64,000 bases of DNA, taken from Flavobacteriales bacterium. GTDB taxonomy: Bacteria; Bacteroidota; Bacteroidia; Flavobacteriales_F; PHOS-HE28. This document shows positions 1 to 64,000 of this stretch, one piece after another. The translations under genes were made by a program, and so were the position numbers. The notes below the pieces were generated by a model that saw only the letters and a list, made by a program, of their open reading frames with translations, was not told the DNA's origin and ran no database searches. Where the stretch lies: contig JAHBUK010000002.1 in NCBI GenBank assembly GCA_019638115.1, positions 627,867 to 691,866 of the forward strand, in the 5' to 3' direction. Positions within the stretch are counted from its first letter, which is position 1. Each line of letters opens with the position of its first letter.

Positions 1-511
1 TGTGGTGGCCGTTGTTGGTCACCCACTCCTCGGTGACCTCGTAGACGTTGTTGTCCTGGGGTGGCGGACCTCCCGGTCCGCCCGAAACACTGCCCGTGCC
101 GGTGCTCTGTGGCGGAGCGGGAGCTCCGCCTACCGAAGGCCCGCCGATCGCCGAATAATCGATGAGCACCAGGTCGCGCTCGCGGTTCTCTTCGTGGTCG
201 AAGAACTTGCCCTGGTTGCGCAGGTGGGCCAGGAACTCGCGGTTGCCGTAGATGTCCGCGTGCAGGTGGCGCAGCTTGCCGGGCAGGGCGCCGGGGGCAT
301 CAGTGTAGCGTGGGTTGAAGCGCCGCACTTGGGCGTGCAGCAGCTCGTCGAAGAAGAGCGAAGCGTTGCGCGCCCGTTCACTGCCCTGTGCAGCGGCATC
401 GAAACCCCGGCGCCGCTCCGCTTCCTCGCGCGGCACCACGGCCCAGCCCAGCTCCTGCGCATAGGCCAGGATGCGCGCTTGTACGGTCTTGTGTTCGCCG
501 GGGGTGGGCAT
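1..511 (-). CDS. hsdR: Type I restriction enzyme R subunit, N-terminal part (cut by window edge)
   Basis: This is the first 170 codons of the restriction (motor/nuclease) subunit of a type I restriction-modification complex; the rest lies beyond position 1. The N-terminal stretch with TVQARILAYAQELGW, then HEENRERDLVLIDY, then NVYEVTEEW matches the usual start of the HsdR N-terminal domain. The nuclease and helicase motifs are not in the window. Its ATG shares one base with the stop of the upstream ATPase gene (TAATG), so translation is probably coupled. Residues about 123-151, where relatives have a short linker, are a Gly/Pro-rich insert made by a palindromic DNA element. The identification comes from family recognition and operon position. 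Confidence 0.85.
   Translation of the reverse strand, partial: MPTPGEHKTVQARILAYAQELGWAVVPREEAERRRGFDAAAQGSERARNASLFFDELLHAQVRRFNPRYTDAPGALPGKLRHLHADIYGNREFLAHLRNQGKFFDHEENRERDLVLIDYSAIGGPSVGGAPAPPQSTGTGSVSGGPGGPPPQDNNVYEVTEEWVTNNGHH
63..136. repeat. In-frame palindromic element inside hsdR
   Basis: Two hairpins with 8-bp perfect arms and 4-base loops: GGCGGACC/GGTCCGCC (63-82, loop TCCC) and GGCGGAGC/GCTCCGCC (111-130, loop GGGA), separated by 28 bases and followed by TACCGA. The second hairpin differs from the first by a paired change that keeps base pairing. The same architecture and the same TACCGA flank occur in hsdM. The insert keeps the hsdR frame open and translates as a Gly/Pro-rich linker. 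Confidence 0.8.
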
Positions 512-3144
512 TAAGCCTTGGCTTTAGCAGCTTTTGCAGCCTTAATCAACTTACGTCGATTCATCGTGGCTTCAACCAATGCCTTCAGCGAAGCAATATC
601 ATTCGCAAGTTCCGCAGGTGTGGGCACCGGCGCCGCTTTAGCCGAGGAAGGATCGTGTGCTGATACTACATCACTGCTACGGGAGTGCAGCTTGTCGATC
701 ATCTCGTATTCACGTTGGTCAAAGCCGACAACTTCTTCGAGAGCATCAACCCGGATCCAATCTCTATAGCGTTTCACTGCCCCATTGAAGACAACATCCT
801 GAATCACACGCTCAAGAGTTGCCCGTAATCCATCGTAAGCGCTCCGCATGTTGCGGATATCCTCTTCTCCAGGATAGGCAGGCCATGCCTTTGCCAGTTT
901 CGTCTGTGTCTTCTCTAGCTTGTCAATGCGCTCTTTGTAGCCTTGATGGTCCCAAGGCAAACCGCTCATTACATTGCCAGGGGTAGAGTTGAGCCATTGC
1001 AAATGGCTGCTGTTGCTTGGGATTCCGGCTGCCTCAATCTCGTCAGACAGTTGACCAAGGAATGAAGTGTCATGCGTGAAAACTATTACTTGCCTCTTCC
1101 TAGCCTCTTCAACTAAGCGCCTTGCGACGTCGCGTCTTTTCCAATGATCCAGAGACGACACGGGGTCGTCAAACACGATACCACAGGTATGGTTGGCCAA
1201 TGACAATTCCGCAAAGAAAGACGCCAGTGCTATCGATCTCTGTTCACCCTCGCTCAGTATCTCATCGAGCTTCTTTGCCGTTGGCATGTCGAGTACAAGT
1301 TGAAGAAGCATCTTTCCCCTATCATTCCTCTCCTTGAGCTTGGTCCTTATGTGTGTCACATTCAACTTGACCAGTTCCGCATCAAGTGCGTCCTTGAGGT
1401 CTTTAGACACAGCGGAACTTGCAAGCTCTTTGGCCTTGCGGGAAATCGCAGTAGTTCCCAGTCCCGACTTTGCATCCTCAAGTAACTTGCGCGTCTTCAT
1501 TCGTTGCAGAAGATCAAGCATAGGCTGAAGGATCTGCGCTAAAGCCTGTCTACTTGCCAACTCATTGCGTTCCGCTTCTAGCATCTTCTTGGCCTCCGGA
1601 TCCGAAGCCTTCATGTATGAGCGCGCAAGAATCAGTTGGCGCGCCGCTAAGGACCGAATAGAAGACCTTGGGCAGGGCGCTAATGCAGGAACATTTAGCC
1701 AGGAATGCGTTTCTAGGGATGCAAGCATCCAATCCCTTCGCTTCACAATGCTCTCTGCCCAATTATCGATACTAATAGCCAAGGCCTCATCATGGGTGGC
1801 AATCTCCGCTCTCAGGGTAGCATCCATGCCAACGGACATACTGGCTGCTTCGATCTTACCCTTCGCAACATTTAATGCGTCAGCTGCCTCCTTCGCCTTC
1901 TTGGAAACATCATCCTTGACGTATTTCTCAAATCGCTTCAACCTGTCTGCGCCATCATTCAGAACTTCTTGGCACAGAGGGCACACGGCTGCATTATCCG
2001 TGTAGGGAAAGTCGTGTCCGTGATATGCCTGCTCCGTAGAGAATTTGCGCGCCGCTTCGAACAGTGCCTTCCAAACAGGCCCGCCTGTGCCAGGTAGTAG
2101 TTCCTCGCCTTTGGTCAATGCATTTGCCGCTGCTGCCTCAAGCTGGGTAGTCAGTACGACTGCATCATCCAATCCTTTCAGCTTTGCAATGCTATTCTCA
2201 TTCACCCATTTCTCGGGTTGTATCACTGCTTCACCGAGTGCTTTGAATCGCTGAACTGCAAGTGATAGCTCTTGCGATTTAGCTGCAGGGTCGACTTGAG
2301 CCAGTGCTGAGTTAAGCTGCGTCAATCGTAGTTTTTCGGCAGCGCTAAGTGTCCCGAGCTTAGTAATTGAGTCCTCAGGCGTCTCATGAGAAAGCCGAGC
2401 GAACAATGCGCCGACTTGTGTCGGGCCATTTAGTTGTTGGAAGGCATCCTTATTTGTGTTTACCGCTGTGATCGCAGCCTCCAGCTTCTGTGATAAGGCA
2501 GGTATTAACCTGTTCGCTAAAGCTTCCATGATCTCTAGACCCATCGGCAGATATGCGACCTCCTGCTCTTCGGTTAGGTAAGCACGCGCGCATTTAGCGT
2601 CAAAGACAGAAATTGCTGAAAGCCTGTCAGGCGATACGGCGTCGCGGCTCCATGTAAGGGAGACATCAGCACCATTCACTTCGATCACGATATTCGCTGT
2701 AGGCACCGCAGTCGCTCTAGCAGGATCGTTGGCATTCGGATGCACTGATTCGGTCTTGTCTCTGCTTCGACATGCACGCTTTAAAACACGGGCATATCCT
2801 GACTTTCCAGATCCATTGCCCCCATAGATGACAGTTATACCCGTTGTAGCAAAGGGCAAGACTTGATTAGCAGGGATACAGTTAACATCGTTGAGGTCCT
2901 TCATCTCCTTGAGAGCGATCACCTCACCAGCCTTAACCTGTACTGGTATATGTGTGGCGTTCAAAGGTTTGGCCATCAAGCCAGCGGGCACCGCAAATCC
3001 ATGGTTGCCAAGGAAGAGTGAATAGATCTCTTGCTCGTCAGTCGCATCCAACGTGCAGTCCTTTTCAAGCAATCGACGAAGGGCATCCCTTTGCCAATCA
3101 GGCAGGGTTTGACTCCAGGTGAGGATGTCATGTATTACTGCCAT
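511..3144 (-). CDS. ABC-type ATPase embedded in the hsd operon, PrrC/RloC-like
   Basis: An 877-residue Rad50/RloC-style ATPase. Walker A GGNGSGKS is at residues 108-115, a hook-like CPLC at 388-391 lies in a long helical region, the ABC signature LSEGEQRS is at 630-637, Walker B ends in FDDPVSSLD (658-666), and the switch histidine is H691 in VFTHD. The C-terminal 140 residues contain R774-x3-E778 followed by H820 and H830, the residue types of the PrrC/RloC anticodon-nuclease triad (Arg-Glu-His). The gene lies between hsdS and hsdR, 24 bases after hsdS and overlapping the hsdR start. It is visibly more AT-rich than hsdM, which suggests separate acquisition. The ATPase call is firm. Anticodon nuclease activity is inference; a DNA-damage or phage-sensing ATPase without that activity is the alternative. 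Confidence 0.75.
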   Translation of the reverse strand: MAVIHDILTWSQTLPDWQRDALRRLLEKDCTLDATDEQEIYSLFLGNHGFAVPAGLMAKPLNATHIPVQVKAGEVIALKEMKDLNDVNCIPANQVLPFATTGITVIYGGNGSGKSGYARVLKRACRSRDKTESVHPNANDPARATAVPTANIVIEVNGADVSLTWSRDAVSPDRLSAISVFDAKCARAYLTEEQEVAYLPMGLEIMEALANRLIPALSQKLEAAITAVNTNKDAFQQLNGPTQVGALFARLSHETPEDSITKLGTLSAAEKLRLTQLNSALAQVDPAAKSQELSLAVQRFKALGEAVIQPEKWVNENSIAKLKGLDDAVVLTTQLEAAAANALTKGEELLPGTGGPVWKALFEAARKFSTEQAYHGHDFPYTDNAAVCPLCQEVLNDGADRLKRFEKYVKDDVSKKAKEAADALNVAKGKIEAASMSVGMDATLRAEIATHDEALAISIDNWAESIVKRRDWMLASLETHSWLNVPALAPCPRSSIRSLAARQLILARSYMKASDPEAKKMLEAERNELASRQALAQILQPMLDLLQRMKTRKLLEDAKSGLGTTAISRKAKELASSAVSKDLKDALDAELVKLNVTHIRTKLKERNDRGKMLLQLVLDMPTAKKLDEILSEGEQRSIALASFFAELSLANHTCGIVFDDPVSSLDHWKRRDVARRLVEEARKRQVIVFTHDTSFLGQLSDEIEAAGIPSNSSHLQWLNSTPGNVMSGLPWDHQGYKERIDKLEKTQTKLAKAWPAYPGEEDIRNMRSAYDGLRATLERVIQDVVFNGAVKRYRDWIRVDALEEVVGFDQREYEMIDKLHSRSSDVVSAHDPSSAKAAPVPTPAELANDIASLKALVEATMNRRKLIKAAKAAKAKA

Positions 3145-3168
3145 ACTTCTTGCGCAGTTAGTAAGGGA

Positions 3169-4449
3169 TTATGATTCACCCACCCTCACCTTCCCCGTCA
3201 TCAGCTCATGAAGCAGGGTGCGGAAGAGGTCTTGGAGTGTTTTGGTCTTACGTTCGGCAACTTGCCGCTTGGTGCGCACTGCATCCAAAGCAAGCACCAT
3301 GTCCTTCTGTTCTTCGATCGAAGGCAGTGCTACTGCGAGCGTCTTGATCCTGCCTAAGGCAAGCTTCGGCTGTGCATTCTTCAACGTCTGTGCTTTGATC
3401 TCGTGCTGACAGCGGTCGCTATCGAGCCAGTACATCAGGTAACGGGGCTCGATGCGCTTCTTGTTACGGATCACGAGCCGGTTGGCATTCTCGGTCAGGT
3501 TGGCACCGTCCAATTCCTCAGGGATCATGCCCACAATGCCAATGCTACCTGCAACGGAGATGTAGACATCGTCCTTCTCAATGATGTACCGCTGGATACG
3601 GGGCTGGATATGAGTGGGCACGAACAACAGCTGCTGCGTTAGCACTGAGTTGTCTTCGAAGTCCGTGACCCGGATGTACGGATAGCCCGTATCCTCTGCC
3701 ACAAGTGCATTCCCCTTGGGCAGTCGCTTACCACTGCGCACATCGGCCAAGTCCTCAAGCTTCACCACCTCCCAACTCTCCGGCACCCTCCCGACCTCCG
3801 TTTCCTTGAGCGCTTCGCCGCGCAGCCCTTCGGTGAAGAGCTTCTGCATCAGGGCCTGCTTCAGCTCGGTGGTGGTGCGGATCAGGCGCTCCTGCTGCGC
3901 GATGGCCTCCTGCACCGTGCTGAGCACCTGGGCGATGCGCTGCTGTTCGGGGAGCGGGGGTAACGCGATCTGCAATTCGGCCAGCTTCGACCGCGACATG
4001 TTCGGGATGGTGGTCTTGTTGCCTCGCCCGATATAGAGGTTGCCCACATTGAAGGCATACCAGAACCAGAAAACCGCATACTGCGGGTCCACCATGCCAT
4101 CGAAGGCGCGCAGCCGGTGCAGGTGGTTCTGGATGTAGCAGCGCTCCACTTCACCCCGCCACATGGCCGTGCGGCCTACATCACCACCTTCACACAGCAA
4201 GAGGTCGCCGGGAAGCAATGTGTAGCGTGCTTCCTCGGCCGTGCTGAAGTGCATCTGATCCAGTTCCGCAAGCTCCAAGCGGTTCCAGAAGACATTCTTG
4301 GTGCGTAAAAAGGGTCGCTGATTATCTCCGATACGGTTGCGCTCGGAGACCTGCTTGCCTTGGATCAGGTCAAAGACAGAATCGACCCGGTCGATGGACC
4401 AGGTTTCCGGGTAGGTCCCGATCTCGGTGATGAGTTCTTCGACTTCCAT
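3169..4449 (-). CDS. hsdS: Type I restriction enzyme specificity subunit S
   Basis: The 426-residue protein sets the DNA target of the type I complex. It has the two-half layout of HsdS: target recognition domain 1 (about 10-165), a conserved helical spacer with the LPPLPEQQRIAQVL motif (about 165-215), target recognition domain 2 (about 225-375), and a second helical spacer starting LPSIEEQKDMVLALD near 380. It follows hsdM by three bases, so the methyltransferase subunits M and S are clearly one transcription unit. The recognition sequence cannot be predicted by eye. No frameshift was seen, so the subunit appears functional. Confidence 0.93.
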   Translation of the reverse strand: MEVEELITEIGTYPETWSIDRVDSVFDLIQGKQVSERNRIGDNQRPFLRTKNVFWNRLELAELDQMHFSTAEEARYTLLPGDLLLCEGGDVGRTAMWRGEVERCYIQNHLHRLRAFDGMVDPQYAVFWFWYAFNVGNLYIGRGNKTTIPNMSRSKLAELQIALPPLPEQQRIAQVLSTVQEAIAQQERLIRTTTELKQALMQKLFTEGLRGEALKETEVGRVPESWEVVKLEDLADVRSGKRLPKGNALVAEDTGYPYIRVTDFEDNSVLTQQLLFVPTHIQPRIQRYIIEKDDVYISVAGSIGIVGMIPEELDGANLTENANRLVIRNKKRIEPRYLMYWLDSDRCQHEIKAQTLKNAQPKLALGRIKTLAVALPSIEEQKDMVLALDAVRTKRQVAERKTKTLQDLFRTLLHELMTGKVRVGES

Positions 4450-4452
4450 GCG

Positions 4453-6426
4453 TCAGAACCCAAGTCCGGTTAGTATCCGCTTCAACTCCTCATCCGTCCG
4501 CTGGACCTCCACCTCAATGGCTTCCAGTTCCTGCACGATCTGCGGGATGGGGCGGTAGCTGGCGGCCTCGCCGGTGTGGATGTAGCGGCTGGGCGAGATG
4601 TTGTAGTCGTTCTTGGCGAGCTCCTCCACCGGTACGATGCGGCTGAGCTTCTCCACCTGCTGCCAGCCGAGCATGACCTCCGCAATGCGGTCGATGTGCG
4701 CGGGGGCGAGGAAGTTCTTGGGCTTGCCCTTCTCGAAGAGCTGGCCGGCGTTCACCAGCAGCACCTGGCCCTGGCGGGCTTTGGGCTTGGCGCGGCGCAG
4801 GAAGAGCACGATGCCCGGCGCGGTGGTGTTGTAGAAGAGGTTGTCAGGCAGGTAGAGCACGCTTTCCACCAGGTCGTTCTCCACGAACCAGCGGCGCACC
4901 TCGCGCTCCTTGCTGTTGCCATCGTTGCCGCTGCCGCGGCTGGCGGCGCCGGTATCGAGCACCACGGCGGCGCGGCCGGTGGGCTTGAGGCTGGCCAGGA
5001 TGTGCTGCGCCCAGCCCCAGTCCGCACTGGCCTTGCCGGGGAAGCCCGCGCCGGTGGGGAAGCGGTCCAGCTCGTCGTTGGCATAGTCCGCCTCGGTGAA
5101 CCAGTCCTGGTTCCACATGGGGTTGGCCACCACACGGTCGAAGGCCTTCAGCCGCCCGCGTTCGCGGAACTTGGGGTTCTTGAAGGTGTCGCCGATCTCG
5201 ATCTGGCCCTGCATGTCATGGATGATCATGTTCATGTTGGCCATGGCCCAGGTCTCGGGGACGTACTCCTGGCCATAAAGGCGCAGGGGAGCATAGGCGG
5301 GCGGACCTCCCGGTCCGCCACTATGCACGGGCGGACCGGGAGGTCCGCCTACCGACATGCGCCGTTCCATTTCGCTCTCGCACTTCACCAGCAGGCCGCC
5401 GCTGCCGCAGCAGGGGTCGTAGATCTCCATGCCGGGTTCGCACTCCAGCACGCGGGCCATGATGGTGCCCACCTCGCCGGGGGTGTAGAACTCGCCAGCG
5501 CTCTGCCCGCCGCCCTCGGCGAACTTGCGGATGAGGTACTCGTAGCTCTTGCCGATGATGTCGGCCTCCACATCGTTGAGGCCAAGGCGCTTGGTGCTGA
5601 TGGCCTCGATGAGGTTGCTGAGGCGGTCGTCCGCCAGGTCGCGCTGGCCGTGGGTGGTGGCGTTGAAGTCCACCCGGTCGATGATGCCCTGCAGCAGGGG
5701 GTTGGCCTTGGCGATGTCGCGCAGGTGGGTGGTGAGCTGCTCGCCGATCCGGTCGCTGAGGGTGCGCACCACGCTCCACACGGGCTGCTCGGGGTCGGCA
5801 GGCTGCAGGGGCAGGTAGAAGCGCACGAGCTTCTTATCGGCCTTCACGAGCTTGAAGGCCTTTTCGCGGCTGCCCACCTCGGCGGCGATGCGGTCCAGCT
5901 CATCATCGAACACGTCGCACAGGCGCTTGGTGAAGATGAGCGGGAGGATGTAGTCCTTGTACTTGGGGGCGTCCTTGGCGCCGCGGATGGAGCAGGCGGC
6001 ATCCCAGATCCAGGTTTCGAGGCTCTTGTCGGCCTGGGGCTTGGAGGCTTTGGGGCCTGAGGCTTTTCGGCCTTTAGGCTTGTCGGCCTCTAGGCCATTG
6101 CCCTGTGGCTTATCGGCCTTTGGCGGTCGGCCTGGGCCGCGCTTTGCCGTGGGGTAGGGAACCGGCGACGGCTGGGTCGCTGGCAGGCCATTGGCTTGTA
6201 GGCCTATGGGCTCAGCGACCACTTGGCCTCCGGCCACCAAGGAAATGCTCCCCCCACGCCCCCGGCCTTGGGCCACTTGGCCGCTGGCCACCAAGGCTTG
6301 CTTCACCTCATCATAGGTGACTTCATCCCAACCCAGGAGTTGGCGGGCCTTACCATTGCCAAGACTTCCGTGCTGCTCCAGCAGGGCCACCAGAGCCTCG
6401 GCCTGCTGTTCCATCGTCGCGTTCAT
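4453..6426 (-). CDS. hsdM: Type I restriction enzyme DNA methyltransferase subunit M
   Basis: N6-adenine methyltransferase subunit. Numbering here is from an upstream TTG at 6435; the ATG at 6426 (residue 4) is taken as the start. The HsdM core begins near LETWIWDAACSIRGAKD (139 on). The AdoMet motif DPCCGSGG is at 340-347 and the catalytic motif is NPMW (438-441) rather than the more usual NPPF/Y. Residues 1-137 are an unusual extension: a small helical/winged-helix-like part followed by a Lys/Pro/Gly-rich linker with an AT-hook-like KRGPGRPPK (98-106), whose DNA is built from GGCC-rich repeats. Residues about 361-383 are a Gly/Pro insert from a palindromic element. It is the first gene of the operon hsdM-hsdS-ATPase-hsdR. 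Confidence 0.93.
   Translation of the reverse strand: MNATMEQQAEALVALLEQHGSLGNGKARQLLGWDEVTYDEVKQALVASGQVAQGRGRGGSISLVAGGQVVAEPIGLQANGLPATQPSPVPYPTAKRGPGRPPKADKPQGNGLEADKPKGRKASGPKASKPQADKSLETWIWDAACSIRGAKDAPKYKDYILPLIFTKRLCDVFDDELDRIAAEVGSREKAFKLVKADKKLVRFYLPLQPADPEQPVWSVVRTLSDRIGEQLTTHLRDIAKANPLLQGIIDRVDFNATTHGQRDLADDRLSNLIEAISTKRLGLNDVEADIIGKSYEYLIRKFAEGGGQSAGEFYTPGEVGTIMARVLECEPGMEIYDPCCGSGGLLVKCESEMERRMSVGGPPGPPVHSGGPGGPPAYAPLRLYGQEYVPETWAMANMNMIIHDMQGQIEIGDTFKNPKFRERGRLKAFDRVVANPMWNQDWFTEADYANDELDRFPTGAGFPGKASADWGWAQHILASLKPTGRAAVVLDTGAASRGSGNDGNSKEREVRRWFVENDLVESVLYLPDNLFYNTTAPGIVLFLRRAKPKARQGQVLLVNAGQLFEKGKPKNFLAPAHIDRIAEVMLGWQQVEKLSRIVPVEELAKNDYNISPSRYIHTGEAASYRPIPQIVQELEAIEVEVQRTDEELKRILTGLGF
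5300..5355. repeat. In-frame palindromic element inside hsdM
   Basis: Two perfect hairpins, GGCGGACC/GGTCCGCC with loop TCCC (5300-5319) and the same arms with loop GGGA (5330-5349), separated by 10 bases and followed by TACCGA (5350-5355). The pair together forms a longer inverted repeat. It matches the hsdR element in arm sequence, loop sequence, order and right flank, with a shorter spacer. In the minus-strand frame it is read as Gly/Pro-rich residues just after the AdoMet motif region. Confidence 0.85.
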
Positions 6427-7171
6427 GTGGCTCAAGATAGGGGCTGCGTGCCGGGCGCAAAATATCCAGAGGCGCTTTCTTGGCTCTGGGTGTTTTGCAC
6501 GGGTAGGAGGGGGGAGTTTTCAACGATCGGGCTTGGTGGTGGGTGGGAGAGGCAAGACATAAGGCCTCAAGAGTCAAGTAAAAGTAGCAAGGGCAAGTGC
6601 CCAAAGGCCGGCAGGCCTGCGCGCAATGTTGAGCGGAGAGGGGGGCTGCTTGGTGCGTGCGGCTGCGCTGCAGATGGGGGCGGAGTGCGCCCTTATGTAA
6701 TATGTATAGGCTGCGCGGGCTCCCGCGGCGAGCGTAAGGCGGCTTCGTGCACGGGGCACGAGCGTTGCGGTGGGCGCTTTGGGGGCGCTCCCCTGCAAAT
6801 TGCTGAAAGCCATGCAGTCACCTGGTACCCCACAGGCAGTCATCAGGTACCCTACAGGTGATCACCACCGACCTCACAGGTGATCACCACCGACCCCACA
6901 GGTGATCACCACCGACCTCACAGGTGATCACCACCGACCCCACAGGTGATCACCACCGACCCCACAGGTGATCACTACCGACCCCACAGGTGATCACCAC
7001 CGACCTCACCGATGATCACCCGGTACCGTGCATCCGGCGGCTGATCCGGGGTCAGGATGTCGGGTGGCAAGCCCAGGCCCGGTAAGCCAAGGGCCAATGT
7101 TTGCTGCAGCAGGCCCCAAGCAGCGTTAACAGCTCCGTAAGCGTCATCTTCGTGTACCAACCCTTCACACC
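6427..7171. other. Intergenic region upstream of the restriction operon
   Basis: About 745 bases without a convincing gene. It must hold the hsdM promoter, but no clear TAnnTTTG element was found on the minus strand. It contains the 22-bp tandem array (6812-7020), a GC-rich inverted repeat GGGCGC/GGCGCTCCC near 6769-6790, and a short AT-rich patch near 6694-6709. An 80-codon minus-strand frame at 6975-7217 ends inside the array and is not convincing. Confidence 0.6.
6812..7020. repeat. 22-bp tandem array with GGTGATCACC palindromes
   Basis: Seven near-identical 22-bp units start at 6856, 6878, 6900, 6922, 6944, 6966 and 6988; each opens with AGGTGATCACC followed by ACCGACC(C/T)CAC. The core GGTGATCACC is a perfect 10-bp palindrome; the sixth unit has one change (CACTACC). 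Two degenerate units precede (6812 and 6834) that carry GGTACC instead, and a degenerate one follows at 7010 with GGTACC close behind. The period is near two turns of the helix, so the palindromes face the same side. Confidence 0.9.
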
Positions 7172-8032
7172 ATGGAACGAGGACTACGGATGGCAGGCCT
7201 GCTGGGGCTGCTGGCAAGCGGGATCGCCAATGCGCAATTCCCTTTGGTGAACACTTCGCCCAACACCATCCATACGCTCCACTCGCTTGGGTCCGGCACG
7301 CGCTACATCGATAATTTCAACAGTAGCGCCCAGCAACGCACCATCTACAACCTGGACCTTTCGGTGCACCGTGTGTTGAACATTCCGGCTCCGCCTTCCG
7401 GGATGCAATGGGGAAGCATGTCCTACATAACGGAGGCCTTGTTCGACACCGACCCCAGCACGATCGAGTTCGTGATGTCGGCCTACACCCCCGGTGGGCC
7501 GAGCAGCTTTGCGGTGTACATCTACCGGGAGGATGGCACGCTGGTCTTCGTGCAGAACCCCGGGAGCTTCGTTAGCGGTGGGGGTGGAGGTGTGATCGGC
7601 ATCAACGCGTTCAGCCCCATTTATGCCGTGGATGGCCAGGCCTACATGCTGCTCTTTACCAACAACGTTTTCGGGCCACCCACCCGCATCTACGCGCTGC
7701 CCGGCATGCTGCCCTGCACGGACTGCATGGGGAATTTGTCCCCATCCGGCATAGGCACCGGAGCCGATGAGGGCTTCGGCGCGCCCAACGGCATCCACAT
7801 CTTCCCCAACCCGGCCAATGAGGTGCTCACTGTCACCCTCGGATCCCAGCAACAAGCCGCGGTGCTCTTGCGGCTGTACGACGGCCTCGGCCGCCTGGCG
7901 CTCGAACGGCACGTTGCTGCTGCCGATCGGGTGGACCTTGAAGTGGGTAGCCTCGCCGCAGGCACGTACGTGTGCCAGGTGTTCGTAGCCGGCGAGTTGC
8001 GCGCTTCCCTGCCGGTGGTGCTGGAGCGATAA
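7172..8032 (+). CDS. Secreted protein with T9SS C-terminal sorting domain
   Basis: A 286-residue protein with a signal peptide (hydrophobic AGLLGLLASGIANA then Q) and a C-terminal type IX secretion domain starting near IHIFPNPANEVLTV and ending in a beta-rich stretch with LYDGLGR and AGTYVCQV. The central 170 residues (YNLDLSVHRVLNIPAPP..., EALFDTDPSTIEFVMSA...) look like a beta-sandwich but are not recognised. It should be exported by Sec and then by the T9SS to the surface or medium. It is alone on the plus strand between the restriction operon and a glycosyltransferase. A start at the second Met (7190) is also possible. Function unknown. Confidence 0.8.
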   Translation: MERGLRMAGLLGLLASGIANAQFPLVNTSPNTIHTLHSLGSGTRYIDNFNSSAQQRTIYNLDLSVHRVLNIPAPPSGMQWGSMSYITEALFDTDPSTIEFVMSAYTPGGPSSFAVYIYREDGTLVFVQNPGSFVSGGGGGVIGINAFSPIYAVDGQAYMLLFTNNVFGPPTRIYALPGMLPCTDCMGNLSPSGIGTGADEGFGAPNGIHIFPNPANEVLTVTLGSQQQAAVLLRLYDGLGRLALERHVAAADRVDLEVGSLAAGTYVCQVFVAGELRASLPVVLER

Positions 8033-8175
8033 GGAACCAGGCCTGTATGGGGTAGGGGTGTTCATACTGTGCGCTGGTAATAGAAGGAGTACCCGGTTGC
8101 GTGCCTCTGTTCCGGCCTGAAGAAGGGACCAATACCTGCCGGTACCCGAACGGTGCCCATCTTCGCACTCGCTCC

Positions 8176-9075
8176 ATGAAGGTCAGCCTCATCACCGTTT
8201 GCCGCAACGTGGCCCCCGTGATCCGGGAAACGCTGGACAGCATCCTGTCGCAGACGCACCCGGAGATCGAGCTGATCGTGATCGACGGCGCCAGCACCGA
8301 TGGCACGGTGGAGATCCTGCGGGAGTATGTGAAAGCTCCGCAGGTTATCCCAACGCAGGAGGCCCCCCTGCGGGCAAAGGGTGCCGCAGGGTCCGTTGCA
8401 GGAGGTCCGATGCCTATCGGACCTGCGGGGGGAGCGGACCCGGCCAATGTCTTGGACCCTTCCCGAGCGGAGTCGAGGGGAGGGCGCGGCATCGACATCC
8501 TCGTGAGCGAGCCCGACAAAGGCATCTACGACGCCATGAACAAGGGCCTGGCGCGCGCCACGGGCGAGGTGATCGGCTTCGTGAACGCGGGCGACCTGCT
8601 GATGACGCCCCAGAGCATCGCACAGGTGGTGGCGGCCTTCCAGCGCAGCCATGCCGATGCGGTCTATGGCGACATCATCATGGTGGACGAGAAGGACATC
8701 TACCGGGTGCACCGCACCTGGCTGAGCGGCACCTATCACCGCGCGAATTTCCGCAAGGGCTGGATGCCTCCGCACGTGGGCACCTTCATCCGCAAGAGCG
8801 TGTACGACCGCTTCGGCCATTTCAACACCACCCTGCGGATCGGGGCGGACTATGAGATCCTGCTGCGCTTCCTCTACAAGCACCAGGTGCCCACGGTACA
8901 CCTGCGCGAGGTGCTGGTGCGCTTCCGACTTGGCGGCATGAGCAACGGCAGCATCAAACACATCCTGAAGGCCAACCGCGAGGTGCGCGCCTCCTGGGGC
9001 ATCAACGGCCTGCAGGCCCCGCCGCTGCTGGTAACGCGCAAGCTGTGGAGCAAGGTGATGCAGTTCTTCCACTGA
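8176..9075 (+). CDS. Family 2 glycosyltransferase (WcaA-like) with a large in-frame insert
   Basis: A 299-residue GT-A glycosyltransferase, probably adding sugars to a surface polysaccharide. The nucleotide-sugar fold begins MKVSLITVCRN and has IDGASTDGT (36-44); the region SEPDKGIYDAMNKG (from 111) is typical of WcaA-like enzymes, with NAGD as the metal-binding segment. The ATG at 8176 is chosen because the domain starts there. Between EYVKAP and IDILVSEPDKG, where relatives have only a few residues, there are about 50 extra residues (54-105) rich in Gly/Pro/Ala, encoded by a hairpin-rich stretch. Whether activity survives is unknown, but the insert falls in a loop and the frame stays open. 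It ends 16 bases from the convergent parB. Confidence 0.85.
   Translation: MKVSLITVCRNVAPVIRETLDSILSQTHPEIELIVIDGASTDGTVEILREYVKAPQVIPTQEAPLRAKGAAGSVAGGPMPIGPAGGADPANVLDPSRAESRGGRGIDILVSEPDKGIYDAMNKGLARATGEVIGFVNAGDLLMTPQSIAQVVAAFQRSHADAVYGDIIMVDEKDIYRVHRTWLSGTYHRANFRKGWMPPHVGTFIRKSVYDRFGHFNTTLRIGADYEILLRFLYKHQVPTVHLREVLVRFRLGGMSNGSIKHILKANREVRASWGINGLQAPPLLVTRKLWSKVMQFFH
8335..8492. repeat. Hairpin-rich in-frame insertion in the glycosyltransferase gene
   Basis: The stretch contains CCCTGCGG (8366-8373) pairing with CCGCAGGG (8384-8391), and AGGTCCGAT (8403-8411) pairing with ATCGGACCT (8416-8424) across the 4-base loop GCCT. It then holds CGAGCGGAGTCGAG between C-rich and G-rich arms (about 8458-8483). 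The second hairpin has the same arm and loop size as the hairpins in hsdM and hsdR, though a different sequence. Limits are approximate and taken from where the protein departs from the family. Confidence 0.65.
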
Positions 9076-9091
9076 GACCGGCCGGGGCGGT

Positions 9092-9970
9092 CTACCCCAG
9101 CACGGCCAGGATGCGCTCCAACTCCTCGGCGTTCTTGAAGCCGATCTCGATCCGGCCCTTGCCTTCGGTGGTGCGCTTCACGGTGACCTTGCCGCCGATG
9201 CGCTCGGCCAGTCGCTTGGAGAGTTCCTTGTCCGGCCGTGCCACCGACTTGCTGCCGCTGGCAGTGGCGCGCGGGCCCACGCTGCGGGCGAGGTCCTCCA
9301 CCTGGCGCACGCTGAGCTGGCTTTCCACGATGCGGTGGTAGAGTTCCAGCTGCTTGGCGGGGTCGGCAATGGCGATGAGCGCACGGGCGTGGCCCATGCC
9401 GATGCTGCGCTGGCGCAGGCCGATCTGCACTTCCGGCGGCAGCTTCAGCAGGCGCAGGTAGTTGGTAACGGTGCTGCGGTCCTTGCCCACCTTCTCGCTG
9501 AGCTGCTCCTGGGTGAGCTTCACCTCATCGATGAGGCGCTGGAAGCTGATGGCCACCTCGATGGCATCGAGCTCCTCGCGCTGGATGTTCTCCACCAGCG
9601 CCATTTCCAGCATGGCCTCGTCGTTGGCGATGCGCACGTAGGCGGGCACTTCCGTGAGGCCGGCCAGCTGCGAGGCACGGAAACGCCGCTCGCCGCTGAT
9701 GAGCTGGTAGCGGTCGATGCCCACCTTGCGCACGGTGACGGGCTGGATGATGCCCAGCTCGCTGATGCTCTGGGCCAGTTCCGCCAGGGCCTCGTCGCTG
9801 AAGTGCGTGCGTGGCTGGAAGGGGTTCGGCTCGATGTGCGCGATGGCCAGCAGGTTGATGTTGCCGCTGGGGCGCGCGGGCGCGGAGGCCATGTCGGAGC
9901 GCACGATGGTATCGCTTCCGGGCTCGTCCAACAGGGCGCTCAATCCGCGGCCTAATCCTTTCTTCTTCAT
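9092..9970 (-). CDS. parB: Chromosome partition protein ParB
   Basis: A 292-residue ParB/Spo0J protein that binds parS sites and loads onto the origin region. It starts KKKGLGRGLSALL, typical of chromosomal ParB, then has the CTPase/ParB core (IEPNPFQPR, ISGERRFRASQLAG) at about 45-130, a helix-turn-helix region (QEQLSEKVGKDRSTVTNYLRLLKLP) at about 150-180, and a C-terminal dimerisation tail ending ELERILAVLG. It overlaps parA by four bases (ATGA). No parS-like TGTTTCACGTGAAACA was found in this window. Confidence 0.95.
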   Translation of the reverse strand: MKKKGLGRGLSALLDEPGSDTIVRSDMASAPARPSGNINLLAIAHIEPNPFQPRTHFSDEALAELAQSISELGIIQPVTVRKVGIDRYQLISGERRFRASQLAGLTEVPAYVRIANDEAMLEMALVENIQREELDAIEVAISFQRLIDEVKLTQEQLSEKVGKDRSTVTNYLRLLKLPPEVQIGLRQRSIGMGHARALIAIADPAKQLELYHRIVESQLSVRQVEDLARSVGPRATASGSKSVARPDKELSKRLAERIGGKVTVKRTTEGKGRIEIGFKNAEELERILAVLG

Positions 9971-10782
9971 GGGTTCTCTTCAATGGCAATGGTGCGCTCG
10001 CTGTCCGGGATGCGGGTGAGGCTGTTCTTCTGCAGGATCTCGCGGGCCAGGTTCAGGTAGTTCACGGCGCCTTTGCTGCTGGCATCGTGCATGATGATGG
10101 TCTGCCCGTGGCTGGGTGCTTCGCCCAGGGCCACGTTGCGGTGGATGACGGTATCGAACACCAGTTGCTGGAAGTGGGTCTTCACCTCTTCCACCACCTG
10201 GTTGGCCAGGCGCAGGCGGCTGTCGTACATGGTGAGCAGCATGCCTTCGATCATCAACTCGGGGTTGAGGCGCTGTTGCACGATCTTGATGGTGTTGAGC
10301 AGTTTGCCCAGGCCCTCCAGGGCGAAGTACTCGCACTGCACGGGCACGATCACGCTGTCGGCACAGGTGAGGCTGTTCACCGTTACCAGGCCCAGGGAGG
10401 GGGAGCAGTCGATGATGATGAAGTCGTACTGATCGCGCAGGGGCTCCAGCACACGCTTCATCTGGTATTCCCGCTCGGGCATGTCGATCATCTCGATCTC
10501 GGCACCCACCAGATCGATGTGGCCCGGCAGCAGGTCCATGTTGGGGTTGTCCGTGCTAACGATGACCTCGCTGGCCGGGGTGTTGTTGATGATGCACTCG
10601 TAGATGCTGGCCTTCACCTCGCGGGGATCGTGGCCGGTGCCGCTGGTGGCGTTGGCCTGGGGGTCGGCATCCACCAGCAGGGTGCGGCGCTCCAGCACGC
10701 CCAGGCTGGCGGCCAGGTTGATGGCGGAGGTGGTCTTGCCCACGCCGCCTTTCTGGTTCACGATGGAAATGATCTTGGCCAT
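9967..10782 (-). CDS. parA: Chromosome partition ATPase ParA (Soj)
   Basis: A 271-residue ParA/Soj ATPase that works with ParB in chromosome segregation. The deviant Walker A KGGVGKTT (residues 11-18), DADPQANAT, and IDCSPSLGLVT are all present; there is no N-terminal DNA-binding extension, as expected for the chromosomal type. It is the first gene of the parA-parB pair. The upstream 89 bases before the next gene show no clear promoter element. Confidence 0.96.
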   Translation of the reverse strand: MAKIISIVNQKGGVGKTTSAINLAASLGVLERRTLLVDADPQANATSGTGHDPREVKASIYECIINNTPASEVIVSTDNPNMDLLPGHIDLVGAEIEMIDMPEREYQMKRVLEPLRDQYDFIIIDCSPSLGLVTVNSLTCADSVIVPVQCEYFALEGLGKLLNTIKIVQQRLNPELMIEGMLLTMYDSRLRLANQVVEEVKTHFQQLVFDTVIHRNVALGEAPSHGQTIIMHDASSKGAVNYLNLAREILQKNSLTRIPDSERTIAIEENP

Positions 10783-10871
10783 GGTCGGGCTTCTTTGGGG
10801 ATAGGGTTGGGGCGCGTGCTTCGATATCGCTTCGACTTCGCTAAGCGTGATGCGTCCTTACGGTAGTTCGT

Positions 10872-11549
10872 TCAGATGGTGATGCGCTCGCCGATGGCGG
10901 GCAGGAGCAGGGTTAGACCGGCCTTGGCGAAAGTGGCCTTGGCCTGTTCGGTATCGATGGTGATGGGCGGGAAGGTGTTGTAGTGCATGCCCACCACGGT
11001 CTTCACGCCCATGAGTTGTGCGGCTTCCACCGCATCGTCCACGCCCATGGTGAAGTGGTCGCCGATGGGCAGGCAGGCGAATTTCAGGGCATGGCGCTTC
11101 AGCAGTTGCATGTCCATGGTCAGGGCGGTATCGCCGGCATGGTGGAAAGCCCCTTCGGGCCCGCTCACCACGAAACCGCCGGGATTGCCGCCGTAGCTGC
11201 CATCGGGCAGTTCGCTGCTGTGTATGGCGTTCACGTACTTGATGCGCAGCTGGCCCACGGTGGTGGCACCGCCGATATTCATGCCCACACCCTTGTCGAT
11301 GCCCTTCTTGCCGTACCAGGTAACGATCTCGTAGTTGCTGAAAAGCGTGGCACCGGTGCGCTTCAGGATGGCTTCTGCATCCAGCACGTGGTCGCCGTGG
11401 CCGTGGGTGAGCAGCACCAGGTCCGCTTCAACAGTGGCGGGATCGATGTGCTTGGCCAAGGTATTGCCGCTGATGAAGGGGTCGATGAGGATCTTGCTGC
11501 CGCTGGTCTCCACCAGCATGCAACTGTGACCGAGGTAGGTGAGGTGCAT
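10872..11549 (-). CDS. UPF0173-type metal-dependent hydrolase
   Basis: A 225-residue metallo-beta-lactamase-fold hydrolase of the UPF0173 family, whose natural substrate is not established. The metal motif THGHGDHVLD is at about 48-57, HHAGDTALTMDM and a C-terminal GMHYNTFPPI complete the site. The ATG at 11549 gives MHLTYLGHSC, the usual family start and length; an upstream in-frame ATG (11582) would add 11 residues. It precedes parA on the same strand by 89 bases, so co-transcription is possible. Confidence 0.88.
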   Translation of the reverse strand: MHLTYLGHSCMLVETSGSKILIDPFISGNTLAKHIDPATVEADLVLLTHGHGDHVLDAEAILKRTGATLFSNYEIVTWYGKKGIDKGVGMNIGGATTVGQLRIKYVNAIHSSELPDGSYGGNPGGFVVSGPEGAFHHAGDTALTMDMQLLKRHALKFACLPIGDHFTMGVDDAVEAAQLMGVKTVVGMHYNTFPPITIDTEQAKATFAKAGLTLLLPAIGERITI

Positions 11550-11713
11550 GGTTCCGGGTGCATCACCGAAGCGTTGGGTCAACGACTACGGTGCGTTCAC
11601 AAAGTACCGGCGAAGGAGTTGCTCCGCGGTGTTGATAAGATCCAGAGTTTTGAACAAAGCGCAGCTACTTACCCGCAATTGGGGGAAGCTACGGTGGAGA
11701 ATGGAAGGCTTCC

Positions 11714-12061
11714 TCAGATGTCCTTGCGGTCCAGGTCCTCGAAATTCACATCCGTGAAGGAGGAGGGACCGTTGTCAAGCTCCTGTGCGCCTTTTGCAGC
11801 ATCGTTGCCACCGCTACCACGCAGCCGATCGATCTCGCCGATGGCATCGTGCAGGCCATCGAGGAACTTGTCGAAATCCTCCTTGTACAGGAAGACCTTG
11901 TGCTTGTCGTAATGCGCCGTGCCGTCGGCGTTCGTGTGCTTCTTGCTTTCCGTGATGGTGAGGTAGAGATCACCCGCCCGGGTGCTCTTCACATCAAAGA
12001 AATAGGTCCGCTTTCCGGCCCTTACGGCCTTGGAATAGACATCCTCGCGATCGTCCGTCAT
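11714..12061 (-). CDS. DUF3276 family protein (PUR-type nucleic-acid binding)
   Basis: A 115-residue member of DUF3276, a Bacteroidota/spirochaete family with a PUR-alpha-like fold expected to bind single-stranded DNA or RNA. Visible family features are the start DDREDVYSKAVRAGKRTYFFDVK, DLYLTITESKK and HKVFLYKEDFDKFLDGLHDAI. The acidic tail (SFTDVNFEDLDRKD) is also typical. The ATG at 12061 is chosen because homology starts there; 12100 is an alternative. A TATATTTG promoter lies 36 bases upstream. Confidence 0.85.
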   Translation of the reverse strand: MTDDREDVYSKAVRAGKRTYFFDVKSTRAGDLYLTITESKKHTNADGTAHYDKHKVFLYKEDFDKFLDGLHDAIGEIDRLRGSGGNDAAKGAQELDNGPSSFTDVNFEDLDRKDI

Positions 12062-12097
12062 GCGGCTTTGGACCCGCTTGGTATGGGTCCAGCGTTC

Positions 12098-12127
12098 CAA
12101 ATATAGACGCTAACCGCAAAGGTGCAA
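12098..12127 (-). promoter_or_regulatory. Bacteroidota-type promoter for the DUF3276 gene
   Basis: On the minus strand, TTG (12127-12125) is followed after 19 bases by TATATTTG (12105-12098), matching the Bacteroidota consensus TTG-N19-TAnnTTTG. The predicted start lies about 30 bases before the ATG. Confidence 0.65.
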
Positions 12128-12165
12128 GTCCCGCCCGCGCTTCGGGCCTGGCGAACAGGGGGTGC

Positions 12166-14055
12166 TCAACTGCGCAATTCGTCGCGTGCCTCCTCCAGCA
12201 ACTGCTCGGCATGCATGGCCGCATACAGTCCATTGAGGCTCAGCAACCGGGCATGATCACCCTGCTCGGCGATGCGCCCACCTTCCAGCACCAGGATGTG
12301 GTCCGCATCGCGTACGGTGCTCACACGGTGGCTGATCAGCACCGTGGTACGCCCGGCCATCACGGACTTCAACTCGCGCAGTATGGCTTCCTCCGTGGCG
12401 GTATCCACCGCGCTCAAGGCATCGTCGAATACCAGTATGCGCGGCCTGCGCACAATGGCCCGGGCGATGCTTACGCGCTGTTTCTGCCCACCGCTCAGCG
12501 TTACGCCGCGCTCTCCCAACAGGGTCTCGTAGCGCTGCGGGAAATCCATGATGTTCTCGTGTACCTGGGCCGCGCGGGCGGCATCGCGCACGCGTTCATC
12601 CAGGTCGTCGGAAGGGTCCAGGCTGAAAGCGATGTTGTTGCGGATGCTGTCGCTGAAGAGGAAGACATCCTGCGGCACCACCCCGAGGCGGCTCCGCAGC
12701 ACATCAAGGCGGATGCGGCGGATGGGCACCCCATCGATGCGCACTTCGCCAGCGGATACATCGTGCAGGCGGCCGATCAGGTCCACCAAGGTGCTCTTGC
12801 CGGAGCCGGTGTGGCCCACGATGGCCAGGGTGCTGCCCGCCGGCACGTGGAAGGAAACGTCGCTGAGCGCCTGGATGCCGGTATCGGGATAGGTGAAGGA
12901 GACCCGGTCGAAGGTGATGGCGCCCTGCACATCGCGCAGCTCATCACCCTCGGCCACCACGTTGGGCTTGCTGTCCAGGAACTCGTTGATGCGCTGCATG
13001 CTCACGGAGGCCTGCTGGATGAGTGAGGTGACCCAGCCCACCGAGGCGAAGGGCCAGGTGAGCATGTTCACGTAGATCACGAACTCGGCGATCACCCCCA
13101 CGGTAACGGTGGGGTCGCCCTGGATGAGCTTGAGGGTGCCGATGAAGATGGTGAGCACGGTGCTCAGTCCGATGAGCAGCATGATGGCCGGCATGAAGAG
13201 GGCATCCACACGCGCTTGGTCCAGCCGCCTTTCGCGGTAGGCAGTGGTGGCCGCATCGAAACGCTCGATCGCCATACCCTCCTTGGCATAGGACTTCAGC
13301 ACGCGGATGCCGCTGAAGGCCTCCTGGGCCATGGTGCTGAGCTGGCTCTGCTGCTCCTGCACGGCCATGCTGCGCCGGTTGATGACCTCGCTCACGTAGT
13401 AGATGGCCACGCTCATGATGGGCAGCGGGGCCAGGGTCCAGAGGGTCAGCTCCAGGTTCTTGTTGAGCATGAAGCCGATGCAGAGCACGAAGAGCACCAC
13501 CAGGTTGATGGTGTACATCACGGCGGGGCCGAGGTACATGCGCACCTTGCCCACGTCCTCGCTGATGCGGTTCATCATGTCGCCCGTGCTGTTGCGCTTG
13601 TAGAAGGCCCGGTCCAGCTCCTGGTAGTGCGCATAGATCCGGTTCTTCATGTCGTACTCGATCAGGCGGCTCACCACGATGATGGTCTGGCGCATGAGGA
13701 ACATGAAGAAACCCTTCAGCAGGGCGAATGCCAGGAAGAGCAACGCCAGGATGCCGGCTGCCCAGGCTACGGTGGTGCGCACCGCGCCCTCGCTGCCAAG
13801 GTCGTTCATGCGCGCCTGCAGGTCGATGCCGGTCCAGCTCACCCATTGGGTGATGAGCGGGGGCACGTCCAGGTGGCGTTCCTGCACGGGGACTTCCGCT
13901 TGGGCCAGGCCTTTCTTGATGAGGTCGATGGCCGCACTGACCACCTGCGGCGAATAGACGGCGAACAGGTTGCTGAGCACGATGAACACGATGCCCAGCA
14001 GCAGGTGCCAGCGGTACTTGGCGAAATAGGGATTGAGCTTGAGGAGCGGTCGCAT
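12166..14055 (-). CDS. MsbA-type ABC exporter (fused permease and ATPase)
   Basis: A 629-residue half-transporter that should work as a homodimer in the inner membrane, exporting a lipid or hydrophobic compound; the substrate is unknown. The membrane part (about 1-340) has six likely helices, beginning with WHLLLGIVFIVLSNLFAVY. The ATPase part has Walker A GHTGSGKST, a Q-loop VVPQDVFLFSD, the signature LSGGQKQR and Walker B ILVFDDALSAVD followed by the switch ISHR. A loop of about 50 residues (58-105) after the first helix is longer than usual. It is divergent from leucine dehydrogenase; both have a promoter in the gap. Confidence 0.93.
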   Translation of the reverse strand: MRPLLKLNPYFAKYRWHLLLGIVFIVLSNLFAVYSPQVVSAAIDLIKKGLAQAEVPVQERHLDVPPLITQWVSWTGIDLQARMNDLGSEGAVRTTVAWAAGILALLFLAFALLKGFFMFLMRQTIIVVSRLIEYDMKNRIYAHYQELDRAFYKRNSTGDMMNRISEDVGKVRMYLGPAVMYTINLVVLFVLCIGFMLNKNLELTLWTLAPLPIMSVAIYYVSEVINRRSMAVQEQQSQLSTMAQEAFSGIRVLKSYAKEGMAIERFDAATTAYRERRLDQARVDALFMPAIMLLIGLSTVLTIFIGTLKLIQGDPTVTVGVIAEFVIYVNMLTWPFASVGWVTSLIQQASVSMQRINEFLDSKPNVVAEGDELRDVQGAITFDRVSFTYPDTGIQALSDVSFHVPAGSTLAIVGHTGSGKSTLVDLIGRLHDVSAGEVRIDGVPIRRIRLDVLRSRLGVVPQDVFLFSDSIRNNIAFSLDPSDDLDERVRDAARAAQVHENIMDFPQRYETLLGERGVTLSGGQKQRVSIARAIVRRPRILVFDDALSAVDTATEEAILRELKSVMAGRTTVLISHRVSTVRDADHILVLEGGRIAEQGDHARLLSLNGLYAAMHAEQLLEEARDELRS

Positions 14056-14074
14056 GCGGGGGAGGGGAACTTCC

Positions 14075-14082
14075 TACTTTTG
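14075..14082 (+). promoter_or_regulatory. TAnnTTTG -7 element upstream of leucine dehydrogenase
   Basis: TACTTTTG on the plus strand matches the Bacteroidota -7 consensus. No clear -33 TTG was found. It would give a leader of about 130 bases before the gene at 14215. Confidence 0.45.
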
Positions 14083-14124
14083 CCCCCGCCTGCCAGAGGT
14101 AGCGACCCCTAAGTGGAAGCGCAG

Positions 14125-14132
14125 CAAAGGTA
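14125..14132 (-). promoter_or_regulatory. TAnnTTTG -7 element upstream of the ABC exporter
   Basis: TACCTTTG on the minus strand, 69 bases before the exporter ATG, matches the -7 consensus. The -33 part is weak. Together with the plus-strand element at 14075 it gives face-to-face promoters in one intergenic gap. Confidence 0.5.
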
Positions 14133-14214
14133 GGTGCGGGGGAGAGGTGGACAGGAACCCGTTACCACGCCCCCCGTATCGCACAAGCCTCCACCACTGC
14201 AATCAAGGACCCCA

Positions 14215-15312
14215 ATGGCAACCAGCACTTTGCCCGTCACCGAACAGCTCGTTCTGTCCCGCATGGAGAAATACGACCACGAAGAGGTCCTGTTCTGCCA
14301 TGATCGCACCACCGGCCTGAAGGCCATCATCGCCATCCACAACACCACCCTGGGCCCGGCCTTGGGTGGCACCCGCATGTGGCCCTACCAGAACGAGGCT
14401 GAAGCCTTGCACGATGTGCTGCGCCTGAGCCGCGGCATGACCTACAAGAGCGCGCTGGCCGGCCTGGACCTGGGCGGTGGTAAAGCCGTCATCATTGGTG
14501 ATGCACGCACGCAAAAGACCGAGGCCATGTTCCGCCGGTTCGGCCGGTTCGTGGACAGCCTCAACGGGCGCTACATCACCGCCGAGGACGTGGGCATGAG
14601 CACCACCGAGATGGTGAACATCCGCAAGGAGACCAGCAACGTGGCCGGCCTGCCCGAAGAAATGGGAGGCAGTGGCGACCCCAGCCCGGTCACCGCCTAC
14701 GGGGTGTACGTGGGCATGAAAGCCGCTGCGAAAACAGCCTACGGAAGCGATGACCTCAAGGGCCGCAAAGTTTCCATACAAGGAGCGGGCAACGTGGGCC
14801 ATGCCTTGGTGGGCCACTTGGTGAAGGAGGGTGCCGAAGTGTTCCTCACGGACATCCACCCCGAGAAGCTCGATGCCATCAAGCGTGAATTCCCGGCGGT
14901 GAACCTGGTGGCCCCCGAAGCCATCTACGACCTTGACGTGGACATCTACTCACCCTGTGCGCTGGGCGCCACGGTGAACGATGACACCCTGAAGCGCTTG
15001 AAGTGCAGCGTGATCGCCGGTGCCGCCAATAACCAGCTGGCCAACGAGGAACTGCATGGCAAGGCGGTCATGGAGAAGGGCATTCTGTATGCGCCCGATT
15101 TCCTGATCAACGCCGGTGGCATCATCAATTGTGCTTGGGAGCGCAAGGGCTACAACCGCCAGGCTGCCATGAACCAGACCGAGGAGATCTACAATACGGC
15201 ACTGCGCATCTTCAAGGCCAGTGCGGACCTTGGCATACCCACCTTCCTGGCTGCGAACCAGGCCGCTGAGCACCGTGTCAGCAGCATGCGCGACGCTGGT
15301 CTTCGTTTCTGA
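14215..15312 (+). CDS. Leucine (branched-chain amino acid) dehydrogenase
   Basis: A 365-residue Glu/Leu/Phe/Val dehydrogenase, the NAD-linked oxidative deamination step for leucine, valine and isoleucine. Substrate-side motifs GPALGGTRMWPY and GLDLGGGKAVIIG (with the catalytic Lys in GGGK) are in the first 100 residues; the NAD fold has GAGNVG, and ANNQLAN and PDFLINAGGIINCAWE follow. The length is that of leucine dehydrogenase, shorter than glutamate dehydrogenases. The ATG at 14215 gives the family start; an upstream GTG-free extension in frame looks non-coding. nusB starts nine bases after its stop. Confidence 0.93.
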   Translation: MATSTLPVTEQLVLSRMEKYDHEEVLFCHDRTTGLKAIIAIHNTTLGPALGGTRMWPYQNEAEALHDVLRLSRGMTYKSALAGLDLGGGKAVIIGDARTQKTEAMFRRFGRFVDSLNGRYITAEDVGMSTTEMVNIRKETSNVAGLPEEMGGSGDPSPVTAYGVYVGMKAAAKTAYGSDDLKGRKVSIQGAGNVGHALVGHLVKEGAEVFLTDIHPEKLDAIKREFPAVNLVAPEAIYDLDVDIYSPCALGATVNDDTLKRLKCSVIAGAANNQLANEELHGKAVMEKGILYAPDFLINAGGIINCAWERKGYNRQAAMNQTEEIYNTALRIFKASADLGIPTFLAANQAAEHRVSSMRDAGLRF

Positions 15313-15321
15313 GCCCTCCAT

Positions 15322-16272
15322 ATGCTGAACCGCCGCTTCCTTCGGATCAAGGTCTACCATGCGCTCTATGCCTTCTGGCAGGGAGACGATGCCAGTGCCG
15401 CCCGTATCGAGAAAGAACTCTTCAATGCGATAGACCGCACCTTCGACCTCTACTTGGGGCTGCTGCTCACCTTCGCAGAGATCAGGCATGTGGCCGAATT
15501 GCGCTTGGAGGACAGGGCGCGCAAGCACATGCCAACGGAGTCCGACCTGAACCCCGACCGCCGTTTTGTGGATATGCCCCTGCTGGTCCGGCTGGCCACC
15601 AGTGAGCGTCTGATGACCGAATGCTCCGCCCGCAGGGTGAGTTGGGTGGGAGAGAAGGAACTATTCACCAAGATCCACCGCGAGGTGATCAATAGTGAGG
15701 CATACCTGGCCTACATGGCAGAGGAGCGACCAAGCTTCAAAAAGGACCAGGCATTCCTCATTCAGCTCTTCGATCGCCACATCGCCAACAACGAAATGCT
15801 GCAGGACATCTTCGAGGGACGCAGCATACATTGGATGGAGGAGCTGGACATTGCGGCCACCATGGTGAAGCGGATGATGGAGACCATGCGCGAGACCGAT
15901 ACGGGCGACCTGACCCTCACCGAACTGGAGCGGGGGTCCGTAGAGGAACGGGAATTCGTGACAACACTCTTCCGAAAGAGCATTGCACAAGGCGAAGAGC
16001 ACGAGACCGCCATTGCCGAAAAAGCCAGCAACTGGGAAAGCGATCGGATCGCACTGAGCGATATGATCCTGATGAAGATGGCCCTGTCGGAGGCTCGTGT
16101 GTTCGATCAGATACCGGTGAAGGTCACCCTGAACGAATACATCGAAGTGGCCAAGGCCTATAGCACGCCGAAAAGCAAGAACTTCATAAACGGTGTGCTG
16201 GACAAGCTCTTCGCGGAAATGCGCACCGATGGCCGCATCCGCAAGGTGGGCCGTGGCCTGTTGGAAACCTGA
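15322..16272 (+). CDS. nusB: Transcription antitermination factor NusB, long Bacteroidota form
   Basis: A 316-residue NusB-type protein, acting with NusE/S10 on boxA of ribosomal RNA transcripts. The start MLNRRFLRIKVYHALYAF and the C-terminal NusB core (SDRIALSDMILMKMALSEA, then VTLNEYIEVAKAYSTPKSKNFINGVLD, split here by family knowledge) are clear. Classical NusB has about 140 residues; the longer form with an N-terminal helical extension is usual in this phylum. It opens the block nusB-DUF1573-yajC-coaE, whose short gaps suggest one operon. Confidence 0.93.
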   Translation: MLNRRFLRIKVYHALYAFWQGDDASAARIEKELFNAIDRTFDLYLGLLLTFAEIRHVAELRLEDRARKHMPTESDLNPDRRFVDMPLLVRLATSERLMTECSARRVSWVGEKELFTKIHREVINSEAYLAYMAEERPSFKKDQAFLIQLFDRHIANNEMLQDIFEGRSIHWMEELDIAATMVKRMMETMRETDTGDLTLTELERGSVEEREFVTTLFRKSIAQGEEHETAIAEKASNWESDRIALSDMILMKMALSEARVFDQIPVKVTLNEYIEVAKAYSTPKSKNFINGVLDKLFAEMRTDGRIRKVGRGLLET

Positions 16273-16286
16273 ACCGAAGGGATGCC

Positions 16287-16802
16287 ATGAGAACACTTCG
16301 CCCCATGATCCGCATGTCCAAAGGAACAATGGCCGTGCTGCTGCTGCCATTGACCATGACCTTTGGATGCCGGCTGACCGACCATACCGAATCAGCGGAG
16401 AACATCGGCCCTGAAGCCATCGGACACTCCGCTTCCGGGTATGAACGAGTGGATAGCGACGACCGCCCGGCGATCGCATTCGCTGAGTTGGAACACAACT
16501 ACGGCAAAGTGGTGCAGGGCACCAAAGTGGAGCACACCTTCACCTTCCGCAATTCAGGAGGAAGCCCCTTGGTGCTGAGCGATGTGCGCGGCTCTTGCGG
16601 CTGCACCGTAGGCAAGGACTGGCCGCGCCATCCGATAAAACCCGGTGAGAAAGCCAGCATTCTGGTGGCTTTCGACACCAATGGCCGCAGTGGCCTGGAG
16701 CACAAGACCGTTACCGTGGTGGCCAATACCACACCGCCCACCACGGTGCTTTCCCTGCGTGGCGAGGTGATCGGCCCCGCCAACGTGGCCCCCATTGAAT
16801 GA
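16287..16802 (+). CDS. DUF1573 lipoprotein
   Basis: A 171-residue protein with one DUF1573 domain (an immunoglobulin-like fold of unknown role). After a short basic N-terminus there is a hydrophobic segment ending LTMTFGC, a plausible lipobox with Cys 28. The family motifs HNYGKVVQGTKVEHTFTF, GSCGCTVGKDWP and VAFDTNGRSG follow. In Bacteroidota it commonly lies between nusB and yajC, as here. It is probably a periplasm-facing lipoprotein. Confidence 0.88.
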   Translation: MRTLRPMIRMSKGTMAVLLLPLTMTFGCRLTDHTESAENIGPEAIGHSASGYERVDSDDRPAIAFAELEHNYGKVVQGTKVEHTFTFRNSGGSPLVLSDVRGSCGCTVGKDWPRHPIKPGEKASILVAFDTNGRSGLEHKTVTVVANTTPPTTVLSLRGEVIGPANVAPIE

Positions 16803-16824
16803 CCTTAGACCGAACAACAGAACA

Positions 16825-17148
16825 ATGACGACCGCACTTTTCCCCTTGCAGGCTGCTGAGCAGAACCCCATGAGCTTCTGGATCATGATGGGCCTGTTGA
16901 TGGTGGTGTTCTATTTCTTCATGATCCGCCCGCAGCAGAAGAAGGCCAAGGATGCCAAGAAGTTCCGGGAATCCCTGCAGAAGGGCGCCAAAGTGGTTAC
17001 CATAGGCGGTCTGCACGGCAAGGTGGCCGAGGTGAACGAGAGCACCGTGCTGCTGGAGGTGGATGGCAACGTGAAGCTGCGCTTCGAGAAGTCGGCCATC
17101 GCCATGGACAACACCATGCAGCTGAACGAGGCCACTGCCAAAGCCTGA
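16825..17148 (+). CDS. yajC: Preprotein translocase subunit YajC
   Basis: A 107-residue single-span inner membrane protein of the SecDF-YajC complex. The membrane helix (SFWIMMGLLMVVFYFFMIRP) is followed directly by the family hallmark QQKKAKDAKKFRESLQKG and the small beta domain VVTIGGLHGKVAEV. The ATG at 16825 is preferred over 16795, which overlaps the DUF1573 gene. Confidence 0.95.
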   Translation: MTTALFPLQAAEQNPMSFWIMMGLLMVVFYFFMIRPQQKKAKDAKKFRESLQKGAKVVTIGGLHGKVAEVNESTVLLEVDGNVKLRFEKSAIAMDNTMQLNEATAKA

Positions 17149-17160
17149 CCACATCCGTTC

Positions 17161-17748
17161 ATGTTCACGGTAGGCCTTACCGGAGGCATCGGCAGTGGTA
17201 AGACCACGGTCGCCAAGGTCTTCCGTGTATTGGGCATACCGGTCTTCGATGCGGACCGCGCCGGCCACCGCTTGCTGGCGGAGGATAGGTCCGTGATCGA
17301 AGCCATAGCCAAACGCTTCGGTAACGAAGTGCTCGGCGCCCAAGGCATCGACCGCCAGGCTCTTGCGCGCCTTGTTTTTCATGACCACGATGCCTTGCAG
17401 GCGCTTAGCGCGATCGTACATCCCGCGGTGCGTCAGGCTTTCCGCAATTGGGCGGAACTGCAGCGCAGCGTGTATGTGGTGATGGAGGCCGCCGTTCTGG
17501 TGGAGAGCGGAGGCCATGCTTCCCTGGATCGTTTGTTGGTGGTGAACGCTCCCGAAGAGCTTCGCATACAACGGACCGTTAAGCGTGATGGTACCAGCAG
17601 AGAAGCGGTACTTGCGCGGATGCGGAACCAAGCCACCGATGGGATCCGCTTGGCCGCGGCCCATTGGGTCATTGACAACAACGACAGTGACCTGGTGATC
17701 CCGCAAGTAGTGGCAGTGCACGAAGCCCTTGTGAAAGCTGCACAATGA
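17161..17748 (+). CDS. coaE: Dephospho-CoA kinase
   Basis: A 195-residue kinase for the last step of coenzyme A synthesis. It starts with the P-loop GLTGGIGSGKTTVAKVF, then has DADRAGHRLL and the HPAVRQAF motif near residue 85, followed by the lid region VNAPEELRIQRTVKRDG. Length and motifs are normal. It begins 12 bases after yajC and overlaps the next small gene by four bases (ATGA). Confidence 0.95.
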   Translation: MFTVGLTGGIGSGKTTVAKVFRVLGIPVFDADRAGHRLLAEDRSVIEAIAKRFGNEVLGAQGIDRQALARLVFHDHDALQALSAIVHPAVRQAFRNWAELQRSVYVVMEAAVLVESGGHASLDRLLVVNAPEELRIQRTVKRDGTSREAVLARMRNQATDGIRLAAAHWVIDNNDSDLVIPQVVAVHEALVKAAQ

Positions 17749-18032
17749 GCGAAGCACGTAGGCATCCTCCCTTGAGTTTGGTGGCGGTGATCTTCGCAGG
17801 CCTCAGTGTGCCTCTTGCATTCGCGCGGCACTTGGTCTCGCTGGCCTTGGTGTTGGGCATACTGGCCTTGATCTGTGCCGCTATAGGTCACACGATCAGT
17901 GGACGAGCACCGGATCGTTACGGCACTGCTGGTTCAACGCGGTTGAAGTGGGCCTTCCGATTGGGTACGCTCGGCAGCACCAGTGCTGTGCTTATCTGGG
18001 TGCTATGGCGCAAGGGAATGCTGCCGCTGTAG
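17745..18032 (+). CDS. Small membrane protein of unknown function
   Basis: A 95-residue protein with two or three hydrophobic segments: LSLVAVIFAGLSVPLAF, LVSLALVLGILALICAAIG and a C-terminal segment ending LIWVLWRKGMLPL. The coaE stop overlaps its start (ATGA), which supports translation. No family was recognised. It is probably the last gene of the nusB operon and is convergent with the exonuclease gene 40 bases on. Confidence 0.65.
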   Translation: MSEARRHPPLSLVAVIFAGLSVPLAFARHLVSLALVLGILALICAAIGHTISGRAPDRYGTAGSTRLKWAFRLGTLGSTSAVLIWVLWRKGMLPL

Positions 18033-18072
18033 CGGCCCTTCAAGCATAAGAGGCATACCGGGGGATGGTGGC

Positions 18073-18633
18073 TCAGGCCACTTTCGCGGTGCGCATGGGC
18101 ACAATGCCCTCCACCACTCGCTCAGCGCCGAACTCCTGCAAAAGCTTCACCAACAGACCTGCGGTAGCGGCCGCGTCCGTAGCTGCACGGTGCGCCATGC
18201 CCTGCTCAATGCCAAAGTAGCGGCAGAGGCTCCGAAGGTTGTAGTGGGAGAGGCCCGGCACCAAGCGGCGCGAGGCGCGTTCCGTGCAGAAGGTGTGGCG
18301 GGCGAAGGGGATGCCCGTGCGGGCGAACTCGTGCTGCAACGCAGTGAGGTCGAAACGGATGTTGTGCGCCACCAGTACCCGTCCTTCGGTGAGCGTATTC
18401 AATGATCCGACGATCTCCAAAAAGCGCGGGGCATTTGCCACCATGCGCTGATCGATGCCGGTGAGCCGTTGCGCAAAGGCGGGGATCGGGGTGCCGGGAT
18501 CAACCAGCGTATCCCACCGCAGCCGCTCCTCCACACCGTCCAGTGCCAGCACGGCCACCTCCATTACCCGACCCGACGTGGGGTCGCCCGTGGTGGTTTC
18601 CACATCCAGCACAGCGAACTTCAGCCCTTCCAT
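18073..18633 (-). CDS. DEDDh 3'-5' exonuclease (DNA polymerase III epsilon-like)
   Basis: A 186-residue exonuclease of the DnaQ superfamily. ExoI is FAVLDVETTTG near the start, ExoII is VLVAHNIRFDLTALQHEF, and ExoIII is HRAATDAAATAGLL, giving the D-E-D-D-H set. The ATG at 18633 is chosen because the fold starts directly after it; upstream in-frame ATGs at 18714 and 18759 would add up to 42 residues. Stand-alone copies of this kind act in repair or as proofreading subunits; which one cannot be told here. Confidence 0.88.
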   Translation of the reverse strand: MEGLKFAVLDVETTTGDPTSGRVMEVAVLALDGVEERLRWDTLVDPGTPIPAFAQRLTGIDQRMVANAPRFLEIVGSLNTLTEGRVLVAHNIRFDLTALQHEFARTGIPFARHTFCTERASRRLVPGLSHYNLRSLCRYFGIEQGMAHRAATDAAATAGLLVKLLQEFGAERVVEGIVPMRTAKVA

Positions 18634-18846
18634 GGCGGCGTCATACGTCAGGCCTTCCTTCGGGGTTCCCGGAAAAATGCGGGGGGCGATCGCCTGGATG
18701 CGGTACGCGTTCATGGGGCGAAAGATGGCAACAAGGATCGACATCGCGAAGCATCGCAACGGATGCGACGAACGATCACTGAACTACGGACCGCCCCATG
18801 GTCTTTCGGCACATTCATTCCATCTTAGCGCCATCGACCTGAATAC

Positions 18847-19395
18847 ATGCGTTGGCTGTACCATTTCCTTTTCGTGACCGTTGCGGGGTGGAAGATCCGC
18901 GATGAACTGACCGAGCACCCACCGCGCTACATCGTGGTGGTGGCACCGCACACCAGCAACTGGGACCTGTTCGTGGGATTGGCCGTGCGCAAGCTCTACC
19001 CGATGGGGGATGTGAAGTACCTGGCAAAGGCCTCCCTCTTCAAGCCGCCCTTCGGATGGCTCTTTCGTGCATTCGGCGGATATCCTGTTGACCGCAGCAA
19101 GCACAACAACATGGTGGATGCCGTGGTGGACATGTTCAAGCGCGGTGAGATCGACAAGATCACGATAACCCCGGAAGGTACCCGGTCCTACCAGCCCAAT
19201 TGGAAGACCGGATTCCACCACATTGCTCGGAAGGCGAACATCCCCATCATCCTCGGATGCTTCGATTACCCCAGCAAGACGGCCATACTCCACGGTCCCT
19301 TTCCGCTCACCGAAGATGTCGACGCCGACATCGCGCGCCTAAAGGATTGGTTCCGCCAGTACACCGGCCGTAATCCGGAGGACGGCATCCGCTGA
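18847..19395 (+). CDS. 1-acyl-glycerol-3-phosphate acyltransferase-like protein
   Basis: A 182-residue PlsC-type acyltransferase, likely in phospholipid synthesis at the inner membrane. Motif I is HTSNWD (H-x4-D), the middle motif is GGYPVDRSK, and motif III is PEGTRS. The protein lacks a second transmembrane helix and is shorter than classical PlsC, as in the short bacterial members. It runs the same way as the following gene (41 bases on) but a shared role is not evident. Confidence 0.88.
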   Translation: MRWLYHFLFVTVAGWKIRDELTEHPPRYIVVVAPHTSNWDLFVGLAVRKLYPMGDVKYLAKASLFKPPFGWLFRAFGGYPVDRSKHNNMVDAVVDMFKRGEIDKITITPEGTRSYQPNWKTGFHHIARKANIPIILGCFDYPSKTAILHGPFPLTEDVDADIARLKDWFRQYTGRNPEDGIR

Positions 19396-19436
19396 TCGGC
19401 ACGATGATCGCTCGCACGCGCCCATTCCAGAGCAAT

Positions 19437-19970
19437 ATGTTCCGAACCATTCTATTACCCGCCCTGCTCTGTGCGAGCCTGGGCTTCGCGCAGCAAGGTC
19501 AGTTCCCCGACCTGGTGGGCGAGACCGCCGATGGACAGCGCGTGGAGCTTCCTACTCCCGACGCCAAGGAATACACGGTGATCGGTCTGGCCTTCAGCCA
19601 GAAAGCATCACCGTTGCTGGAAGACTGGTACGAGCCGGCCTACCTGCGTCTGGTAGCGAAACATGGGCTGTTCGCATCGGCCACCCGATGCAAGGTCTAC
19701 TTTCTGCCGGTGTTCACCGGGTTGAACAAGTCCGCCTATGAACCGAGCATGAAGAAGTTCCGCAAAAGCGCCACGCCGGATATCATTGGCCACGTGGTCT
19801 TCACCAAAGCAGACCTCGAGACTTTGAAGGGGCCACTGGGCTTGAAGGACAAGGACATCCCGTACTTCTTCATCCTCGACCGCTCCGGCCGCATTGTGCA
19901 TCGCACCGAAGGCAAGTTCAGCGACGCCAAGCTCGATGCCATCGAAGCCGTGCTACTCGAAGCGGAATGA
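19437..19970 (+). CDS. Secreted ATP10-like/thioredoxin-fold protein
   Basis: A 177-residue exported protein with signal peptide (FRTILLPALLCASLGFAQ). The mature part has FPDLVGETADGQRVELP, a strand TVIGLAFSQKASPLLEDW, and the C-terminal IPYFFILDRSGRIVHRTEGKFSDAKLDAIEAVL. The order resembles the ATP10/peroxiredoxin-like fold, but no CxxC is present, so redox catalysis is unlikely. The ATG at 19437 gives a proper signal peptide; 19404 is the alternative. The role is unknown; the ATP10 resemblance is a weak family guess. Confidence 0.6.
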   Translation: MFRTILLPALLCASLGFAQQGQFPDLVGETADGQRVELPTPDAKEYTVIGLAFSQKASPLLEDWYEPAYLRLVAKHGLFASATRCKVYFLPVFTGLNKSAYEPSMKKFRKSATPDIIGHVVFTKADLETLKGPLGLKDKDIPYFFILDRSGRIVHRTEGKFSDAKLDAIEAVLLEAE

Positions 19971-20032
19971 ACCAATAAGCGAGGCCAACCAAGGCCCACT
20001 AAATTCGCGTCCTCCAAATCCAGCATTCAACC

Positions 20033-20725
20033 ATGACCATGATGATGACCAGCACACTTACCCTGATCTTGGGCCTCGCCATGGGCTCTTGCACACCCAA
20101 CGCACCGGAGCAAAGCAGCCTGGTGGCCGCCAGTGCTCCAGCACCCACCAACGAAAACCAACCCGAACCCGCAGTGGAGAATACGAACGAAGGGATCTTT
20201 GCCAAGATCAAGACCAACAAGGGCACCATCACCATTCAATTGGAGTATGAGAAAGCCCCAATGACCGTTGCCAACTTCGTGGCTTTGGCCGAAGGCAAGC
20301 ACGCTAACACCGCAAAGCCCGCTGGGCAGCCATACTACGATGGCATCGTGTTCCACCGTGTCATCGCCGACTTCATGATCCAGGGTGGCGACCCCACAGG
20401 CACCGGCCAAGGTGGCCCCGGCTATGCCTTCCCCGATGAGATCCATCCGGACCTGAAGCACAACCGCGCCGGTACCCTCAGCATGGCGAACGCCGGCCCC
20501 TACACCAACGGCAGCCAGTTCTTCATCACCCACAAGGACACGCCTTGGCTGGACGGTCGTCACGCGGTGTTCGGCTATGTGACCCAGGGCCAGGAGGTGG
20601 TGAACGCCATCCAGCAGGGAGACCGTATGGAAAGCGTGACCATCGAGCGGATTGGGAAGGCCGCCCAGGCATGGGATGCCACCAAGGTGCTCGCCGCCAA
20701 CGCGGACAAGTTCCGCAAGCGCTAA
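20033..20725 (+). CDS. Cyclophilin-type peptidyl-prolyl isomerase, lipoprotein
   Basis: A 230-residue cyclophilin that speeds proline isomerisation in exported proteins. A lipobox LAMGSC ends the signal segment, then a Pro/Glu-rich linker to about residue 52, then the cyclophilin core: [20 protein letters not shown] with the catalytic Arg in [19 protein letters not shown], and [12 protein letters not shown]. It is convergent with the DEAD-box helicase gene, whose stop codon it overlaps by three bases; its terminator lies inside the helicase tail. Confidence 0.93.
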
Positions 20726-21963
20726 CGCGCCCGACCTCCTTGTCGACGGCCACCGCTTCTTCCGCGGTGGCCGTTGCTTTTTCCACCCTCGCGTGGTGTG
20801 CGGCCTTTGGGGTCGTATACCGGACCTGGGCGGAAGCCTTCGGGCATGGGCATCTTCTTCACCTCGTAACCGATGAGGGTCTCGATGCGGCCGAACTCGC
20901 GCATCTCTTTTTCGTTCACGAAGGTGATGGCCTGGCCTTGGCGTGATGCCCGGGCCGTGCGCCCCACACGGTGCACATAATCCTCCGGATCGCGGGGCAC
21001 ATCGAAGTTGATCACCAGGTCGATGTCGTCGATGTCGATGCCGCGGCTCACCACATCGGTGGCCACCAGGATGCGCAGTTTGCGGTTTCGGAAAGCCAAC
21101 ATCACTTCCTCGCGCTCCACTTGCTCCAGGTCGCTGTGCATGCCACGGGCATTGAAGCCACGCTTCTGCAGGTGTCGAGCCAGGTTGCGAACTTCCACCT
21201 TGCGGCCTGCGAAGATCAGGATGCAGGTGGCCTCATTGGTGTTGAGGATATGCTCCAGCAGACGCCCTTTCTCCAGTTCGTAGCACACATATACCTGCTG
21301 CTCCACCTTTTCGGCCGGTTTGCTCAGCGCAATGGTGATCTCGAAGGGATCGTGCAGCACTTGCTTGGTCAGTTCGCGGATGGGCGGTGCCATGGTGGCG
21401 CTGAACATCAGGGTCTGCCGGTCCTTGGGGATGAAGCTGATGATGCGCTTGATGTCGTCCACGAAACCCATGTCCATCATGCGATCGGCCTCATCGAGCA
21501 CCAGGAACTCCAAACCCTTCAAGGGCACGTAGCCCAGGTTGAGGTGGCTGAGCAGTTTGCCGGGTGTGGCGATCACCACCTCCACGCCGCTGGTAAGCGC
21601 CTGCTTCTGCTGATCGAAACCAGGGCCATCACTACCGCCATAGACGGCAACGGACGTTACAGGAGTGAAGTAGGCCATGGCCTGGAGTTGCTGATCGATC
21701 TGCAGCGCCAGTTCCCGGGTGGGCACCACGATCAGTGCCCGGATGGATCCTTCCTCGCGGGGAGCGTAGCTGGTGATCACATCGATGATGGGCAACAGGA
21801 ATGCGGCGGTCTTGCCGGTTCCGGTCTGAGCGCAGGCAATGAGGTCGCGGCCTTCCAAAGCGGCCGGTATTGCTTGTTGCTGAATGGGAGTGGGGCTCTT
21901 GATGTTCATCGCATCAAGGCCATCGAGAATGTCGGCGCTAAGGCCCAGACTTTTGAAATCCAT
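20722..21963 (-). CDS. DEAD-box RNA helicase with RGG-like tail
   Basis: A 413-residue RNA helicase, probably in ribosome assembly or RNA turnover. Q motif [14 protein letters not shown], motif [12 protein letters not shown], Ia [22 protein letters not shown] and V up to [11 protein letters not shown], and [11 protein letters not shown] are all present. The last 25 residues are Gly/Arg-rich ([16 protein letters not shown]), an RNA-binding tail. The ATG at 21963 matches the family start MDFKSLGL. The codons of the Gly/Arg tail also form the terminator hairpin of the opposing isomerase gene. Confidence 0.94.
20746..20782 (+). terminator. Rho-independent terminator inside the helicase tail
   Basis: Arms ACGGCCACCGC (20746-20756) and GCGGTGGCCGT (20764-20774), a perfect 11-bp stem with a 7-base loop, followed by TGCTTTTT on the plus strand. 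It serves the isomerase gene, 20 bases after its stop, and coincides with sense codons for the helicase Gly/Arg tail. Confidence 0.85.
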
Positions 21964-22051
21964 AGTTCGGGGGGCGCACGACCGGAGTGTACCGGCGGCG
22001 CCTAAGTGCGCGAAGATAGGTTGCCCGTTCGGGGCCGTTGAAACGGACCGA

Positions 22052-23944
22052 TCAGGAGGCCATGCGCGAGCGCTGAACTTGCGCGGAGAACACCAGAGCC
22101 ACCGCCATTCCTGCACCTTTCAAGGTCCTTAACTCGCCATTCAATTGTTGGGCAAGCGCACCGATCAGTTGCATGCCGAAGCCACCGGGGTGATCCGGCC
22201 GCACCTGTGCCTCTGAAATGGTTCCCGTATCGGAGTAGATCAACTCATGAGCATTCCCGGCAGGTCTGATCACGATCGTTATGCTGCCGGAAACGGAGTC
22301 GTTGAAGGCATGTTTCGCGCTGTTCGTTACCAACTCGTTCACCAACAAACTCAAGGGGATCATCACGTCAGACCCAAAGCCTGGTTCGCACACGTTCACC
22401 TGTAGCGATATCCTGTCTTGTATGCCGAACGAGTGGAGCACCAAGCGACCGACCCGCTCGATGTGTTCATGCAGACTGCCCCCAACACCATGCCCACCCC
22501 GATACAGGTACTCCTGCACCTGAGCCATGGCCCCAATTCGACCTTTGGCATCTCGGAGCACGCGAAGGATCACCGGATCGTTCGATTCTTCGAGCTGGAA
22601 CGCAAGCAGACTGTCCACCACCTGAAGATCGTTCTTTACGCGGTGGTGCACCTCCTGGAGCATGATCGCTTTTTGCTCTTCTCCAAGCATGGCCTCCGTC
22701 ATCCGCATGTTCTGGCGTTCCAACTCCAGGTTCTTCAGGCGAATTTCCTCGCTCTGTTCCTTGATCAGCCTGTTCTTGTGCCCCAAACGTGCCAACATGC
22801 GCCTACCTCGGCGGAAAGAGATGAACAGGAACGCCGCGAACACGATCGTTGCGCACAAGAAGATGAGCAGGAACAAGCTTCCATTGCGTTGTTCCGCAAT
22901 GGTGCGCGTGAACTCCGCGTTCACCCCTTTCAAGTCTGCCAGGTCGGCTTCCTTCTTGCTCAATTGATGCAGGACCTGAAGTCCGACCAGCCTCATCCTG
23001 ACCTTCTCCAATTGAAGTGAATCCGTGTGGTTGCGCAAGGCCAAGGAACGCTGGACCGCTTCATGCCAGCGCTCCTGGGCGACCGCAACATCGAACTCGG
23101 TCTTCAGCAGTGCACCGCGCATTCTTTGCCCCTCGGCAACTGCGGCCAGTGCGCGTAACTCCGGCAATAGGGAGGCCGCTTCTGCCGTGCGTCCAAGACC
23201 GAGTTGCACGCTGATCCTGTCCACGACCACATCCACTTGTTCCTGTTCGGTGCCCTTGTTCCGGAGAATTCCCTCGGAACGGACCAGAAGGGTGTGCGCG
23301 TCACCGAATTTGTTCTGCCGCAGGCATGCCTTGGCCAACAAATGCCAGATCCGTGCGCGGTGCAATTCATCGTCCGGTGCCAAACGGGCAAGTGTCGTTT
23401 CGCCCAGCTGGAAAGCGTCGGAGTATTGGCCGGCTGCTACCATCGTGCCTATCAAAGACAATTGTGCTTGGGTAATGGCGGCTTGGTCTCGCGTGGGTAG
23501 TACCATGGCCAGCGCGTTCCGTGACTCTTCCAACGCCTTGTCAAGCTGATCGCCATGGCGGTATGCCAGGCTCAGGTCATGAAGCGCAGCCGCCATGCGA
23601 TGCGGGTCGCCCATGGAACGGGCCAGGTCCAAAGCGCGGATGGAACAGACCATGAACTCGTCGTATAGCCCGAGTTCCAGTTCCGCAGCCGAAAGCACGC
23701 GCAAGGCATCGTACTCCAGCGCTACATCGACCAAAAGCTCAGCGCCTCGCAGCGCTTCTTTTCCCAGTTCAAGCGCTTCCTCGGGTTTGGTGACCACGAG
23801 CTGCTGTGCTCGCACCAACGTCTCCTTTACCGAAGCGCTGGTTTGCACCTGCTGTGCTTTGGATCGACCTTCTGAGCCGTGCGCATTGCTGGCGAACAGA
23901 AGGAGCAAGCATGTTATGAGTCGAATGTGCCTGTTCATGTCCAT
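22052..23944 (-). CDS. TPR-containing sensor histidine kinase (HisKA_2 type)
   Basis: A 630-residue membrane kinase. Signal peptide at 1-24; the periplasmic part (30-340) is all helical with TPR-like repeats; one membrane span at 355-377 (LFLLIFLCATIVFAAFLFISF); a coiled coil to about 420; then the HisKA_2 box EVHHRVKNDLQ (phospho-acceptor H433 or H434) and an HATPase domain with LVNELVTNSAKHAF (534-547) and DHPGGFGMQLIGAL. This design is common in Bacteroidota two-component systems. No response regulator lies next to it in the window. The ATG at 23944 gives the signal peptide; the gene is divergent from cutC. Confidence 0.88.
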   Translation of the reverse strand: MDMNRHIRLITCLLLLFASNAHGSEGRSKAQQVQTSASVKETLVRAQQLVVTKPEEALELGKEALRGAELLVDVALEYDALRVLSAAELELGLYDEFMVCSIRALDLARSMGDPHRMAAALHDLSLAYRHGDQLDKALEESRNALAMVLPTRDQAAITQAQLSLIGTMVAAGQYSDAFQLGETTLARLAPDDELHRARIWHLLAKACLRQNKFGDAHTLLVRSEGILRNKGTEQEQVDVVVDRISVQLGLGRTAEAASLLPELRALAAVAEGQRMRGALLKTEFDVAVAQERWHEAVQRSLALRNHTDSLQLEKVRMRLVGLQVLHQLSKKEADLADLKGVNAEFTRTIAEQRNGSLFLLIFLCATIVFAAFLFISFRRGRRMLARLGHKNRLIKEQSEEIRLKNLELERQNMRMTEAMLGEEQKAIMLQEVHHRVKNDLQVVDSLLAFQLEESNDPVILRVLRDAKGRIGAMAQVQEYLYRGGHGVGGSLHEHIERVGRLVLHSFGIQDRISLQVNVCEPGFGSDVMIPLSLLVNELVTNSAKHAFNDSVSGSITIVIRPAGNAHELIYSDTGTISEAQVRPDHPGGFGMQLIGALAQQLNGELRTLKGAGMAVALVFSAQVQRSRMAS

Positions 23945-24012
23945 ATATGGAGAGGGACCGGCGTGATACGAAGCTTGGGGACCATGGTTGCAAACACAGC
24001 ATTGGGCTTGGT

Positions 24013-24020
24013 TATGTTTG
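24013..24020 (+). promoter_or_regulatory. TAnnTTTG -7 element directly before cutC
   Basis: TATGTTTG, with a TTG at 23988-23990 twenty-two bases upstream. Only four bases separate it from the cutC ATG, so transcription would start at or next to the start codon. Confidence 0.45.
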
Positions 24021-24024
24021 AGGC

Positions 24025-24765
24025 ATGCGGGTACTGGTGGAGGTATGTGTTGCCGATCTGCGGGGAGCGTTGGAAGCTGCCAAGTGCGGGGTGGACGGCG
24101 TGGAGCTTTGTGCATGGCCGGGTTGTGGTGGCATTACACCGAGTTCGGGCTTGGTACAGCAAGTGGTTGGCCAGGTACCCGTTCCTGTGCGTGTTTTGAT
24201 ACGTCCTGGACCGGGAGGGTTCAGGTACGGTAGCGCCGAACGTGCGTTGATCGGGCTTGAAGCACAACACATTCATGCGTTGCACAAGTCGCTCGGTCTG
24301 GTGATCGGCGCGCTTGACGGATCCGGCCAACCTGATGCGGACCTCATCAACACGATCAGGCGAATGGTGGGCAGTTCAGAGCTCACCTTCCACCGGGCCA
24401 TGGACCATACAACAGACCCGATGAAGGCGTTGGAGCAATGCCTTGCCAGTGGTGTGGACCGCATCCTAAGCTCCGGGTGCGCACCCACCGCATTGCAAGG
24501 AACAAAGCTGTTGGCCGAGCTGGTGGAACTGGCCGGAAACAGGCTTTTGGTGACGGCCGGTGGTGGAGTGGGACCGCACAACGTGGTGGAGTTGGTGGAG
24601 CGAACCGGCGTGCGAGAAGTTCATTTTGCAGCACTTCAGCTTGAAACAGCTGCCGATGGACCACCCATGAGCAGCACCGACCCGGGATCTGACAGACCCT
24701 TGGGTACCGACGTACGCAAGATCGAAGGAGTGTTGGATGCTCTGGCAAAAGCAGGTCTACGCTGA
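24025..24765 (+). CDS. cutC: CutC family protein
   Basis: A 246-residue TIM-barrel protein of the CutC family, named for copper homeostasis though its enzymatic role is unsettled. The start VLVEVCVADLRGALEAAKCGVDGVELC, split by position, fits the family, as do VRVLIRPGPGGFRY, ELTFHRAMDHTTDP, GVDRILSSG and LLVTAGGGVGPHN. It ends in a TGATG overlap with the beta-mannosidase gene, so the two are co-translated. CutC is often next to glycosidase genes in Bacteroidota; a sugar-related role would fit better here than copper. Confidence 0.9.
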   Translation: MRVLVEVCVADLRGALEAAKCGVDGVELCAWPGCGGITPSSGLVQQVVGQVPVPVRVLIRPGPGGFRYGSAERALIGLEAQHIHALHKSLGLVIGALDGSGQPDADLINTIRRMVGSSELTFHRAMDHTTDPMKALEQCLASGVDRILSSGCAPTALQGTKLLAELVELAGNRLLVTAGGGVGPHNVVELVERTGVREVHFAALQLETAADGPPMSSTDPGSDRPLGTDVRKIEGVLDALAKAGLR

Positions 24766-26768
24766 TGGTAGGAAAGGCTGTTCCACCTGTGCTGCTGGCG
24801 GTTTCCTTGCTGCTGATATCACTGAACGCCAAGGCCCAAGAGCTGAAGGCGCCTTTGAACAGCCCATGGGAATTTCGTTTGCTGGGCCATGGGGCTTGGT
24901 ACCCGGCAACTGTGCCTGGGACCGTGCACACCGACCTGCATGCTGCCGGCCTCATTCCCGACCCCTACTGGGGCGACAACATGGCGGGAGTGCAGTGGGT
25001 GGAGAACGAGGATTGGGAATACAGGGCCATGGTCCACATCACGCCCGAGATGCTCGATCACCAGCACCTGGACTTGGTGTTCCATGGCCTGGACACCTAT
25101 GCGGAAGTTCTGCTGAACGGAACCCCCATCGGTGAGGCCGACAACATGTTCCGCCGTTGGCGCTGGTCCATCCGCGAACAGGTGGAGCCAGGGGACCATG
25201 AATTGCGCGTGGTCTTCCGGAGCCCGATCACCAAGGGAATGGCCATGCGAAAGGACCACGGCGTACAACTCCCGCACGACAGCGACCCCAGTGGCGTAGC
25301 GCCCTATATCCGAAAAGCAGCCTATCACTTCGGTTGGGATTTCGCGCCACGGGCGGTCACTTGTGGCATCTGGCTTCCTGTTGAGCTGCATGCCTACGAC
25401 CTGTCCATAGACCATTTGAACGTGCAGCAGGTCCTGCATGAAGATCGCTTGAAGGTGAAGGTGAAGGTCAGCGCCACCACCTTGGGCAAACCTTGCGATG
25501 GGGCGGTAACCCGTTTGGAATTGCGCCTCAATGGTGCTGTGATGGATGCACGAACAGGGGAGGGCATCATGATCGATGCCACGGAATTGGGTTTTGAGCT
25601 AGTTGACCCTATGCTGTGGTGGCCTCGTGGAAGTGGTTCGCACCCCATGCAGGTGCTTGCCTTGGAAGTGCAGTGCAACGGGCATACACGAACCATACGC
25701 GAAGAGCGCATCGCTTGGCGCAGTGTGGAATTGGACCAGCGGGAGGACAGCATCGGTACGGCCTTCACGATCGTGGTGAACAACCAGCCGACCTTCATGA
25801 AAGGAGCGAATGTGGTGCCGCCGCACATGTTCCTACCAAGTGCTGGGGACGAAGCCTGGGTGGCGCTGGTCCGGGATGCCGCTGAAGCCAACATGAACAT
25901 GCTGCGCGTTTGGGGAGGAGGGGTTTACCCCCCCGACGCGTTCTTCGCAGCGTGCGATACGGCCGGGATCCTTGTCTGGCAGGACTTCATGTTCGCTTAT
26001 CCGCAAGCTCTCAGCCCCAAGCAACGCGCGAACATTGCATTAGAAGCAAAAGAGCAGGTGGACCGCATGAAGAACCACCCGTCGCTCGCGCTTTTCTGCG
26101 GCAACAATGAATTGGAGGTGGCCTGGAACAATTGGGGATGGCAAAGCACTTACAAACTGCATGGACCGGACTCGGCGCGTGTGTGGGCCGATCAGCTCGA
26201 ACTGTTCGAGGGAGCGCTTTTGGCCGGCCCTGCTCAACGAGCAGCCATTCCATATGTCCATACAAGCCCGCTCAGTAACTGGGGAAATGAGCGCGGTCTG
26301 CGGCATGGTAGTCTGCACTATTGGGGGGTGTGGCACGCTGACAGCAGTTTCGCCGCCTACAGCACCAATGTGGGTCGCTTCGTAAGCGAATACGGGTTCC
26401 AAAGCTGGCCGGACAGCACCATCCTGGTCAAGTACATACCCGGACACGACCTATTTCCGGGATCGAGCGCTTTGGGCACACGCCAACGCAGTTACCGGGG
26501 CGACAGACCCATTCTGTTGGCCATGGAGCGCGAGCTGGGAGAGGTGCCTACTCGATTGGCCGATTATTGTACTGCCAGCCAAGAGCTTCAGGCCATGGCG
26601 TACACACAAGCTATTCAGGCTCATAGAGATGCAACTCCCATCTGCATGGGATCCCTGCTCTGGCAACTCAATGAACCTTGGCCAGGGGCAAGTTGGTCCA
26701 TCATCAGCTTCGGAGGACAGCGAAAAGCTGCTTACCACGCGGTGAAGCGTGCATTCGAAGCACCTTGA
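24765..26768 (+). CDS. GH2 beta-mannosidase, short form
   Basis: A 667-residue exported glycoside hydrolase of family 2, releasing beta-mannose such as the core mannose of N-glycans. Signal peptide at 1-24; a jelly-roll domain with WYPATVPGTVHTDLHAAG; an immunoglobulin-like middle; then the barrel with FMKGANVVPP, RVWGGGVYPPDAF, the acid/base E449 in FCGNNE and the nucleophile E542 in FVSEYGFQSWP. It stops after SWSIISFGGQRKAAYHAVKRAF, so it lacks the C-terminal domains of typical enzymes of about 850 residues. Both catalytic residues remain, so activity is likely. It overlaps cutC by one base. Confidence 0.88.
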   Translation: MVGKAVPPVLLAVSLLLISLNAKAQELKAPLNSPWEFRLLGHGAWYPATVPGTVHTDLHAAGLIPDPYWGDNMAGVQWVENEDWEYRAMVHITPEMLDHQHLDLVFHGLDTYAEVLLNGTPIGEADNMFRRWRWSIREQVEPGDHELRVVFRSPITKGMAMRKDHGVQLPHDSDPSGVAPYIRKAAYHFGWDFAPRAVTCGIWLPVELHAYDLSIDHLNVQQVLHEDRLKVKVKVSATTLGKPCDGAVTRLELRLNGAVMDARTGEGIMIDATELGFELVDPMLWWPRGSGSHPMQVLALEVQCNGHTRTIREERIAWRSVELDQREDSIGTAFTIVVNNQPTFMKGANVVPPHMFLPSAGDEAWVALVRDAAEANMNMLRVWGGGVYPPDAFFAACDTAGILVWQDFMFAYPQALSPKQRANIALEAKEQVDRMKNHPSLALFCGNNELEVAWNNWGWQSTYKLHGPDSARVWADQLELFEGALLAGPAQRAAIPYVHTSPLSNWGNERGLRHGSLHYWGVWHADSSFAAYSTNVGRFVSEYGFQSWPDSTILVKYIPGHDLFPGSSALGTRQRSYRGDRPILLAMERELGEVPTRLADYCTASQELQAMAYTQAIQAHRDATPICMGSLLWQLNEPWPGASWSIISFGGQRKAAYHAVKRAFEAP

Positions 26769-26785
26769 GCGGGGCACGAATGGGA

Positions 26786-26816
26786 TTTCGGCAGGTAAAC
26801 GGGGCGGTTACCTTTG
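26786..26816 (+). promoter_or_regulatory. Promoter of the CUB-like T9SS protein gene
   Basis: TTTCG (26786-26790), then 18 bases, then TACCTTTG (26809-26816), which matches the -7 consensus exactly. The ATG is 25 bases further on. Confidence 0.6.
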
Positions 26817-26841
26817 CCCCATTAACCAACCTAACCCGAGC

Positions 26842-29800
26842 ATGAGGAATACAATACGCCAATTGGCGCTGATGTCCCTGCTGGCTACAGTACCCTTAGG
26901 ACTGTCGGCTCAGAGTGATTGTCTCAACCAGGATCAATTCCCGTTCGATGTGTACCAAGCTGACCCAACGGGAGCCACGGTAAGCATCTCCACCTGCATC
27001 TACCTGCAGGAGTACACCCATTTCGATGGGATCGTGGCTGGTGCCAGCTACGAGTTCACCATCACCGGCAATGGCTTCATGACCTTGCGCACCGGTGCTG
27101 TGGACGGTCCCGTGGTAGCCACGGGAACGGCTTCCTTGATCTATGAAGCCACTTCTTCGGACGACATCTTCGTGCACTACAACGTGGATGACGCATGCAC
27201 GCAGTCCACCGGTTGCCAGACGAACACGATCCGTCTGCTTCTGAACTGCACCCAGCCCAGCTACACCTACACGGTGTCGGCGGATTGCGATAACCTGGAG
27301 TACTTCGTGAACCTCACGATCACGGACCTGGGCGATGCGGACGAGTTGTACCTGATCAACTCCGCAGGTATCCCGGAGGATGTTGCCGACCAGCCTGGCG
27401 ACTACCAGTTGGGCCCCTTTGCCACGTTGGAAGGGTTGACCATCACCTTGGAGCACAGCAACGACCTGCTGTGCAGCGTTACGTTGCCCGCACTTCAGAA
27501 CCCGGTGTGCGCCATTCCCATCGTGTGCGGTGCGCCCGCTCTGGAAGAGACCTTCTGCTACGGTCCCAACGAGAATCGTGCGTGGAGCTATGCGGCCAAC
27601 GGCAGCGGTACGCTCCGCCTCCGTTTCCTGCGCGGCACCATCGAAAGCAGCACATGGGATCGCATCCGCATCTTCGACGGATCGGATAACACCGCACCCT
27701 TGGCTTTTGCCCACACGACCTTCCTGACCTACAACTTGGGTCCTGCGGGTAGCGCCATCAACAACACGCTCACCGACTACTACGGCGTGGAGGTCTACTC
27801 CACGAGCGGAAGCATCTACATGGAACTGGAATCCGACGGCTCCGTAAGCTGCGGAGGACCGTTCCCTACCGCCACTTTCGATGCATGGGAGTGGGAGGTG
27901 GTCTGCCTTGATTGCACAGTGCCCCAAGCCTCCGCTGAAGCAGTGGACGATTGTGCCAACGCCCAATTCAGCGTGCCTGTAACCATTACCAGCACTGGCG
28001 ACGGTGCGGTGGTGGACCTGATCTACACTGTGGATGGTGGAGCTCCCACAACCCTTGCCGGCGTTTCGCTGGGCGAGACCGTTCTGGGTCCTTTCAACCT
28101 CGGCGAAGTGGTGAACGTGAGCGTGGCCCACGAGAGCAACGAACTCTGCAACATCAGCCTGGGCAACTATACCGACTCCGGCACCTGCCCGGTTCCTGTT
28201 ATCTGTGGCACACCCATCGTGGATGACCTCTGCCACGGTGACAACCTCAACGTGAGCTATTTCTACCAAGGCACCGGTACCTTCCCGATCGCCCTTCAGT
28301 TCACGGGTGGGTCCTTGGAGACCTGCTGCGACCGTCTCTTCGTGTACGACGGTGCAGACATCACCGCACCGCAACTGACCCCGGCAGGTGGCGTTGCAGG
28401 CGACCTGACCGGTTTGCTCTTCATCAGCACCAACGCCGAGCACAGGCTCACCTTCCGTGTTACCACGGACGGTTCCGTTTCATGCGTATCCGGATTCCAG
28501 ACCCAATTGGAGTGGACCGTGGACTGCCTCGATTGCACCCAACCTGAAGCCACCTTCAGCATCGTACAGGATTGTGAGAACGAGGCCTACTTCATTGCTG
28601 TGGATGTGACCAGCTTGGGAACCGACCCCGAGATCGACATCACCAACAACGGCGGCGCTCCTGCTCTGGCCATTACGGCTCCGGGCACCTACCAAGTGGG
28701 TCCCTTCGCCTCCGGCGTTCCTGTGCAGATCACGTTGGTGAACGATGCCAACGCACTGTGCAATGTGAACTCCCCGGTTTTGGTGAACCCCATCTGCCCC
28801 CAGATCGTTTGCGGACAAGAGCCTATTGCTGAAGAGTACTGCTACGAAGCCAATGAGAACCGTGCTTGGTCTTATGCACTGCCCGGAGCCACCGGCGAAC
28901 TGCACCTGACCTTCATCCGCGGAACCATTGAGAGCGTAACGTGGGATGCTTTGCGCATCTACGATGGCAGCGATGCCAGCGGAACACTGCTCTTCGAGCA
29001 CAACAACTTCGCTACTTGGAACCTGGGTCCTGCAGGTAGTGCTGTGAACAACGCATTGACCGATTTCTATGCTGTTGACGTGGCATCCACCACCGGAACG
29101 CTCTACATGACGCTGACCTCCGATGGATCAGTGCAATGCACTTCGCAGCCCACCTATGACCCCATGGAATGGGAGGTGTACTGCGTGGGATGTGCTGCGC
29201 CTGGCGTTACCTACAACATGACGGCCAACTGCTTCGATCGCACTTACAAGACCGAAGTGATCGTTACCGAAGCTCCCAGCGCTGGTGGACTCAGCATCAC
29301 CAACACCATCACCAACGAGAACATCGTAGCGAATACCGTGGGCGTTTACGCTTTCGGTCCATACGCTCAGAATGCGCCAAGCATCTACTCACTGGTGGAC
29401 CTTGACAACCCAGGTTGCTCCTATGTGACCGAGTCGATGACCTATCCCAGCGAGGATTGTGTGATCCGCACCTGCGGTTTTGACAACTACGAGTACTGCT
29501 ACGAGAACAACGATGACCGCTGGTACACCTTCCAAGCTGCTGCTGGCGTTCCCATCACCGTCGGTTTCCTCCAGGGCCAGATGTTGGCCGGCGACCGGAT
29601 CGTGCTGTACAACGGCTTCGACGAGAATGCTGCTGTGCTCTACCAGGGCAACAACAACGGCAACTTCACCGGCTTCGCACTGAACTCCCAGAACCCCGAC
29701 AACACCATCACCCTGCGTATCCAAGGCAATGCTTCCGGATCCTGCGAGGATGGACAAGCCACCATCCCCCTGCGTTGGTATGTGGCCTGCGGTGCTGTTG

Positions 29801-30066
29801 GCATCGACGAGGCTGGCGAAGGAGCTTTCAGCCTCTACCCGAACCCCACCAACGGCTTGCTCTACATCGAGCTCGGTGAGGAGGTGAAAGGCAACTTCCA
29901 AGTGCGTGTGCTGGACATGAGCGGCCGCGCTGTGGCCGAGCATCAACTTGCCGCCCAGGCTGGTGTGAAGACCATGGACCTGAACAGCTTGAGCACCGGC
30001 CAGTATCTGGTGCAGGTGATCACTGAGAATTGGGTGAGCACCAAGCAGGTGCAGGTAGCCCGCTGA
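26842..30066 (+). CDS. Large surface protein with four CUB-like modules and T9SS domain
   Basis: A 1074-residue exported protein. Signal peptide at 1-23; an N-terminal beta domain to about 136; then four repeats of a CUB-like module (about 229-355, 455-562, 657-782 and 878-983), each with paired cysteines, RI(F/Y)DG-like strands and ending in an (E/L)W.V.C motif, separated by immunoglobulin-like spacers that start near CTQPSYTY, CTVPQASA, CTQPEATF and CAAPGVTY. The T9SS C-terminal domain begins FSLYPNPTNGLLYIEL (997 on). Modules 1 and 3 are closest to each other (both ENRAWSYA...RGTIES). It has its own promoter and terminator, so is monocistronic. Adhesion or glycan binding is an inference. 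Confidence 0.85.
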   Translation: MRNTIRQLALMSLLATVPLGLSAQSDCLNQDQFPFDVYQADPTGATVSISTCIYLQEYTHFDGIVAGASYEFTITGNGFMTLRTGAVDGPVVATGTASLIYEATSSDDIFVHYNVDDACTQSTGCQTNTIRLLLNCTQPSYTYTVSADCDNLEYFVNLTITDLGDADELYLINSAGIPEDVADQPGDYQLGPFATLEGLTITLEHSNDLLCSVTLPALQNPVCAIPIVCGAPALEETFCYGPNENRAWSYAANGSGTLRLRFLRGTIESSTWDRIRIFDGSDNTAPLAFAHTTFLTYNLGPAGSAINNTLTDYYGVEVYSTSGSIYMELESDGSVSCGGPFPTATFDAWEWEVVCLDCTVPQASAEAVDDCANAQFSVPVTITSTGDGAVVDLIYTVDGGAPTTLAGVSLGETVLGPFNLGEVVNVSVAHESNELCNISLGNYTDSGTCPVPVICGTPIVDDLCHGDNLNVSYFYQGTGTFPIALQFTGGSLETCCDRLFVYDGADITAPQLTPAGGVAGDLTGLLFISTNAEHRLTFRVTTDGSVSCVSGFQTQLEWTVDCLDCTQPEATFSIVQDCENEAYFIAVDVTSLGTDPEIDITNNGGAPALAITAPGTYQVGPFASGVPVQITLVNDANALCNVNSPVLVNPICPQIVCGQEPIAEEYCYEANENRAWSYALPGATGELHLTFIRGTIESVTWDALRIYDGSDASGTLLFEHNNFATWNLGPAGSAVNNALTDFYAVDVASTTGTLYMTLTSDGSVQCTSQPTYDPMEWEVYCVGCAAPGVTYNMTANCFDRTYKTEVIVTEAPSAGGLSITNTITNENIVANTVGVYAFGPYAQNAPSIYSLVDLDNPGCSYVTESMTYPSEDCVIRTCGFDNYEYCYENNDDRWYTFQAAAGVPITVGFLQGQMLAGDRIVLYNGFDENAAVLYQGNNNGNFTGFALNSQNPDNTITLRIQGNASGSCEDGQATIPLRWYVACGAVGIDEAGEGAFSLYPNPTNGLLYIELGEEVKGNFQVRVLDMSGRAVAEHQLAAQAGVKTMDLNSLSTGQYLVQVITENWVSTKQVQVAR

Positions 30067-30083
30067 TCTACCCACAACGAATG

Positions 30084-30114
30084 AAAAAGCCCCCGGATCG
30101 CCGGGGGCTTTTTT
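30084..30114. terminator. Bidirectional terminator between the CUB-like protein and GH92
   Basis: AAAAAGCCCCCGG, loop ATCG, CCGGGGGCTTTTTT: a perfect stem with an A-tract on the left and a T-tract on the right, so it can stop transcription from both convergent genes. It lies 17 bases after the plus-strand stop. Confidence 0.95.
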
Positions 30115-30138
30115 GTTGCCCTACTTTTTGATCGATGA

Positions 30139-33093
30139 TCAGCGATACTCGATCAGGAATTCATCCGCGAACACCCAGCTTGACCCGCCTTTGCCGGGGT
30201 GCCACTCCGGACAGACACCGCCATTGCGGGCGCGAACCTTCACATAGCGCACTTTCATGTCCACCTCCATGGACCACAGTTCCTGCACGAGAGCACCTTC
30301 CTTCTCGCGGGATACCTCGTTGTTCACGGAAAAGGTGGACCACTGACGCTGGTTGCTGGAGACCGCGAACTCCACCTCAGCCGGGTACCAGATCCAACTC
30401 TTCTGGTCCTGCAGCACGCCAAGCCCCAAACGCTTGATGCGCCGCGTACGACCGAGATCCACGGTAAAGACCACATCCTGGCCTTGGTAACCCTGCCACT
30501 CACCAGTACGGAAGTCCTTACCACCACGCACACCATCCACCAAGGCCTGATCACCACCGGCTGAGTACTGCTTGGCGTACTCGCTTTCTACGGTCATGCT
30601 CACGCTGCCATCGTAGCGCACGAAATTGGCGGCCACCTCCGGCCCCTCAAGACCGACGGCATTGACGCACCGCGCTTTCACGGTGCGCGAATCGGAAAGC
30701 ACCAAGGTGGTGGGCGAGGAGACCGGCGCGTATTGGCCCGATGCATCCAACATGACCAGGGACCACGGACCTTCAGGGCAGCTCACGCGCACGCTCATGG
30801 TCTCGCTGAAGGCCGTTCCGGCAGCGTCGATGAAAGCCGCAGGTACCCAGTCTCCGTAGTCCGGTTCACGCTCTTCGTCGCGACTGGTGGAAGGAGTACT
30901 ACCGGGGCGTGGTCCGAGCAGGAAGTGCAGCCCTCCTCCTTGCAATATGTCCTGGTGCCTCAGGGTCCGGTAGTTCCTAAGCTCAGCGCTGTTCAAGAGC
31001 ACGTCCACCACATGGTCGGCTTGTCCACCTTCCACCTCGGAGCTGATGCGGAACGTGCGGCCCTTGCCCAGATCGATGGTGGCTTCCTCGAACAAGGGGA
31101 TGCCCGTGGTATAGTCCGCGCGCCCAGGCATGATGGGGTAGAAGCCCAATGCGCTCATCACATACCAGGCGCTCATCTGGCCACAGTCCTCGTTGCCTGA
31201 TAGGCCATCCGGCGCATCGCTGTAGAGTTCGCGCATGATCTTCCGCACATAGGTATCCGTGCTCAATGGGCGGGAGGAGAGATTGTAGAGGTAGGCGAAG
31301 CTGTGGCTGGGCTCATTGCCATGGGCGTACTGCCCGATCAGCCCGGTGATATCGCTTTGGTCGCGCCCGGTGGTACGTTCGCTTGCTGTGAAGAGGGCGT
31401 CCAAACGCTGGGTAAGACTGCCCGGACCGCCGATGCGCTCTGTGAGCAGGTCCATGTCGTGCGGCACGAATAGGCTGTATTGCCAGGCGTTCGCCTCAGT
31501 GAAATGGAAGTTGACCTCGTAAGGATCGAAGGGCTCGATGAATCCACCGTTGCGGCGTGCCCGGAAGAAGCCGGCGCCTGCATCGTGCAGGTTCATCCAG
31601 TTGCGACTGCGGTCCCTGAAACGGCGGGCCACATCGGCATTGCCCAAGGCTTCTGCGAAAAGGGCGATACAGCCATCGTTGTAGGCATACTCCAAGGTCT
31701 TGCTCACGCTTTCTGCTTCATCCTCGCTGCTGATGTATCCCCGCCGCTTGTAAGCTTCCAGTCCGAAATGGTCTTGTTCGGCACTGGCCACCATCGCCTG
31801 CAGGGCGAGTTCCGCATCAAAACCTCGGATCCCTTTGAAGTAGGCATCGGTGATCACGCTCACGCTGTGGTAGCCGATCATGCAGTCGGTCTCGTTGCCC
31901 CACAGTTCCCATACGGGCAGGCGTCCGCTGTGTTGGTAATGGAGCAGCATGGTGCGGATCCAATCCGCCGTGCGCTCCGGCTCCAAAATGGTCATCAGCG
32001 GGTGCAGTGCGCGGAACGTGTCCCACAGGCTGAAGATGGTATACACATCGTGGTCCGCATGGTGTACTTGTCCGTCCATGCCACGGTACTTGCCATCCAC
32101 ATCGTTGAAGAGGCAGGGGGCGATCATGGTGTGGTACAGCGCGGAGTAGAAGGTGCGCTGCTCGGCCTTGGTACCGCCTTTCACCTTGATCTTGCCCAAA
32201 GAGCGATCCCAGTTGGCCACTGCTTCGCGCTTCACCAGGTCGAAGTCCCAGTGCGGAACTTCTGCTTCCAGATTGGCACGCGCTCCTTCGATGCTCACCG
32301 CACTGATGCCCACCTTCACAATGAGCGGTTCTCCTTTCAGGTCCACGAAACGCAACACCGCGTTGGAGCGGTTGAAGGCATCGATCTGCGCGGCCAAGGG
32401 GTTTTCCGCTTGTTCCATACGGATCGGTTGGCTGAAGCGCATGCAGTAGAACAGGCGTTGGTCGCGCGCCCAGGAACTGGAACGCCGTTCGCCCACCACC
32501 TCGCGCTCGTTCACCACCACAATGCTGCCTTGCTCCAGGTAGTCGCGGTGCTCCAGGTCCAAGCGGAGCAAGGCTTCGGAACCGGCCGGGAAGGTGTAGC
32601 GATGCACGCCGCAGCGTGGGCTCGCGGTCAGCTCGGCACTTACCCGTGCATCGGGCAGTTCCACCCGATAGTACCCGGCATGGGCCTGCTCGCGCTCGTG
32701 GCTGAACTTGGACGACCAAGTGATGTTCTGCACATCCGAACCAGGTTTTGCGGCAAAGGGCATCACCAGCACGTCGCACAGGTCGGACACCCCGGTACCG
32801 CTCAAATGGGTGTGGCTGAAGCCGTGTATGATACTGTCGCTGTAGTGGTATCCGCCCGCGCCATCCCAATCGTGGTAGCCATCGGGGCGTGTATCGGGGC
32901 TTAACTGCACCATGCCGAAAGGCACACAAGCGCCTGGGAAGGTGTGACCATGTCCACCGGTGCCGATGAAGGGGTTGACCAGGTCGCGGGCAATGCTGGT
33001 GGATTGCGCCGAAAGGTCCAAGGGGAAGAGAACGGCGAGCAGCGCTGCGTGTGCGCCCAAGGCGATGCCACCGCCAAGCTTGATGTGCTTCAT
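30139..33093 (-). CDS. GH92 alpha-mannosidase
   Basis: A 984-residue exported glycoside hydrolase of family 92, calcium-dependent alpha-mannosidases that trim high-mannose N-glycans and similar mannans. Signal peptide at 1-29; N-terminal domain with NPFIGTGGHGHTFPGACVPFG and HGFSHTHLSGTG; the (alpha/alpha)6 barrel with LWDTFRALHPL and GNEDCGQMSAWYVMSALGFYP. The last 250 residues add a beta domain and a galactose-binding-like (F5/8-type) module (DGVRGGKDFRTGEWQGYQGQ..., VDLGRTRRIKRLGLGVL), probably for substrate binding. Its start overlaps the ROK gene by four bases, so importer, kinase and hydrolase are one operon. Confidence 0.95.
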   Translation of the reverse strand: MKHIKLGGGIALGAHAALLAVLFPLDLSAQSTSIARDLVNPFIGTGGHGHTFPGACVPFGMVQLSPDTRPDGYHDWDGAGGYHYSDSIIHGFSHTHLSGTGVSDLCDVLVMPFAAKPGSDVQNITWSSKFSHEREQAHAGYYRVELPDARVSAELTASPRCGVHRYTFPAGSEALLRLDLEHRDYLEQGSIVVVNEREVVGERRSSSWARDQRLFYCMRFSQPIRMEQAENPLAAQIDAFNRSNAVLRFVDLKGEPLIVKVGISAVSIEGARANLEAEVPHWDFDLVKREAVANWDRSLGKIKVKGGTKAEQRTFYSALYHTMIAPCLFNDVDGKYRGMDGQVHHADHDVYTIFSLWDTFRALHPLMTILEPERTADWIRTMLLHYQHSGRLPVWELWGNETDCMIGYHSVSVITDAYFKGIRGFDAELALQAMVASAEQDHFGLEAYKRRGYISSEDEAESVSKTLEYAYNDGCIALFAEALGNADVARRFRDRSRNWMNLHDAGAGFFRARRNGGFIEPFDPYEVNFHFTEANAWQYSLFVPHDMDLLTERIGGPGSLTQRLDALFTASERTTGRDQSDITGLIGQYAHGNEPSHSFAYLYNLSSRPLSTDTYVRKIMRELYSDAPDGLSGNEDCGQMSAWYVMSALGFYPIMPGRADYTTGIPLFEEATIDLGKGRTFRISSEVEGGQADHVVDVLLNSAELRNYRTLRHQDILQGGGLHFLLGPRPGSTPSTSRDEEREPDYGDWVPAAFIDAAGTAFSETMSVRVSCPEGPWSLVMLDASGQYAPVSSPTTLVLSDSRTVKARCVNAVGLEGPEVAANFVRYDGSVSMTVESEYAKQYSAGGDQALVDGVRGGKDFRTGEWQGYQGQDVVFTVDLGRTRRIKRLGLGVLQDQKSWIWYPAEVEFAVSSNQRQWSTFSVNNEVSREKEGALVQELWSMEVDMKVRYVKVRARNGGVCPEWHPGKGGSSWVFADEFLIEYR

Positions 33094-34001
33094 GAGTTCA
33101 ACGTGGTCAAAGCGGCAGCTCCGAGCAAGGCGGCATCATCTTCCGGCAAAGCGGAGAGCACAATGTCCAGAGCGCCTTTGTGGATGTTGAGCAGGTGCTG
33201 CTCGAAGTAGGTTCTCAGCGGCCCGAGGAGGACATCGCCGTTGCGTGCGATACCGCCGAAGAGCACAATGCGCTGCGGGGGGACCAGCGCCACCGCATTG
33301 GCCAATCCGATGGCCAGCCAGTACGCGGTACGCTCGAAGGTCTCAACGGCATGTCCGTCACCCTTGGCCGCAGCCTGCGCGATGTTCAACACGCCGTCCT
33401 CCTTCAGCAAGGCCGGATCAGGAGCCAATTCCTGATAGGTCTGCCGGATGCCACGGATGCTCACATAGGCCTCCATGCAGCCCCGTCGGCCACAGGTGCA
33501 GAGTCTGCCTTCCGGCACCAGGATCACATGGCCCAGTTCACCGGCATTCCCGAACGGCCCCAGAAGCAAGCGACCATCCACGATGAGCCCACTGCCGAGG
33601 CCGGTGCCCAAGGTCACCACCAGCAGGTCGCGCATGCCTTGGCCGGCCCCGTAGCGCCATTCGCCAAGGGCCGCTGCGTTCGCGTCATTGCCCAAGGTGC
33701 AGGGCACGGCCATGCGTTGTGCGAGCATGGCCGCCAGGGGTACATCGTGGTCCCAAGGCATGTTCGGTGCCTGCACGATGCTGCCTGCATGATGGTCGCC
33801 ATTGGGAGCACCGATGCCGATGCTGGTGATGCGCGTAGCACTGCTGTGCTCCAACTCACGAGCGGCCTGCGCCAAGGCATCCGCGAATGCGTCCGCATCG
33901 GCATGGCCCACGGTGGGTATGCGCGAACGGGCCATGACGTGACCTCCTTCCACCAATGCCAGCTTGCTGGTGGTGCCACCGATATCGATACCCAGGATCA
34001 T
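33090..34001 (-). CDS. ROK family sugar kinase
   Basis: A 303-residue cytoplasmic kinase of the ROK family. The phosphate loop GIDIGGTTSKLAL opens it, GNDANAAALGEW holds the catalytic Asp, and the zinc motif CTCGRRGCMEAY is at about 165-176, followed by the adenine-binding VLFGGIA. There is no N-terminal helix-turn-helix, so it is an enzyme rather than a repressor. Glucose, mannose or GlcNAc are candidate substrates; the locus favours an amino sugar or mannose. The ATG at 34001 overlaps the importer stop (ATGA). Confidence 0.92.
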   Translation of the reverse strand: MILGIDIGGTTSKLALVEGGHVMARSRIPTVGHADADAFADALAQAARELEHSSATRITSIGIGAPNGDHHAGSIVQAPNMPWDHDVPLAAMLAQRMAVPCTLGNDANAAALGEWRYGAGQGMRDLLVVTLGTGLGSGLIVDGRLLLGPFGNAGELGHVILVPEGRLCTCGRRGCMEAYVSIRGIRQTYQELAPDPALLKEDGVLNIAQAAAKGDGHAVETFERTAYWLAIGLANAVALVPPQRIVLFGGIARNGDVLLGPLRTYFEQHLLNIHKGALDIVLSALPEDDAALLGAAALTTLNS

Positions 34002-35314
34002 GTGCGTTGTTGAACGATGCGTAAAGCGTATGCCACGATGAAAGCGTAACAGGCCAACACGGCAACGAAGGCGAGCTTGAAGCCGAACTCGTCCGCCAAG
34101 TGGCCCAGGAGGGGAGGCACGAAAGCGCCCCCAACGATGGCCGTACACAGGATGCCGGATGCCTGGGCCTTCAAGTCGCCCATGCCCTCGATGGCCAGTG
34201 CGAAAATGGTGGGGAACATGATGGAATTGCAGAGCCCGACGGCGAGCATGCTCCACATGGCCAGGAAGCCATCCGTGCTCATGGAAAGGGAAACCAAGGC
34301 GATGGCCGTGGCACCGAACAGCGCGAGGATCACCGCCGGTGGGAAGTGCCTGGTAAGGGCAGCCCCGAGGAAACGTCCCACCATGGCACCGCCCCAATAG
34401 AGCGCAACGAACGCGCCTACCACGCCCTTCTGGTCCACCTCAGCGAGTTCGCGCCCCAACATCAGCGAGGCCATGCGCGCCATCTCGGAATGCTCGCGAA
34501 CGGCCGTAGCCATATCCATGCTCAGGAGGTAGTTCACCAAATAGCTTCCGATCGCCACCTCAGCACCCACGTAGAGGAAGATGCCCAGCGCACCCATGCG
34601 CAGCCTGCTGTTGCTGAAGGCCTTGGCGTAACCACCCTGCGCACCGCCGTGCAGGATGCGCGGCAGATGCGTGAAGGCGACCACGGCAGCGAGCAGGAGC
34701 AGGGCCACTGCCAACACCACGAAGGGTCCCTGCACCGCGCTGGCCTCCGCATCAAAGTATGCTTCACGCGCTTCCTCGGACAATGCCACGATATCCTTGC
34801 TGGACAGTATCCGATCGCTGAGGATGAACATGGCACCTACCAAGGGCGCCAGCGTGGTCCCCAAGCTGTTGAAGGCTTGGGCCATGTTCAAGCGGCTGCT
34901 GGCACCACGTTCGTCACCCAGCACGGCCACGTATGGATTGGCGGCCACCTGCAACACCGTCATACCCGCGGCCAGAATGAAATAGCCAACGAGGAAGAGC
35001 GGAAAGAAGCGCAGTTCCGCAGCAGGCCAGAACAACAGGCAGCCCAGCCCCATGGTGGAAAGCCCCACCAGCATGCCGTACTTGTATCCGATGCGGGAGA
35101 GTAGGGCGCCAGCTGGTATGGACACGGTACCGTAAGCAATGAAGAAGGCGAATTGCACCAGCCCAGCCTGGAAATAGCTCAACTCGAAGATCTCCCGCAA
35201 GCGTGGGATGAGCGAGTCCACCAGCACCGTGATGAAGCCCCACATGAAGAAAAGCGCAGTGACCACGGCAAGTGGCACGAGGGTGGAGCGGGCAGGTGTG
35301 GCCATGTCGTTCAT
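33998..35314 (-). CDS. FucP-type sugar/proton symporter
   Basis: A 438-residue major facilitator protein with 12 predicted membrane helices, of the FucP/glucose-galactose type. Family marks are the first helix VTALFFMWGFITVL and, in helix 5 and its loop, LQVAANPYVAVLG followed by SRLNMAQAFNSLGTT. It brings a monosaccharide across the inner membrane. It is the first gene of the operon importer-ROK kinase-GH92 and is divergent from the glycosylasparaginase gene, 35 bases apart, so the two units probably share regulation. Confidence 0.93.
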   Translation of the reverse strand: MNDMATPARSTLVPLAVVTALFFMWGFITVLVDSLIPRLREIFELSYFQAGLVQFAFFIAYGTVSIPAGALLSRIGYKYGMLVGLSTMGLGCLLFWPAAELRFFPLFLVGYFILAAGMTVLQVAANPYVAVLGDERGASSRLNMAQAFNSLGTTLAPLVGAMFILSDRILSSKDIVALSEEAREAYFDAEASAVQGPFVVLAVALLLLAAVVAFTHLPRILHGGAQGGYAKAFSNSRLRMGALGIFLYVGAEVAIGSYLVNYLLSMDMATAVREHSEMARMASLMLGRELAEVDQKGVVGAFVALYWGGAMVGRFLGAALTRHFPPAVILALFGATAIALVSLSMSTDGFLAMWSMLAVGLCNSIMFPTIFALAIEGMGDLKAQASGILCTAIVGGAFVPPLLGHLADEFGFKLAFVAVLACYAFIVAYALRIVQQRT

Positions 35315-35349
35315 GAGGAAGCCAAAGATGGCTCTTACATTGCCAAAGC

Positions 35350-36357
35350 ATGGGACACGATCGCAGACATTTCATGAAGTTGGGGCTGGCAGGGACGGCC
35401 GCGCTGATCACGGGTTGCACCAACGAAGAGGGCTCCGAGGGAAACGCTCCGGCATCTACCACTACGGCCACTGAGCCGGTCGATGGCCCGGTGGTCCTGA
35501 GCACCTGGGTGCATGGGCTGCCGGCCAACGAGAAAGCGCTGAACGTGCTGAACACGGGAGGCACCGTGCTTGATGCCGTGGAGCAGGGCGTAGCTGTTGT
35601 GGAGAGCGACTTCACCAACCGCAGCGTGGGCTTGGGTGGTTACCCGGACCGTGATGGGATCGTTACGCTCGATGCCTGCATCCAAGACCATGGAGGTAGA
35701 GCTGGAGCAGTGGCCTTTCTCCAGCAGTTCGAGCATCCGATCAGCATTGCCCGCGCCATCATGGAACGTACGCCGCACCTGATGCTCGTGGGTAGTGGTG
35801 CGGAGCGCTGGGCCTTGGAACAGGGCTTCGAGCGGCGCACGGTGGAGATCCCCGAGGTGCGGAAAGCCTGGCAGGAATGGCTCAAGGAAGGCGTGTACAA
35901 ACCAGTGGCGAACATCGAGAACCACGACACGATCGGTATGGTGGCCCGCGATGCCAAGGGCATGATGGCCGGCAGTTGCACCACCAGCGGCATGGCTTGG
36001 AAGATCCACGGCAGGGTGGGTGATTCGCCCATTATCGGTGCAGGCCTGTTCGTGGATGGCGAGGTGGGCGCTGCTTGTGCCACGGGGGTGGGGGAGTACG
36101 TGATCCGCGCGGCGGGCAGCCATGCGGTGGTGGAACTCATGCGCCACGGACGCTCACCCGAGGAGGCTTGCCGGGAGGCCGTGGCGCGCATCCTTCGCAG
36201 ATCGCCGGAGTTGAACGAAACGCAAGTGGGCTTCCTGGCCCTGCGGAGAGACGGTGCCCATGGCGCTTGGAGCATACACCCGGGCTTCAACTACGCGCTC
36301 ACCAGCCAAGGCAGCACGCGCTTGGTGGATGCTGGCTACGAAAAACCGTGGGAGTAG
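35350..36357 (+). CDS. Glycosylasparaginase (N4-GlcNAc-asparaginase), exported lipoprotein
   Basis: A 335-residue Ntn-hydrolase that cleaves the bond between GlcNAc and asparagine of N-glycoproteins. The precursor should cut itself before T194 in ENHDTIGMVARDAKG, the catalytic Thr of the beta chain; GGYPDRDGIVTLDA and SPIIGAGLFVDGEVGAA, GVGEYVIRAAG are further family motifs. The N-terminus reads DRRHFMKLGLAGTAALITGC: a twin-arginine-like motif followed by a lipobox, so the protein may be a Tat-exported lipoprotein. It faces the importer-kinase-GH92 operon. Confidence 0.92.
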   Translation: MGHDRRHFMKLGLAGTAALITGCTNEEGSEGNAPASTTTATEPVDGPVVLSTWVHGLPANEKALNVLNTGGTVLDAVEQGVAVVESDFTNRSVGLGGYPDRDGIVTLDACIQDHGGRAGAVAFLQQFEHPISIARAIMERTPHLMLVGSGAERWALEQGFERRTVEIPEVRKAWQEWLKEGVYKPVANIENHDTIGMVARDAKGMMAGSCTTSGMAWKIHGRVGDSPIIGAGLFVDGEVGAACATGVGEYVIRAAGSHAVVELMRHGRSPEEACREAVARILRRSPELNETQVGFLALRRDGAHGAWSIHPGFNYALTSQGSTRLVDAGYEKPWE

Positions 36358-36370
36358 GCGCCTCCTCGGA

Positions 36371-36402
36371 TTTGGATCCTATTGTTCCGGCACATACCTT
36401 TG
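36371..36402 (+). promoter_or_regulatory. Promoter of the small secreted protein gene
   Basis: TTTG (36371-36374), 20 bases, TACCTTTG (36395-36402): a strong match to the Bacteroidota promoter. The ATG is only seven bases after it, so the leader would be a few bases at most. Confidence 0.65.
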
Positions 36403-36409
36403 GGACTTA

Positions 36410-36751
36410 ATGGGTTGCACGCGTCACATCCTGCTTGCCTTCATGCTCACCTCGGTGAGCGTTCCATCGGTGGCTGCCACGCCCGGAGGGAATGAGGACG
36501 CCACCGTGATGGTGCACTCCTCCCGCAATTCAGGTCTGATCCGGATCAACATCCAGCAGCCGCGTAAGATCGGCACCGTTACCTTGGATGTTATGGATGC
36601 CCAGGGCCGCACGTGGTACCGCGAAGAAGGGAAGGCCATGACCGGTGAGTTGGTGCGGAACCTGGATAAAGGCATCCTGCCCAAGGGTGAGCTCACCCTG
36701 CGCGTCAAGTCCAAGGACTTGGACATCACGCAGCGTTTCGTGGTCGAGTAA
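36410..36751 (+). CDS. Small secreted protein, T9SS-domain-like
   Basis: A 113-residue exported protein. Signal peptide (HILLAFMLTSVSVPSVAA); the mature part is about 90 residues of beta strands: SSRNSGLIRINIQQPRK, VTLDVMDAQGRTWYREEG, and ELTLRVKSKDLDITQRFVVE. The pattern (VTLDVMDAQGR ... GELTLRV) resembles the fold of the T9SS C-terminal domain without a cargo domain, but the typical NP motif near its start is missing. Function unknown. It ends three bases from the convergent anti-sigma-like gene. Confidence 0.65.
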   Translation: MGCTRHILLAFMLTSVSVPSVAATPGGNEDATVMVHSSRNSGLIRINIQQPRKIGTVTLDVMDAQGRTWYREEGKAMTGELVRNLDKGILPKGELTLRVKSKDLDITQRFVVE

Positions 36752-36754
36752 AGC

Positions 36755-37666
36755 TCACCAGCCCGCAGCGAGCAGCGCGGTCAATTCCTTGTCCTGAGCA
36801 ACACTCCGTGTGCGGTTGTCCGCAACGTTGCTTTCCCTTTTCCGCGTGGCCGGGGCCGACACTTTACCGGAAGCGTTGGACAGGCTGAAATTCCTGGCCA
36901 TTTCCGATTCGGTGATGATCCGCGAATCGATGGTGGCTGGCGCTGTGGGGGCGCTCAACACCATATCATCGGAATGTTCCGCCAGGGATATGGTGCTTTC
37001 CGCAGCGGCGCGTAGTTCAATGGTCTTGGCCTCCGCCAGTTCTTCGTTCACCGCTCTCTCTTGTTCAAGTTGAAGGCCCGGTGCATTCGCAGCTACCGAT
37101 CGTTCCGTGCGCTCTTCCATGTCTTCAACTTGCTGTTCGGATTCCGTGATGTCATCAGGGACCATTAGCTGCTCTTGTTCCGCGGCGCCTGCCTCGGCAG
37201 CAGGCTGTGCATCCTGTTCCTTCGATGTCTTGTTGGCAGCGCGTTCCTGCCTCAGCTCGGCCAAACCATCACCGGTAGTGGTCCTGCTCAATTGAACGAC
37301 CAGGATGCCCAGCACGACCAGCACTGCCAGCGAGGCGAAGGCCAGTGCAGGCCGCCAAAGTGAGCCGGTATCACTGGGCTTCAGCCAAAGCATAACGCCG
37401 TTCAACCAGATGCGCCATTGCGGTTCCTGCCCTTGCCGGAAAGCCGCCATCACCCGGTCGCGCACGGCGGGATCGGCTTCGATCGGGCTGCGGTCCTGTT
37501 CGTTGTGGCGCACATGCTCGAGCAGCGCGCGCATCTGCTCATACTCCGCACGCCCGCTGATGTGGCGCAGCACATAAGCCCGCTCCTCCGGCAGCAGTTC
37601 ATCGAAACCCCGCTCGTTCAGCAGGTTCTCAATGTCCTCGGGGTCATATCGTTCGCGTTGTTCCAT
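36755..37666 (-). CDS. Single-span membrane protein, putative anti-sigma factor
   Basis: About 303 residues. The cytosolic N-terminal 100 residues are helical and charged (PEDIENLLNERGFDELLPEERAYVLRH, cited in part), one membrane span follows (LAFASLAVLVVLGILVVQL), then a long Glu/Ala/Gln-rich outer part with low complexity. The gene follows an ECF sigma factor and overlaps its end, the usual place for an anti-sigma factor. No zinc-binding H-x3-C-x2-C motif is visible. The role is inferred from position and topology only. Start 37666 is used; 37681 is the alternative. Confidence 0.6.
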   Translation of the reverse strand: MEQRERYDPEDIENLLNERGFDELLPEERAYVLRHISGRAEYEQMRALLEHVRHNEQDRSPIEADPAVRDRVMAAFRQGQEPQWRIWLNGVMLWLKPSDTGSLWRPALAFASLAVLVVLGILVVQLSRTTTGDGLAELRQERAANKTSKEQDAQPAAEAGAAEQEQLMVPDDITESEQQVEDMEERTERSVAANAPGLQLEQERAVNEELAEAKTIELRAAAESTISLAEHSDDMVLSAPTAPATIDSRIITESEMARNFSLSNASGKVSAPATRKRESNVADNRTRSVAQDKELTALLAAGW

Positions 37667-38252
37667 GGTCGGAAAGGGCATTGGGGTCGAATTCCTTCAA
37701 GCGTTCGGCCAGTTTCTTCAGGGTATAGAAAATGCGGGACTTCACGGTGCCTTCGGAGCAGCCGAACACTGCGGCGATCTCCTTGATGGCCATGTCCTCT
37801 TGGAAGCGCATGACAAAGGTGGCCTTGTGGTCCTCGCTCAGCTCGGCCAGTTCCTGCTGCAGGCGATCGGAGAACAGCGCCCGATCAAGGCCGATGCCTG
37901 CAACCGGTTCCACACGGTCCACGCCGTTGCGCAGGTGCGTGGCTGCCTGCTTCACCACCTCTGCATGGCGGTAGGCATTCTTGCACATGTTGTTGGCCAC
38001 GCTGAACAACCAGGTGCGGAAGGGGCGAGCTGGGTCGTAGCTCTGTGGCCGCTGGGCAAGCTTGGTGAAGAGCTCCTGAAGCATATCCTGCGCCTGCTCC
38101 CGATCCTGCCACAGCATGCGGTGGAAGTAGTTGAGCACGCGCCGGTGATAACGATCGTAGAGCGTGGCGAAGGCTTTCTCATCACCGCGCACCACGAGTT
38201 CCATCAGGCGCTCGTCATCCAATTGGTCCAATGATCTGCTGAACAGGCCCAT
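37644..38252 (-). CDS. ECF-type RNA polymerase sigma factor
   Basis: A 202-residue sigma-70 family factor with only regions 2 and 4. Region 2 has AFATLYDRYHRRVLNYFHRML and QDMLQELFTKLAQ with the -10 recognition part RPFRTWLFSVANNMCKN; region 4 has LSEDHKATFVMRFQEDMAIKEIA followed by the helix-turn-helix GCSEGTVKSRIFYTLKKL. It is three bases from the gene upstream and overlaps the putative anti-sigma gene downstream. Its regulon cannot be seen. Confidence 0.93.
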   Translation of the reverse strand: MGLFSRSLDQLDDERLMELVVRGDEKAFATLYDRYHRRVLNYFHRMLWQDREQAQDMLQELFTKLAQRPQSYDPARPFRTWLFSVANNMCKNAYRHAEVVKQAATHLRNGVDRVEPVAGIGLDRALFSDRLQQELAELSEDHKATFVMRFQEDMAIKEIAAVFGCSEGTVKSRIFYTLKKLAERLKEFDPNALSDHGTTRTI

Positions 38253-38255
38253 GCG

Positions 38256-39365
38256 TCAATGTTCAAGCACACCGTTCTTGTACAAGCGGTCCATGGCACC
38301 CAGTTGGCGGCCCAGGGTCCGGATCTCGTGTTCCAGGCGGGAAGCGCGCTCCTCATCGCCGCTGTTGCGGTAATGCTTCAGCAGCACTGCGGCCGGTAAC
38401 AGGTAGTTCTGGCCCAAAGGTCCGCAGGACGTGTTCTTCGACATCCGCGCCCAGCGCTCCTCCAACAAGGGGATGTTATCGATCGGACCGGCACTCACGC
38501 GCATGGCCAAGCCCGTGAGGTAGAGCTTGGAGGTGGGCACTCCGCCCAACGCTTTGCCCAAGGCCAGCGAGAGGTGTACCGGCCGGTTGGTAGCGGTGGC
38601 CAGTCGCTCCATGAAGCTGACATGCGTTCCAGGTTCGTTCCCAGCGGCTTTGGCAGCTGTCCAGATCTTGCGGCGATAGTTCGCATCCACCAAAAGGCGG
38701 GAGTCGACCACCAATACATCGGGCCGTATTCCATCGGCATATTGCCTCGTCCACAAAGGGTAGGCGTCCATCTCACCAGCGGCGAACAGGATCCCTTCGA
38801 GGTCCACCGAGAGCAGCACATCGTCCGCATGTGACCAGAGCCCTTGGGCCACCTGCCCCGGCCGTTTCATGGCTTTCGCATGGAGCATCAAGGCATCCCG
38901 GTCGAATCGGCGCGCGGCATCCACCAGCAGGGGGCCGGACAACTCCGGGCGTCCGGCACCAGCAGTTCGGGCCAAATCAAGCGAGCGGAAGGCCCCTTCG
39001 TTCGGGAACTCGAGGTAAAAGCGCGTCAGATGGGCCTCGAAGGAATTGGGCGCTTGGGCGGACAGCTCATCCGACAGCCGCTGCAAGTGCACACGATCCG
39101 TGGCAGCAAGTGCACCTTGCGAACGCGCCAAGGCGGATGCCCGCTCTGCTCGGAATACTTCCAAACGATCCGCCGCATCATTCCTATCCACGTCGTTCAA
39201 GGTCTCTTTCAAGACCACCTCGGAAGGAGTGGGGTTCCAGGCCCCTTGCACGGGATCCAAAGCTGCCGAACGCTGAACGTCCGCTTGCGACTGGCCCTGC
39301 AAGGCCACCGCCACGGTGAGCGCCATTCCAAGCAATGTTCTTCGAAGTGAACTGTGTTCCATCAT
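38256..39365 (-). CDS. Secreted protein with a DUF2723-like region
   Basis: A 369-residue protein with a signal peptide (LLGMALTVAVALQGQSQA). The middle stretch GILFAAGEMDAYPLWTRQYADG, then IRPDVLVVDSRLLVDANYRR, closely follows the pattern found after the membrane part of DUF2723 (protein O-mannosyltransferase-like) proteins, but no membrane helices are present here. The N-terminal third is helical. It is the first gene of a three-gene unit with the sigma factor and the putative anti-sigma factor. Function unknown; a soluble relative or sensor of that family is a guess. The start could be at 39362. Confidence 0.6.
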   Translation of the reverse strand: MMEHSSLRRTLLGMALTVAVALQGQSQADVQRSAALDPVQGAWNPTPSEVVLKETLNDVDRNDAADRLEVFRAERASALARSQGALAATDRVHLQRLSDELSAQAPNSFEAHLTRFYLEFPNEGAFRSLDLARTAGAGRPELSGPLLVDAARRFDRDALMLHAKAMKRPGQVAQGLWSHADDVLLSVDLEGILFAAGEMDAYPLWTRQYADGIRPDVLVVDSRLLVDANYRRKIWTAAKAAGNEPGTHVSFMERLATATNRPVHLSLALGKALGGVPTSKLYLTGLAMRVSAGPIDNIPLLEERWARMSKNTSCGPLGQNYLLPAAVLLKHYRNSGDEERASRLEHEIRTLGRQLGAMDRLYKNGVLEH

Positions 39366-39402
39366 CTACTGAAGGGCTTCCAAAGCAACCTGTACACCGG
39401 CG

Positions 39403-39437
39403 TTTCCAAAAGGTTCAAAGCCGCGCGGTTACCTTTG
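39403..39437 (+). promoter_or_regulatory. Promoter of the DUF493 operon
   Basis: TACCTTTG (39430-39437) matches the -7 consensus; the -33 part TTTCC (39403-39407) is weak. The ATG of the DUF493 gene is 15 bases downstream. Confidence 0.5.
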
Positions 39438-39452
39438 TAAAGTAAGCCCATG

Positions 39453-39725
39453 ATGAACGAAGAAGCCAAGGAGCGCCTGCGGATGCGCTTGAACGAGGTG
39501 CACCAATGGCCCTCCGTGTTCATGTACAAGTTCGTTCTAGAACCTACACCGGAACGGCTGGATGCACTGCTCGCCTTGTTCCCGGCGGAAAGCGAAGTGT
39601 TGCGCAAGTATTCGTCTGCCGGGAAGTATTTGAGCATCACCGTGCGCGAGGTCATGCTCAACGCCAACGACATTGTGGCCCGCTATGACAAGGTCTCCAG
39701 CATTCAAGGGGTTATCGTACTGTGA
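39453..39725 (+). CDS. DUF493 (YbeD-like) protein
   Basis: A 90-residue protein of the DUF493/YbeD family, small alpha/beta proteins resembling the regulatory domain of D-3-phosphoglycerate dehydrogenase. Family features: WPSVFMYKFVLEP near the start, then KYLSITVREVMLNANDIVARYDKVSSIQGVIVL, cited across a break. An ATG at 39450 is equally possible. It begins a three-gene set with overlapping starts and stops (TGATG, then ATGA). Confidence 0.85.
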   Translation: MNEEAKERLRMRLNEVHQWPSVFMYKFVLEPTPERLDALLALFPAESEVLRKYSSAGKYLSITVREVMLNANDIVARYDKVSSIQGVIVL

Positions 39726-40111
39726 TGGAATTCGACCTGGTCACGCTCCGTACCGCACTGATCATCACCCTGTCCATCATGGTGGTAGTGTTGGGTTGGA
39801 TGCGCCTTCGCCAATGGATGCTCGTTCGCGATGTACCGGTCATCAAGCACACGGAGCTTGAAGACCTTGTGGTGGCCTACCATCCCGAAAGGCTGCACTT
39901 GGTGGTGCGTGTACCAACGAAACAGACCTTGAACACCGTGCTTCTGGACGCCTCTCACAAGCAACTCTTCCAGTGGGACGACCTTGTGCTCGAAGCGGGT
40001 AGGCATACCTACGAGCTACAGCTACCGGAACTTGCTGACGGATCTTTTCGCCTGGCGATCCACACGGCAACACAACGTACCGAGCGTTCGTTCCGTCTTC
40101 AACGCTCATGA
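39725..40111 (+). CDS. Membrane-anchored protein of unknown function
   Basis: A 128-residue protein with one N-terminal membrane span (TLRTALIITLSIMVVVLGW) and a soluble beta-rich part (LEDLVVAYHPERLHLVVRVP, TYELQLPELADGSFRLAIHT). No family recognised. The start overlaps the DUF493 stop by one base; a GTG at 39722 is also possible. Confidence 0.65.
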   Translation: MEFDLVTLRTALIITLSIMVVVLGWMRLRQWMLVRDVPVIKHTELEDLVVAYHPERLHLVVRVPTKQTLNTVLLDASHKQLFQWDDLVLEAGRHTYELQLPELADGSFRLAIHTATQRTERSFRLQRS

Positions 40112-40776
40112 AGCCATCGTCGATAATCCTTACCACCTGCCTTTTACTGTGCTCCGCAGCAGTGAAGGGGCAGAGCCGCAGCGGCCTACCCGATGTGTCA
40201 TCCTCCTTCAAAGGGACACTGGTAATGCCACTTGCGATCGCCACACCCTTGTTCAACAGCATCACCGAGCCGATCGGTCAGCTGGATGCCGTGGCGCAGT
40301 GGCCGATCATAAAAGGATTCGGGGTGGGGGCAGGAGGGAACATCACGTGGTTCTCCATCAAAGAGCGCGCCCTTGCCCCGTTGGTAACAAGCGGAGAAGT
40401 GCGCCTGATCGGCGGGTTCGTGAAACTGCAATACGAGGAGTATACCGGGCCACGCACGTTCTTTGAGTTGAGCGGACGGGTTGGCTTGCGCAACATCGTG
40501 TACGACTGTGCTACCTGTCCGGAGGTGAAGGACCGCACGCCCCTTTACTGGGGGGTGAACACCGGCTATTACGTGCACGCCACGGACAACCTCGCCTTTG
40601 GACTTACCCTCGGCTATTCCATGGACGCCACCCGCTTTAGTGCAGGTGACCTAGGGCTGCCCGGCTTCCCCGGGCGCAAGGAGACCCAGGAATCCGGCAA
40701 TTTGGGCCAGTTCGTTGTTGGCCTTGGGTTCAGCACCCGCTTCCGCAGGACCGACGAAGGCCCGCGCGGATGGTGA
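40108..40776 (+). CDS. Probable outer membrane beta-barrel protein
   Basis: A 222-residue exported protein: signal peptide to about residue 22 (ILTTCLLLCSAAVKGQ), then alternating strands with aromatic ends (GFGVGAGGNITWFSI, FFELSGRVGLRNIVY, LAFGLTLGYSMDATRF) and a near-terminal strand GQFVVGLGFSTRFRR. The pattern is that of a small beta-barrel. A CATCPEV stretch gives two close cysteines in one loop. No named family recognised. It overlaps the previous gene by four bases. Confidence 0.65.
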   Translation: MKPSSIILTTCLLLCSAAVKGQSRSGLPDVSSSFKGTLVMPLAIATPLFNSITEPIGQLDAVAQWPIIKGFGVGAGGNITWFSIKERALAPLVTSGEVRLIGGFVKLQYEEYTGPRTFFELSGRVGLRNIVYDCATCPEVKDRTPLYWGVNTGYYVHATDNLAFGLTLGYSMDATRFSAGDLGLPGFPGRKETQESGNLGQFVVGLGFSTRFRRTDEGPRGW

Positions 40777-40788
40777 GCACCTGAAAGC

Positions 40789-40817
40789 GGAACGCCCACC
40801 TGTGCGGCGGGCGTTCC
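40789..40817. terminator. Shared terminator hairpin of the barrel protein gene and clpC
   Basis: GGAACGCCCACC and GGCGGGCGTTCC form a 12-bp stem with one mismatch and a 5-base loop, centred between two convergent genes. There is no strong T-tract on either side. Confidence 0.6.
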
Positions 40818-40842
40818 GTTCTCAAGATCGTTACTCAGCGGT

Positions 40843-43443
<2,601 letters not shown>

Positions 43444-43485
43444 AGTGGCGTTTCTGTTGTCTTACGTGGAGCAATAGGGCAGGAG

Positions 43486-43515
43486 TAAAGGTAGCTACCG
43501 GCCCGATGGGGGCAA
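43486..43515 (-). promoter_or_regulatory. Promoter of clpC
   Basis: On the minus strand, TTG (43515-43513), 19 bases, TACCTTTA (43493-43486), one base from the TAnnTTTG consensus. It lies 42 bases before the clpC ATG. Confidence 0.55.
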
Positions 43516-43559
43516 GCTATTCAACGGCCCTTCGGCGGGCCTTTACATGGTCCATTCTT

Positions 43560-43591
43560 TTATCCACAGCCCAGTGTTCCATTGTGAATAA
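43560..43591. promoter_or_regulatory. Two inverted DnaA boxes between clpC and gyrA
   Basis: TTATCCACA (43560-43568) on the plus strand and TTATTCACA on the minus strand (43591-43583) both match the DnaA box TTATNCACA perfectly and face each other across 14 bases. They lie just upstream of a gyrA promoter-like pair: TTG at 43603-43605 and TACTTTCG at 43622-43629. This could be a DnaA-controlled promoter or part of a larger DnaA cluster. Confidence 0.6.
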
Positions 43592-43687
43592 TTACGCACC
43601 CGTTGAGCCGTCCGGGCGGACTACTTTCGGGCTCCCTTTTCGGAGGCCTTTGCACAAGCACCGGGCCAACGTGACGAACTGAAGAAC

Positions 43688-46261
43688 ATGGCAGAAGGAG
43701 AGAAGATCATACCGATCAACATCGAGAACGAAATGCGCACCGCCTACATCGATTACTCGATGTCGGTGATCGTTAGCCGGGCACTGCCCGATGTGCGCGA
43801 TGGCTTGAAGCCTGTACACCGCCGCGTGCTCTACGGCATGCAGGACCTGGGGGTCCTCAGCAACAGGGCGCACAAGAAGAGCGCCCGTATAGTTGGTGAG
43901 GTGCTCGGTAAGTACCACCCGCACGGTGATGGCAGCGTGTACGATGCCATGGTGCGCATGGCCCAGGATTGGAGCCTGCGTTACCCTTTGGTGGATGGCC
44001 AAGGAAACTTTGGCAGCATCGATGGTGACAGTCCGGCAGCCATGCGATACACCGAGGCGCGCCTGAAGAAGATCGCCGAGGAAGTGCTCGCCGACCTGGA
44101 CAAGGAGACCGTGGACATGCGGCCCAACTTCGACGACACGCTCGAGGAGCCCAGCGTTATGCCCACCAAGATCCCGCAATTGCTGGTGAACGGTGCTGCC
44201 GGTATCGCCGTGGGTATGGCCACCAACATGGCGCCCCACAACCTGAGCGAGGTGTGCGACGGCATCTGCGCTTACATCGAGAACAAAGACATCGATACGG
44301 AGGGCCTGATGCAATACATCAAGGGTCCCGATTTCCCCACCGGTGGGGTGATCCGCGGCGTGGATGGGATCCGTGAGGCCTATGAGAGCGGACGTGGCAA
44401 GGTGGTGCTCCGCGCCAAGTGCCACATTGAAGAGGATGACCGCACCGGCCGCGAGACCATCATCTGCACCGAGATCCCATACCAGACCAACAAGGCCGTG
44501 CAGTTGGTGAAAGGTGTGGCCGACCTGGTGAACGACAAGAAGATCGAGGGCATCAGCGATGTGAACGACTACAGCGACCGCACCGGCATCCGCATCGCCT
44601 ATGACGTGAAGCGCGAGGCCATGGGCACCGTGGTCCTCAACCAGCTGTACAAGTACAGCTCCCTGCAGACCAGTTTCAGCATGAACAACATCGCCCTGGT
44701 GAACGGGCGCCCGATGTTGCTCGGTCTGAAGGCAATGATCCACCACTTCGTGGATCACCGCCTGGACGTGATCGTACGCCGCACCAAGTTCGACCTGCGC
44801 AAGGCCGAGGAACGGGCACACATCCTGGAAGGCCTGCTCATCGCGCTCGACCACTTGGACGAAGTGATCGCCCTGATCCGCGCCAGTTCCACGCCAGACA
44901 TTGCGCGCGAGGGACTGATGACGCAGTTCGCACTGAGCGAGATCCAAGCGCGTGCGATCCTGGATATGCGCTTGCAGCGCCTGACCGGCTTGGAGCGTGA
45001 CAAGATCAAGGAAGAGTACGCCGAGCTCATGAAGCTCATCGACTACCTGCGTAGCGTATTGGCCGACGAAGGCCTGCGCATGCAGATCGTGAAGGATGAG
45101 ACCCTTGAGATCAAAGAGAAATATGGCGACAAGCGGCGCACCGAGATCGTCCACTCCAGTGGCGACATGCGCATGGAGGACCTCATTGCGGACGACGCCG
45201 TGGTGGTGACCATCAGCCACTTGGGCTATATCAAACGCACCAGCCTCAGCGAGTTCCGCACCCAAGGGCGCGGGGGCAAGGGCAGCCGTGGCAGCACCAC
45301 CCGCGACGAGGATTTCCTGGAGCACCTCTTTGTGGCCACCAACCACAATTACCTGCTCATCTTCACCCAGAAAGGGCGCTGCTACTGGATGCGCGTGTTC
45401 GACATTCCGGAGGGAACCCGCCAAAGCAAGGGCAGGGCCATCCAGAACCTGGTCCAGATAGATGGCGACGACAAAGTGGTGGCCTACCTGAACGTGACCG
45501 ACCTGAAGGACGAAGAGCACCTGAAGAACCACTTCGTAGTGCTCTGCACCAAGAAGGGCGTGATCAAGAAGACCACCCTTGAAGCTTATAGCCGCCCCCG
45601 ATCCAACGGTATCATCGCGGTGAACATCCGGGAGAACGACGAATTGCTGGAGGCCAAGCTGACCACCGGTAAGAGCCACATCATACTGGCCAGCCGCGAC
45701 GGTCGTGCGGTCCACTTCAACGAGGAGGATGTAAGGCCCATGGGTCGCAATGCCAGCGGTGTGCGCGGCATGAACCTGAGCGGCGGGGCGGAGGACAACG
45801 AAGTGATCGGTATGATCGCCGTGGACAGCTCCGAATTGAGCACCCGCCAAGTGCTGGTGGTGAGCGAAAAGGGCTATGGAAAACGCTCCGCGATCATGGA
45901 CGAAAGTGGGGAATATGCCTACCGCATGGTGAACCGTGGCGGCAAGGGTGTGAAGACCCTGCAGGTCACTGACAAGACCGGCAAGCTCATCGCCATCAAG
46001 GACGTGAAGGACGACGATCAGTTGATGATCATCAACCGCAGCGGCCTCACCATCCGCATGGGTCTCGACGAGCTGCGTGTGCTGGGCCGTGCCACACAAG
46101 GCGTGCGCCTGATAGAGCTGCGCAAGAACGACCAAATAGCCGCTGTGGCCAAAGTGGACAGCGAGTTGAAAGAAGACGACGAGGAGTTGGATACGGAAGG
46201 TGAGGAGCCTGGCACCGAAGCAAGTGGCACCGATGTTGCATCCGACGATAGCCAAGAGTAA
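43688..46261 (+). CDS. gyrA: DNA gyrase subunit A
   Basis: An 857-residue type II topoisomerase subunit that cuts and reseals DNA for negative supercoiling. It starts with [21 protein letters not shown] (split here by family) and has [21 protein letters not shown], the quinolone region [20 protein letters not shown], the catalytic Tyr in [10 protein letters not shown], and the C-terminal pinwheel with the GyrA box TQGRGGKG. The residue matching E. coli Ser83 is Gly. The C-terminal tail is acidic. A TPR gene follows 25 bases on. Confidence 0.97.
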
Positions 46262-46286
46262 GCACAAACGAATTCCGCAAGCACCC

Positions 46287-47462
46287 ATGAGAAAGACGCT
46301 GACTTTCACGATCGCACTGGCCGCTTCAGGCCTGATGGCGCAGAACGTGAACGTGGTGAACGCCTACAACCACATGAAAGCCGGGGAGTTGGCCAAAGCC
46401 TCCGAGTTCATTGAAATGGCCACCCAAGACCCCAAGACGGGCATTAGTGAGAAGACCTGGCGCTACCGTGGCGAGATCTACTACCAAATGGTGATCGGTG
46501 AGGATGCTGCAATGAAGCAGCAGTTCCCCGATGCCAATGCGCGGGCGATAGAGAGCTACATGAAAGCCAACCAGTACGATACGAAGGGCTCTTACAAGCG
46601 GGACAACGATCGGATCCTGCGTGTGCTGCAAGGCATGGCCCTGAACAACGGCAACGAGGCTTTCACCAACAAAGAGTACGACCGGGCCATTGCGCTTTAC
46701 GCGGAGTCCGAGCGTGTTGCGACCAATTTCGGGGAGGCTGACACCAATGCCATCTTCAACTCGGCCCTGGCTTACGACTACAAGGGTGATGATGCCAACG
46801 CCATCCGCCGTTATCGCGAGGCGATCGCTGCCGGATACAAGGGCCCGGAGGTATACCGCTACATCGCCAGCGTGCAACGCCGTGGAAAGGACAATGCGGG
46901 AGCCATTACCACGCTCCAGCAAGGTCGCGAGGGATATCCGAACGACAAGGAACTGGTGATGGACCTGATGAGCCTCCTGCTGATGGAAGATCGCTCGGAT
47001 GAGGCTGAGAGCATGGTGAAAGTGGCTCTGGAAAAGGACGGTGAGAACGCAGTGCTCTGGTCCGTACTTGGCAGCCTATACGACAAGAAGGCGACCGCGG
47101 CTGCTGAAGCTGGTGATGAGGCTTCCATGCTGAAGTGGTACGGCATGGCTGAGGAAGCCTACAAGACGAGCATCGCCAAAGACAAACTGTTCTTCGACTC
47201 GTACTTCAACGTGGGTGTGTTGTACAACAACAGAGCTGCCTACGACTACGAGAAGTGCAACAAGATCAAGAGCGATACGGAGTACCTGAAGTGCAAAAAG
47301 GTGGCGGATGACATCTACTTGAAGGCGCTGCCGTACTTCGAGGAGGCCCATGCGCTGCGTGAGGACGATGTGCCGACCATTCAGCAGTTGATGAAGCTCT
47401 ACGCCAAGATGAGCGAACAAGCCAAGTACGACGCCATTAAGGCGAAGCTGCCGAAGCAGTAG
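46287..47462 (+). CDS. Exported tetratricopeptide-repeat protein
   Basis: A 391-residue protein with a signal peptide (LTFTIALAASGLMAQ) and helical TPR repeats over its length (YNHMKAGELAKASEFIEMA, NGNEAFTNKEYDRAIALYAES, SALAYDYKGDDANAIRRYREA, AVLWSVLGSLYDKKATAAAE). It resembles TPR proteins of the Bacteroidota periplasm whose partners are unknown. It follows gyrA closely and ends at a clear terminator. Confidence 0.82.
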   Translation: MRKTLTFTIALAASGLMAQNVNVVNAYNHMKAGELAKASEFIEMATQDPKTGISEKTWRYRGEIYYQMVIGEDAAMKQQFPDANARAIESYMKANQYDTKGSYKRDNDRILRVLQGMALNNGNEAFTNKEYDRAIALYAESERVATNFGEADTNAIFNSALAYDYKGDDANAIRRYREAIAAGYKGPEVYRYIASVQRRGKDNAGAITTLQQGREGYPNDKELVMDLMSLLLMEDRSDEAESMVKVALEKDGENAVLWSVLGSLYDKKATAAAEAGDEASMLKWYGMAEEAYKTSIAKDKLFFDSYFNVGVLYNNRAAYDYEKCNKIKSDTEYLKCKKVADDIYLKALPYFEEAHALREDDVPTIQQLMKLYAKMSEQAKYDAIKAKLPKQ

Positions 47463-47482
47463 GCGATAACAGCATGGGAAAG

Positions 47483-47510
47483 GACCGGGGTTGATAGCCC
47501 CGGTCTTTTT
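47483..47510 (+). terminator. Rho-independent terminator after the TPR gene
   Basis: GACCGGGG, loop TTGATAG, CCCCGGTC, then TTTTT. It lies 20 bases after the stop codon and closes the gyrA-TPR unit. Confidence 0.92.
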
Positions 47511-47578
47511 CATTCAGGTACAGAGGGATTGAAGTAGGGCCTTCTGGTTCAGAGAATTACCACTTAACATAATATAAA

Positions 47579-48631
47579 TTATGCGCCAATATGGATCCAG
47601 TCCAATAAAGCGGGATCCCGTTCGGCAACCCCGTGACCGGACGACCCCACATCAACCTTGAACCGGCCACCTTCCAACTCAAATCCACCGAATGGATCGT
47701 TGATCAACAACCAAGGCCCGTCCAAGTCCAAGAGATCGGCCGAACCACTCAAGGTGAACATTGCAGCACACCCCAGTGAGCTTTCACTCATGCTGCCGAG
47801 CATCACCTGAAGCCCGAGTTGTCCGGCCCGTTCAGCCATACGTTCGGCCCGGTCCAACCCGCCACATTTCATCAGCTTCAGGTTCACCCCGCCAAAAACG
47901 CCTTGCGCTCGCTCCAGGTCGTCCAACCCTTGTATGCTTTCGTCAGCAATTATCAATGCACCGCTCCGAGCTGCCAGATCCTGATGTAAGTCCCAGCGCT
48001 CTTTGGCGAATGGCTGTTCCAGGCCTACCAAGCGCTCCGGCCTTATCAATGACAGGATCTGCAAGCCGTGCTCAACGCTCTGCCAACCTTGGTTGGCGTC
48101 GAGCAGCATCGGGCGTCGGTCGTGTAACAGGATCTGCTCCAAAATGGCTTCATCCTGCTTGCCATCCAGCTTCACCTTCAGCACCTCGAATCCCTCGGGA
48201 AGCGCCGCCAAGCGCTCCGCGTACGACCGCGGGTCACCCAGACCAATGGTGACCATGGCCCGACCCTGCCGAAGACCTGAATGACGACTTGACCATACAA
48301 CACCTTTCGACTTGATCACCAATTCATTATAGGCGCACTGAATGGCTGCCCGAGCGGCTGACTGCACACTCCATTCGGGCTGCTCAAGCTCTTGGAGCAA
48401 GGCGGCTTCACCCGCCTTTAGCGCTACTTGAAGTCGACTACTACTAAGAGCCTGAAGTACTGATACTTGAGTCTCATTCACATAGGGCGGTATCGTTGCT
48501 TCGCCATAGCCCCTGATGCCATCCCGTTCCAATCGAACAAAGACGCAGTCGGTACCATCACGCATGCCATGAGCCGTGCCAAATGGTTCACGGAAAAGCA
48601 GCCGGTACAGCGCCACATGCAGGTCGATCAT
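47579..48631 (-). CDS. Dipeptide epimerase of the enolase superfamily
   Basis: A 350-residue member of the muconate-lactonising/mandelate racemase group, probably an L-Ala-D/L-Glu-type epimerase used in cell-wall peptide recycling. The acid/base pair is the KVK of LKVKLDG and the Lys of NLKLMKCGG; metal ligands are in LLDANQGW, GLEQPF and ADESI. The end DPFGGFELEGGRFKV fits dipeptide epimerases. The ATG at 48631 gives the capping-domain start MIDLHVALYRLLF. The exact dipeptide is not predictable by eye. Confidence 0.88.
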   Translation of the reverse strand: MIDLHVALYRLLFREPFGTAHGMRDGTDCVFVRLERDGIRGYGEATIPPYVNETQVSVLQALSSSRLQVALKAGEAALLQELEQPEWSVQSAARAAIQCAYNELVIKSKGVVWSSRHSGLRQGRAMVTIGLGDPRSYAERLAALPEGFEVLKVKLDGKQDEAILEQILLHDRRPMLLDANQGWQSVEHGLQILSLIRPERLVGLEQPFAKERWDLHQDLAARSGALIIADESIQGLDDLERAQGVFGGVNLKLMKCGGLDRAERMAERAGQLGLQVMLGSMSESSLGCAAMFTLSGSADLLDLDGPWLLINDPFGGFELEGGRFKVDVGSSGHGVAERDPALLDWIHIGA

Positions 48632-48743
48632 CGTGCTACGAAGATCATTGGAAGAACCGGTCCGCAAGCACGTGGATCCATCCATCGGTCCACGATCCGG
48701 AATGAAAAAGCAGGTAGGCGCTGGAACGGAACCGGGTTCTGGA

Positions 48744-49787
48744 TCAACGCACCATGCAGGATACGCGTGTCACCCACTTGCTGGTATCACTCTCCGAACC
48801 CGGTCCTACGGCGTACTCCTCAATGCGCTGCCCAACCTCCTTCAGGTCCCGGGCTTTCATGGCTTGCTCCAAGGCTTCATGCGCTTCCTCTATCCGGGCG
48901 ATGTCCCCGCCATGTTCAACCTGTAGGATCATGCCTTCCGGCACAGTGAACAAGTCCAACCCTTCCAGCTTCAGGTCATCGGATGCATCAATGGGAAATC
49001 CAACGAGAAGCTCGGTAGTGCTTGTGCGTTCATCCCACATGAAATAGACATTGCTGGCAGTGCCAATAACCTTCGTACGGGTGTCTACCAAGGCATCCTG
49101 GACCATGGTCATTGAGCTGGCGATGAAAGAGTCCAAGTCTTTGAACTTCACTTTCGCCCGCTTTCCAACGAACACGGCCGCAGAACGCTCCGTACGCTCC
49201 ACGACGTAACTCCCGAATGTCCTGGCAGCCAGCTCTTTTTGCTGCATCAACTGCTCAACCTCCACCAATTCCTTCAGCAATTCCAACCCACGCTCTAAGT
49301 CGGCACCGATCAGGGCGTCCATGTCCATGAAGTTGCCAACTACCTTCCGCAGAAAGTCATTGCTACCCACCATGGCCCATGTTACCGTGCTTCCCGTACC
49401 GTCCTCACGCAATTCCAACAGCACGTCCGATCGCGATGTCCGTGGCGCGAAGAATTTCAGCTCCAGCTTCACCAAATGCCCTGGCGCCAGGGAGTCCAAT
49501 CGCATCTCTCCCTTCCCGACCAGCTCGTTTCCCTCCCAACGTTGTATTGAGCCAACTGCACCATCCTGCCCTTCGTAGCTCTTCTTCATGGCCGGATCGA
49601 GGTCGTTCCATGGGCTCCAGGCATCCATGGCGGAAAGCGAACTCAAGTATGGATACACCACTTCCGGGGAAGCGCTCAGTGCGATGCTCCTTTCGTAGCG
49701 GTAATGCTCTGGTCCTGCTACGCCCAGGAGCATGACCAAACCGACCATGGTCAGGAGGATGATGAGGAAGATCTTCAGGGAGCGCAT
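48744..49787 (-). CDS. SRPBCC-domain protein with GyrI-like C-terminal domain
   Basis: A 347-residue protein anchored by an N-terminal span (IFLIILLTMVGLVMLLGVA). The SRPBCC (polyketide cyclase-like) domain follows, from YERSIALSASPEVVYPYLSSL to about residue 190. The second half (VERTERSAAVFVGKRAKV..., LLVGFPIDASDD..., VPEGMILQVEHGGD) resembles a GyrI-like/effector-binding small-molecule domain. Both are ligand-binding folds; the ligand is unknown. Such two-domain membrane proteins are common in Bacteroidota. Confidence 0.75.
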   Translation of the reverse strand: MRSLKIFLIILLTMVGLVMLLGVAGPEHYRYERSIALSASPEVVYPYLSSLSAMDAWSPWNDLDPAMKKSYEGQDGAVGSIQRWEGNELVGKGEMRLDSLAPGHLVKLELKFFAPRTSRSDVLLELREDGTGSTVTWAMVGSNDFLRKVVGNFMDMDALIGADLERGLELLKELVEVEQLMQQKELAARTFGSYVVERTERSAAVFVGKRAKVKFKDLDSFIASSMTMVQDALVDTRTKVIGTASNVYFMWDERTSTTELLVGFPIDASDDLKLEGLDLFTVPEGMILQVEHGGDIARIEEAHEALEQAMKARDLKEVGQRIEEYAVGPGSESDTSKWVTRVSCMVR

Positions 49788-49908
49788 GAGGCTACGAATG
49801 GGCCGAAAGATGCTAAGTATTCCATCATCCCTGAAGAACACTTACCACACGTGGGTACCAGAAGGCTGGCACGGTGTTTTCTTTGCGCAGCCAACAACCA
49901 ACGCGACC

Positions 49909-50484
49909 ATGAACGCCCTTCGCACCAACTGGACCATTGCGCTCCTTCTTTCCATGAGCCTGGCCTTGTTCCTCCCTGCCTGCAAAAGCAACTCCGGTCC
50001 TGCGGGCACCAAGGTTAAAATGCCATTTTCAGGAAATCGCTACCAGAGCAACGCAGCCTGGTTCCGAGGAACTGGCATGGGTGTTAGTGTGAAGCAGAAC
50101 ATTGCACGCGGAAAAGCGGATAGCGAAGCGCGCAGCCAGTTGGGCAGCCAGGTGAGCACCAACATGCGGGCCGTTACCGATCAGTACTTGGGCCAAACCG
50201 AGAACGAACGCGCCCGTGATGTCGCCGACAAGTTCCAAAGCCTGGTGCGCGAAGTGATGAACACCGAATTGGCGGACATGCGCAAGATCGGCGAGGAGAC
50301 CTACTTCAACGAGACCACAAAGGACTACACGGTACACGTGGCCTATGAGATCCGCAAGAACGCCATGTTGCGCTTCATGAAGAAGCAAGCCAAGGCGGAC
50401 GCCAAGATCGATGCGATGACCTTGAAGACCATTGAGGACATTCTGGACAAGGAGATCGAAAAAGCGGATGCCGCGAATGACTGA
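49909..50484 (+). CDS. LPP20-like lipoprotein
   Basis: A 191-residue lipoprotein: hydrophobic signal with lipobox LPAC (Cys 25). The mature part is mixed alpha/beta, with GVSVKQNIARGKADSEARSQL, TNMRAVTDQYLGQTENERAR and ETTKDYTVHVAYEI, similar to the LPP20 family and to the PLP-like domain of bacterial envelope proteins. A charged Lys/Asp/Glu-rich C-terminal helix follows. Function unknown; outer membrane or periplasmic location is inferred. Confidence 0.75.
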   Translation: MNALRTNWTIALLLSMSLALFLPACKSNSGPAGTKVKMPFSGNRYQSNAAWFRGTGMGVSVKQNIARGKADSEARSQLGSQVSTNMRAVTDQYLGQTENERARDVADKFQSLVREVMNTELADMRKIGEETYFNETTKDYTVHVAYEIRKNAMLRFMKKQAKADAKIDAMTLKTIEDILDKEIEKADAAND

Positions 50485-50503
50485 TCCCGTTCAACCAGCC
50501 TGG

Positions 50504-50530
50504 AGCGGGGAGCCACCATGGCTCCCCGCT
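50504..50530 (+). terminator. Hairpin after the LPP20-like gene
   Basis: AGCGGGGAGCCA and TGGCTCCCCGCT form a perfect 12-bp stem around the loop CCA, 19 bases after the stop. It is followed by GCCGTTTTGG, a weak T-tract. Confidence 0.7.
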
Positions 50531-50597
50531 GCCGTTTTGGCGGTATCGAACGATCGGCAGCACCTTTGCTCGGAACGAACCCAAACCGAAGTAAGCC

Positions 50598-51290
50598 ATG
50601 GAAGGAAATCCGATGATGGGCGCCTATTTGATCGGCGCCGTGATGATGTTGGTGAGCTGGTTGGTGGGCAACCAGTTGAAAAGCCGCTTCGAGAAATACT
50701 CGCGTACCCCGCTGCAGAGCAACCTGAGCGGACGCGAGATCGCCGAGCAGATGTTGCGCGATCATGGCATCGCTGATGTGAAAGTGATCAGTGTTAAAGG
50801 GCAGTTGACCGACCATTACAACCCGGCGAACAAGACGGTGAACCTGAGCGAGCCGGTTTACCACGCCCGCAATGCTGCCGCAGCCGCCGTGGCGGCGCAT
50901 GAAGTTGGCCACGCTGTGCAGCATGCAACATCCTACGCCTGGTTGGAGATGCGCAGCAAACTGGTGCCAGTGGTCAGTTTTGCATCCCAGTGGATGCAAT
51001 GGGTGCTGCTTGGCGGCATCCTCATGATCAACACCTTTCCAAAGCTGTTGCTCATCGGCATCATCCTGTTCGCCATGACCACCGTGTTCAGCATTGTTAC
51101 CCTGCCCGTGGAATACGATGCAAGCAACCGGGCCCTGGCTTGGATGACGCAACGGGGAGTGGTGAACCGCAGCGAGCACGCCATGAGCGCGGATGCCCTG
51201 AAGTGGGCCGCGCGCACCTATCTGGTAGCCGCATTGGCATCCATTGGCACCCTGCTCTACTACTTGATGGTGTACCTGAACCGGCGCTGA
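50598..51290 (+). CDS. Membrane zinc metallopeptidase (YugP-like)
   Basis: A 230-residue integral membrane peptidase. The zinc motif AAHEVGHAVQH is at about 100-110, after the family stretch LTDHYNPANKTVNLSEPVYH, with ASNRALAWM as a possible third-ligand region. Membrane spans flank the site (YLIGAVMMLVSWLVG at the N-terminus, and two near the middle and end). The substrate of this family is not known. It is convergent with the HerA-like gene. Confidence 0.88.
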   Translation: MEGNPMMGAYLIGAVMMLVSWLVGNQLKSRFEKYSRTPLQSNLSGREIAEQMLRDHGIADVKVISVKGQLTDHYNPANKTVNLSEPVYHARNAAAAAVAAHEVGHAVQHATSYAWLEMRSKLVPVVSFASQWMQWVLLGGILMINTFPKLLLIGIILFAMTTVFSIVTLPVEYDASNRALAWMTQRGVVNRSEHAMSADALKWAARTYLVAALASIGTLLYYLMVYLNRR

Positions 51291-51314
51291 CCGGAAGGAT
51301 CCGGACCAATGATC

Positions 51315-51348
51315 AACAGGAAGGCGCCCTCAGCGGCGCCTTCCTGTT
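51315..51348. terminator. Hairpin overlapping the stop codon of the HerA-like gene
   Basis: AACAGGAAGGCGCC (51315-51328) and GGCGCCTTCCTGTT (51335-51348) form a perfect 14-bp stem with a 6-base loop. It serves the plus-strand peptidase gene and lies over the last codons and stop of the opposing gene. Confidence 0.75.
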
Positions 51349-52871
51349 GAACGGAGACCCAGTATCCCCATAAGCCCTCTGGTAAGTTCCCTGATCACCG
51401 TATTGGTGACCTGCCGTTGCACCACTTCTCCAGTGCTCATTCTGCGAGAGGTGCTACGTGGGGTGGCCGAGGGACGTGGTTGAGGCTGAGGGGCGGCCGC
51501 TTGTGTGGCCCGCAAGCGCTTCTCAAGTATTTCATGTGCGCTCTCCCGGTCCAGAACCTCGTTGTACTTCCGCACGAGTTTGGAGCCCGCCACCAATGCA
51601 TCGATCTCCTGCCTGCTCAGGATATCCATCCGTGAAACTGGCGCACGCAGCAAGGTGTGCGCAAGGGGCGTTGGTGTGCCTTTCTCGCTCAAAGCGGTGA
51701 CCAGGGCTTCGCCGATGCCCAGCGAGGTGATCAACTCAGCCGTATTGTAGAACGGTGTCAAGGGGTAATTCTCGGCGGTGCGCTTTATGGTGCTCCTATC
51801 CTTTGCCGTGAACGCCCGCAACGCATGCTGCACCTTCAGCCCGAGCTGCCCAAGTATGCGCTCCGGCACATCCGAAGGGTCCTGTGTGCAGAAATAGATG
51901 CCCACACCTTTCGACCGGATGAGCTTGATGATGGTCTCCAACTGATCGAGCAAGGGTTTCGTGGCCGTACTGAAGATCAGGTGTGCCTCATCGATGAAGA
52001 GCACCAGCTTGGGTTTCTCCGGATCCCCCACTTCCGGGAAGGTGCTGTAGATCTCGGCCAGCAAGCACAGCATGAACGTGCTGAACAGGCGCGGTTTGTC
52101 CTGAATGTCCGTAAGGCGAACGATGTGCACGACACCCTTTCCGTCGCGTGTTTCCAGCAGGTCCTCCACATCGAAGGACCGCTCCCCGAAGAAGCGGTCG
52201 GCCCCCTGCTGTTCGATCTCGATCAGTTTGCGCAGAATGGTGTTCAGCGACGCACCGCTCACCTGGCCGTATTCCCGCTGAATGGCCTCCTTCCCCTCAC
52301 TGCCTATGTACTGCAACACGCTTCGCAAGTCTTTGGTGTCGAGCAAAGGCAGTCCATTGTCATCACAGTACTTGAAGACCAGTGAGAGGATGCTGGATTG
52401 AGTGTCGTTCAGTTCCAAAATCCGGGCAAGAAGCACAGGGCCGAACTCGCTGGTGGTAGCCCGTAAACGTGCGCCGGGTTCATCGCTCAAGCTCAGCAGT
52501 TCCACCGGTAGCGCTTGTGGTTCGTAAGGGATCCCAAGGCGCTCATGCCGCTTCATGATCCCCTCGCTCGCGTTGCCTGTGGCAGCCAGTCCGCTCAGGT
52601 CGCCCTTCACGTCCATCAGCAGTACCGGCACGCCTTGGAGCGAAAGCTGCTCGGTGATAAGTTGAAGGGTTTTGGTCTTGCCACTGCCCGTGGCGCCACA
52701 GATAAGTCCGTGGCGGTTCATGGTACGGAGCGGTACAAGCACATGGGTATCCTCCGGAACAACACCCATGAACATGGCACCTCCGAGCGCGATGCTCTCC
52801 CCTTTGAAGGTGTACCCAGCCTTCATCTGCTCCTGGAATTCGCGCTGTCCGCCTTCCTGCTTTGTGCTCAT
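51330..52871 (-). CDS. HerA-like ATPase (DUF853 type)
   Basis: A 513-residue cytosolic FtsK/HerA-superfamily ATPase. Walker A ICGATGSGKTKTLQL is near residue 60 and Walker B LVLFIDEAHLIF near 285, with DVKGDLSGLA as a further family motif and FCTQDPSDVP as sensor. The C-terminal 60 residues are Pro/Arg/Ser-rich and end GLRSTGRRR. DUF853 members are widespread and of unknown role; no defence partner (NurA, Sir2, Duf4297) is next to it. The ATG at 52871 fits the family start. Confidence 0.88.
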   Translation of the reverse strand: MSTKQEGGQREFQEQMKAGYTFKGESIALGGAMFMGVVPEDTHVLVPLRTMNRHGLICGATGSGKTKTLQLITEQLSLQGVPVLLMDVKGDLSGLAATGNASEGIMKRHERLGIPYEPQALPVELLSLSDEPGARLRATTSEFGPVLLARILELNDTQSSILSLVFKYCDDNGLPLLDTKDLRSVLQYIGSEGKEAIQREYGQVSGASLNTILRKLIEIEQQGADRFFGERSFDVEDLLETRDGKGVVHIVRLTDIQDKPRLFSTFMLCLLAEIYSTFPEVGDPEKPKLVLFIDEAHLIFSTATKPLLDQLETIIKLIRSKGVGIYFCTQDPSDVPERILGQLGLKVQHALRAFTAKDRSTIKRTAENYPLTPFYNTAELITSLGIGEALVTALSEKGTPTPLAHTLLRAPVSRMDILSRQEIDALVAGSKLVRKYNEVLDRESAHEILEKRLRATQAAAPQPQPRPSATPRSTSRRMSTGEVVQRQVTNTVIRELTRGLMGILGLRSTGRRR

Positions 52872-52986
52872 GATGCAAAGGAACACATCGCACGCACACA
52901 CATTCTCCAATGATCGGGTGCCTCCCGATGTTGCATGGTCCAGCATTCGCCGGGAAGTGTATCCTTTGCAGCCCAACGGTTAGCCG

Positions 52987-53994
52987 ATGGACGGGAAAAG
53001 CGCGCTGGTCATCACATCCATTGCCGGACCAGGTCCGGTGCTTCATGCATATGCCGCAGGGTGCCGTGCAACCGCAGCTCGCTTCATATTGATCGGCGAC
53101 CGCTCCTCTCCTGCCGCTTTCGATCTGCCGGGTTGTACGTTCCACGGTATCGAGGACCAGTTGGCCATGCATTGGGCCTTGGCACGCCTGCTTCCCGAGC
53201 GGCACTATGCACGCAAGAACCTGGGGTACCTGGAGGCCATTCGCGGAGGGGCCACGGTGATCGTGGAGACCGATGACGACAACATTCCCAATGCGGAATT
53301 CTGGAGCGGACGTGGGCCGGTCGTTGATGCGCGGTATGTGGAGCAGGCTGGATGGGTCAATGCCTACCGGTATTTCACGGAAGACCCGATCTGGCCGCGA
53401 GGCCTTCCTCTGGATTTGATCCGGAACGGAATGCCGGCCACCAGCGGTCCGCTTCCTGTTCACTGCCCCATACAGCAAGGCCTGGCCGATGGCGACCCCG
53501 ATGTGGATGCCATTTATCGATTGACCGGTGAACTGCCCGTGCATTTCCAGCGCCCCGCTCATCCATTGGCTCTTGGCCCGGGATCGTGGTGCCCGATCAA
53601 TTCGCAGAACACCACTTGGTTCCAGGAGGTCTTCCCCCTCTTGTACCTACCCTCCTACTGCAGTTTCCGAATGACCGACATCTGGCGTGGGTTCATTGCC
53701 CAGCGGATCGCCCATGTGAACGGCTGGAGCGTTTTGTTCCACCACGCCACCGTTGTTCAGGAACGCAATGAGCACGACCTGATGAAGGACTTTGGCCAGG
53801 AGGTGGTCGGCTACATGAACAACAGTGCCATCCGTGTTGCATTGGAAGAAGTGGTGCTTACACCCGGTGCGGAGTTCATGGGTGCCAACATGAAGCGGTG
53901 CTACGAGCGACTGGTCCAAATGGGCCTGCTTGAAGAGCGTGAACTGGTGCTTCTTGATGCCTGGTTGAACGACTTGGCCAAGGCCGCACCGTAG
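52987..53994 (+). CDS. STELLO-type glycosyltransferase
   Basis: A 335-residue protein of the STELLO/DUF288 family, first described in plants and nematodes. Visible features: a nucleotide-sugar fold start ALVITSIAGPGPVLHAYA, the family motif YARKNLGYLEAIRGGATVIVE, then ETDDDN as metal-binding part, and GSWCPINSQNTTWFQEVFP with YCSFRMTDIWRGFIAQ. No membrane span is present, unlike the plant proteins. Its acceptor is unknown; no polysaccharide cluster is next to it. Confidence 0.82.
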   Translation: MDGKSALVITSIAGPGPVLHAYAAGCRATAARFILIGDRSSPAAFDLPGCTFHGIEDQLAMHWALARLLPERHYARKNLGYLEAIRGGATVIVETDDDNIPNAEFWSGRGPVVDARYVEQAGWVNAYRYFTEDPIWPRGLPLDLIRNGMPATSGPLPVHCPIQQGLADGDPDVDAIYRLTGELPVHFQRPAHPLALGPGSWCPINSQNTTWFQEVFPLLYLPSYCSFRMTDIWRGFIAQRIAHVNGWSVLFHHATVVQERNEHDLMKDFGQEVVGYMNNSAIRVALEEVVLTPGAEFMGANMKRCYERLVQMGLLEERELVLLDAWLNDLAKAAP

Positions 53995-54016
53995 CTCCGG
54001 GTCCAACTGTAAAGCA

Positions 54017-54048
54017 GAACGCCTGATCGGTGACCCGACCAGGCGTTC
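54017..54048. terminator. Shared hairpin of the STELLO-type and FG-GAP genes
   Basis: GAACGCCTG (54017-54025) and CAGGCGTTC (54040-54048) pair, with an inner TCGG/CCGA stem. It is between convergent genes; a weak T-run (CTTTGTT) follows on the plus strand. Confidence 0.7.
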
Positions 54049-54066
54049 GCTTTGTTAGCAGGAGGA

Positions 54067-56781
54067 TCAGCGCACGATCATCACCTCACGCACAACATTG
54101 CGTTCCGCACCGATGATCTGCACCAGGTAGGCCCCGGGGCTAAGGGAAACCACAGGGATCACCGCTGTTCCGGTATTGGTCAAGCTGCTCTCCAGCACCT
54201 TGCGCCCTTGTGCATCGAAGAAGCTGACGCGATCACCGGCCATTGCACCATCAATGCGCATCTCCGTATTGGCAGGCACCGGATAGAGAGTTATGCCGGA
54301 GGTCTCATTGGCACCATTAATGCCCACCGAACCCACGTTAACGGTAACAGGCACGCGCTCACTGGCACACTCCATCGTCGGGGTGCGCACCTTCCAGTCG
54401 TAGAAGTAGTAGTACCAGGAAGGGCCAAAACCGGAGGTGGTGAGTTCGCCCATGGTACCAATGGGGTACGGATAGGATACACCGCCACTGTTTCGGAAAA
54501 GCGTGTGCTGGGGGCAACGCAGTGAAAGGTCCGTCCCTACGGGCACCTCGAAATTGAGGGTAAGCACATGGGTACCCTCCTCCAGGTCGAAGTTGGCGCT
54601 TTGCAGCACCGCACCCGCCGCGTTGCACAGGTTTACGGTACGCGGTCCTGCCCCAATGGCGTATACAGTGACTTGTTCAATGGTGAATGGCTCCCAAGCA
54701 TTGAAGAAGCTCTGCGAACCCGATGAGGGAATACCACCACCACCACTGTTGTCAGGCTTTCCACCGTTCATCTGAACACCGCCGTAAATGGTGGTGGCCT
54801 CTGCCCAGAAGGTGGTTTGCCCACTCACGAAGGGTGATTCCCACACGTTGCCTGTTCCTGCCGGGTTCGGGTCCGTTTCGTTCAAGTACCAATTGATGTT
54901 GTTGCCCACGGCAGAAAGCATTGCCGTGCCGGCGGTGGGGATCGTAACGTCGTCGGCCAAGGGAGCAGGAGCAGCCGGATTCACAAGGATCTCCACTTGG
55001 TTGCTGGAAACGCTTCCACACTGCCCTGTTGTGGTAACCGTATAGCTGCCCGTTTCGGTAACGCTTATGGTTGCACCGGTGGCACCGTTGCTCCAGACCG
55101 GGTTCGACGCGCTGCTGGAAACCAGTTCCACCGCTCCTCCTTCACAGAATTCCTCAGGACCGAGAACGGATACGGTCGGAGGCACATCCACGATGACTTG
55201 GACCGCAACCGAGTTGGAGAGAGCAGCGCAACCATCACCATCGAATGCAGTGACCGAATAATTGCCGGCAACACCTACTTCAATGCTTTCGGTATTGGCA
55301 CCATTGCTCCATGTGTAGGTGGTGTACCCTGTGGGGGCTTGCAACTGCACCGTATTGCCCGGGCAGAAGCTGGTGGAGCCAATGGCAGAGATCTGAATGG
55401 GTGCCGTGGTGCAAAGCGCCTCAGGTACGGTAAGGCGCTGATCGATCGCGGGGTTATGTACCACGGTGCGCACACCACTGGGCCAGTTCACCACCAGGGA
55501 ATCGATGCTGGTAGCCTGTCCCAGACCGAAATGGCTGGTAAGGGAGCTCATGTGGCTGAAGCCTTCACCCGAACGCACTTCGCGGGTCTGAACACCCCAA
55601 GTACCATAGAGCCAGAGTCGTGCACCGATACCGTCATTGTTGCTGAAAATGCCCTCCAAGCTTACCCGGAACCAATGGTTGGTACCGCCAGCGTTGTAGT
55701 AGATGGTACCTCCGCGGTGGATGTCCAACCAGCCATCGTTGTTCAGGTCGCCGATGCCCCCCTCCTTGGTCTGTATGTTGATGTTGGTGAAGGTGCCATT
55801 TCCGTTGTTCCGGTACATGCCACCGCCTACTTCGGAGAAAATGTCCACGAAACCATCGTTGTCGAAATCGGCGCCTTGGCCCTCCCAGGCGCCAAGCAGA
55901 CCAACACCAATGCCGCTCCCCGCTATCTGGTCGGTGAAGGTCCCATCACCATTGTTCATCATCAAGCGATTGCCGTCCGTGTGGTTCACGATGAAGGCGT
56001 CCATGAAACCGTCGTTGTTGAAGTCCTCGATGACCGTAGTCCAGGATTGGGCACCATCGCGAAGCCCGCTGCTTTGGCCGACCTCGGTCCAAGTGCCGTC
56101 GCCGTTGTTGCGGTAGTGCAGGTTGATCCGTTGTGCATCACCAACAGGTGCCCCGCTGCGGCACTTGCTGATGTAGAGATCAAGGTCACCGTCATTGTCC
56201 AGGTCGGTGAAAATGGAGGAGTAGTTCCCCCCTACCGTGGTCACTTGCTGCAGAAGCGATTGGTCTTCCACCACTGTTCCTGAGCCGGTGTTGCGATAGG
56301 GCTTGCTCAAGCCCACATCATGGCAGGAGAACGCATCCAACAAGCCATCGTTGTTGAAGTCCACCATGTTGGTGCGCTGGCTGAAGATGTACGGCGGGAA
56401 ATAGGTCTCGCTGTAGGTGGTGCCATTGTTGCCCGACCACATGAAGGAGTTGGCGCTTCCATTTCCGATCAGCACGTCCATGAACCCGTCACCGTTCAGA
56501 TCACCTGCGGCAATGCTCCAGTTGGGGCTTACCGTGGCATTGCCAAAGCTCTGTTGCATGAACGTGCCCCCGGGTTGCTGGAAGGCAATGAACAATTGGG
56601 TGCCGCTGAAGCGGATGATATCATCGAGCCCATCCCCGTTCACATCCACCACACAACTTGGGTCCCCGTAGGTTCCGGTCAATGCCGTCGTGTTGGTCGT
56701 GAACGCGATCTGAGCGCTTGCAGGTAAGGCTGTAAGAGCACCTATGCAAAGTGCCGCTATCAGTGGTCGTGTATTGTTCAT
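54067..56781 (-). CDS. FG-GAP/UnbV (CRTAC1-like) surface protein with T9SS domain
   Basis: A 904-residue exported protein. Signal peptide at 1-24; a beta-propeller with seven calcium-binding D-x-(N/D)-x-DG motifs between 46 and 353 (for example DVNGDGLDD and DLDNDGDLD); an ASPIC/UnbV domain at about 380-453 (GIGARLWLYGTWG, HFGLGQATSIDSLVVNWPSG); immunoglobulin-like repeats with WSNGANTESI and WSNGATGATI at 455-600; a further beta domain; and the T9SS C-terminal domain from ITLYPVPANTEMRI (830 on). It should be a surface protein, with a role in binding or adhesion by inference. Confidence 0.9.
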   Translation of the reverse strand: MNNTRPLIAALCIGALTALPASAQIAFTTNTTALTGTYGDPSCVVDVNGDGLDDIIRFSGTQLFIAFQQPGGTFMQQSFGNATVSPNWSIAAGDLNGDGFMDVLIGNGSANSFMWSGNNGTTYSETYFPPYIFSQRTNMVDFNNDGLLDAFSCHDVGLSKPYRNTGSGTVVEDQSLLQQVTTVGGNYSSIFTDLDNDGDLDLYISKCRSGAPVGDAQRINLHYRNNGDGTWTEVGQSSGLRDGAQSWTTVIEDFNNDGFMDAFIVNHTDGNRLMMNNGDGTFTDQIAGSGIGVGLLGAWEGQGADFDNDGFVDIFSEVGGGMYRNNGNGTFTNINIQTKEGGIGDLNNDGWLDIHRGGTIYYNAGGTNHWFRVSLEGIFSNNDGIGARLWLYGTWGVQTREVRSGEGFSHMSSLTSHFGLGQATSIDSLVVNWPSGVRTVVHNPAIDQRLTVPEALCTTAPIQISAIGSTSFCPGNTVQLQAPTGYTTYTWSNGANTESIEVGVAGNYSVTAFDGDGCAALSNSVAVQVIVDVPPTVSVLGPEEFCEGGAVELVSSSASNPVWSNGATGATISVTETGSYTVTTTGQCGSVSSNQVEILVNPAAPAPLADDVTIPTAGTAMLSAVGNNINWYLNETDPNPAGTGNVWESPFVSGQTTFWAEATTIYGGVQMNGGKPDNSGGGGIPSSGSQSFFNAWEPFTIEQVTVYAIGAGPRTVNLCNAAGAVLQSANFDLEEGTHVLTLNFEVPVGTDLSLRCPQHTLFRNSGGVSYPYPIGTMGELTTSGFGPSWYYYFYDWKVRTPTMECASERVPVTVNVGSVGINGANETSGITLYPVPANTEMRIDGAMAGDRVSFFDAQGRKVLESSLTNTGTAVIPVVSLSPGAYLVQIIGAERNVVREVMIVR

Positions 56782-56904
56782 CAGGGAGTTGGCGGTTTGG
56801 GTTCCACGGTGAAAGTAGATCGAAGATCCAGAAGAGCCGTGCTTGTGAACACCGCGTTCTTTGAATGCCAAGAACACGATGCTTCGCAAAGCGTTGATGG
56901 ACAC

Positions 56905-57345
56905 ATGAAATGGCTGAACCTGAGCTATAACGACCCTGCCGTGGAACGGGTGGTGAATGCTACCTGCGGAATGCCCATCGGCTTGTGGGAACGCTTGAAA
57001 CTCGGCGGCATTGGTACCGCACGCATGGATCTGCTGGATGCCCCGGGGGTGTTGATGGCCGATATCGATCGTGCGGAAGACCGACGGTTCTGCCATATCG
57101 AGTTCCGTTCCAAGGGCCTCATCATCCGATGCCGCAGCAGGTTGGAGACCCTTGGCGTCCCCCTGCCCTACGTTGGATCGATGAACATGAAGGTGCGGGA
57201 GGACGGCCATGGCGGCCAGGGTGCTCTAATACTCACCGACCATGAGGGTGGCATCTGGGCCTTTCGACCACATCCGGACCATTGGGCGAGTACGATCGCC
57301 TTATTGAATCGCCATCTCCCGACCGACGAACTCAAGCTGGAGTAG
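56905..57345 (+). CDS. Hypothetical protein
   Basis: A 146-residue protein from ATG 56905 (upstream in-frame ATG at 56797 would add 36 residues). It begins MKWLNLSYNDPAVERVV and contains MADIDRAEDRRFCHIEFRSKG and HEGGIWAFRPHPDHWASTIALLNRHL. It has no signal peptide or membrane span and no family was recognised. It lies 51 bases before the SDR gene on the same strand. Confidence 0.6.
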   Translation: MKWLNLSYNDPAVERVVNATCGMPIGLWERLKLGGIGTARMDLLDAPGVLMADIDRAEDRRFCHIEFRSKGLIIRCRSRLETLGVPLPYVGSMNMKVREDGHGGQGALILTDHEGGIWAFRPHPDHWASTIALLNRHLPTDELKLE

Positions 57346-57396
57346 ATAGGTAGCAAGGACCTGAACAAGCCGAGGTTGCAAAGCGTTGTCTCGACC

Positions 57397-58092
57397 ATGG
57401 ACAGCGCACCTTTTCTCATCATCGGGGGTACAAGCGGCATCGGCAGGGCAACTGCGGAAAGGCTCATCCAGCAAGGGCACCAGGTCATTACCGTGGGGCG
57501 CGGTGCCGATGCTCCTTCCGGAGTGATGGACCACATTGTAGCCGATGTGGTGCAGCATGGTATTCCTACCGACCGCATACCAACACATTTGGCGGGGATG
57601 GCCTACTGCCCCGGCTCCATTGTTCTGAAGCCCCTGCGATCCACCACGCTGGATGACCTACGGAGCGCGTTGGAAGTGAACTTGGTCGGGGCTTTCCGCT
57701 GTGCACAAGCAACGTCGGAAAGCTTGAAACGCACGCCCGGCTCGGCCATGCTATTCTTCAGCACGGTAGCCGTGGGTCAGGGAATGCCTTTCCATACTGC
57801 CATAGCGGCGGCGAAGGGAGGCGTTGAAGGATTGGCGCGCAGCCTGGCTGCGGAGTTGGCACCGCATGTGCGTGTGAACTGCATAGCGCCGAGTCTCACT
57901 CGTACCGCGTTGAGCGACAAGCTCCTGAACAGCCCGGAAAAAGAGAAAAGTGCTGCTGACCGGCACCCAATGAAGCGTATTGGAACCGTCCACGATATAG
58001 CCGCCGTGGCCCAGCTGCTTTTAACTCCGGAAGGAAGCTGGATCAGCGGGCAAGTGATCGGCGTTGACGGAGGCCTGTCCGTGCTGCGCTGA
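57397..58092 (+). CDS. SDR-family protein lacking the catalytic Tyr
   Basis: A 231-residue short-chain dehydrogenase/reductase-like protein. The NAD(P) motif GGTSGIGRATAERL opens it; NLVGAFR, the Ser in FFSTVAV and the C-terminal ISGQVIGVDGG fit the family. In place of the YxxxK active site there is FHTAIAAAKGG: the Lys is kept but the residue four before it is Ile, not Tyr. Some close SDR groups share this change, so catalysis may differ or be lost. It is convergent with the DoxX gene. Confidence 0.87.
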   Translation: MDSAPFLIIGGTSGIGRATAERLIQQGHQVITVGRGADAPSGVMDHIVADVVQHGIPTDRIPTHLAGMAYCPGSIVLKPLRSTTLDDLRSALEVNLVGAFRCAQATSESLKRTPGSAMLFFSTVAVGQGMPFHTAIAAAKGGVEGLARSLAAELAPHVRVNCIAPSLTRTALSDKLLNSPEKEKSAADRHPMKRIGTVHDIAAVAQLLLTPEGSWISGQVIGVDGGLSVLR

Positions 58093-58095
58093 GTT

Positions 58096-58494
58096 TCAGC
58101 TGAAGGAAATGCGGTTGATGGAGAACCGGCCGCTGCCGGTGAACAGCAAGGCAAGGAACCCGAAGAGATAGACCAAGGCGAGTTCCTTCTCACCAAAAGC
58201 CGCATCACCTTTTACCATGAAGGCGATGACCGCCATGCCGATGATCAACGGAACGAGGGCGGCCCTGGTCCATAGCCCGAGTACCACCAAAAGGGCGCAA
58301 ACCACCTCAGCGAACACGATCAATATCAGGGAGAAGGCACTTCCCAGACCGAAGGGATCGGGGAACCCGTCCATGCGATCACCAAAGGCCATTAGTTTGG
58401 GCAAACCATGCTGCCAGAACATGGTGCCACCCAAGCTAACGCGCAGGAACAGGGTTCCGAATTCCTCAGAGACGGGATCGCTATTAAGCAGCAT
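58096..58494 (-). CDS. DoxX family membrane protein
   Basis: A 132-residue protein with four hydrophobic segments, including FLRVSLGGTMFWQHGLPKL, SLILIVFAEVVCALLVVLGL, TRAALVPLIIGMAVIAFMV and LALVYLFGFLALLFTGSG. The first-helix pattern and the FAE motif fit DoxX. The role in Bacteroidota is not established. The ATG at 58494 is chosen; a TACTTTCG element lies 19 bases upstream (58521-58514). Confidence 0.85.
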   Translation of the reverse strand: MLLNSDPVSEEFGTLFLRVSLGGTMFWQHGLPKLMAFGDRMDGFPDPFGLGSAFSLILIVFAEVVCALLVVLGLWTRAALVPLIIGMAVIAFMVKGDAAFGEKELALVYLFGFLALLFTGSGRFSINRISFS

Positions 58495-58614
58495 GTTAAG
58501 GGGGATTCGACAGCGAAAGTAGACCCGCACCCAGCATCCGACCCGGTTGCAGCAAGCGACTTATCCACCGGCGATCGGGAACATTCCGAGACCGGCGTCG
58601 TTCAAGCGGCCACC

Positions 58615-59331
58615 ATGATAAAGAAGCTGCTCCCCTGCCTTTTCGCCCTTGGCACCATAGCCCTGTTCGCCCAAGAAGAACAGTCCGAACTTATGGCCGG
58701 TATGACCGCCCTGCGAATGGCCGATCATGGAACAGCTGAAAAAGCCTTTACGGCAGCCATTGGCAATGCCCCGGACAATGCACGCACGTGGTACTACCGC
58801 GCTGTGAACCGATTGGCCGTTGATGACCCGCAAGGCGCACTTCGTGACCTGGACCGCGCTTTGGAACTTGACCCTACCGATGTGCACGGCATGTTGCGCC
58901 GCGCAGAGGCCAACGAACGCTTGGGCCTTATGGCTGCTGCCCGCAAAGACTTGAAGCAAGTGCTCCTGGTCCACCAGAATGGTCCGGCCGCAGAGCACGC
59001 CTTGTCCCAACTGGGCTACCATGCGTTGGCGGAAGGCGATGCACGCCGTGCCCTTCAATATGCCGACAAATTGTGCTCCATAGCCCCATACGATGCCGCC
59101 GCTCACTATGAAAAGGGTACTGCCCTTAGCCTGTTGGACCGTGATCAAGAGGCCCTGGGTGCATTCCGACGCGCACTTGAACTTGACCCGACCATGGATA
59201 AAGCCATGGCCGGTGAAGGCATCATTCTAATGCGCATGGGACTCCGGCAAGATGCATGCTTTTCCCTGTACGCAGCTCGTGAAGCCGGCAACCGATCCGT
59301 TGACGAGCTGCTGATGATCCATTGCGAGTAA
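58615..59331 (+). CDS. Exported TPR protein
   Basis: A 238-residue protein with signal peptide (LLPCLFALGTIALFAQ) and TPR units such as NARTWYYRAVNRLAVDDPQGALRDLDRAL (quoted in part), DLDRALELDPT and ALGAFRRALELDPTMDKAM. Only the TPR scaffold is recognisable. Periplasmic location is inferred from the signal. It has no clear operon partner. Confidence 0.8.
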   Translation: MIKKLLPCLFALGTIALFAQEEQSELMAGMTALRMADHGTAEKAFTAAIGNAPDNARTWYYRAVNRLAVDDPQGALRDLDRALELDPTDVHGMLRRAEANERLGLMAAARKDLKQVLLVHQNGPAAEHALSQLGYHALAEGDARRALQYADKLCSIAPYDAAAHYEKGTALSLLDRDQEALGAFRRALELDPTMDKAMAGEGIILMRMGLRQDACFSLYAAREAGNRSVDELLMIHCE

Positions 59332-59664
59332 TTGGGAAACCGAATACCGGTACGGGGGCCAGGATCCGTGCCTTGGATATGGGGTGCGAAGAAGTGGACG
59401 GAGGTATGTTGACCACAGCACCCTTCTTCACCACCATCATCCGGAGCCGCGCAGAGGTGTTCCACACTGCTCAACCTGAGCAGTAAGCAACGGCCCGGTT
59501 TTACCGCATGAAAGAGAGGTTCCGCCCGAATATGGAACTCACTCCTGGACCTATCCCCCTGCCCCGGTTGATAACCACTTCTTTCCCCTTCGGTGAGAGG
59601 GGCTTACATACTACATTTGCGCCCCTGTTCGCGGACCGTTCGTAGGGTCCAGAGCAATACGCAC
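59332..59664. other. Intergenic region before thrS
   Basis: 333 bases with no convincing gene. It holds a small perfect hairpin CTGCTCA-ACC-TGAGCAG (59467-59483) without a T-tract, and the thrS promoter near 59589-59619. No tRNA-like fold or T-box could be made out. Confidence 0.6.
59589..59619 (+). promoter_or_regulatory. Promoter of the thrS-infC-rpmI-rplT block
   Basis: TTCGG (59589-59593), 18 bases, TACATTTG (59612-59619), matching the -7 consensus. The thrS ATG is 45 bases further on. Confidence 0.6.
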
Positions 59665-61608
<1,944 letters not shown>

Positions 61609-61640
61609 TGTAGAGCGATACAGGAACCAAACAGGACTAC

Positions 61641-62243
61641 GTGGCAGGACCATTCTTCAAACGACCAAGCGGACCACCCCGACCCGGCGGTGGCGGAGCA
61701 CGGCGCCCCTACAGGGGCCGAGTGATCAAGGAAGATCCACACCGGATCAACGAACGGATCACCGGACTCAACGAGGTGCGTGTGGTCGGCGAGAACGTGG
61801 AACAGGGGGTCTACCCTTTCCGCCAAGCTTTGCAAATGGCCGAAGACCTCGGACTGGACCTGGTGGAGATCAGCGCCAACGCGGTGCCACCGGTATGCCG
61901 GATCATCGAGTACAAGAAGTTCCTCTACGACCTGAAAAAGAAGCAGAAGGAACTAAAGGCCAAGGCTGCAACGGTTGAAATGAAGGAAGTGCGCTTCGGT
62001 CCCAACACCGATGAGCATGACCTGAACTTCAAACTGAAGCACGCCCGGAAGTTCATTGAGGAAGGCCACAAAGTGAAGGCCTTCGTGTTCTTCCGTGGAC
62101 GCACGATCGTGTTCAAGGAACGCGGTGAGATCCTGCTGCTGAAGTTCGCCCAAGCGCTGGAGGATGTTGCCATCGTGGAGCAGATGCCCAAGCTGGAAGG
62201 CAAGCGGATGATCATGTACGTCATCCCCAAGAAGAAAAAATGA
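61641..62243 (+). CDS. infC: Translation initiation factor IF-3
   Basis: A 200-residue IF-3. After a Pro/Gly/Arg-rich N-terminus it has [19 protein letters not shown], the N-domain end [21 protein letters not shown] (split) and the C-domain with [33 protein letters not shown]. The start is GTG at 61641; a non-ATG start is in line with the use of rare starts for IF-3 self-control in other bacteria, though that is not shown here. It is 32 bases after thrS. Confidence 0.96.
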
Positions 62244-62331
62244 CCATTCCAACAGCGCTTAGCCGCTCGGAAAGGAACACAGGACAAGTAAGGACAACGG
62301 ACAACGGAAGGATCAATACAACTCGACGGCC

Positions 62332-62523
62332 ATGCCAAAGATGAAGACGAAGTCCGGCGCCAAGAAGCGATTCAAGCTGACCGGCACCGGCAAGATCAAG
62401 CGCAAACACGCTTACAAAAGCCACATCCTGACGAAGAAGGATACGAAGAGGAAGCGCAACCTCACCAAGATGACCCTTGTGCATCCCAGCGATCACAAGA
62501 ACATCCTTTCCCTTCTTCCCTAA
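62332..62523 (+). CDS. rpmI: Large ribosomal subunit protein bL35
   Basis: A 63-residue basic protein: [31 protein letters not shown] (given in part), then [14 protein letters not shown]. Length and pattern are those of bL35. It lies between infC and rplT, the usual order. Confidence 0.97.
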
Positions 62524-62631
62524 GGAACCCCAACCGCACCGGGGTAAAACAGGTAGCGTTAACCAGGACGTGCAGCCAACAAGAGAACCGACCAGTTCGG
62601 CGCCGCTCACGCCCAAAAACACACAGGCCAA

Positions 62632-62976
62632 ATGCCACGTAGTCAGAACAAAGTAGCCAGCCGGGCCCGCCGCAAAAAGGTGCTCGATATGGCAAAGGGC
62701 AGCTTCGGCGCCCGCAAGAACGTATTCACCGTTGCCAAGAACAGCGTTGAGAAAGGTCTCACCCACGCGTACAAGGGTCGTAAGCTGAAGAAGCGCGATT
62801 TCCGTGCGCTGTGGATCCAACGCATCAATGCAGCTGCTCGCACCAACGGCATCAGCTACAGCGTGCTGATGGACCGCTTGAAGAAGGCCAACATCGACCT
62901 GGACCGCAAGGCCCTGGCCGAGATCGCCTACAACGACGCGGCAGCATTCACCGCCATCGTCAACAAGGTGAAGTGA
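62632..62976 (+). CDS. rplT: Large ribosomal subunit protein bL20
   Basis: A 114-residue RNA-binding protein: [22 protein letters not shown], then [21 protein letters not shown] and the Ala-rich end. Early assembly protein of the 50S subunit and, in other phyla, a repressor of its own operon. A terminator follows 27 bases on. No clear L20 leader could be recognised in the rpmI gaps. Confidence 0.97.
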
Positions 62977-63003
62977 TCACCATTCCTTCCGTATCCGTCC
63001 GGC

Positions 63004-63036
63004 AAGGGGATCCCAGTGGGGTCCCCTTCGCTTTTA
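63004..63036 (+). terminator. Terminator after rplT
   Basis: AAGGGGATCCC and GGGGTCCCCTT form a stem with one mismatch around AGT, followed by CGCTTTTA. It closes the thrS-infC-rpmI-rplT block. Confidence 0.8.
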
Positions 63037-63054
63037 TGGGTCTTCCTGTTCACC

Positions 63055-63082
63055 TTGTGGCAACATCGGCCGAATACCTTTG
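63055..63082 (+). promoter_or_regulatory. Promoter of the endonuclease gene
   Basis: TTG (63055-63057), 17 bases, TACCTTTG (63075-63082). The ATG is only four bases after it, so the transcript should be leaderless or nearly so. Confidence 0.6.
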
Positions 63083-63086
63083 GGCC

Positions 63087-64000
63087 ATGCGAACAGGGCT
63101 ACTATTCACCCTCCTTCTAAGCTTACCGTCCTATGGCCAACCGCCTGCTGGATACTACGATGCTGCAGAAGGACTATCGGGTGATGCGCTCCGCGAGGTC
63201 CTGAACGGGATCATCAGCCCGCACACCGTGCTGGCCAACAGCGCGCTGTGGGCCGCATTCGAGACCACTGACCGGAAAGCTGACGGAGGCGTTTGGGACA
63301 TGTACTCGGATGTGCCCGGTGGTACCCCTCCCTACGTGTTCCAGTTCGTTACCGACCAATGCGGCACGTATACCGGTGAAGGAGACTGCTTCAACCGGGA
63401 GCATTCCTTCCCACAAAGCTGGTATGGCAGCGCGCCACCCATGAGCACGGATCTTTTCCACCTCTACCCTGTTGACGCCTGGGTGAACCAACAACGGGGA
63501 AACCTGGCCTACGGGACCGTGGGCACCGCGAATTGGACCAGTGCCAACGGCGGAAAACGTGGTCCCTGCAATTGGCCCGGATGTTCGGAAACGGTATTCG
63601 AGCCCATTGATGCATATAAGGGGGACTTAGCTCGCAGCTTCCTGTACATGCAGACACGCTACCTCCAGCAAGTGTCCTTATGGTCCAGCCCCATGATGAG
63701 TGGCGGTGAGTTCCTGCCTTGGGCGGAGGACCTTTTGCTGGCGTGGCACGAACAGGATCCGGTAAGCGAGAAGGAAGTTGCACGGAACAATGCCGTGTTC
63801 GAGCTCCAAGGCAACCGTAATCCATACATCGACCGCCCTGAGTGGGTGGCCTCCATTTGGGGGCCCTTCGCAGCGATCACCGAGAACAGTTCGATCAGTG
63901 GCAGCATCTGGTATTCGGATGCCATATTGTACTTGCGTTTCGAGTTGCCGGAGGAACGCCCGGAGCTGCTGATCCAGGATGCCACAGGCAAGATCGTGAG
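63087..64000 (+). CDS. Secreted endonuclease I family protein (cut by window edge)
   Basis: The first 304 codons of an exported nuclease. Signal peptide (LLFTLLLSLPSYGQ); the endonuclease I core with AAFETTDRKADGGVWDMYSD, then CFNREHSFPQSWYG (His in REHSFP is the likely catalytic base), STDLFHLYPVDAWVNQQRGN and PIDAYKGDLARSFLYMQTRY. The final residues (LYLRFELPEERPELLIQDATGKIV) look like the start of a T9SS C-terminal domain. It should degrade extracellular DNA or RNA. The 3' end lies outside the window. Confidence 0.9.
   Translation, partial: MRTGLLFTLLLSLPSYGQPPAGYYDAAEGLSGDALREVLNGIISPHTVLANSALWAAFETTDRKADGGVWDMYSDVPGGTPPYVFQFVTDQCGTYTGEGDCFNREHSFPQSWYGSAPPMSTDLFHLYPVDAWVNQQRGNLAYGTVGTANWTSANGGKRGPCNWPGCSETVFEPIDAYKGDLARSFLYMQTRYLQQVSLWSSPMMSGGEFLPWAEDLLLAWHEQDPVSEKEVARNNAVFELQGNRNPYIDRPEWVASIWGPFAAITENSSISGSIWYSDAILYLRFELPEERPELLIQDATGKIV

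Follow-up and report, generated by a model that had tools for sequence, protein, structure and literature searches.

The hsdM gene analysed here raises the question of what kind of mobile sequence has entered a methylase gene in frame, and where it came from. The gene (type I methylase subunit, 660 aa; 4453..6435, − strand) lies in the window, i.e. the whole stretch of 64,000 nucleotides under analysis, which corresponds to C2:627867-691866 of a 4.06 Mb genome (G000). Its first hairpin (5300..5319, + strand) has the sequence GGCGGACC-TCCC-GGTCCGCC and reads GGPGGPP in frame on the − strand; the second (5330..5349, − strand) is an inverted copy that reads GGPPGPP. The arms (5300-5307/5312-5319 and 5330-5337/5342-5349) are 8 bp long and 100% complementary, the loops TCCC and GGGA have 4 nt each, and the two 20-mers are exact reverse complements with a spacing of 10 nt. 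At the hairpin foot, TACCG at 5350..5354 reads CGGTA(G) on the − strand, an outward guide tetranucleotide GTAG. Two 8-bp hairpins with complementary loops and a TACCG(A) flank had been reported in a preliminary description of the window, and this anatomy was confirmed. The hairpins are an inverted REP pair (REPIN/BIME) with outward guides.

The insertion leaves the protein readable. HsdM has an open frame with intact HsdM_N and N6_Mtase domains (Pfam), in agreement with the earlier view that a mobile palindrome is translated in frame and the protein retained. The REP pair encodes SVGGPPGPPVHSGGPGGPPAYAPL, about 19 residues (approximately 362-380) directly after motif I (DPCCGSGG). This fits the earlier estimate of some 20 residues as far as the encoded stretch is concerned, but the net gain over homologues without the pair is only 39 nt or 13 residues: the distance from DPxCGSGG to YAPL..GQE is 153 nt with and 114 nt without the REP pair. 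Two other repeats were also seen around the gene. Within the 5' part of hsdM, at 6035-6121, a degenerate repeat of 15 bp encodes a Lys/Gly-rich stretch whose length differs among relatives, and upstream of hsdM a 22-bp tandem repeat (ACCCCACAGGTGATCACCACCG) occupies 6849-7020 with 7.8 copies at 93%.

With up to three mismatches the window held six hairpin matches against 0.91 expected, a number reached in none of 100 shuffles. A separate comparison of local hairpin counts with codon shuffles is a rough guide only. Three matches were exact (63-82, 5300-5319 and 5330-5349) and the one at 111-130 had two mismatches. An Rfam scan of the window gave no match. In the whole genome exact hairpins were found eight times per strand, all within C2:626813-633215 (reversed control 0). 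Up to two mismatches yielded one extra copy in the operon and elsewhere imperfect matches only (reversed control 8), and a looser pattern gave 14 matches, nine of them in the operon (control 8), while the five outside lacked the REP stem. All nine well-formed copies are intragenic and located in the hsd operon. The repeat does recur beyond the hsdM pair, but it is restricted to one operon and not scattered through the genome; the many dispersed, mainly intergenic copies that are usual for REPs are absent from it. The copies do have the form of REPs, a GC-rich hairpin of 20-40 nt with a GTAG-type tetranucleotide at the 5' foot (GGTAG directly before GCGGACC...). On the − strand CGGTAG precedes GCGGACC as the outer foot of the right-hand copies; left-hand feet are more degenerate (GGTTG, GGTGG, GGGTG).

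A candidate for the origin of these REPs is found in the same operon. Downstream of hsdM lie hsdS (specificity subunit; 3169..4449, − strand), a gene of 877 aa assigned to AAA_13 by domain scan (511..3144, − strand) and the 5' part of hsdR (1..511, − strand), the whole of which spans L013:4548-8378 and encodes 1277 aa. With hsdM, hsdS and hsdR and the expected Pfam domains (N6_Mtase and HsdM_N; Methylase_S twice; HSDR_N, SWI2_SNF2, ResIII and T1R_D3-like) the operon is a type I restriction-modification system. AAA_13 is the ATPase family of PrrC/RloC-type proteins, so the 877-aa product could have an accessory role in defence within this operon. A Y1 transposase match at C2:626992-627228 falls within an open frame of 1281 codons, which is hsdR. 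It marks a RAYT (HUH/Y1 transposase, approximately 190 aa) at L013:6930-7535, about 330-940 bases to the left of window position 1 and beyond the view of the preliminary description, in frame between the nuclease and helicase domains of HsdR. Pfam Y1_Tnp scored above its cut-off, as did the NCBIfam hsdR model, and NCBIfam REP_Tyr_transpos reached 69-73 bits, just short of the required 80. Among solved structures, E. coli TnpA_REP (4er8, E 8e-5) was the best match to the RAYT part. Both catalytic motifs are intact, the HUH motif as NHVH (VVMPNHVHVLF) and the Tyr in DYIRNNP. An AlphaFold2 model of the RAYT from an alignment of two sequences only had a mean pLDDT of 48; its fold matches were all non-significant, with weak ISDra2 transposase matches near the top.

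Inverted REP pairs stand on both sides of the RAYT, and likewise in the loci L037 and L038. In L013 the pairs are located at 6814/6862-6910, 7552/7597, 7930/7978 and 13167/13197, one site having three hairpins. Site 1 of hsdR, in the nuclease domain, consists of a hairpin at 63..82 (+ strand) and its partner at 111..130 (− strand), followed by TACCG at 131-135; the partner reads GGCGGAGC-TCCC-GCTCCGCC on the − strand, with both arms changed together. The preliminary description had likened the hsdM insertion to Rickettsia palindromic elements, and a coding repeat of that type with no relation to the RAYT would also produce a palindromic insertion translated in frame in a retained protein. However, Rickettsia palindromic elements, which we set apart by their description, occur across many Rickettsia genes and have no RAYT in the locus, whereas here a RAYT with the same flanking hairpins lies in the operon, the hairpins form inverted pairs with a GTAG-type guide, and copies are found in hsd genes only. 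Membership of the Rickettsia family is ruled out by the RAYT/REP link, and we regard an independent repeat of similar behaviour as very improbable.

The RAYT has no reading frame of its own, for there is no stop at either junction with HsdR. In four genomes (G002, G625, G169 and G766) no in-frame ATG, GTG or TTG occurs in the 40 codons ahead of the RAYT start or in roughly the first 12 codons behind it, so that separate translation is unlikely there; in others isolated candidate start codons occur. Because the frame is open through both junctions and a nearby start codon is missing in several relatives, the full-length HsdR-RAYT chain is very probably the translated form. No intein family was among the Pfam or NCBIfam matches of HsdR.

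Comparison with relatives revealed filled and empty sites. Two further species, G013 and G002 of the same genus, are filled at the same three sites with the RAYT in frame in HsdR, and a third (G003) has the hsdM pair. G007 (85% HsdM identity) and G047 (63%) are empty at all sites compared, including the site in hsdM, so alignment with relatives bears out an insertion. Net length changes between filled and empty sites are multiples of 3. The residues native to the empty RAYT site, WKHEEVGRLEAK and WKCEEIGNLEVK, mark the entry point of the element, and plasmid-borne homologues match in two pieces with the RAYT skipped. The insertions sit in linkers or variable loops, and the frame GGC GGx in nearly all REP copies of the HsdR lineage gives Gly/Pro-rich loops. 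Upstream of its empty-site hsdR, G007 carries the HsdR N-terminus once more in incomplete form (L072:12214-12483), with about 94% identity over 90 residues.

The same HsdR site holds a RAYT in three genomes of family f84 (G537, G672 and G635), which belongs to another class of the phylum. HsdR site 1 is empty in G537 and G635, and the sequence of G672 is cut there. The REP stems covary between the lineages: GGCGGACC/GGTCCGCC in the genome under study correspond to GGCGGACA/TGTCCGCC and GGCGGGTT/AACCCGCC around the RAYT of f84. A joint change of both arms is expected if the folded strand matters. G537 has extra REPs elsewhere in HsdR, and its dispersed genomic copies are mostly intergenic. Two genes of G537 have REPs of the same family at their 5' ends, one hsdS-like (L170:2693-3769) and one for a RecD-like helicase (L171:766-2661).

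The RAYT or a profile of eight rows served as query against the genus (45 genomes), Bacteroidia (395), the phylum (395), the class of G537 (98) and that of G456 (391), the sets being partly overlapping. Strong matches came in two kinds of frame, free-standing ones of mostly 190-340 aa and embedded ones of 800-1552 aa. Every strong embedded match was inspected. The Bacteroidota genomes searched contained 24 RAYTs embedded in frame, and all 24 hosts are defence DNA enzymes, in eight combinations of host and site. Two sites are in HsdR, one shared by G000, G013, G002, G537, G672 and G635 (the last cut by the contig end at 468 aa), the other in the helicase part in G169. Type IIG enzymes have a site before methylase motif I (G181, G312, G646, G965, G850, G845, G785, G805, G827 and G998, of which G805 and G827 are near-identical) and one after motif I (G843 and G766). 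The remaining hosts are HmaB with three sites (G625 and G728; G456; G807) and PglXI of BREX with one (G692). Hosts were confirmed by family and PADLOC scans, those of G013, G002, G672, G635, G312, G850 and G827 being assigned by similarity to scanned relatives. The HUH motif is kept in all 24 embedded RAYTs and the catalytic Tyr in 23; the exception is the type IIG RAYT of G646 (L156), which has His at this position (IRKHIRENP).

Assuming that defence genes make up at most 5% of genes, the chance that eight independent combinations all fall into them is about 4e-11, a figure that serves as a guide only since the combinations depend on one another to some extent. The search itself did not dictate the host class, because the query was devoid of host sequence, although the profile included embedded RAYTs and therefore favours their relatives. 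Three matches were placed outside the count: a RAYT broken by TAA in G803, one in a frame of 339 aa near the frame end in G817, and a fragment of 55 residues (E 5.6e-4) in a frame of 703 aa (G034:C74). The broken RAYT of G803 is on a short contig (C9, L206). In the own genus, which is GC-rich, long frames of 344-574 aa at RAYTs were rejected as spurious, as the RAYT was at or near the frame end and the extra sequence, judged by eye, was unlike conserved protein. Among viral contigs none of 14 RAYT pattern matches was confirmed, and on plasmids the RAYT search gave weak free-standing RAYTs only.

Most of these genomes are metagenome assemblies, and a transposase could have been joined to an unrelated gene during assembly or annotation. 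Yet the same sites are filled in several independent genomes with both flanks in frame, several of the contigs are long (2.65 Mb in G785, 2.40 Mb in G843, a single contig in G456 and 0.88 Mb for C2 of G000), and two public records of Flavobacteriales MAGs carry the embedded RAYT (JAIOIH010000031.1, G013; JAHDVX010000002.1, G002). We consider an artefact highly implausible.

Embedded RAYTs are under purifying selection, which is usually stronger than that on the host. The omega of the RAYT was 0.05-0.11 in the trio of the own genus and 0.05-0.19 elsewhere, that of host parts approximately 0.06-0.31. The pair G181/G965 shows 90% identity in the RAYT versus 72% in the host and an omega of 0.05 versus 0.31. 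The order is reversed in G537/G672, where constraint on the RAYT is not stronger than on the host, and constraint is equal in G537/G635. An old insertion that was tolerated in a flexible linker, with RAYT and REPs now inactive, would account for the location in linkers or variable loops and for homologues that lack it. However, omega values far below 1, the HUH motif in all and the Tyr in all but one of the RAYTs, REP stems kept by paired changes and a frame kept everywhere are at odds with decay, and such a relic appears improbable to us.

The RAYT and its host do not seem to share one history throughout. The dS of the RAYT exceeds that of the host in G000/G013, G000/G002 and G181/G965, with 1.07 versus 0.35 for the flanking HsdR in G000/G002, and at the one site shared by G625 and G728 the RAYT is 71% identical versus 88% for the host. 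The guide foot is mostly GGAAG in G013 (GAAG; TTCC on the + strand) and GAAG is also the main form in G002, and these guide differences match the divergence of the RAYTs. The excess of dS together with the matching guides suggests that the RAYT and its REPs have in part evolved apart from the host allele; this may reflect either replacement of the element or recombination in the flanks. In the RAYT tree embedded copies occur in several places, which takes a minimum of three to four state changes. A supported clade of embedded RAYTs (95/88) spans type IIG, HmaB and PglXI hosts, which points to movement between defence genes, and another (100/99) keeps the fused frame across two classes.

Two views of the RAYT must be weighed on these data. 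Under domestication it would function in the restriction enzyme as a HUH-nuclease module, with the REPs in hsdR and hsdM as its own putative binding sites. The module might serve feedback control of the operon or process single-stranded DNA from translocation and cleavage. In general terms RAYTs would then repeatedly have become translated domains of anti-phage enzymes, the nuclease aiding defence or controlling the operon via REPs that are substrate and linker at once. The exclusive association with defence enzymes, the fused frame kept across two classes, the restriction of REPs to hsd genes in G000 and the stronger constraint on the RAYT in several pairs all speak for it. On the other hand close systems do without the RAYT (G007, G047 and the plasmid homologues), host genes and sites differ widely, and G646 has lost the Tyr. 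We rate domestication, for the hsd operon as well as in its general form, as a serious but rather unlikely option.

We favor selfish hitchhiking over domestication: a REPtron, i.e. RAYT plus REPs, became part of the type I restriction-modification operon and is probably a selfish element that resides in frame in defence genes. The RAYT read in frame inside HsdR, the REP pairs on both of its sides and the further pairs in the HsdR nuclease domain and in HsdM would be its parts. As judged from its family, the RAYT would act on REP single strands and spread REPs locally. The palindromes, encoding Gly/Pro linkers in the frame found in G000 (GGPPGPP...GGPGGPP), would add a flexible loop or tether a folded transposase and leave the host enzyme unbroken. 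Survival of the REPtron in defence genes may rest on two things: its repeats do no harm as linkers, and such genes are retained and exchanged between species, carrying the RAYT along horizontally. Several points weigh against a selfish REPtron. G000 has few REPs, all of them in the operon, which differs from the usual REP population; recombination in the flanks could by itself produce the dS excess; the strong conservation of the RAYT is equally compatible with a host function; and the pairs G537/G672 and G537/G635 lack the stronger constraint on the RAYT.

The layout is that of known REPtrons, in which a HUH/Y1 transposase (RAYT, TnpA_REP) accompanies REPs, BIMEs or REPINs as inverted flanking hairpins with a GTAG-type guide (PMC2817692, PMC3116915, PMC6006769). 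By motifs the nearest match for the embedded RAYT is subclass 2.4 (RAYT group 4), whose RAYT genes are themselves known to receive in-frame REPs (PMC6006769). The difference is that the RAYT described here forms a domain of HsdR or of another defence enzyme instead of a separate gene, with few REPs limited to the host operon in G000. Proteins of the RAYT family that were longer than expected were left out as fusions or errors of annotation (PMC6006769), which may explain the lack of earlier descriptions, and similar fusions may more widely have escaped notice through length filters and automatic annotation. Intragenic GTAG REPs and REP dimers are known to be translated in frame within working DNA-metabolism genes such as uvrA, dnaE2 and recB, where they add 20-30 residues (PMC3733652), but no embedded transposase was described and the word 'restriction' is absent from that text. 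In-frame intragenic REPs are thus known already, whereas our search of open-access full texts gave no description of a RAYT lodged within restriction-modification, Hma or BREX enzymes, and nothing pertinent on RAYT or transposase domains within restriction genes.

Inteins and homing endonucleases resemble the embedded RAYT in being in-frame, probably selfish nucleases in genes of DNA metabolism, with empty and filled alleles side by side. Here, however, a splicing domain is missing from the Pfam and NCBIfam matches, the insert stays in the protein, and a HUH transposase takes the place of the homing endonuclease. The nearest functional analogue is the ShiLan element, a non-splicing, stop-free insertion in a phage DNA methylase gene that is thought to persist by looping out of the enzyme (PMC11855218). 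Its HNH endonuclease is out of frame, whereas the RAYT shares the frame of its host, and the linkers are encoded by the RAYT's own flanking REPs. If the selfish REPtron is the correct reading, a transposase lives in a working gene without splicing, with mobile sequence supplying the linkers. It has long been puzzling what RAYTs do and why they are retained. The defence hosts of all 24 embedded RAYTs connect this family with the way in which restriction-modification systems move and persist, and recurrence over eight host/site combinations makes this link testable.

Finally, free-standing RAYTs of the own genus (L079, L080 and others) are preceded by upstream frames with a different short repeat peptide, TGFQPV-like, which suggests that another REP family goes with them.

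What the first reader, a model, noticed from the sequence alone, without database searches (positions are those of the whole stretch)
6812..7020. 22-bp array of GGTGATCACC palindromes upstream of the restriction operon
Seven near-perfect units and three degenerate ones, spaced at about two helical turns, each with a 10-bp perfect palindrome. Outer units replace the core by GGTACC. Arrays of evenly phased palindromes usually bind a dimeric protein. The place, upstream of hsdM, suggests control of the restriction operon or an iteron-like site. The homogeneity of the inner units suggests recent expansion.
Basis: partly seen in the sequence, partly recalled or inferred. Interest (0 to 1): 0.6.

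Follow-up and report, generated by a model that had tools for sequence, protein, structure and literature searches.

The report
Repeat array beside a restriction operon
A stretch of ten 22-letter DNA repeats beside a bacterial anti-virus (restriction) operon is probably a protein-docking array, and it resembles a widespread class of regulator-plus-array cassettes in the same bacterial genus.

Summary
The array is real: ten head-to-tail 22-bp units at 6813-7032 (seven near-identical inner, three degenerate outer). GGTGATCACC occurs 117 times in the genome, but that is a codon effect. The 22-bp unit was found as an array only here.

Unrelated arrays of 21 or 22 bp recur in this genus. In 27 of 30 loci of an FN3-like gene family an array lies upstream, against 0 of 30 parB loci. 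Where a regulator gene precedes the array, LuxR types go with 21 bp (11 of 11) and XRE types with 22 bp (8 of 9, one 43). Arrays also stand upstream of 15 of 20 modification genes that carry a genus-specific winged-helix-like N-terminal domain. The window's HsdM has that domain; its array has no FN3, XRE or LuxR neighbour.

Best reading: an operator array, probably controlling hsd, bound by HsdM's own domain or by an XRE protein in trans. Binding is inferred, not shown.

The parts
6813..7032 (.). Array of ten 22-bp units
6857..7010 (.). Seven near-identical inner units (0-2 mismatches), six with exact GGTGATCACC
6813..6856 (.). Two degenerate left units with GGTACC in the spacer (6824-6829, 6846-6851)
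7011..7032 (.). Degenerate right unit, core GATGATCACC, GGTACC in the spacer (7022-7027)
6235..6414 (-). HsdM N-terminal domain, winged-helix-like, genus-specific; candidate array binder
4453..6435 (-). hsdM (TTG at 6435 or ATG at 6414)
   Evidence: Pfam N6_Mtase and HsdM_N; PADLOC MTase_I
3169..4449 (-). hsdS
   Evidence: Pfam Methylase_S
511..3144 (-). AAA-type ATPase gene inside the hsd operon, PADLOC candidate PDC-S06
7172..8032 (+). Divergent secreted-protein gene with Por_Secre_tail (type IX sorting) domain, starts 140 bp from the array
6436..6812 (.). Intergenic stretch between hsdM and the array; no sigma-70-type promoter or terminator pattern found

Best explanation
The array is a protein-binding operator array in the divergent intergenic region between the hsd operon and a secreted-protein gene. 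It is a 22-bp-period member of a genus-wide class of locus-specific 21/22-bp arrays that normally lie between a DNA-binding regulator gene and an FN3-like gene, or next to R-M modification genes with a winged-helix-like N-terminal domain. Here it most likely controls the hsd operon: copies of a DNA-binding protein dock about every two helical turns on the GATC-centred dyads. The likeliest binder is the N-terminal domain of HsdM itself (negative autoregulation, as in M.SsoII); the next is an XRE-type protein acting in trans. Shown: the array, the class, the regulator/period pairing, the HsdM domain. Inferred: binding, the binder's identity, the effect on transcription.
For: (1) Exact periods survive complete turnover of the unit sequence: of the 27 arrays at 30 FN3 loci, 17 have periods that are multiples of 21, 9 multiples of 22, one is 43; they follow two FN3 clades with 100/100 support. 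(2) A regulator gene stands before the array in 20 of those 27: LuxR type 11 of 11 with 21k, XRE type 8 of 9 with 22k; Fisher 3.4e-5 for 11/0 against 1/9, one further XRE locus (L311) added and the 43-bp array counted against. (3) The genus-specific domain (10 of 395 class genomes, all in this genus) sits at the N-terminus of several HsdM kinds, a Type ISP enzyme and another DNA methylase, with arrays upstream of 15 of 20 informative places. (4) Single-sequence model H-H-H-E-E-E, pLDDT 70; best fold matches are mostly winged-helix proteins. (5) Array block and domain region are shared by G013 and G023 (95% and 84% DNA identity) although the HsdM bodies differ. (6) Dyad symmetry is above shuffles in XRE arrays (p 0.009) and in the group that holds the wHTH-only arrays (p 0.015; two of its rows are orthologues).
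Against: No binding or expression data. wHTH-only arrays have both 21- and 22-bp periods, and where FN3 is present the period follows the FN3 clade, so HsdM's domain does not set the period. Five of 20 such genes have no array upstream. At the window locus no FN3, XRE or LuxR gene, remnant or FN3 leader was found, so the array could be a relic. The own array's dyad score alone is not significant (p 0.17). LuxR HTH similarity does not predict unit similarity overall (Spearman 0.05, p 0.73). Regulator type and period follow two clades and may reflect one ancient split. No promoter was recognised near the array.
Confidence: 0.5

Rival explanations
1. Orphan relic: the array was the operator array of an XRE-array-FN3 cassette whose XRE and FN3 genes were lost; it now persists without function beside hsdM.
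For: Period 22 is that of the XRE lineage. FN3 genes flank 11 of the 15 arrays upstream of wHTH-bearing genes. No cassette gene remains in the window. G023 has nearly the same unit at an R-M-side array and at a LuxR-FN3 cassette.
Against: Inner units are intact and in register. No remnant of FN3, XRE, LuxR or the FN3 leader next to the array. Arrays without an FN3 neighbour recur beside wHTH-HsdM (G013, G023).
Confidence: 0.25
2. Neutral minisatellite: a private intergenic tandem repeat that expanded by slippage or unequal crossing-over and has no function.
For: Unit found as an array only here. Homogeneous centre with degenerate ends, as expansion gives. Other tandem arrays of various periods exist in the genome.
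Against: Periods of 21 or 22 recur at non-random places (27 of 30 FN3 loci, 0 of 30 parB loci) and stay exact while sequences turn over.
Confidence: 0.15
3. Methylation-target array: the units are target sites of the neighbouring R-M system, which senses its own methylation there.
For: HsdS subunits differ between orthologous loci (33-47% identity) and so do the arrays.
Against: G013 and G023 share the array unit although their HsdM bodies belong to different kinds. Most arrays stand beside FN3 genes with a LuxR or XRE gene.
Confidence: 0.04
4. RNA-level element: transcribed repeats fold into hairpins that control readthrough or translation.
For: The strand folds better than shuffles, z -4.75, as any set of palindromic tandem repeats would.
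Against: No Rfam match. LuxR-type arrays show no dyads above shuffles.
Confidence: 0.03
5. Iteron or replication/partition site.
For: 22-bp repeats; parAB lie 2-4 kb away.
Against: Chromosomal, no Rep gene seen, no parS-like site in the window, none in 30 parB loci, no plasmid match.
Confidence: 0.02

Closest known systems
RptR repressor of type I R-M islands (PMC12255303; abstract and passages read)
   Same: Direct repeats, each with a short palindrome (TAGCTA), in the promoter of a type I R-M island, bound by a dimeric repressor.
   Different: Three 9-bp repeats overlapping the promoter and a separate small regulator gene, against ten 22-bp units about 400 bp upstream of hsdM here. A search for an RptR gene was not made.
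Methyltransferase autoregulation, M.SsoII type (PMC3978073; abstract and passages read)
   Same: An N-terminal DNA-binding region of the modification enzyme binds a regulatory site in its own promoter and represses it.
   Different: M.SsoII is a C5 methyltransferase whose N-terminal part was modelled on the phage 434 repressor; here a type I HsdM with a winged-helix-like domain and a ten-unit array, binding untested.
Iterons of plasmid replication origins (recalled, not from a call)
   Same: Tandem repeats of about 18-22 bp with a locus-specific partner protein.
   Different: Chromosomal, no Rep gene seen, no plasmid match.
Intergenic TAACTGA heptamer repeats (PMC4679880; abstract read)
   Same: Many intergenic direct-repeat sets, some in Bacteroidetes, with a proposed regulatory role.
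   Different: One fixed 7-bp sequence close to start codons; here 21/22-bp units whose sequence differs from locus to locus.

Membership tests
Regulator - 21/22-bp array - FN3 cassette (class defined here) | tandem array with a period of 21 or 22 or a multiple | tested here: met
   period 22, ten units
Regulator - 21/22-bp array - FN3 cassette (class defined here) | FN3-like gene downstream of the array | tested here: not met
   no FN3 match in the window nor in L106
Regulator - 21/22-bp array - FN3 cassette (class defined here) | LuxR- or XRE-type regulator gene beside the array | tested here: not met
   none in the window
Array beside a wHTH-bearing modification gene (as in G010, G013, G017, G058, G062) | modification gene with the A1 domain, array upstream | tested here: met
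RptR-type R-M operator | 9-bp repeats with the palindrome TAGCTA | tested here: not met
   units are 22 bp and hold no TAGCTA
RptR-type R-M operator | RptR gene in the operon | not tested
   no search for RptR was made
Self-regulating methyltransferase (M.SsoII-like) | DNA-binding domain at the N-terminus of the modification enzyme | tested here: inconclusive
   winged-helix-like single-sequence model, pLDDT 70, no fold match at E <= 0.001
Self-regulating methyltransferase (M.SsoII-like) | that domain binds and represses its own promoter | not testable with these tools
   needs binding and reporter assays
Plasmid iteron | replication initiator gene beside the repeats | tested here: inconclusive
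   no Rep among the neighbours given to Pfam; no plasmid match of the array

The most novel reading that the evidence does not exclude
The genus carries a family of self-contained gene-control cassettes (LuxR regulator with a 21-bp array, or XRE regulator with a 22-bp array, then an FN3-like gene). Each copy has evolved its own operator sequence while keeping the exact spacing, giving a natural set of mutually insulated regulator/operator pairs. R-M systems have tapped into these arrays by fusing a winged-helix domain to their modification subunits; the window's hsd operon is such a case, in which only the array and the fused domain remain.
Probability: 0.3. Interest if true: 0.85.

Novelty: new variant of a known kind. 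Interest (0 to 1): 0.62.

Why it matters
Long operator arrays that keep an exact 21- or 22-bp spacing while their sequence turns over between loci would be a clean natural system for how regulators and their sites co-evolve and stay insulated from each other. They would also tie R-M control in this genus to a modular DNA-binding domain found on type I, Type ISP and another DNA-methylase enzyme. The pairing rule (LuxR with 21, XRE with 22) can be tested directly with purified proteins and reporters.

Tried and rejected
Genome-wide element: GGTGATCACC occurs 117 times in the own genome and 39-138 times in each of 34 genus relatives, which looked like a global motif. In a 400-kb sample 14 of 15 copies lie in open frames, and the 15 copies in 464 kb outside the array match the Markov expectation of 15.6. 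A codon shuffle gave fewer (3.1 against 14), so codon order matters, but no regulatory role is needed. Rejected.

parS: no match to TGTTTCACGTGAAACA (consensus recalled) within 3 mismatches in the window despite parAB at 9092-10782. Synteny: the glycosyltransferase, parB and secreted-protein genes do not keep this neighbourhood in the relatives looked at, so they gave no empty-site comparison. tRNA and Rfam scans found nothing (for 1-20000, for the whole window). One FN3 protein was not found in plasmids or phages, nor the FN3 profile in viral contigs.

Dropped or unread rows: L307 (weak domain match, E 0.001) was left out of the 22 places; two places with under 1.5 kb upstream (G027, G059:C140) were left out of the 20. 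The 13 stretches were not examined one by one; each holds a single pair of cores. FN3 loci were one per genome (30 of the 145 matches tallied). LuxR genes downstream of FN3 in L350 and L354 were not counted as regulators before the array; a weak XRE match at L324 (E 5.7e-5) beside a 21-type array does not fit the pairing and was not counted. My first impression that every array has a dyad was wrong for the LuxR group (p 0.89).

Full report
THE OBSERVATION. The window lies in a 4.06-Mb genome (G000, contig C2:627867-691866). Ten 22-bp units run head to tail without indels from 6813 to 7032. Units at 6857-7010 have 0-2 mismatches to GGTGATCACCACCGACCCCACA; units at 6813, 6835 and 7011 have 8. 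Six of ten carry the exact palindrome. The three outer units carry GGTACC in the spacer register, where the inner ones have CCGACC. The signal is far beyond chance (lag-22 match 0.93 against a shuffle maximum of 0.45). The array lies between hsdM on the minus strand (ATG at 6414, about 400 bp away) and a divergent secreted-protein gene (7172, 140 bp away).

IS THE PALINDROME A GENOME-WIDE ELEMENT? It occurs 117 times, but 14 of 15 sampled copies are in open frames, mostly in one reading phase, and the number matches a Markov expectation. Two cores 5-25 bp apart occur only here among the own genome and 57 relatives, apart from one pair with another spacing in G018. A blastn search of the array found no comparable array in the relatives; the best other hit has E 1.1e-5 (G023, 39 bases). 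The exact spaced pattern is found in 13 stretches of a collection of 84,980 species, each with a single pair, not examined further. It is absent from viral contigs, and blastn of the array found nothing in plasmids or phages.

RELATIVES. Four relatives have the same hsdM at 80-93% identity. G013 has an unrelated 21-bp array (15.3 copies) about 400 bp upstream. G007 and G003 have unrelated 21-bp arrays 3.0 and 1.3 kb upstream, beyond a LuxR-type gene. G002's contig ends at hsdM. Among 30 hsdM-like loci of the genus, 9 have an array of about 21 or 22 bp or a multiple in the flank, against 0 of 30 parB loci; 30 glycosyltransferase and 30 secreted-protein loci show only the own array. In 1.6 Mb sampled outside the window, three arrays with a period of 21, 22 or 43 appeared.

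THE HSDM DOMAIN. The first 60 residues of HsdM (6235-6414) form a domain of their own: 22 places in 18 of 45 genus genomes, and none outside the genus in 395 class genomes. It is fused to several HsdM kinds, a Type ISP enzyme and another DNA methylase, or stands in short frames. A single-sequence model gives three helices and a beta sheet of three strands (pLDDT 70). Fold matches are mostly winged-helix proteins, but none is significant, and sequence profiles match solved structures only weakly. Of 20 places with at least 1.5 kb upstream, 10 have an array within 1.5 kb and 5 more within 5 kb. In G013 and G023 the array block (95% identical DNA) and the domain region (84%) are shared while the HsdM bodies differ.

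THE FN3 CASSETTE. In 11 of those 15 loci a gene of one FN3-like family stands on the other side of the array. This family gives 145 matches, fragments included, in 32 of 45 genus genomes. Of 30 loci taken one per genome, 27 have an array upstream, most ending 200-300 bp before the gene, with a conserved-looking leader in between (by eye). On the far side of the array, in the same orientation, 11 of the 27 have a LuxR-type gene and 9 an XRE-type gene (families confirmed by Pfam for single examples). All 11 LuxR arrays have periods that are multiples of 21; 8 of 9 XRE arrays are multiples of 22 and one is 43. The FN3 tree splits into an XRE clade (10 rows) and a LuxR clade (20 rows), 100/100; further loci fit (L311, L320 and, weakly, L324). 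The pairing is therefore inherited in two lineages. What is striking is that the spacing stays exact while the unit sequences become unrecognisable. One natural swap fits recognition by the HTH (L329, L332, L333), but the overall correlation between HTH and unit similarity is nil (0.05, p 0.73). Dyad symmetry exceeds shuffles for XRE arrays (p 0.009) and for the remaining group with the wHTH-only arrays (p 0.015), not for LuxR arrays (p 0.89).

WHERE THE WINDOW ARRAY FITS. It has the 22-bp period of the XRE lineage and the wHTH-HsdM neighbour, but no FN3, XRE or LuxR gene in the 64 kb and no remnant or FN3 leader nearby. Two readings remain close: a working hsd operator array bound by HsdM's own domain or by an XRE protein in trans, or an orphan relic of a cassette. 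I favour the first at 0.5 because of the domain association and the intact inner units; this is inference without binding data.

LITERATURE. The closest precedent is RptR, which represses a type I R-M island through three 9-bp direct repeats with a 6-bp palindrome (PMC12255303, abstract and passages). M.SsoII shows that a modification enzyme's N-terminal region can repress its own promoter (PMC3978073, passages). Two searches for FN3-like genes with tandem or direct repeats and LuxR or XRE regulators found no paper. Related searches listed nothing that describes these arrays, judged from titles and abstract starts only.

Noticed in passing
L106:8544-12377 (hsdR; its 5' part is in window 1-514): HsdR carries an in-frame IS200-like / REP-associated transposase domain (Y1_Tnp, residues 385-462, E 8e-9; REP_Tyr_transpos below its cut-off) flanked by GGPPGPP / GGPGGPP stretches; the frame stays open, and G013 and G002 match over the full length.
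   Followed up: partly
window 5277-5349 and about 60-85: Short palindromic inserts (GGCGGACC...GGTCCGCC) read in frame inside hsdM and hsdR as Gly/Pro-rich stretches; the one in hsdM is absent from G007 hsdM. They look like REP-type inserts tolerated in proteins.
   Followed up: partly
window 8332-8482: The glycosyltransferase gene has an in-frame insert of about 48 aa that many genus orthologues lack (two separate matches).
   Followed up: no
L106:7739-7963: A looser 42-bp array (66% match) with GACCAG...CTGGTC dyads just downstream of hsdR, so the hsd operon has arrays on both sides.
   Followed up: no
L233:17210-18794 (G010): A 21-bp array (27.6 copies) between a different ~290-aa gene without a Pfam match and an N6_Mtase gene; a second gene family may use such arrays.
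   Followed up: partly
window hsdM, linker after the N-terminal domain (about 6100-6150): Lys/Pro/Ala-rich linker with KRGPGRPPK, which resembles an AT-hook (motif recalled, not from a call); seen in several wHTH-HsdM proteins.
   Followed up: no
L312:4105-4677 and L340:883-1183 (both G023): The same genome carries nearly the same 21-bp unit at an R-M-side array and at a LuxR-FN3 cassette, so one regulator might act on both.
   Followed up: partly
L249:18195-18559 (G025): A 43-bp array with GGATCGATCC cores and, by eye, no FN3 or regulator gene next to it: an exception to the pattern.
   Followed up: no
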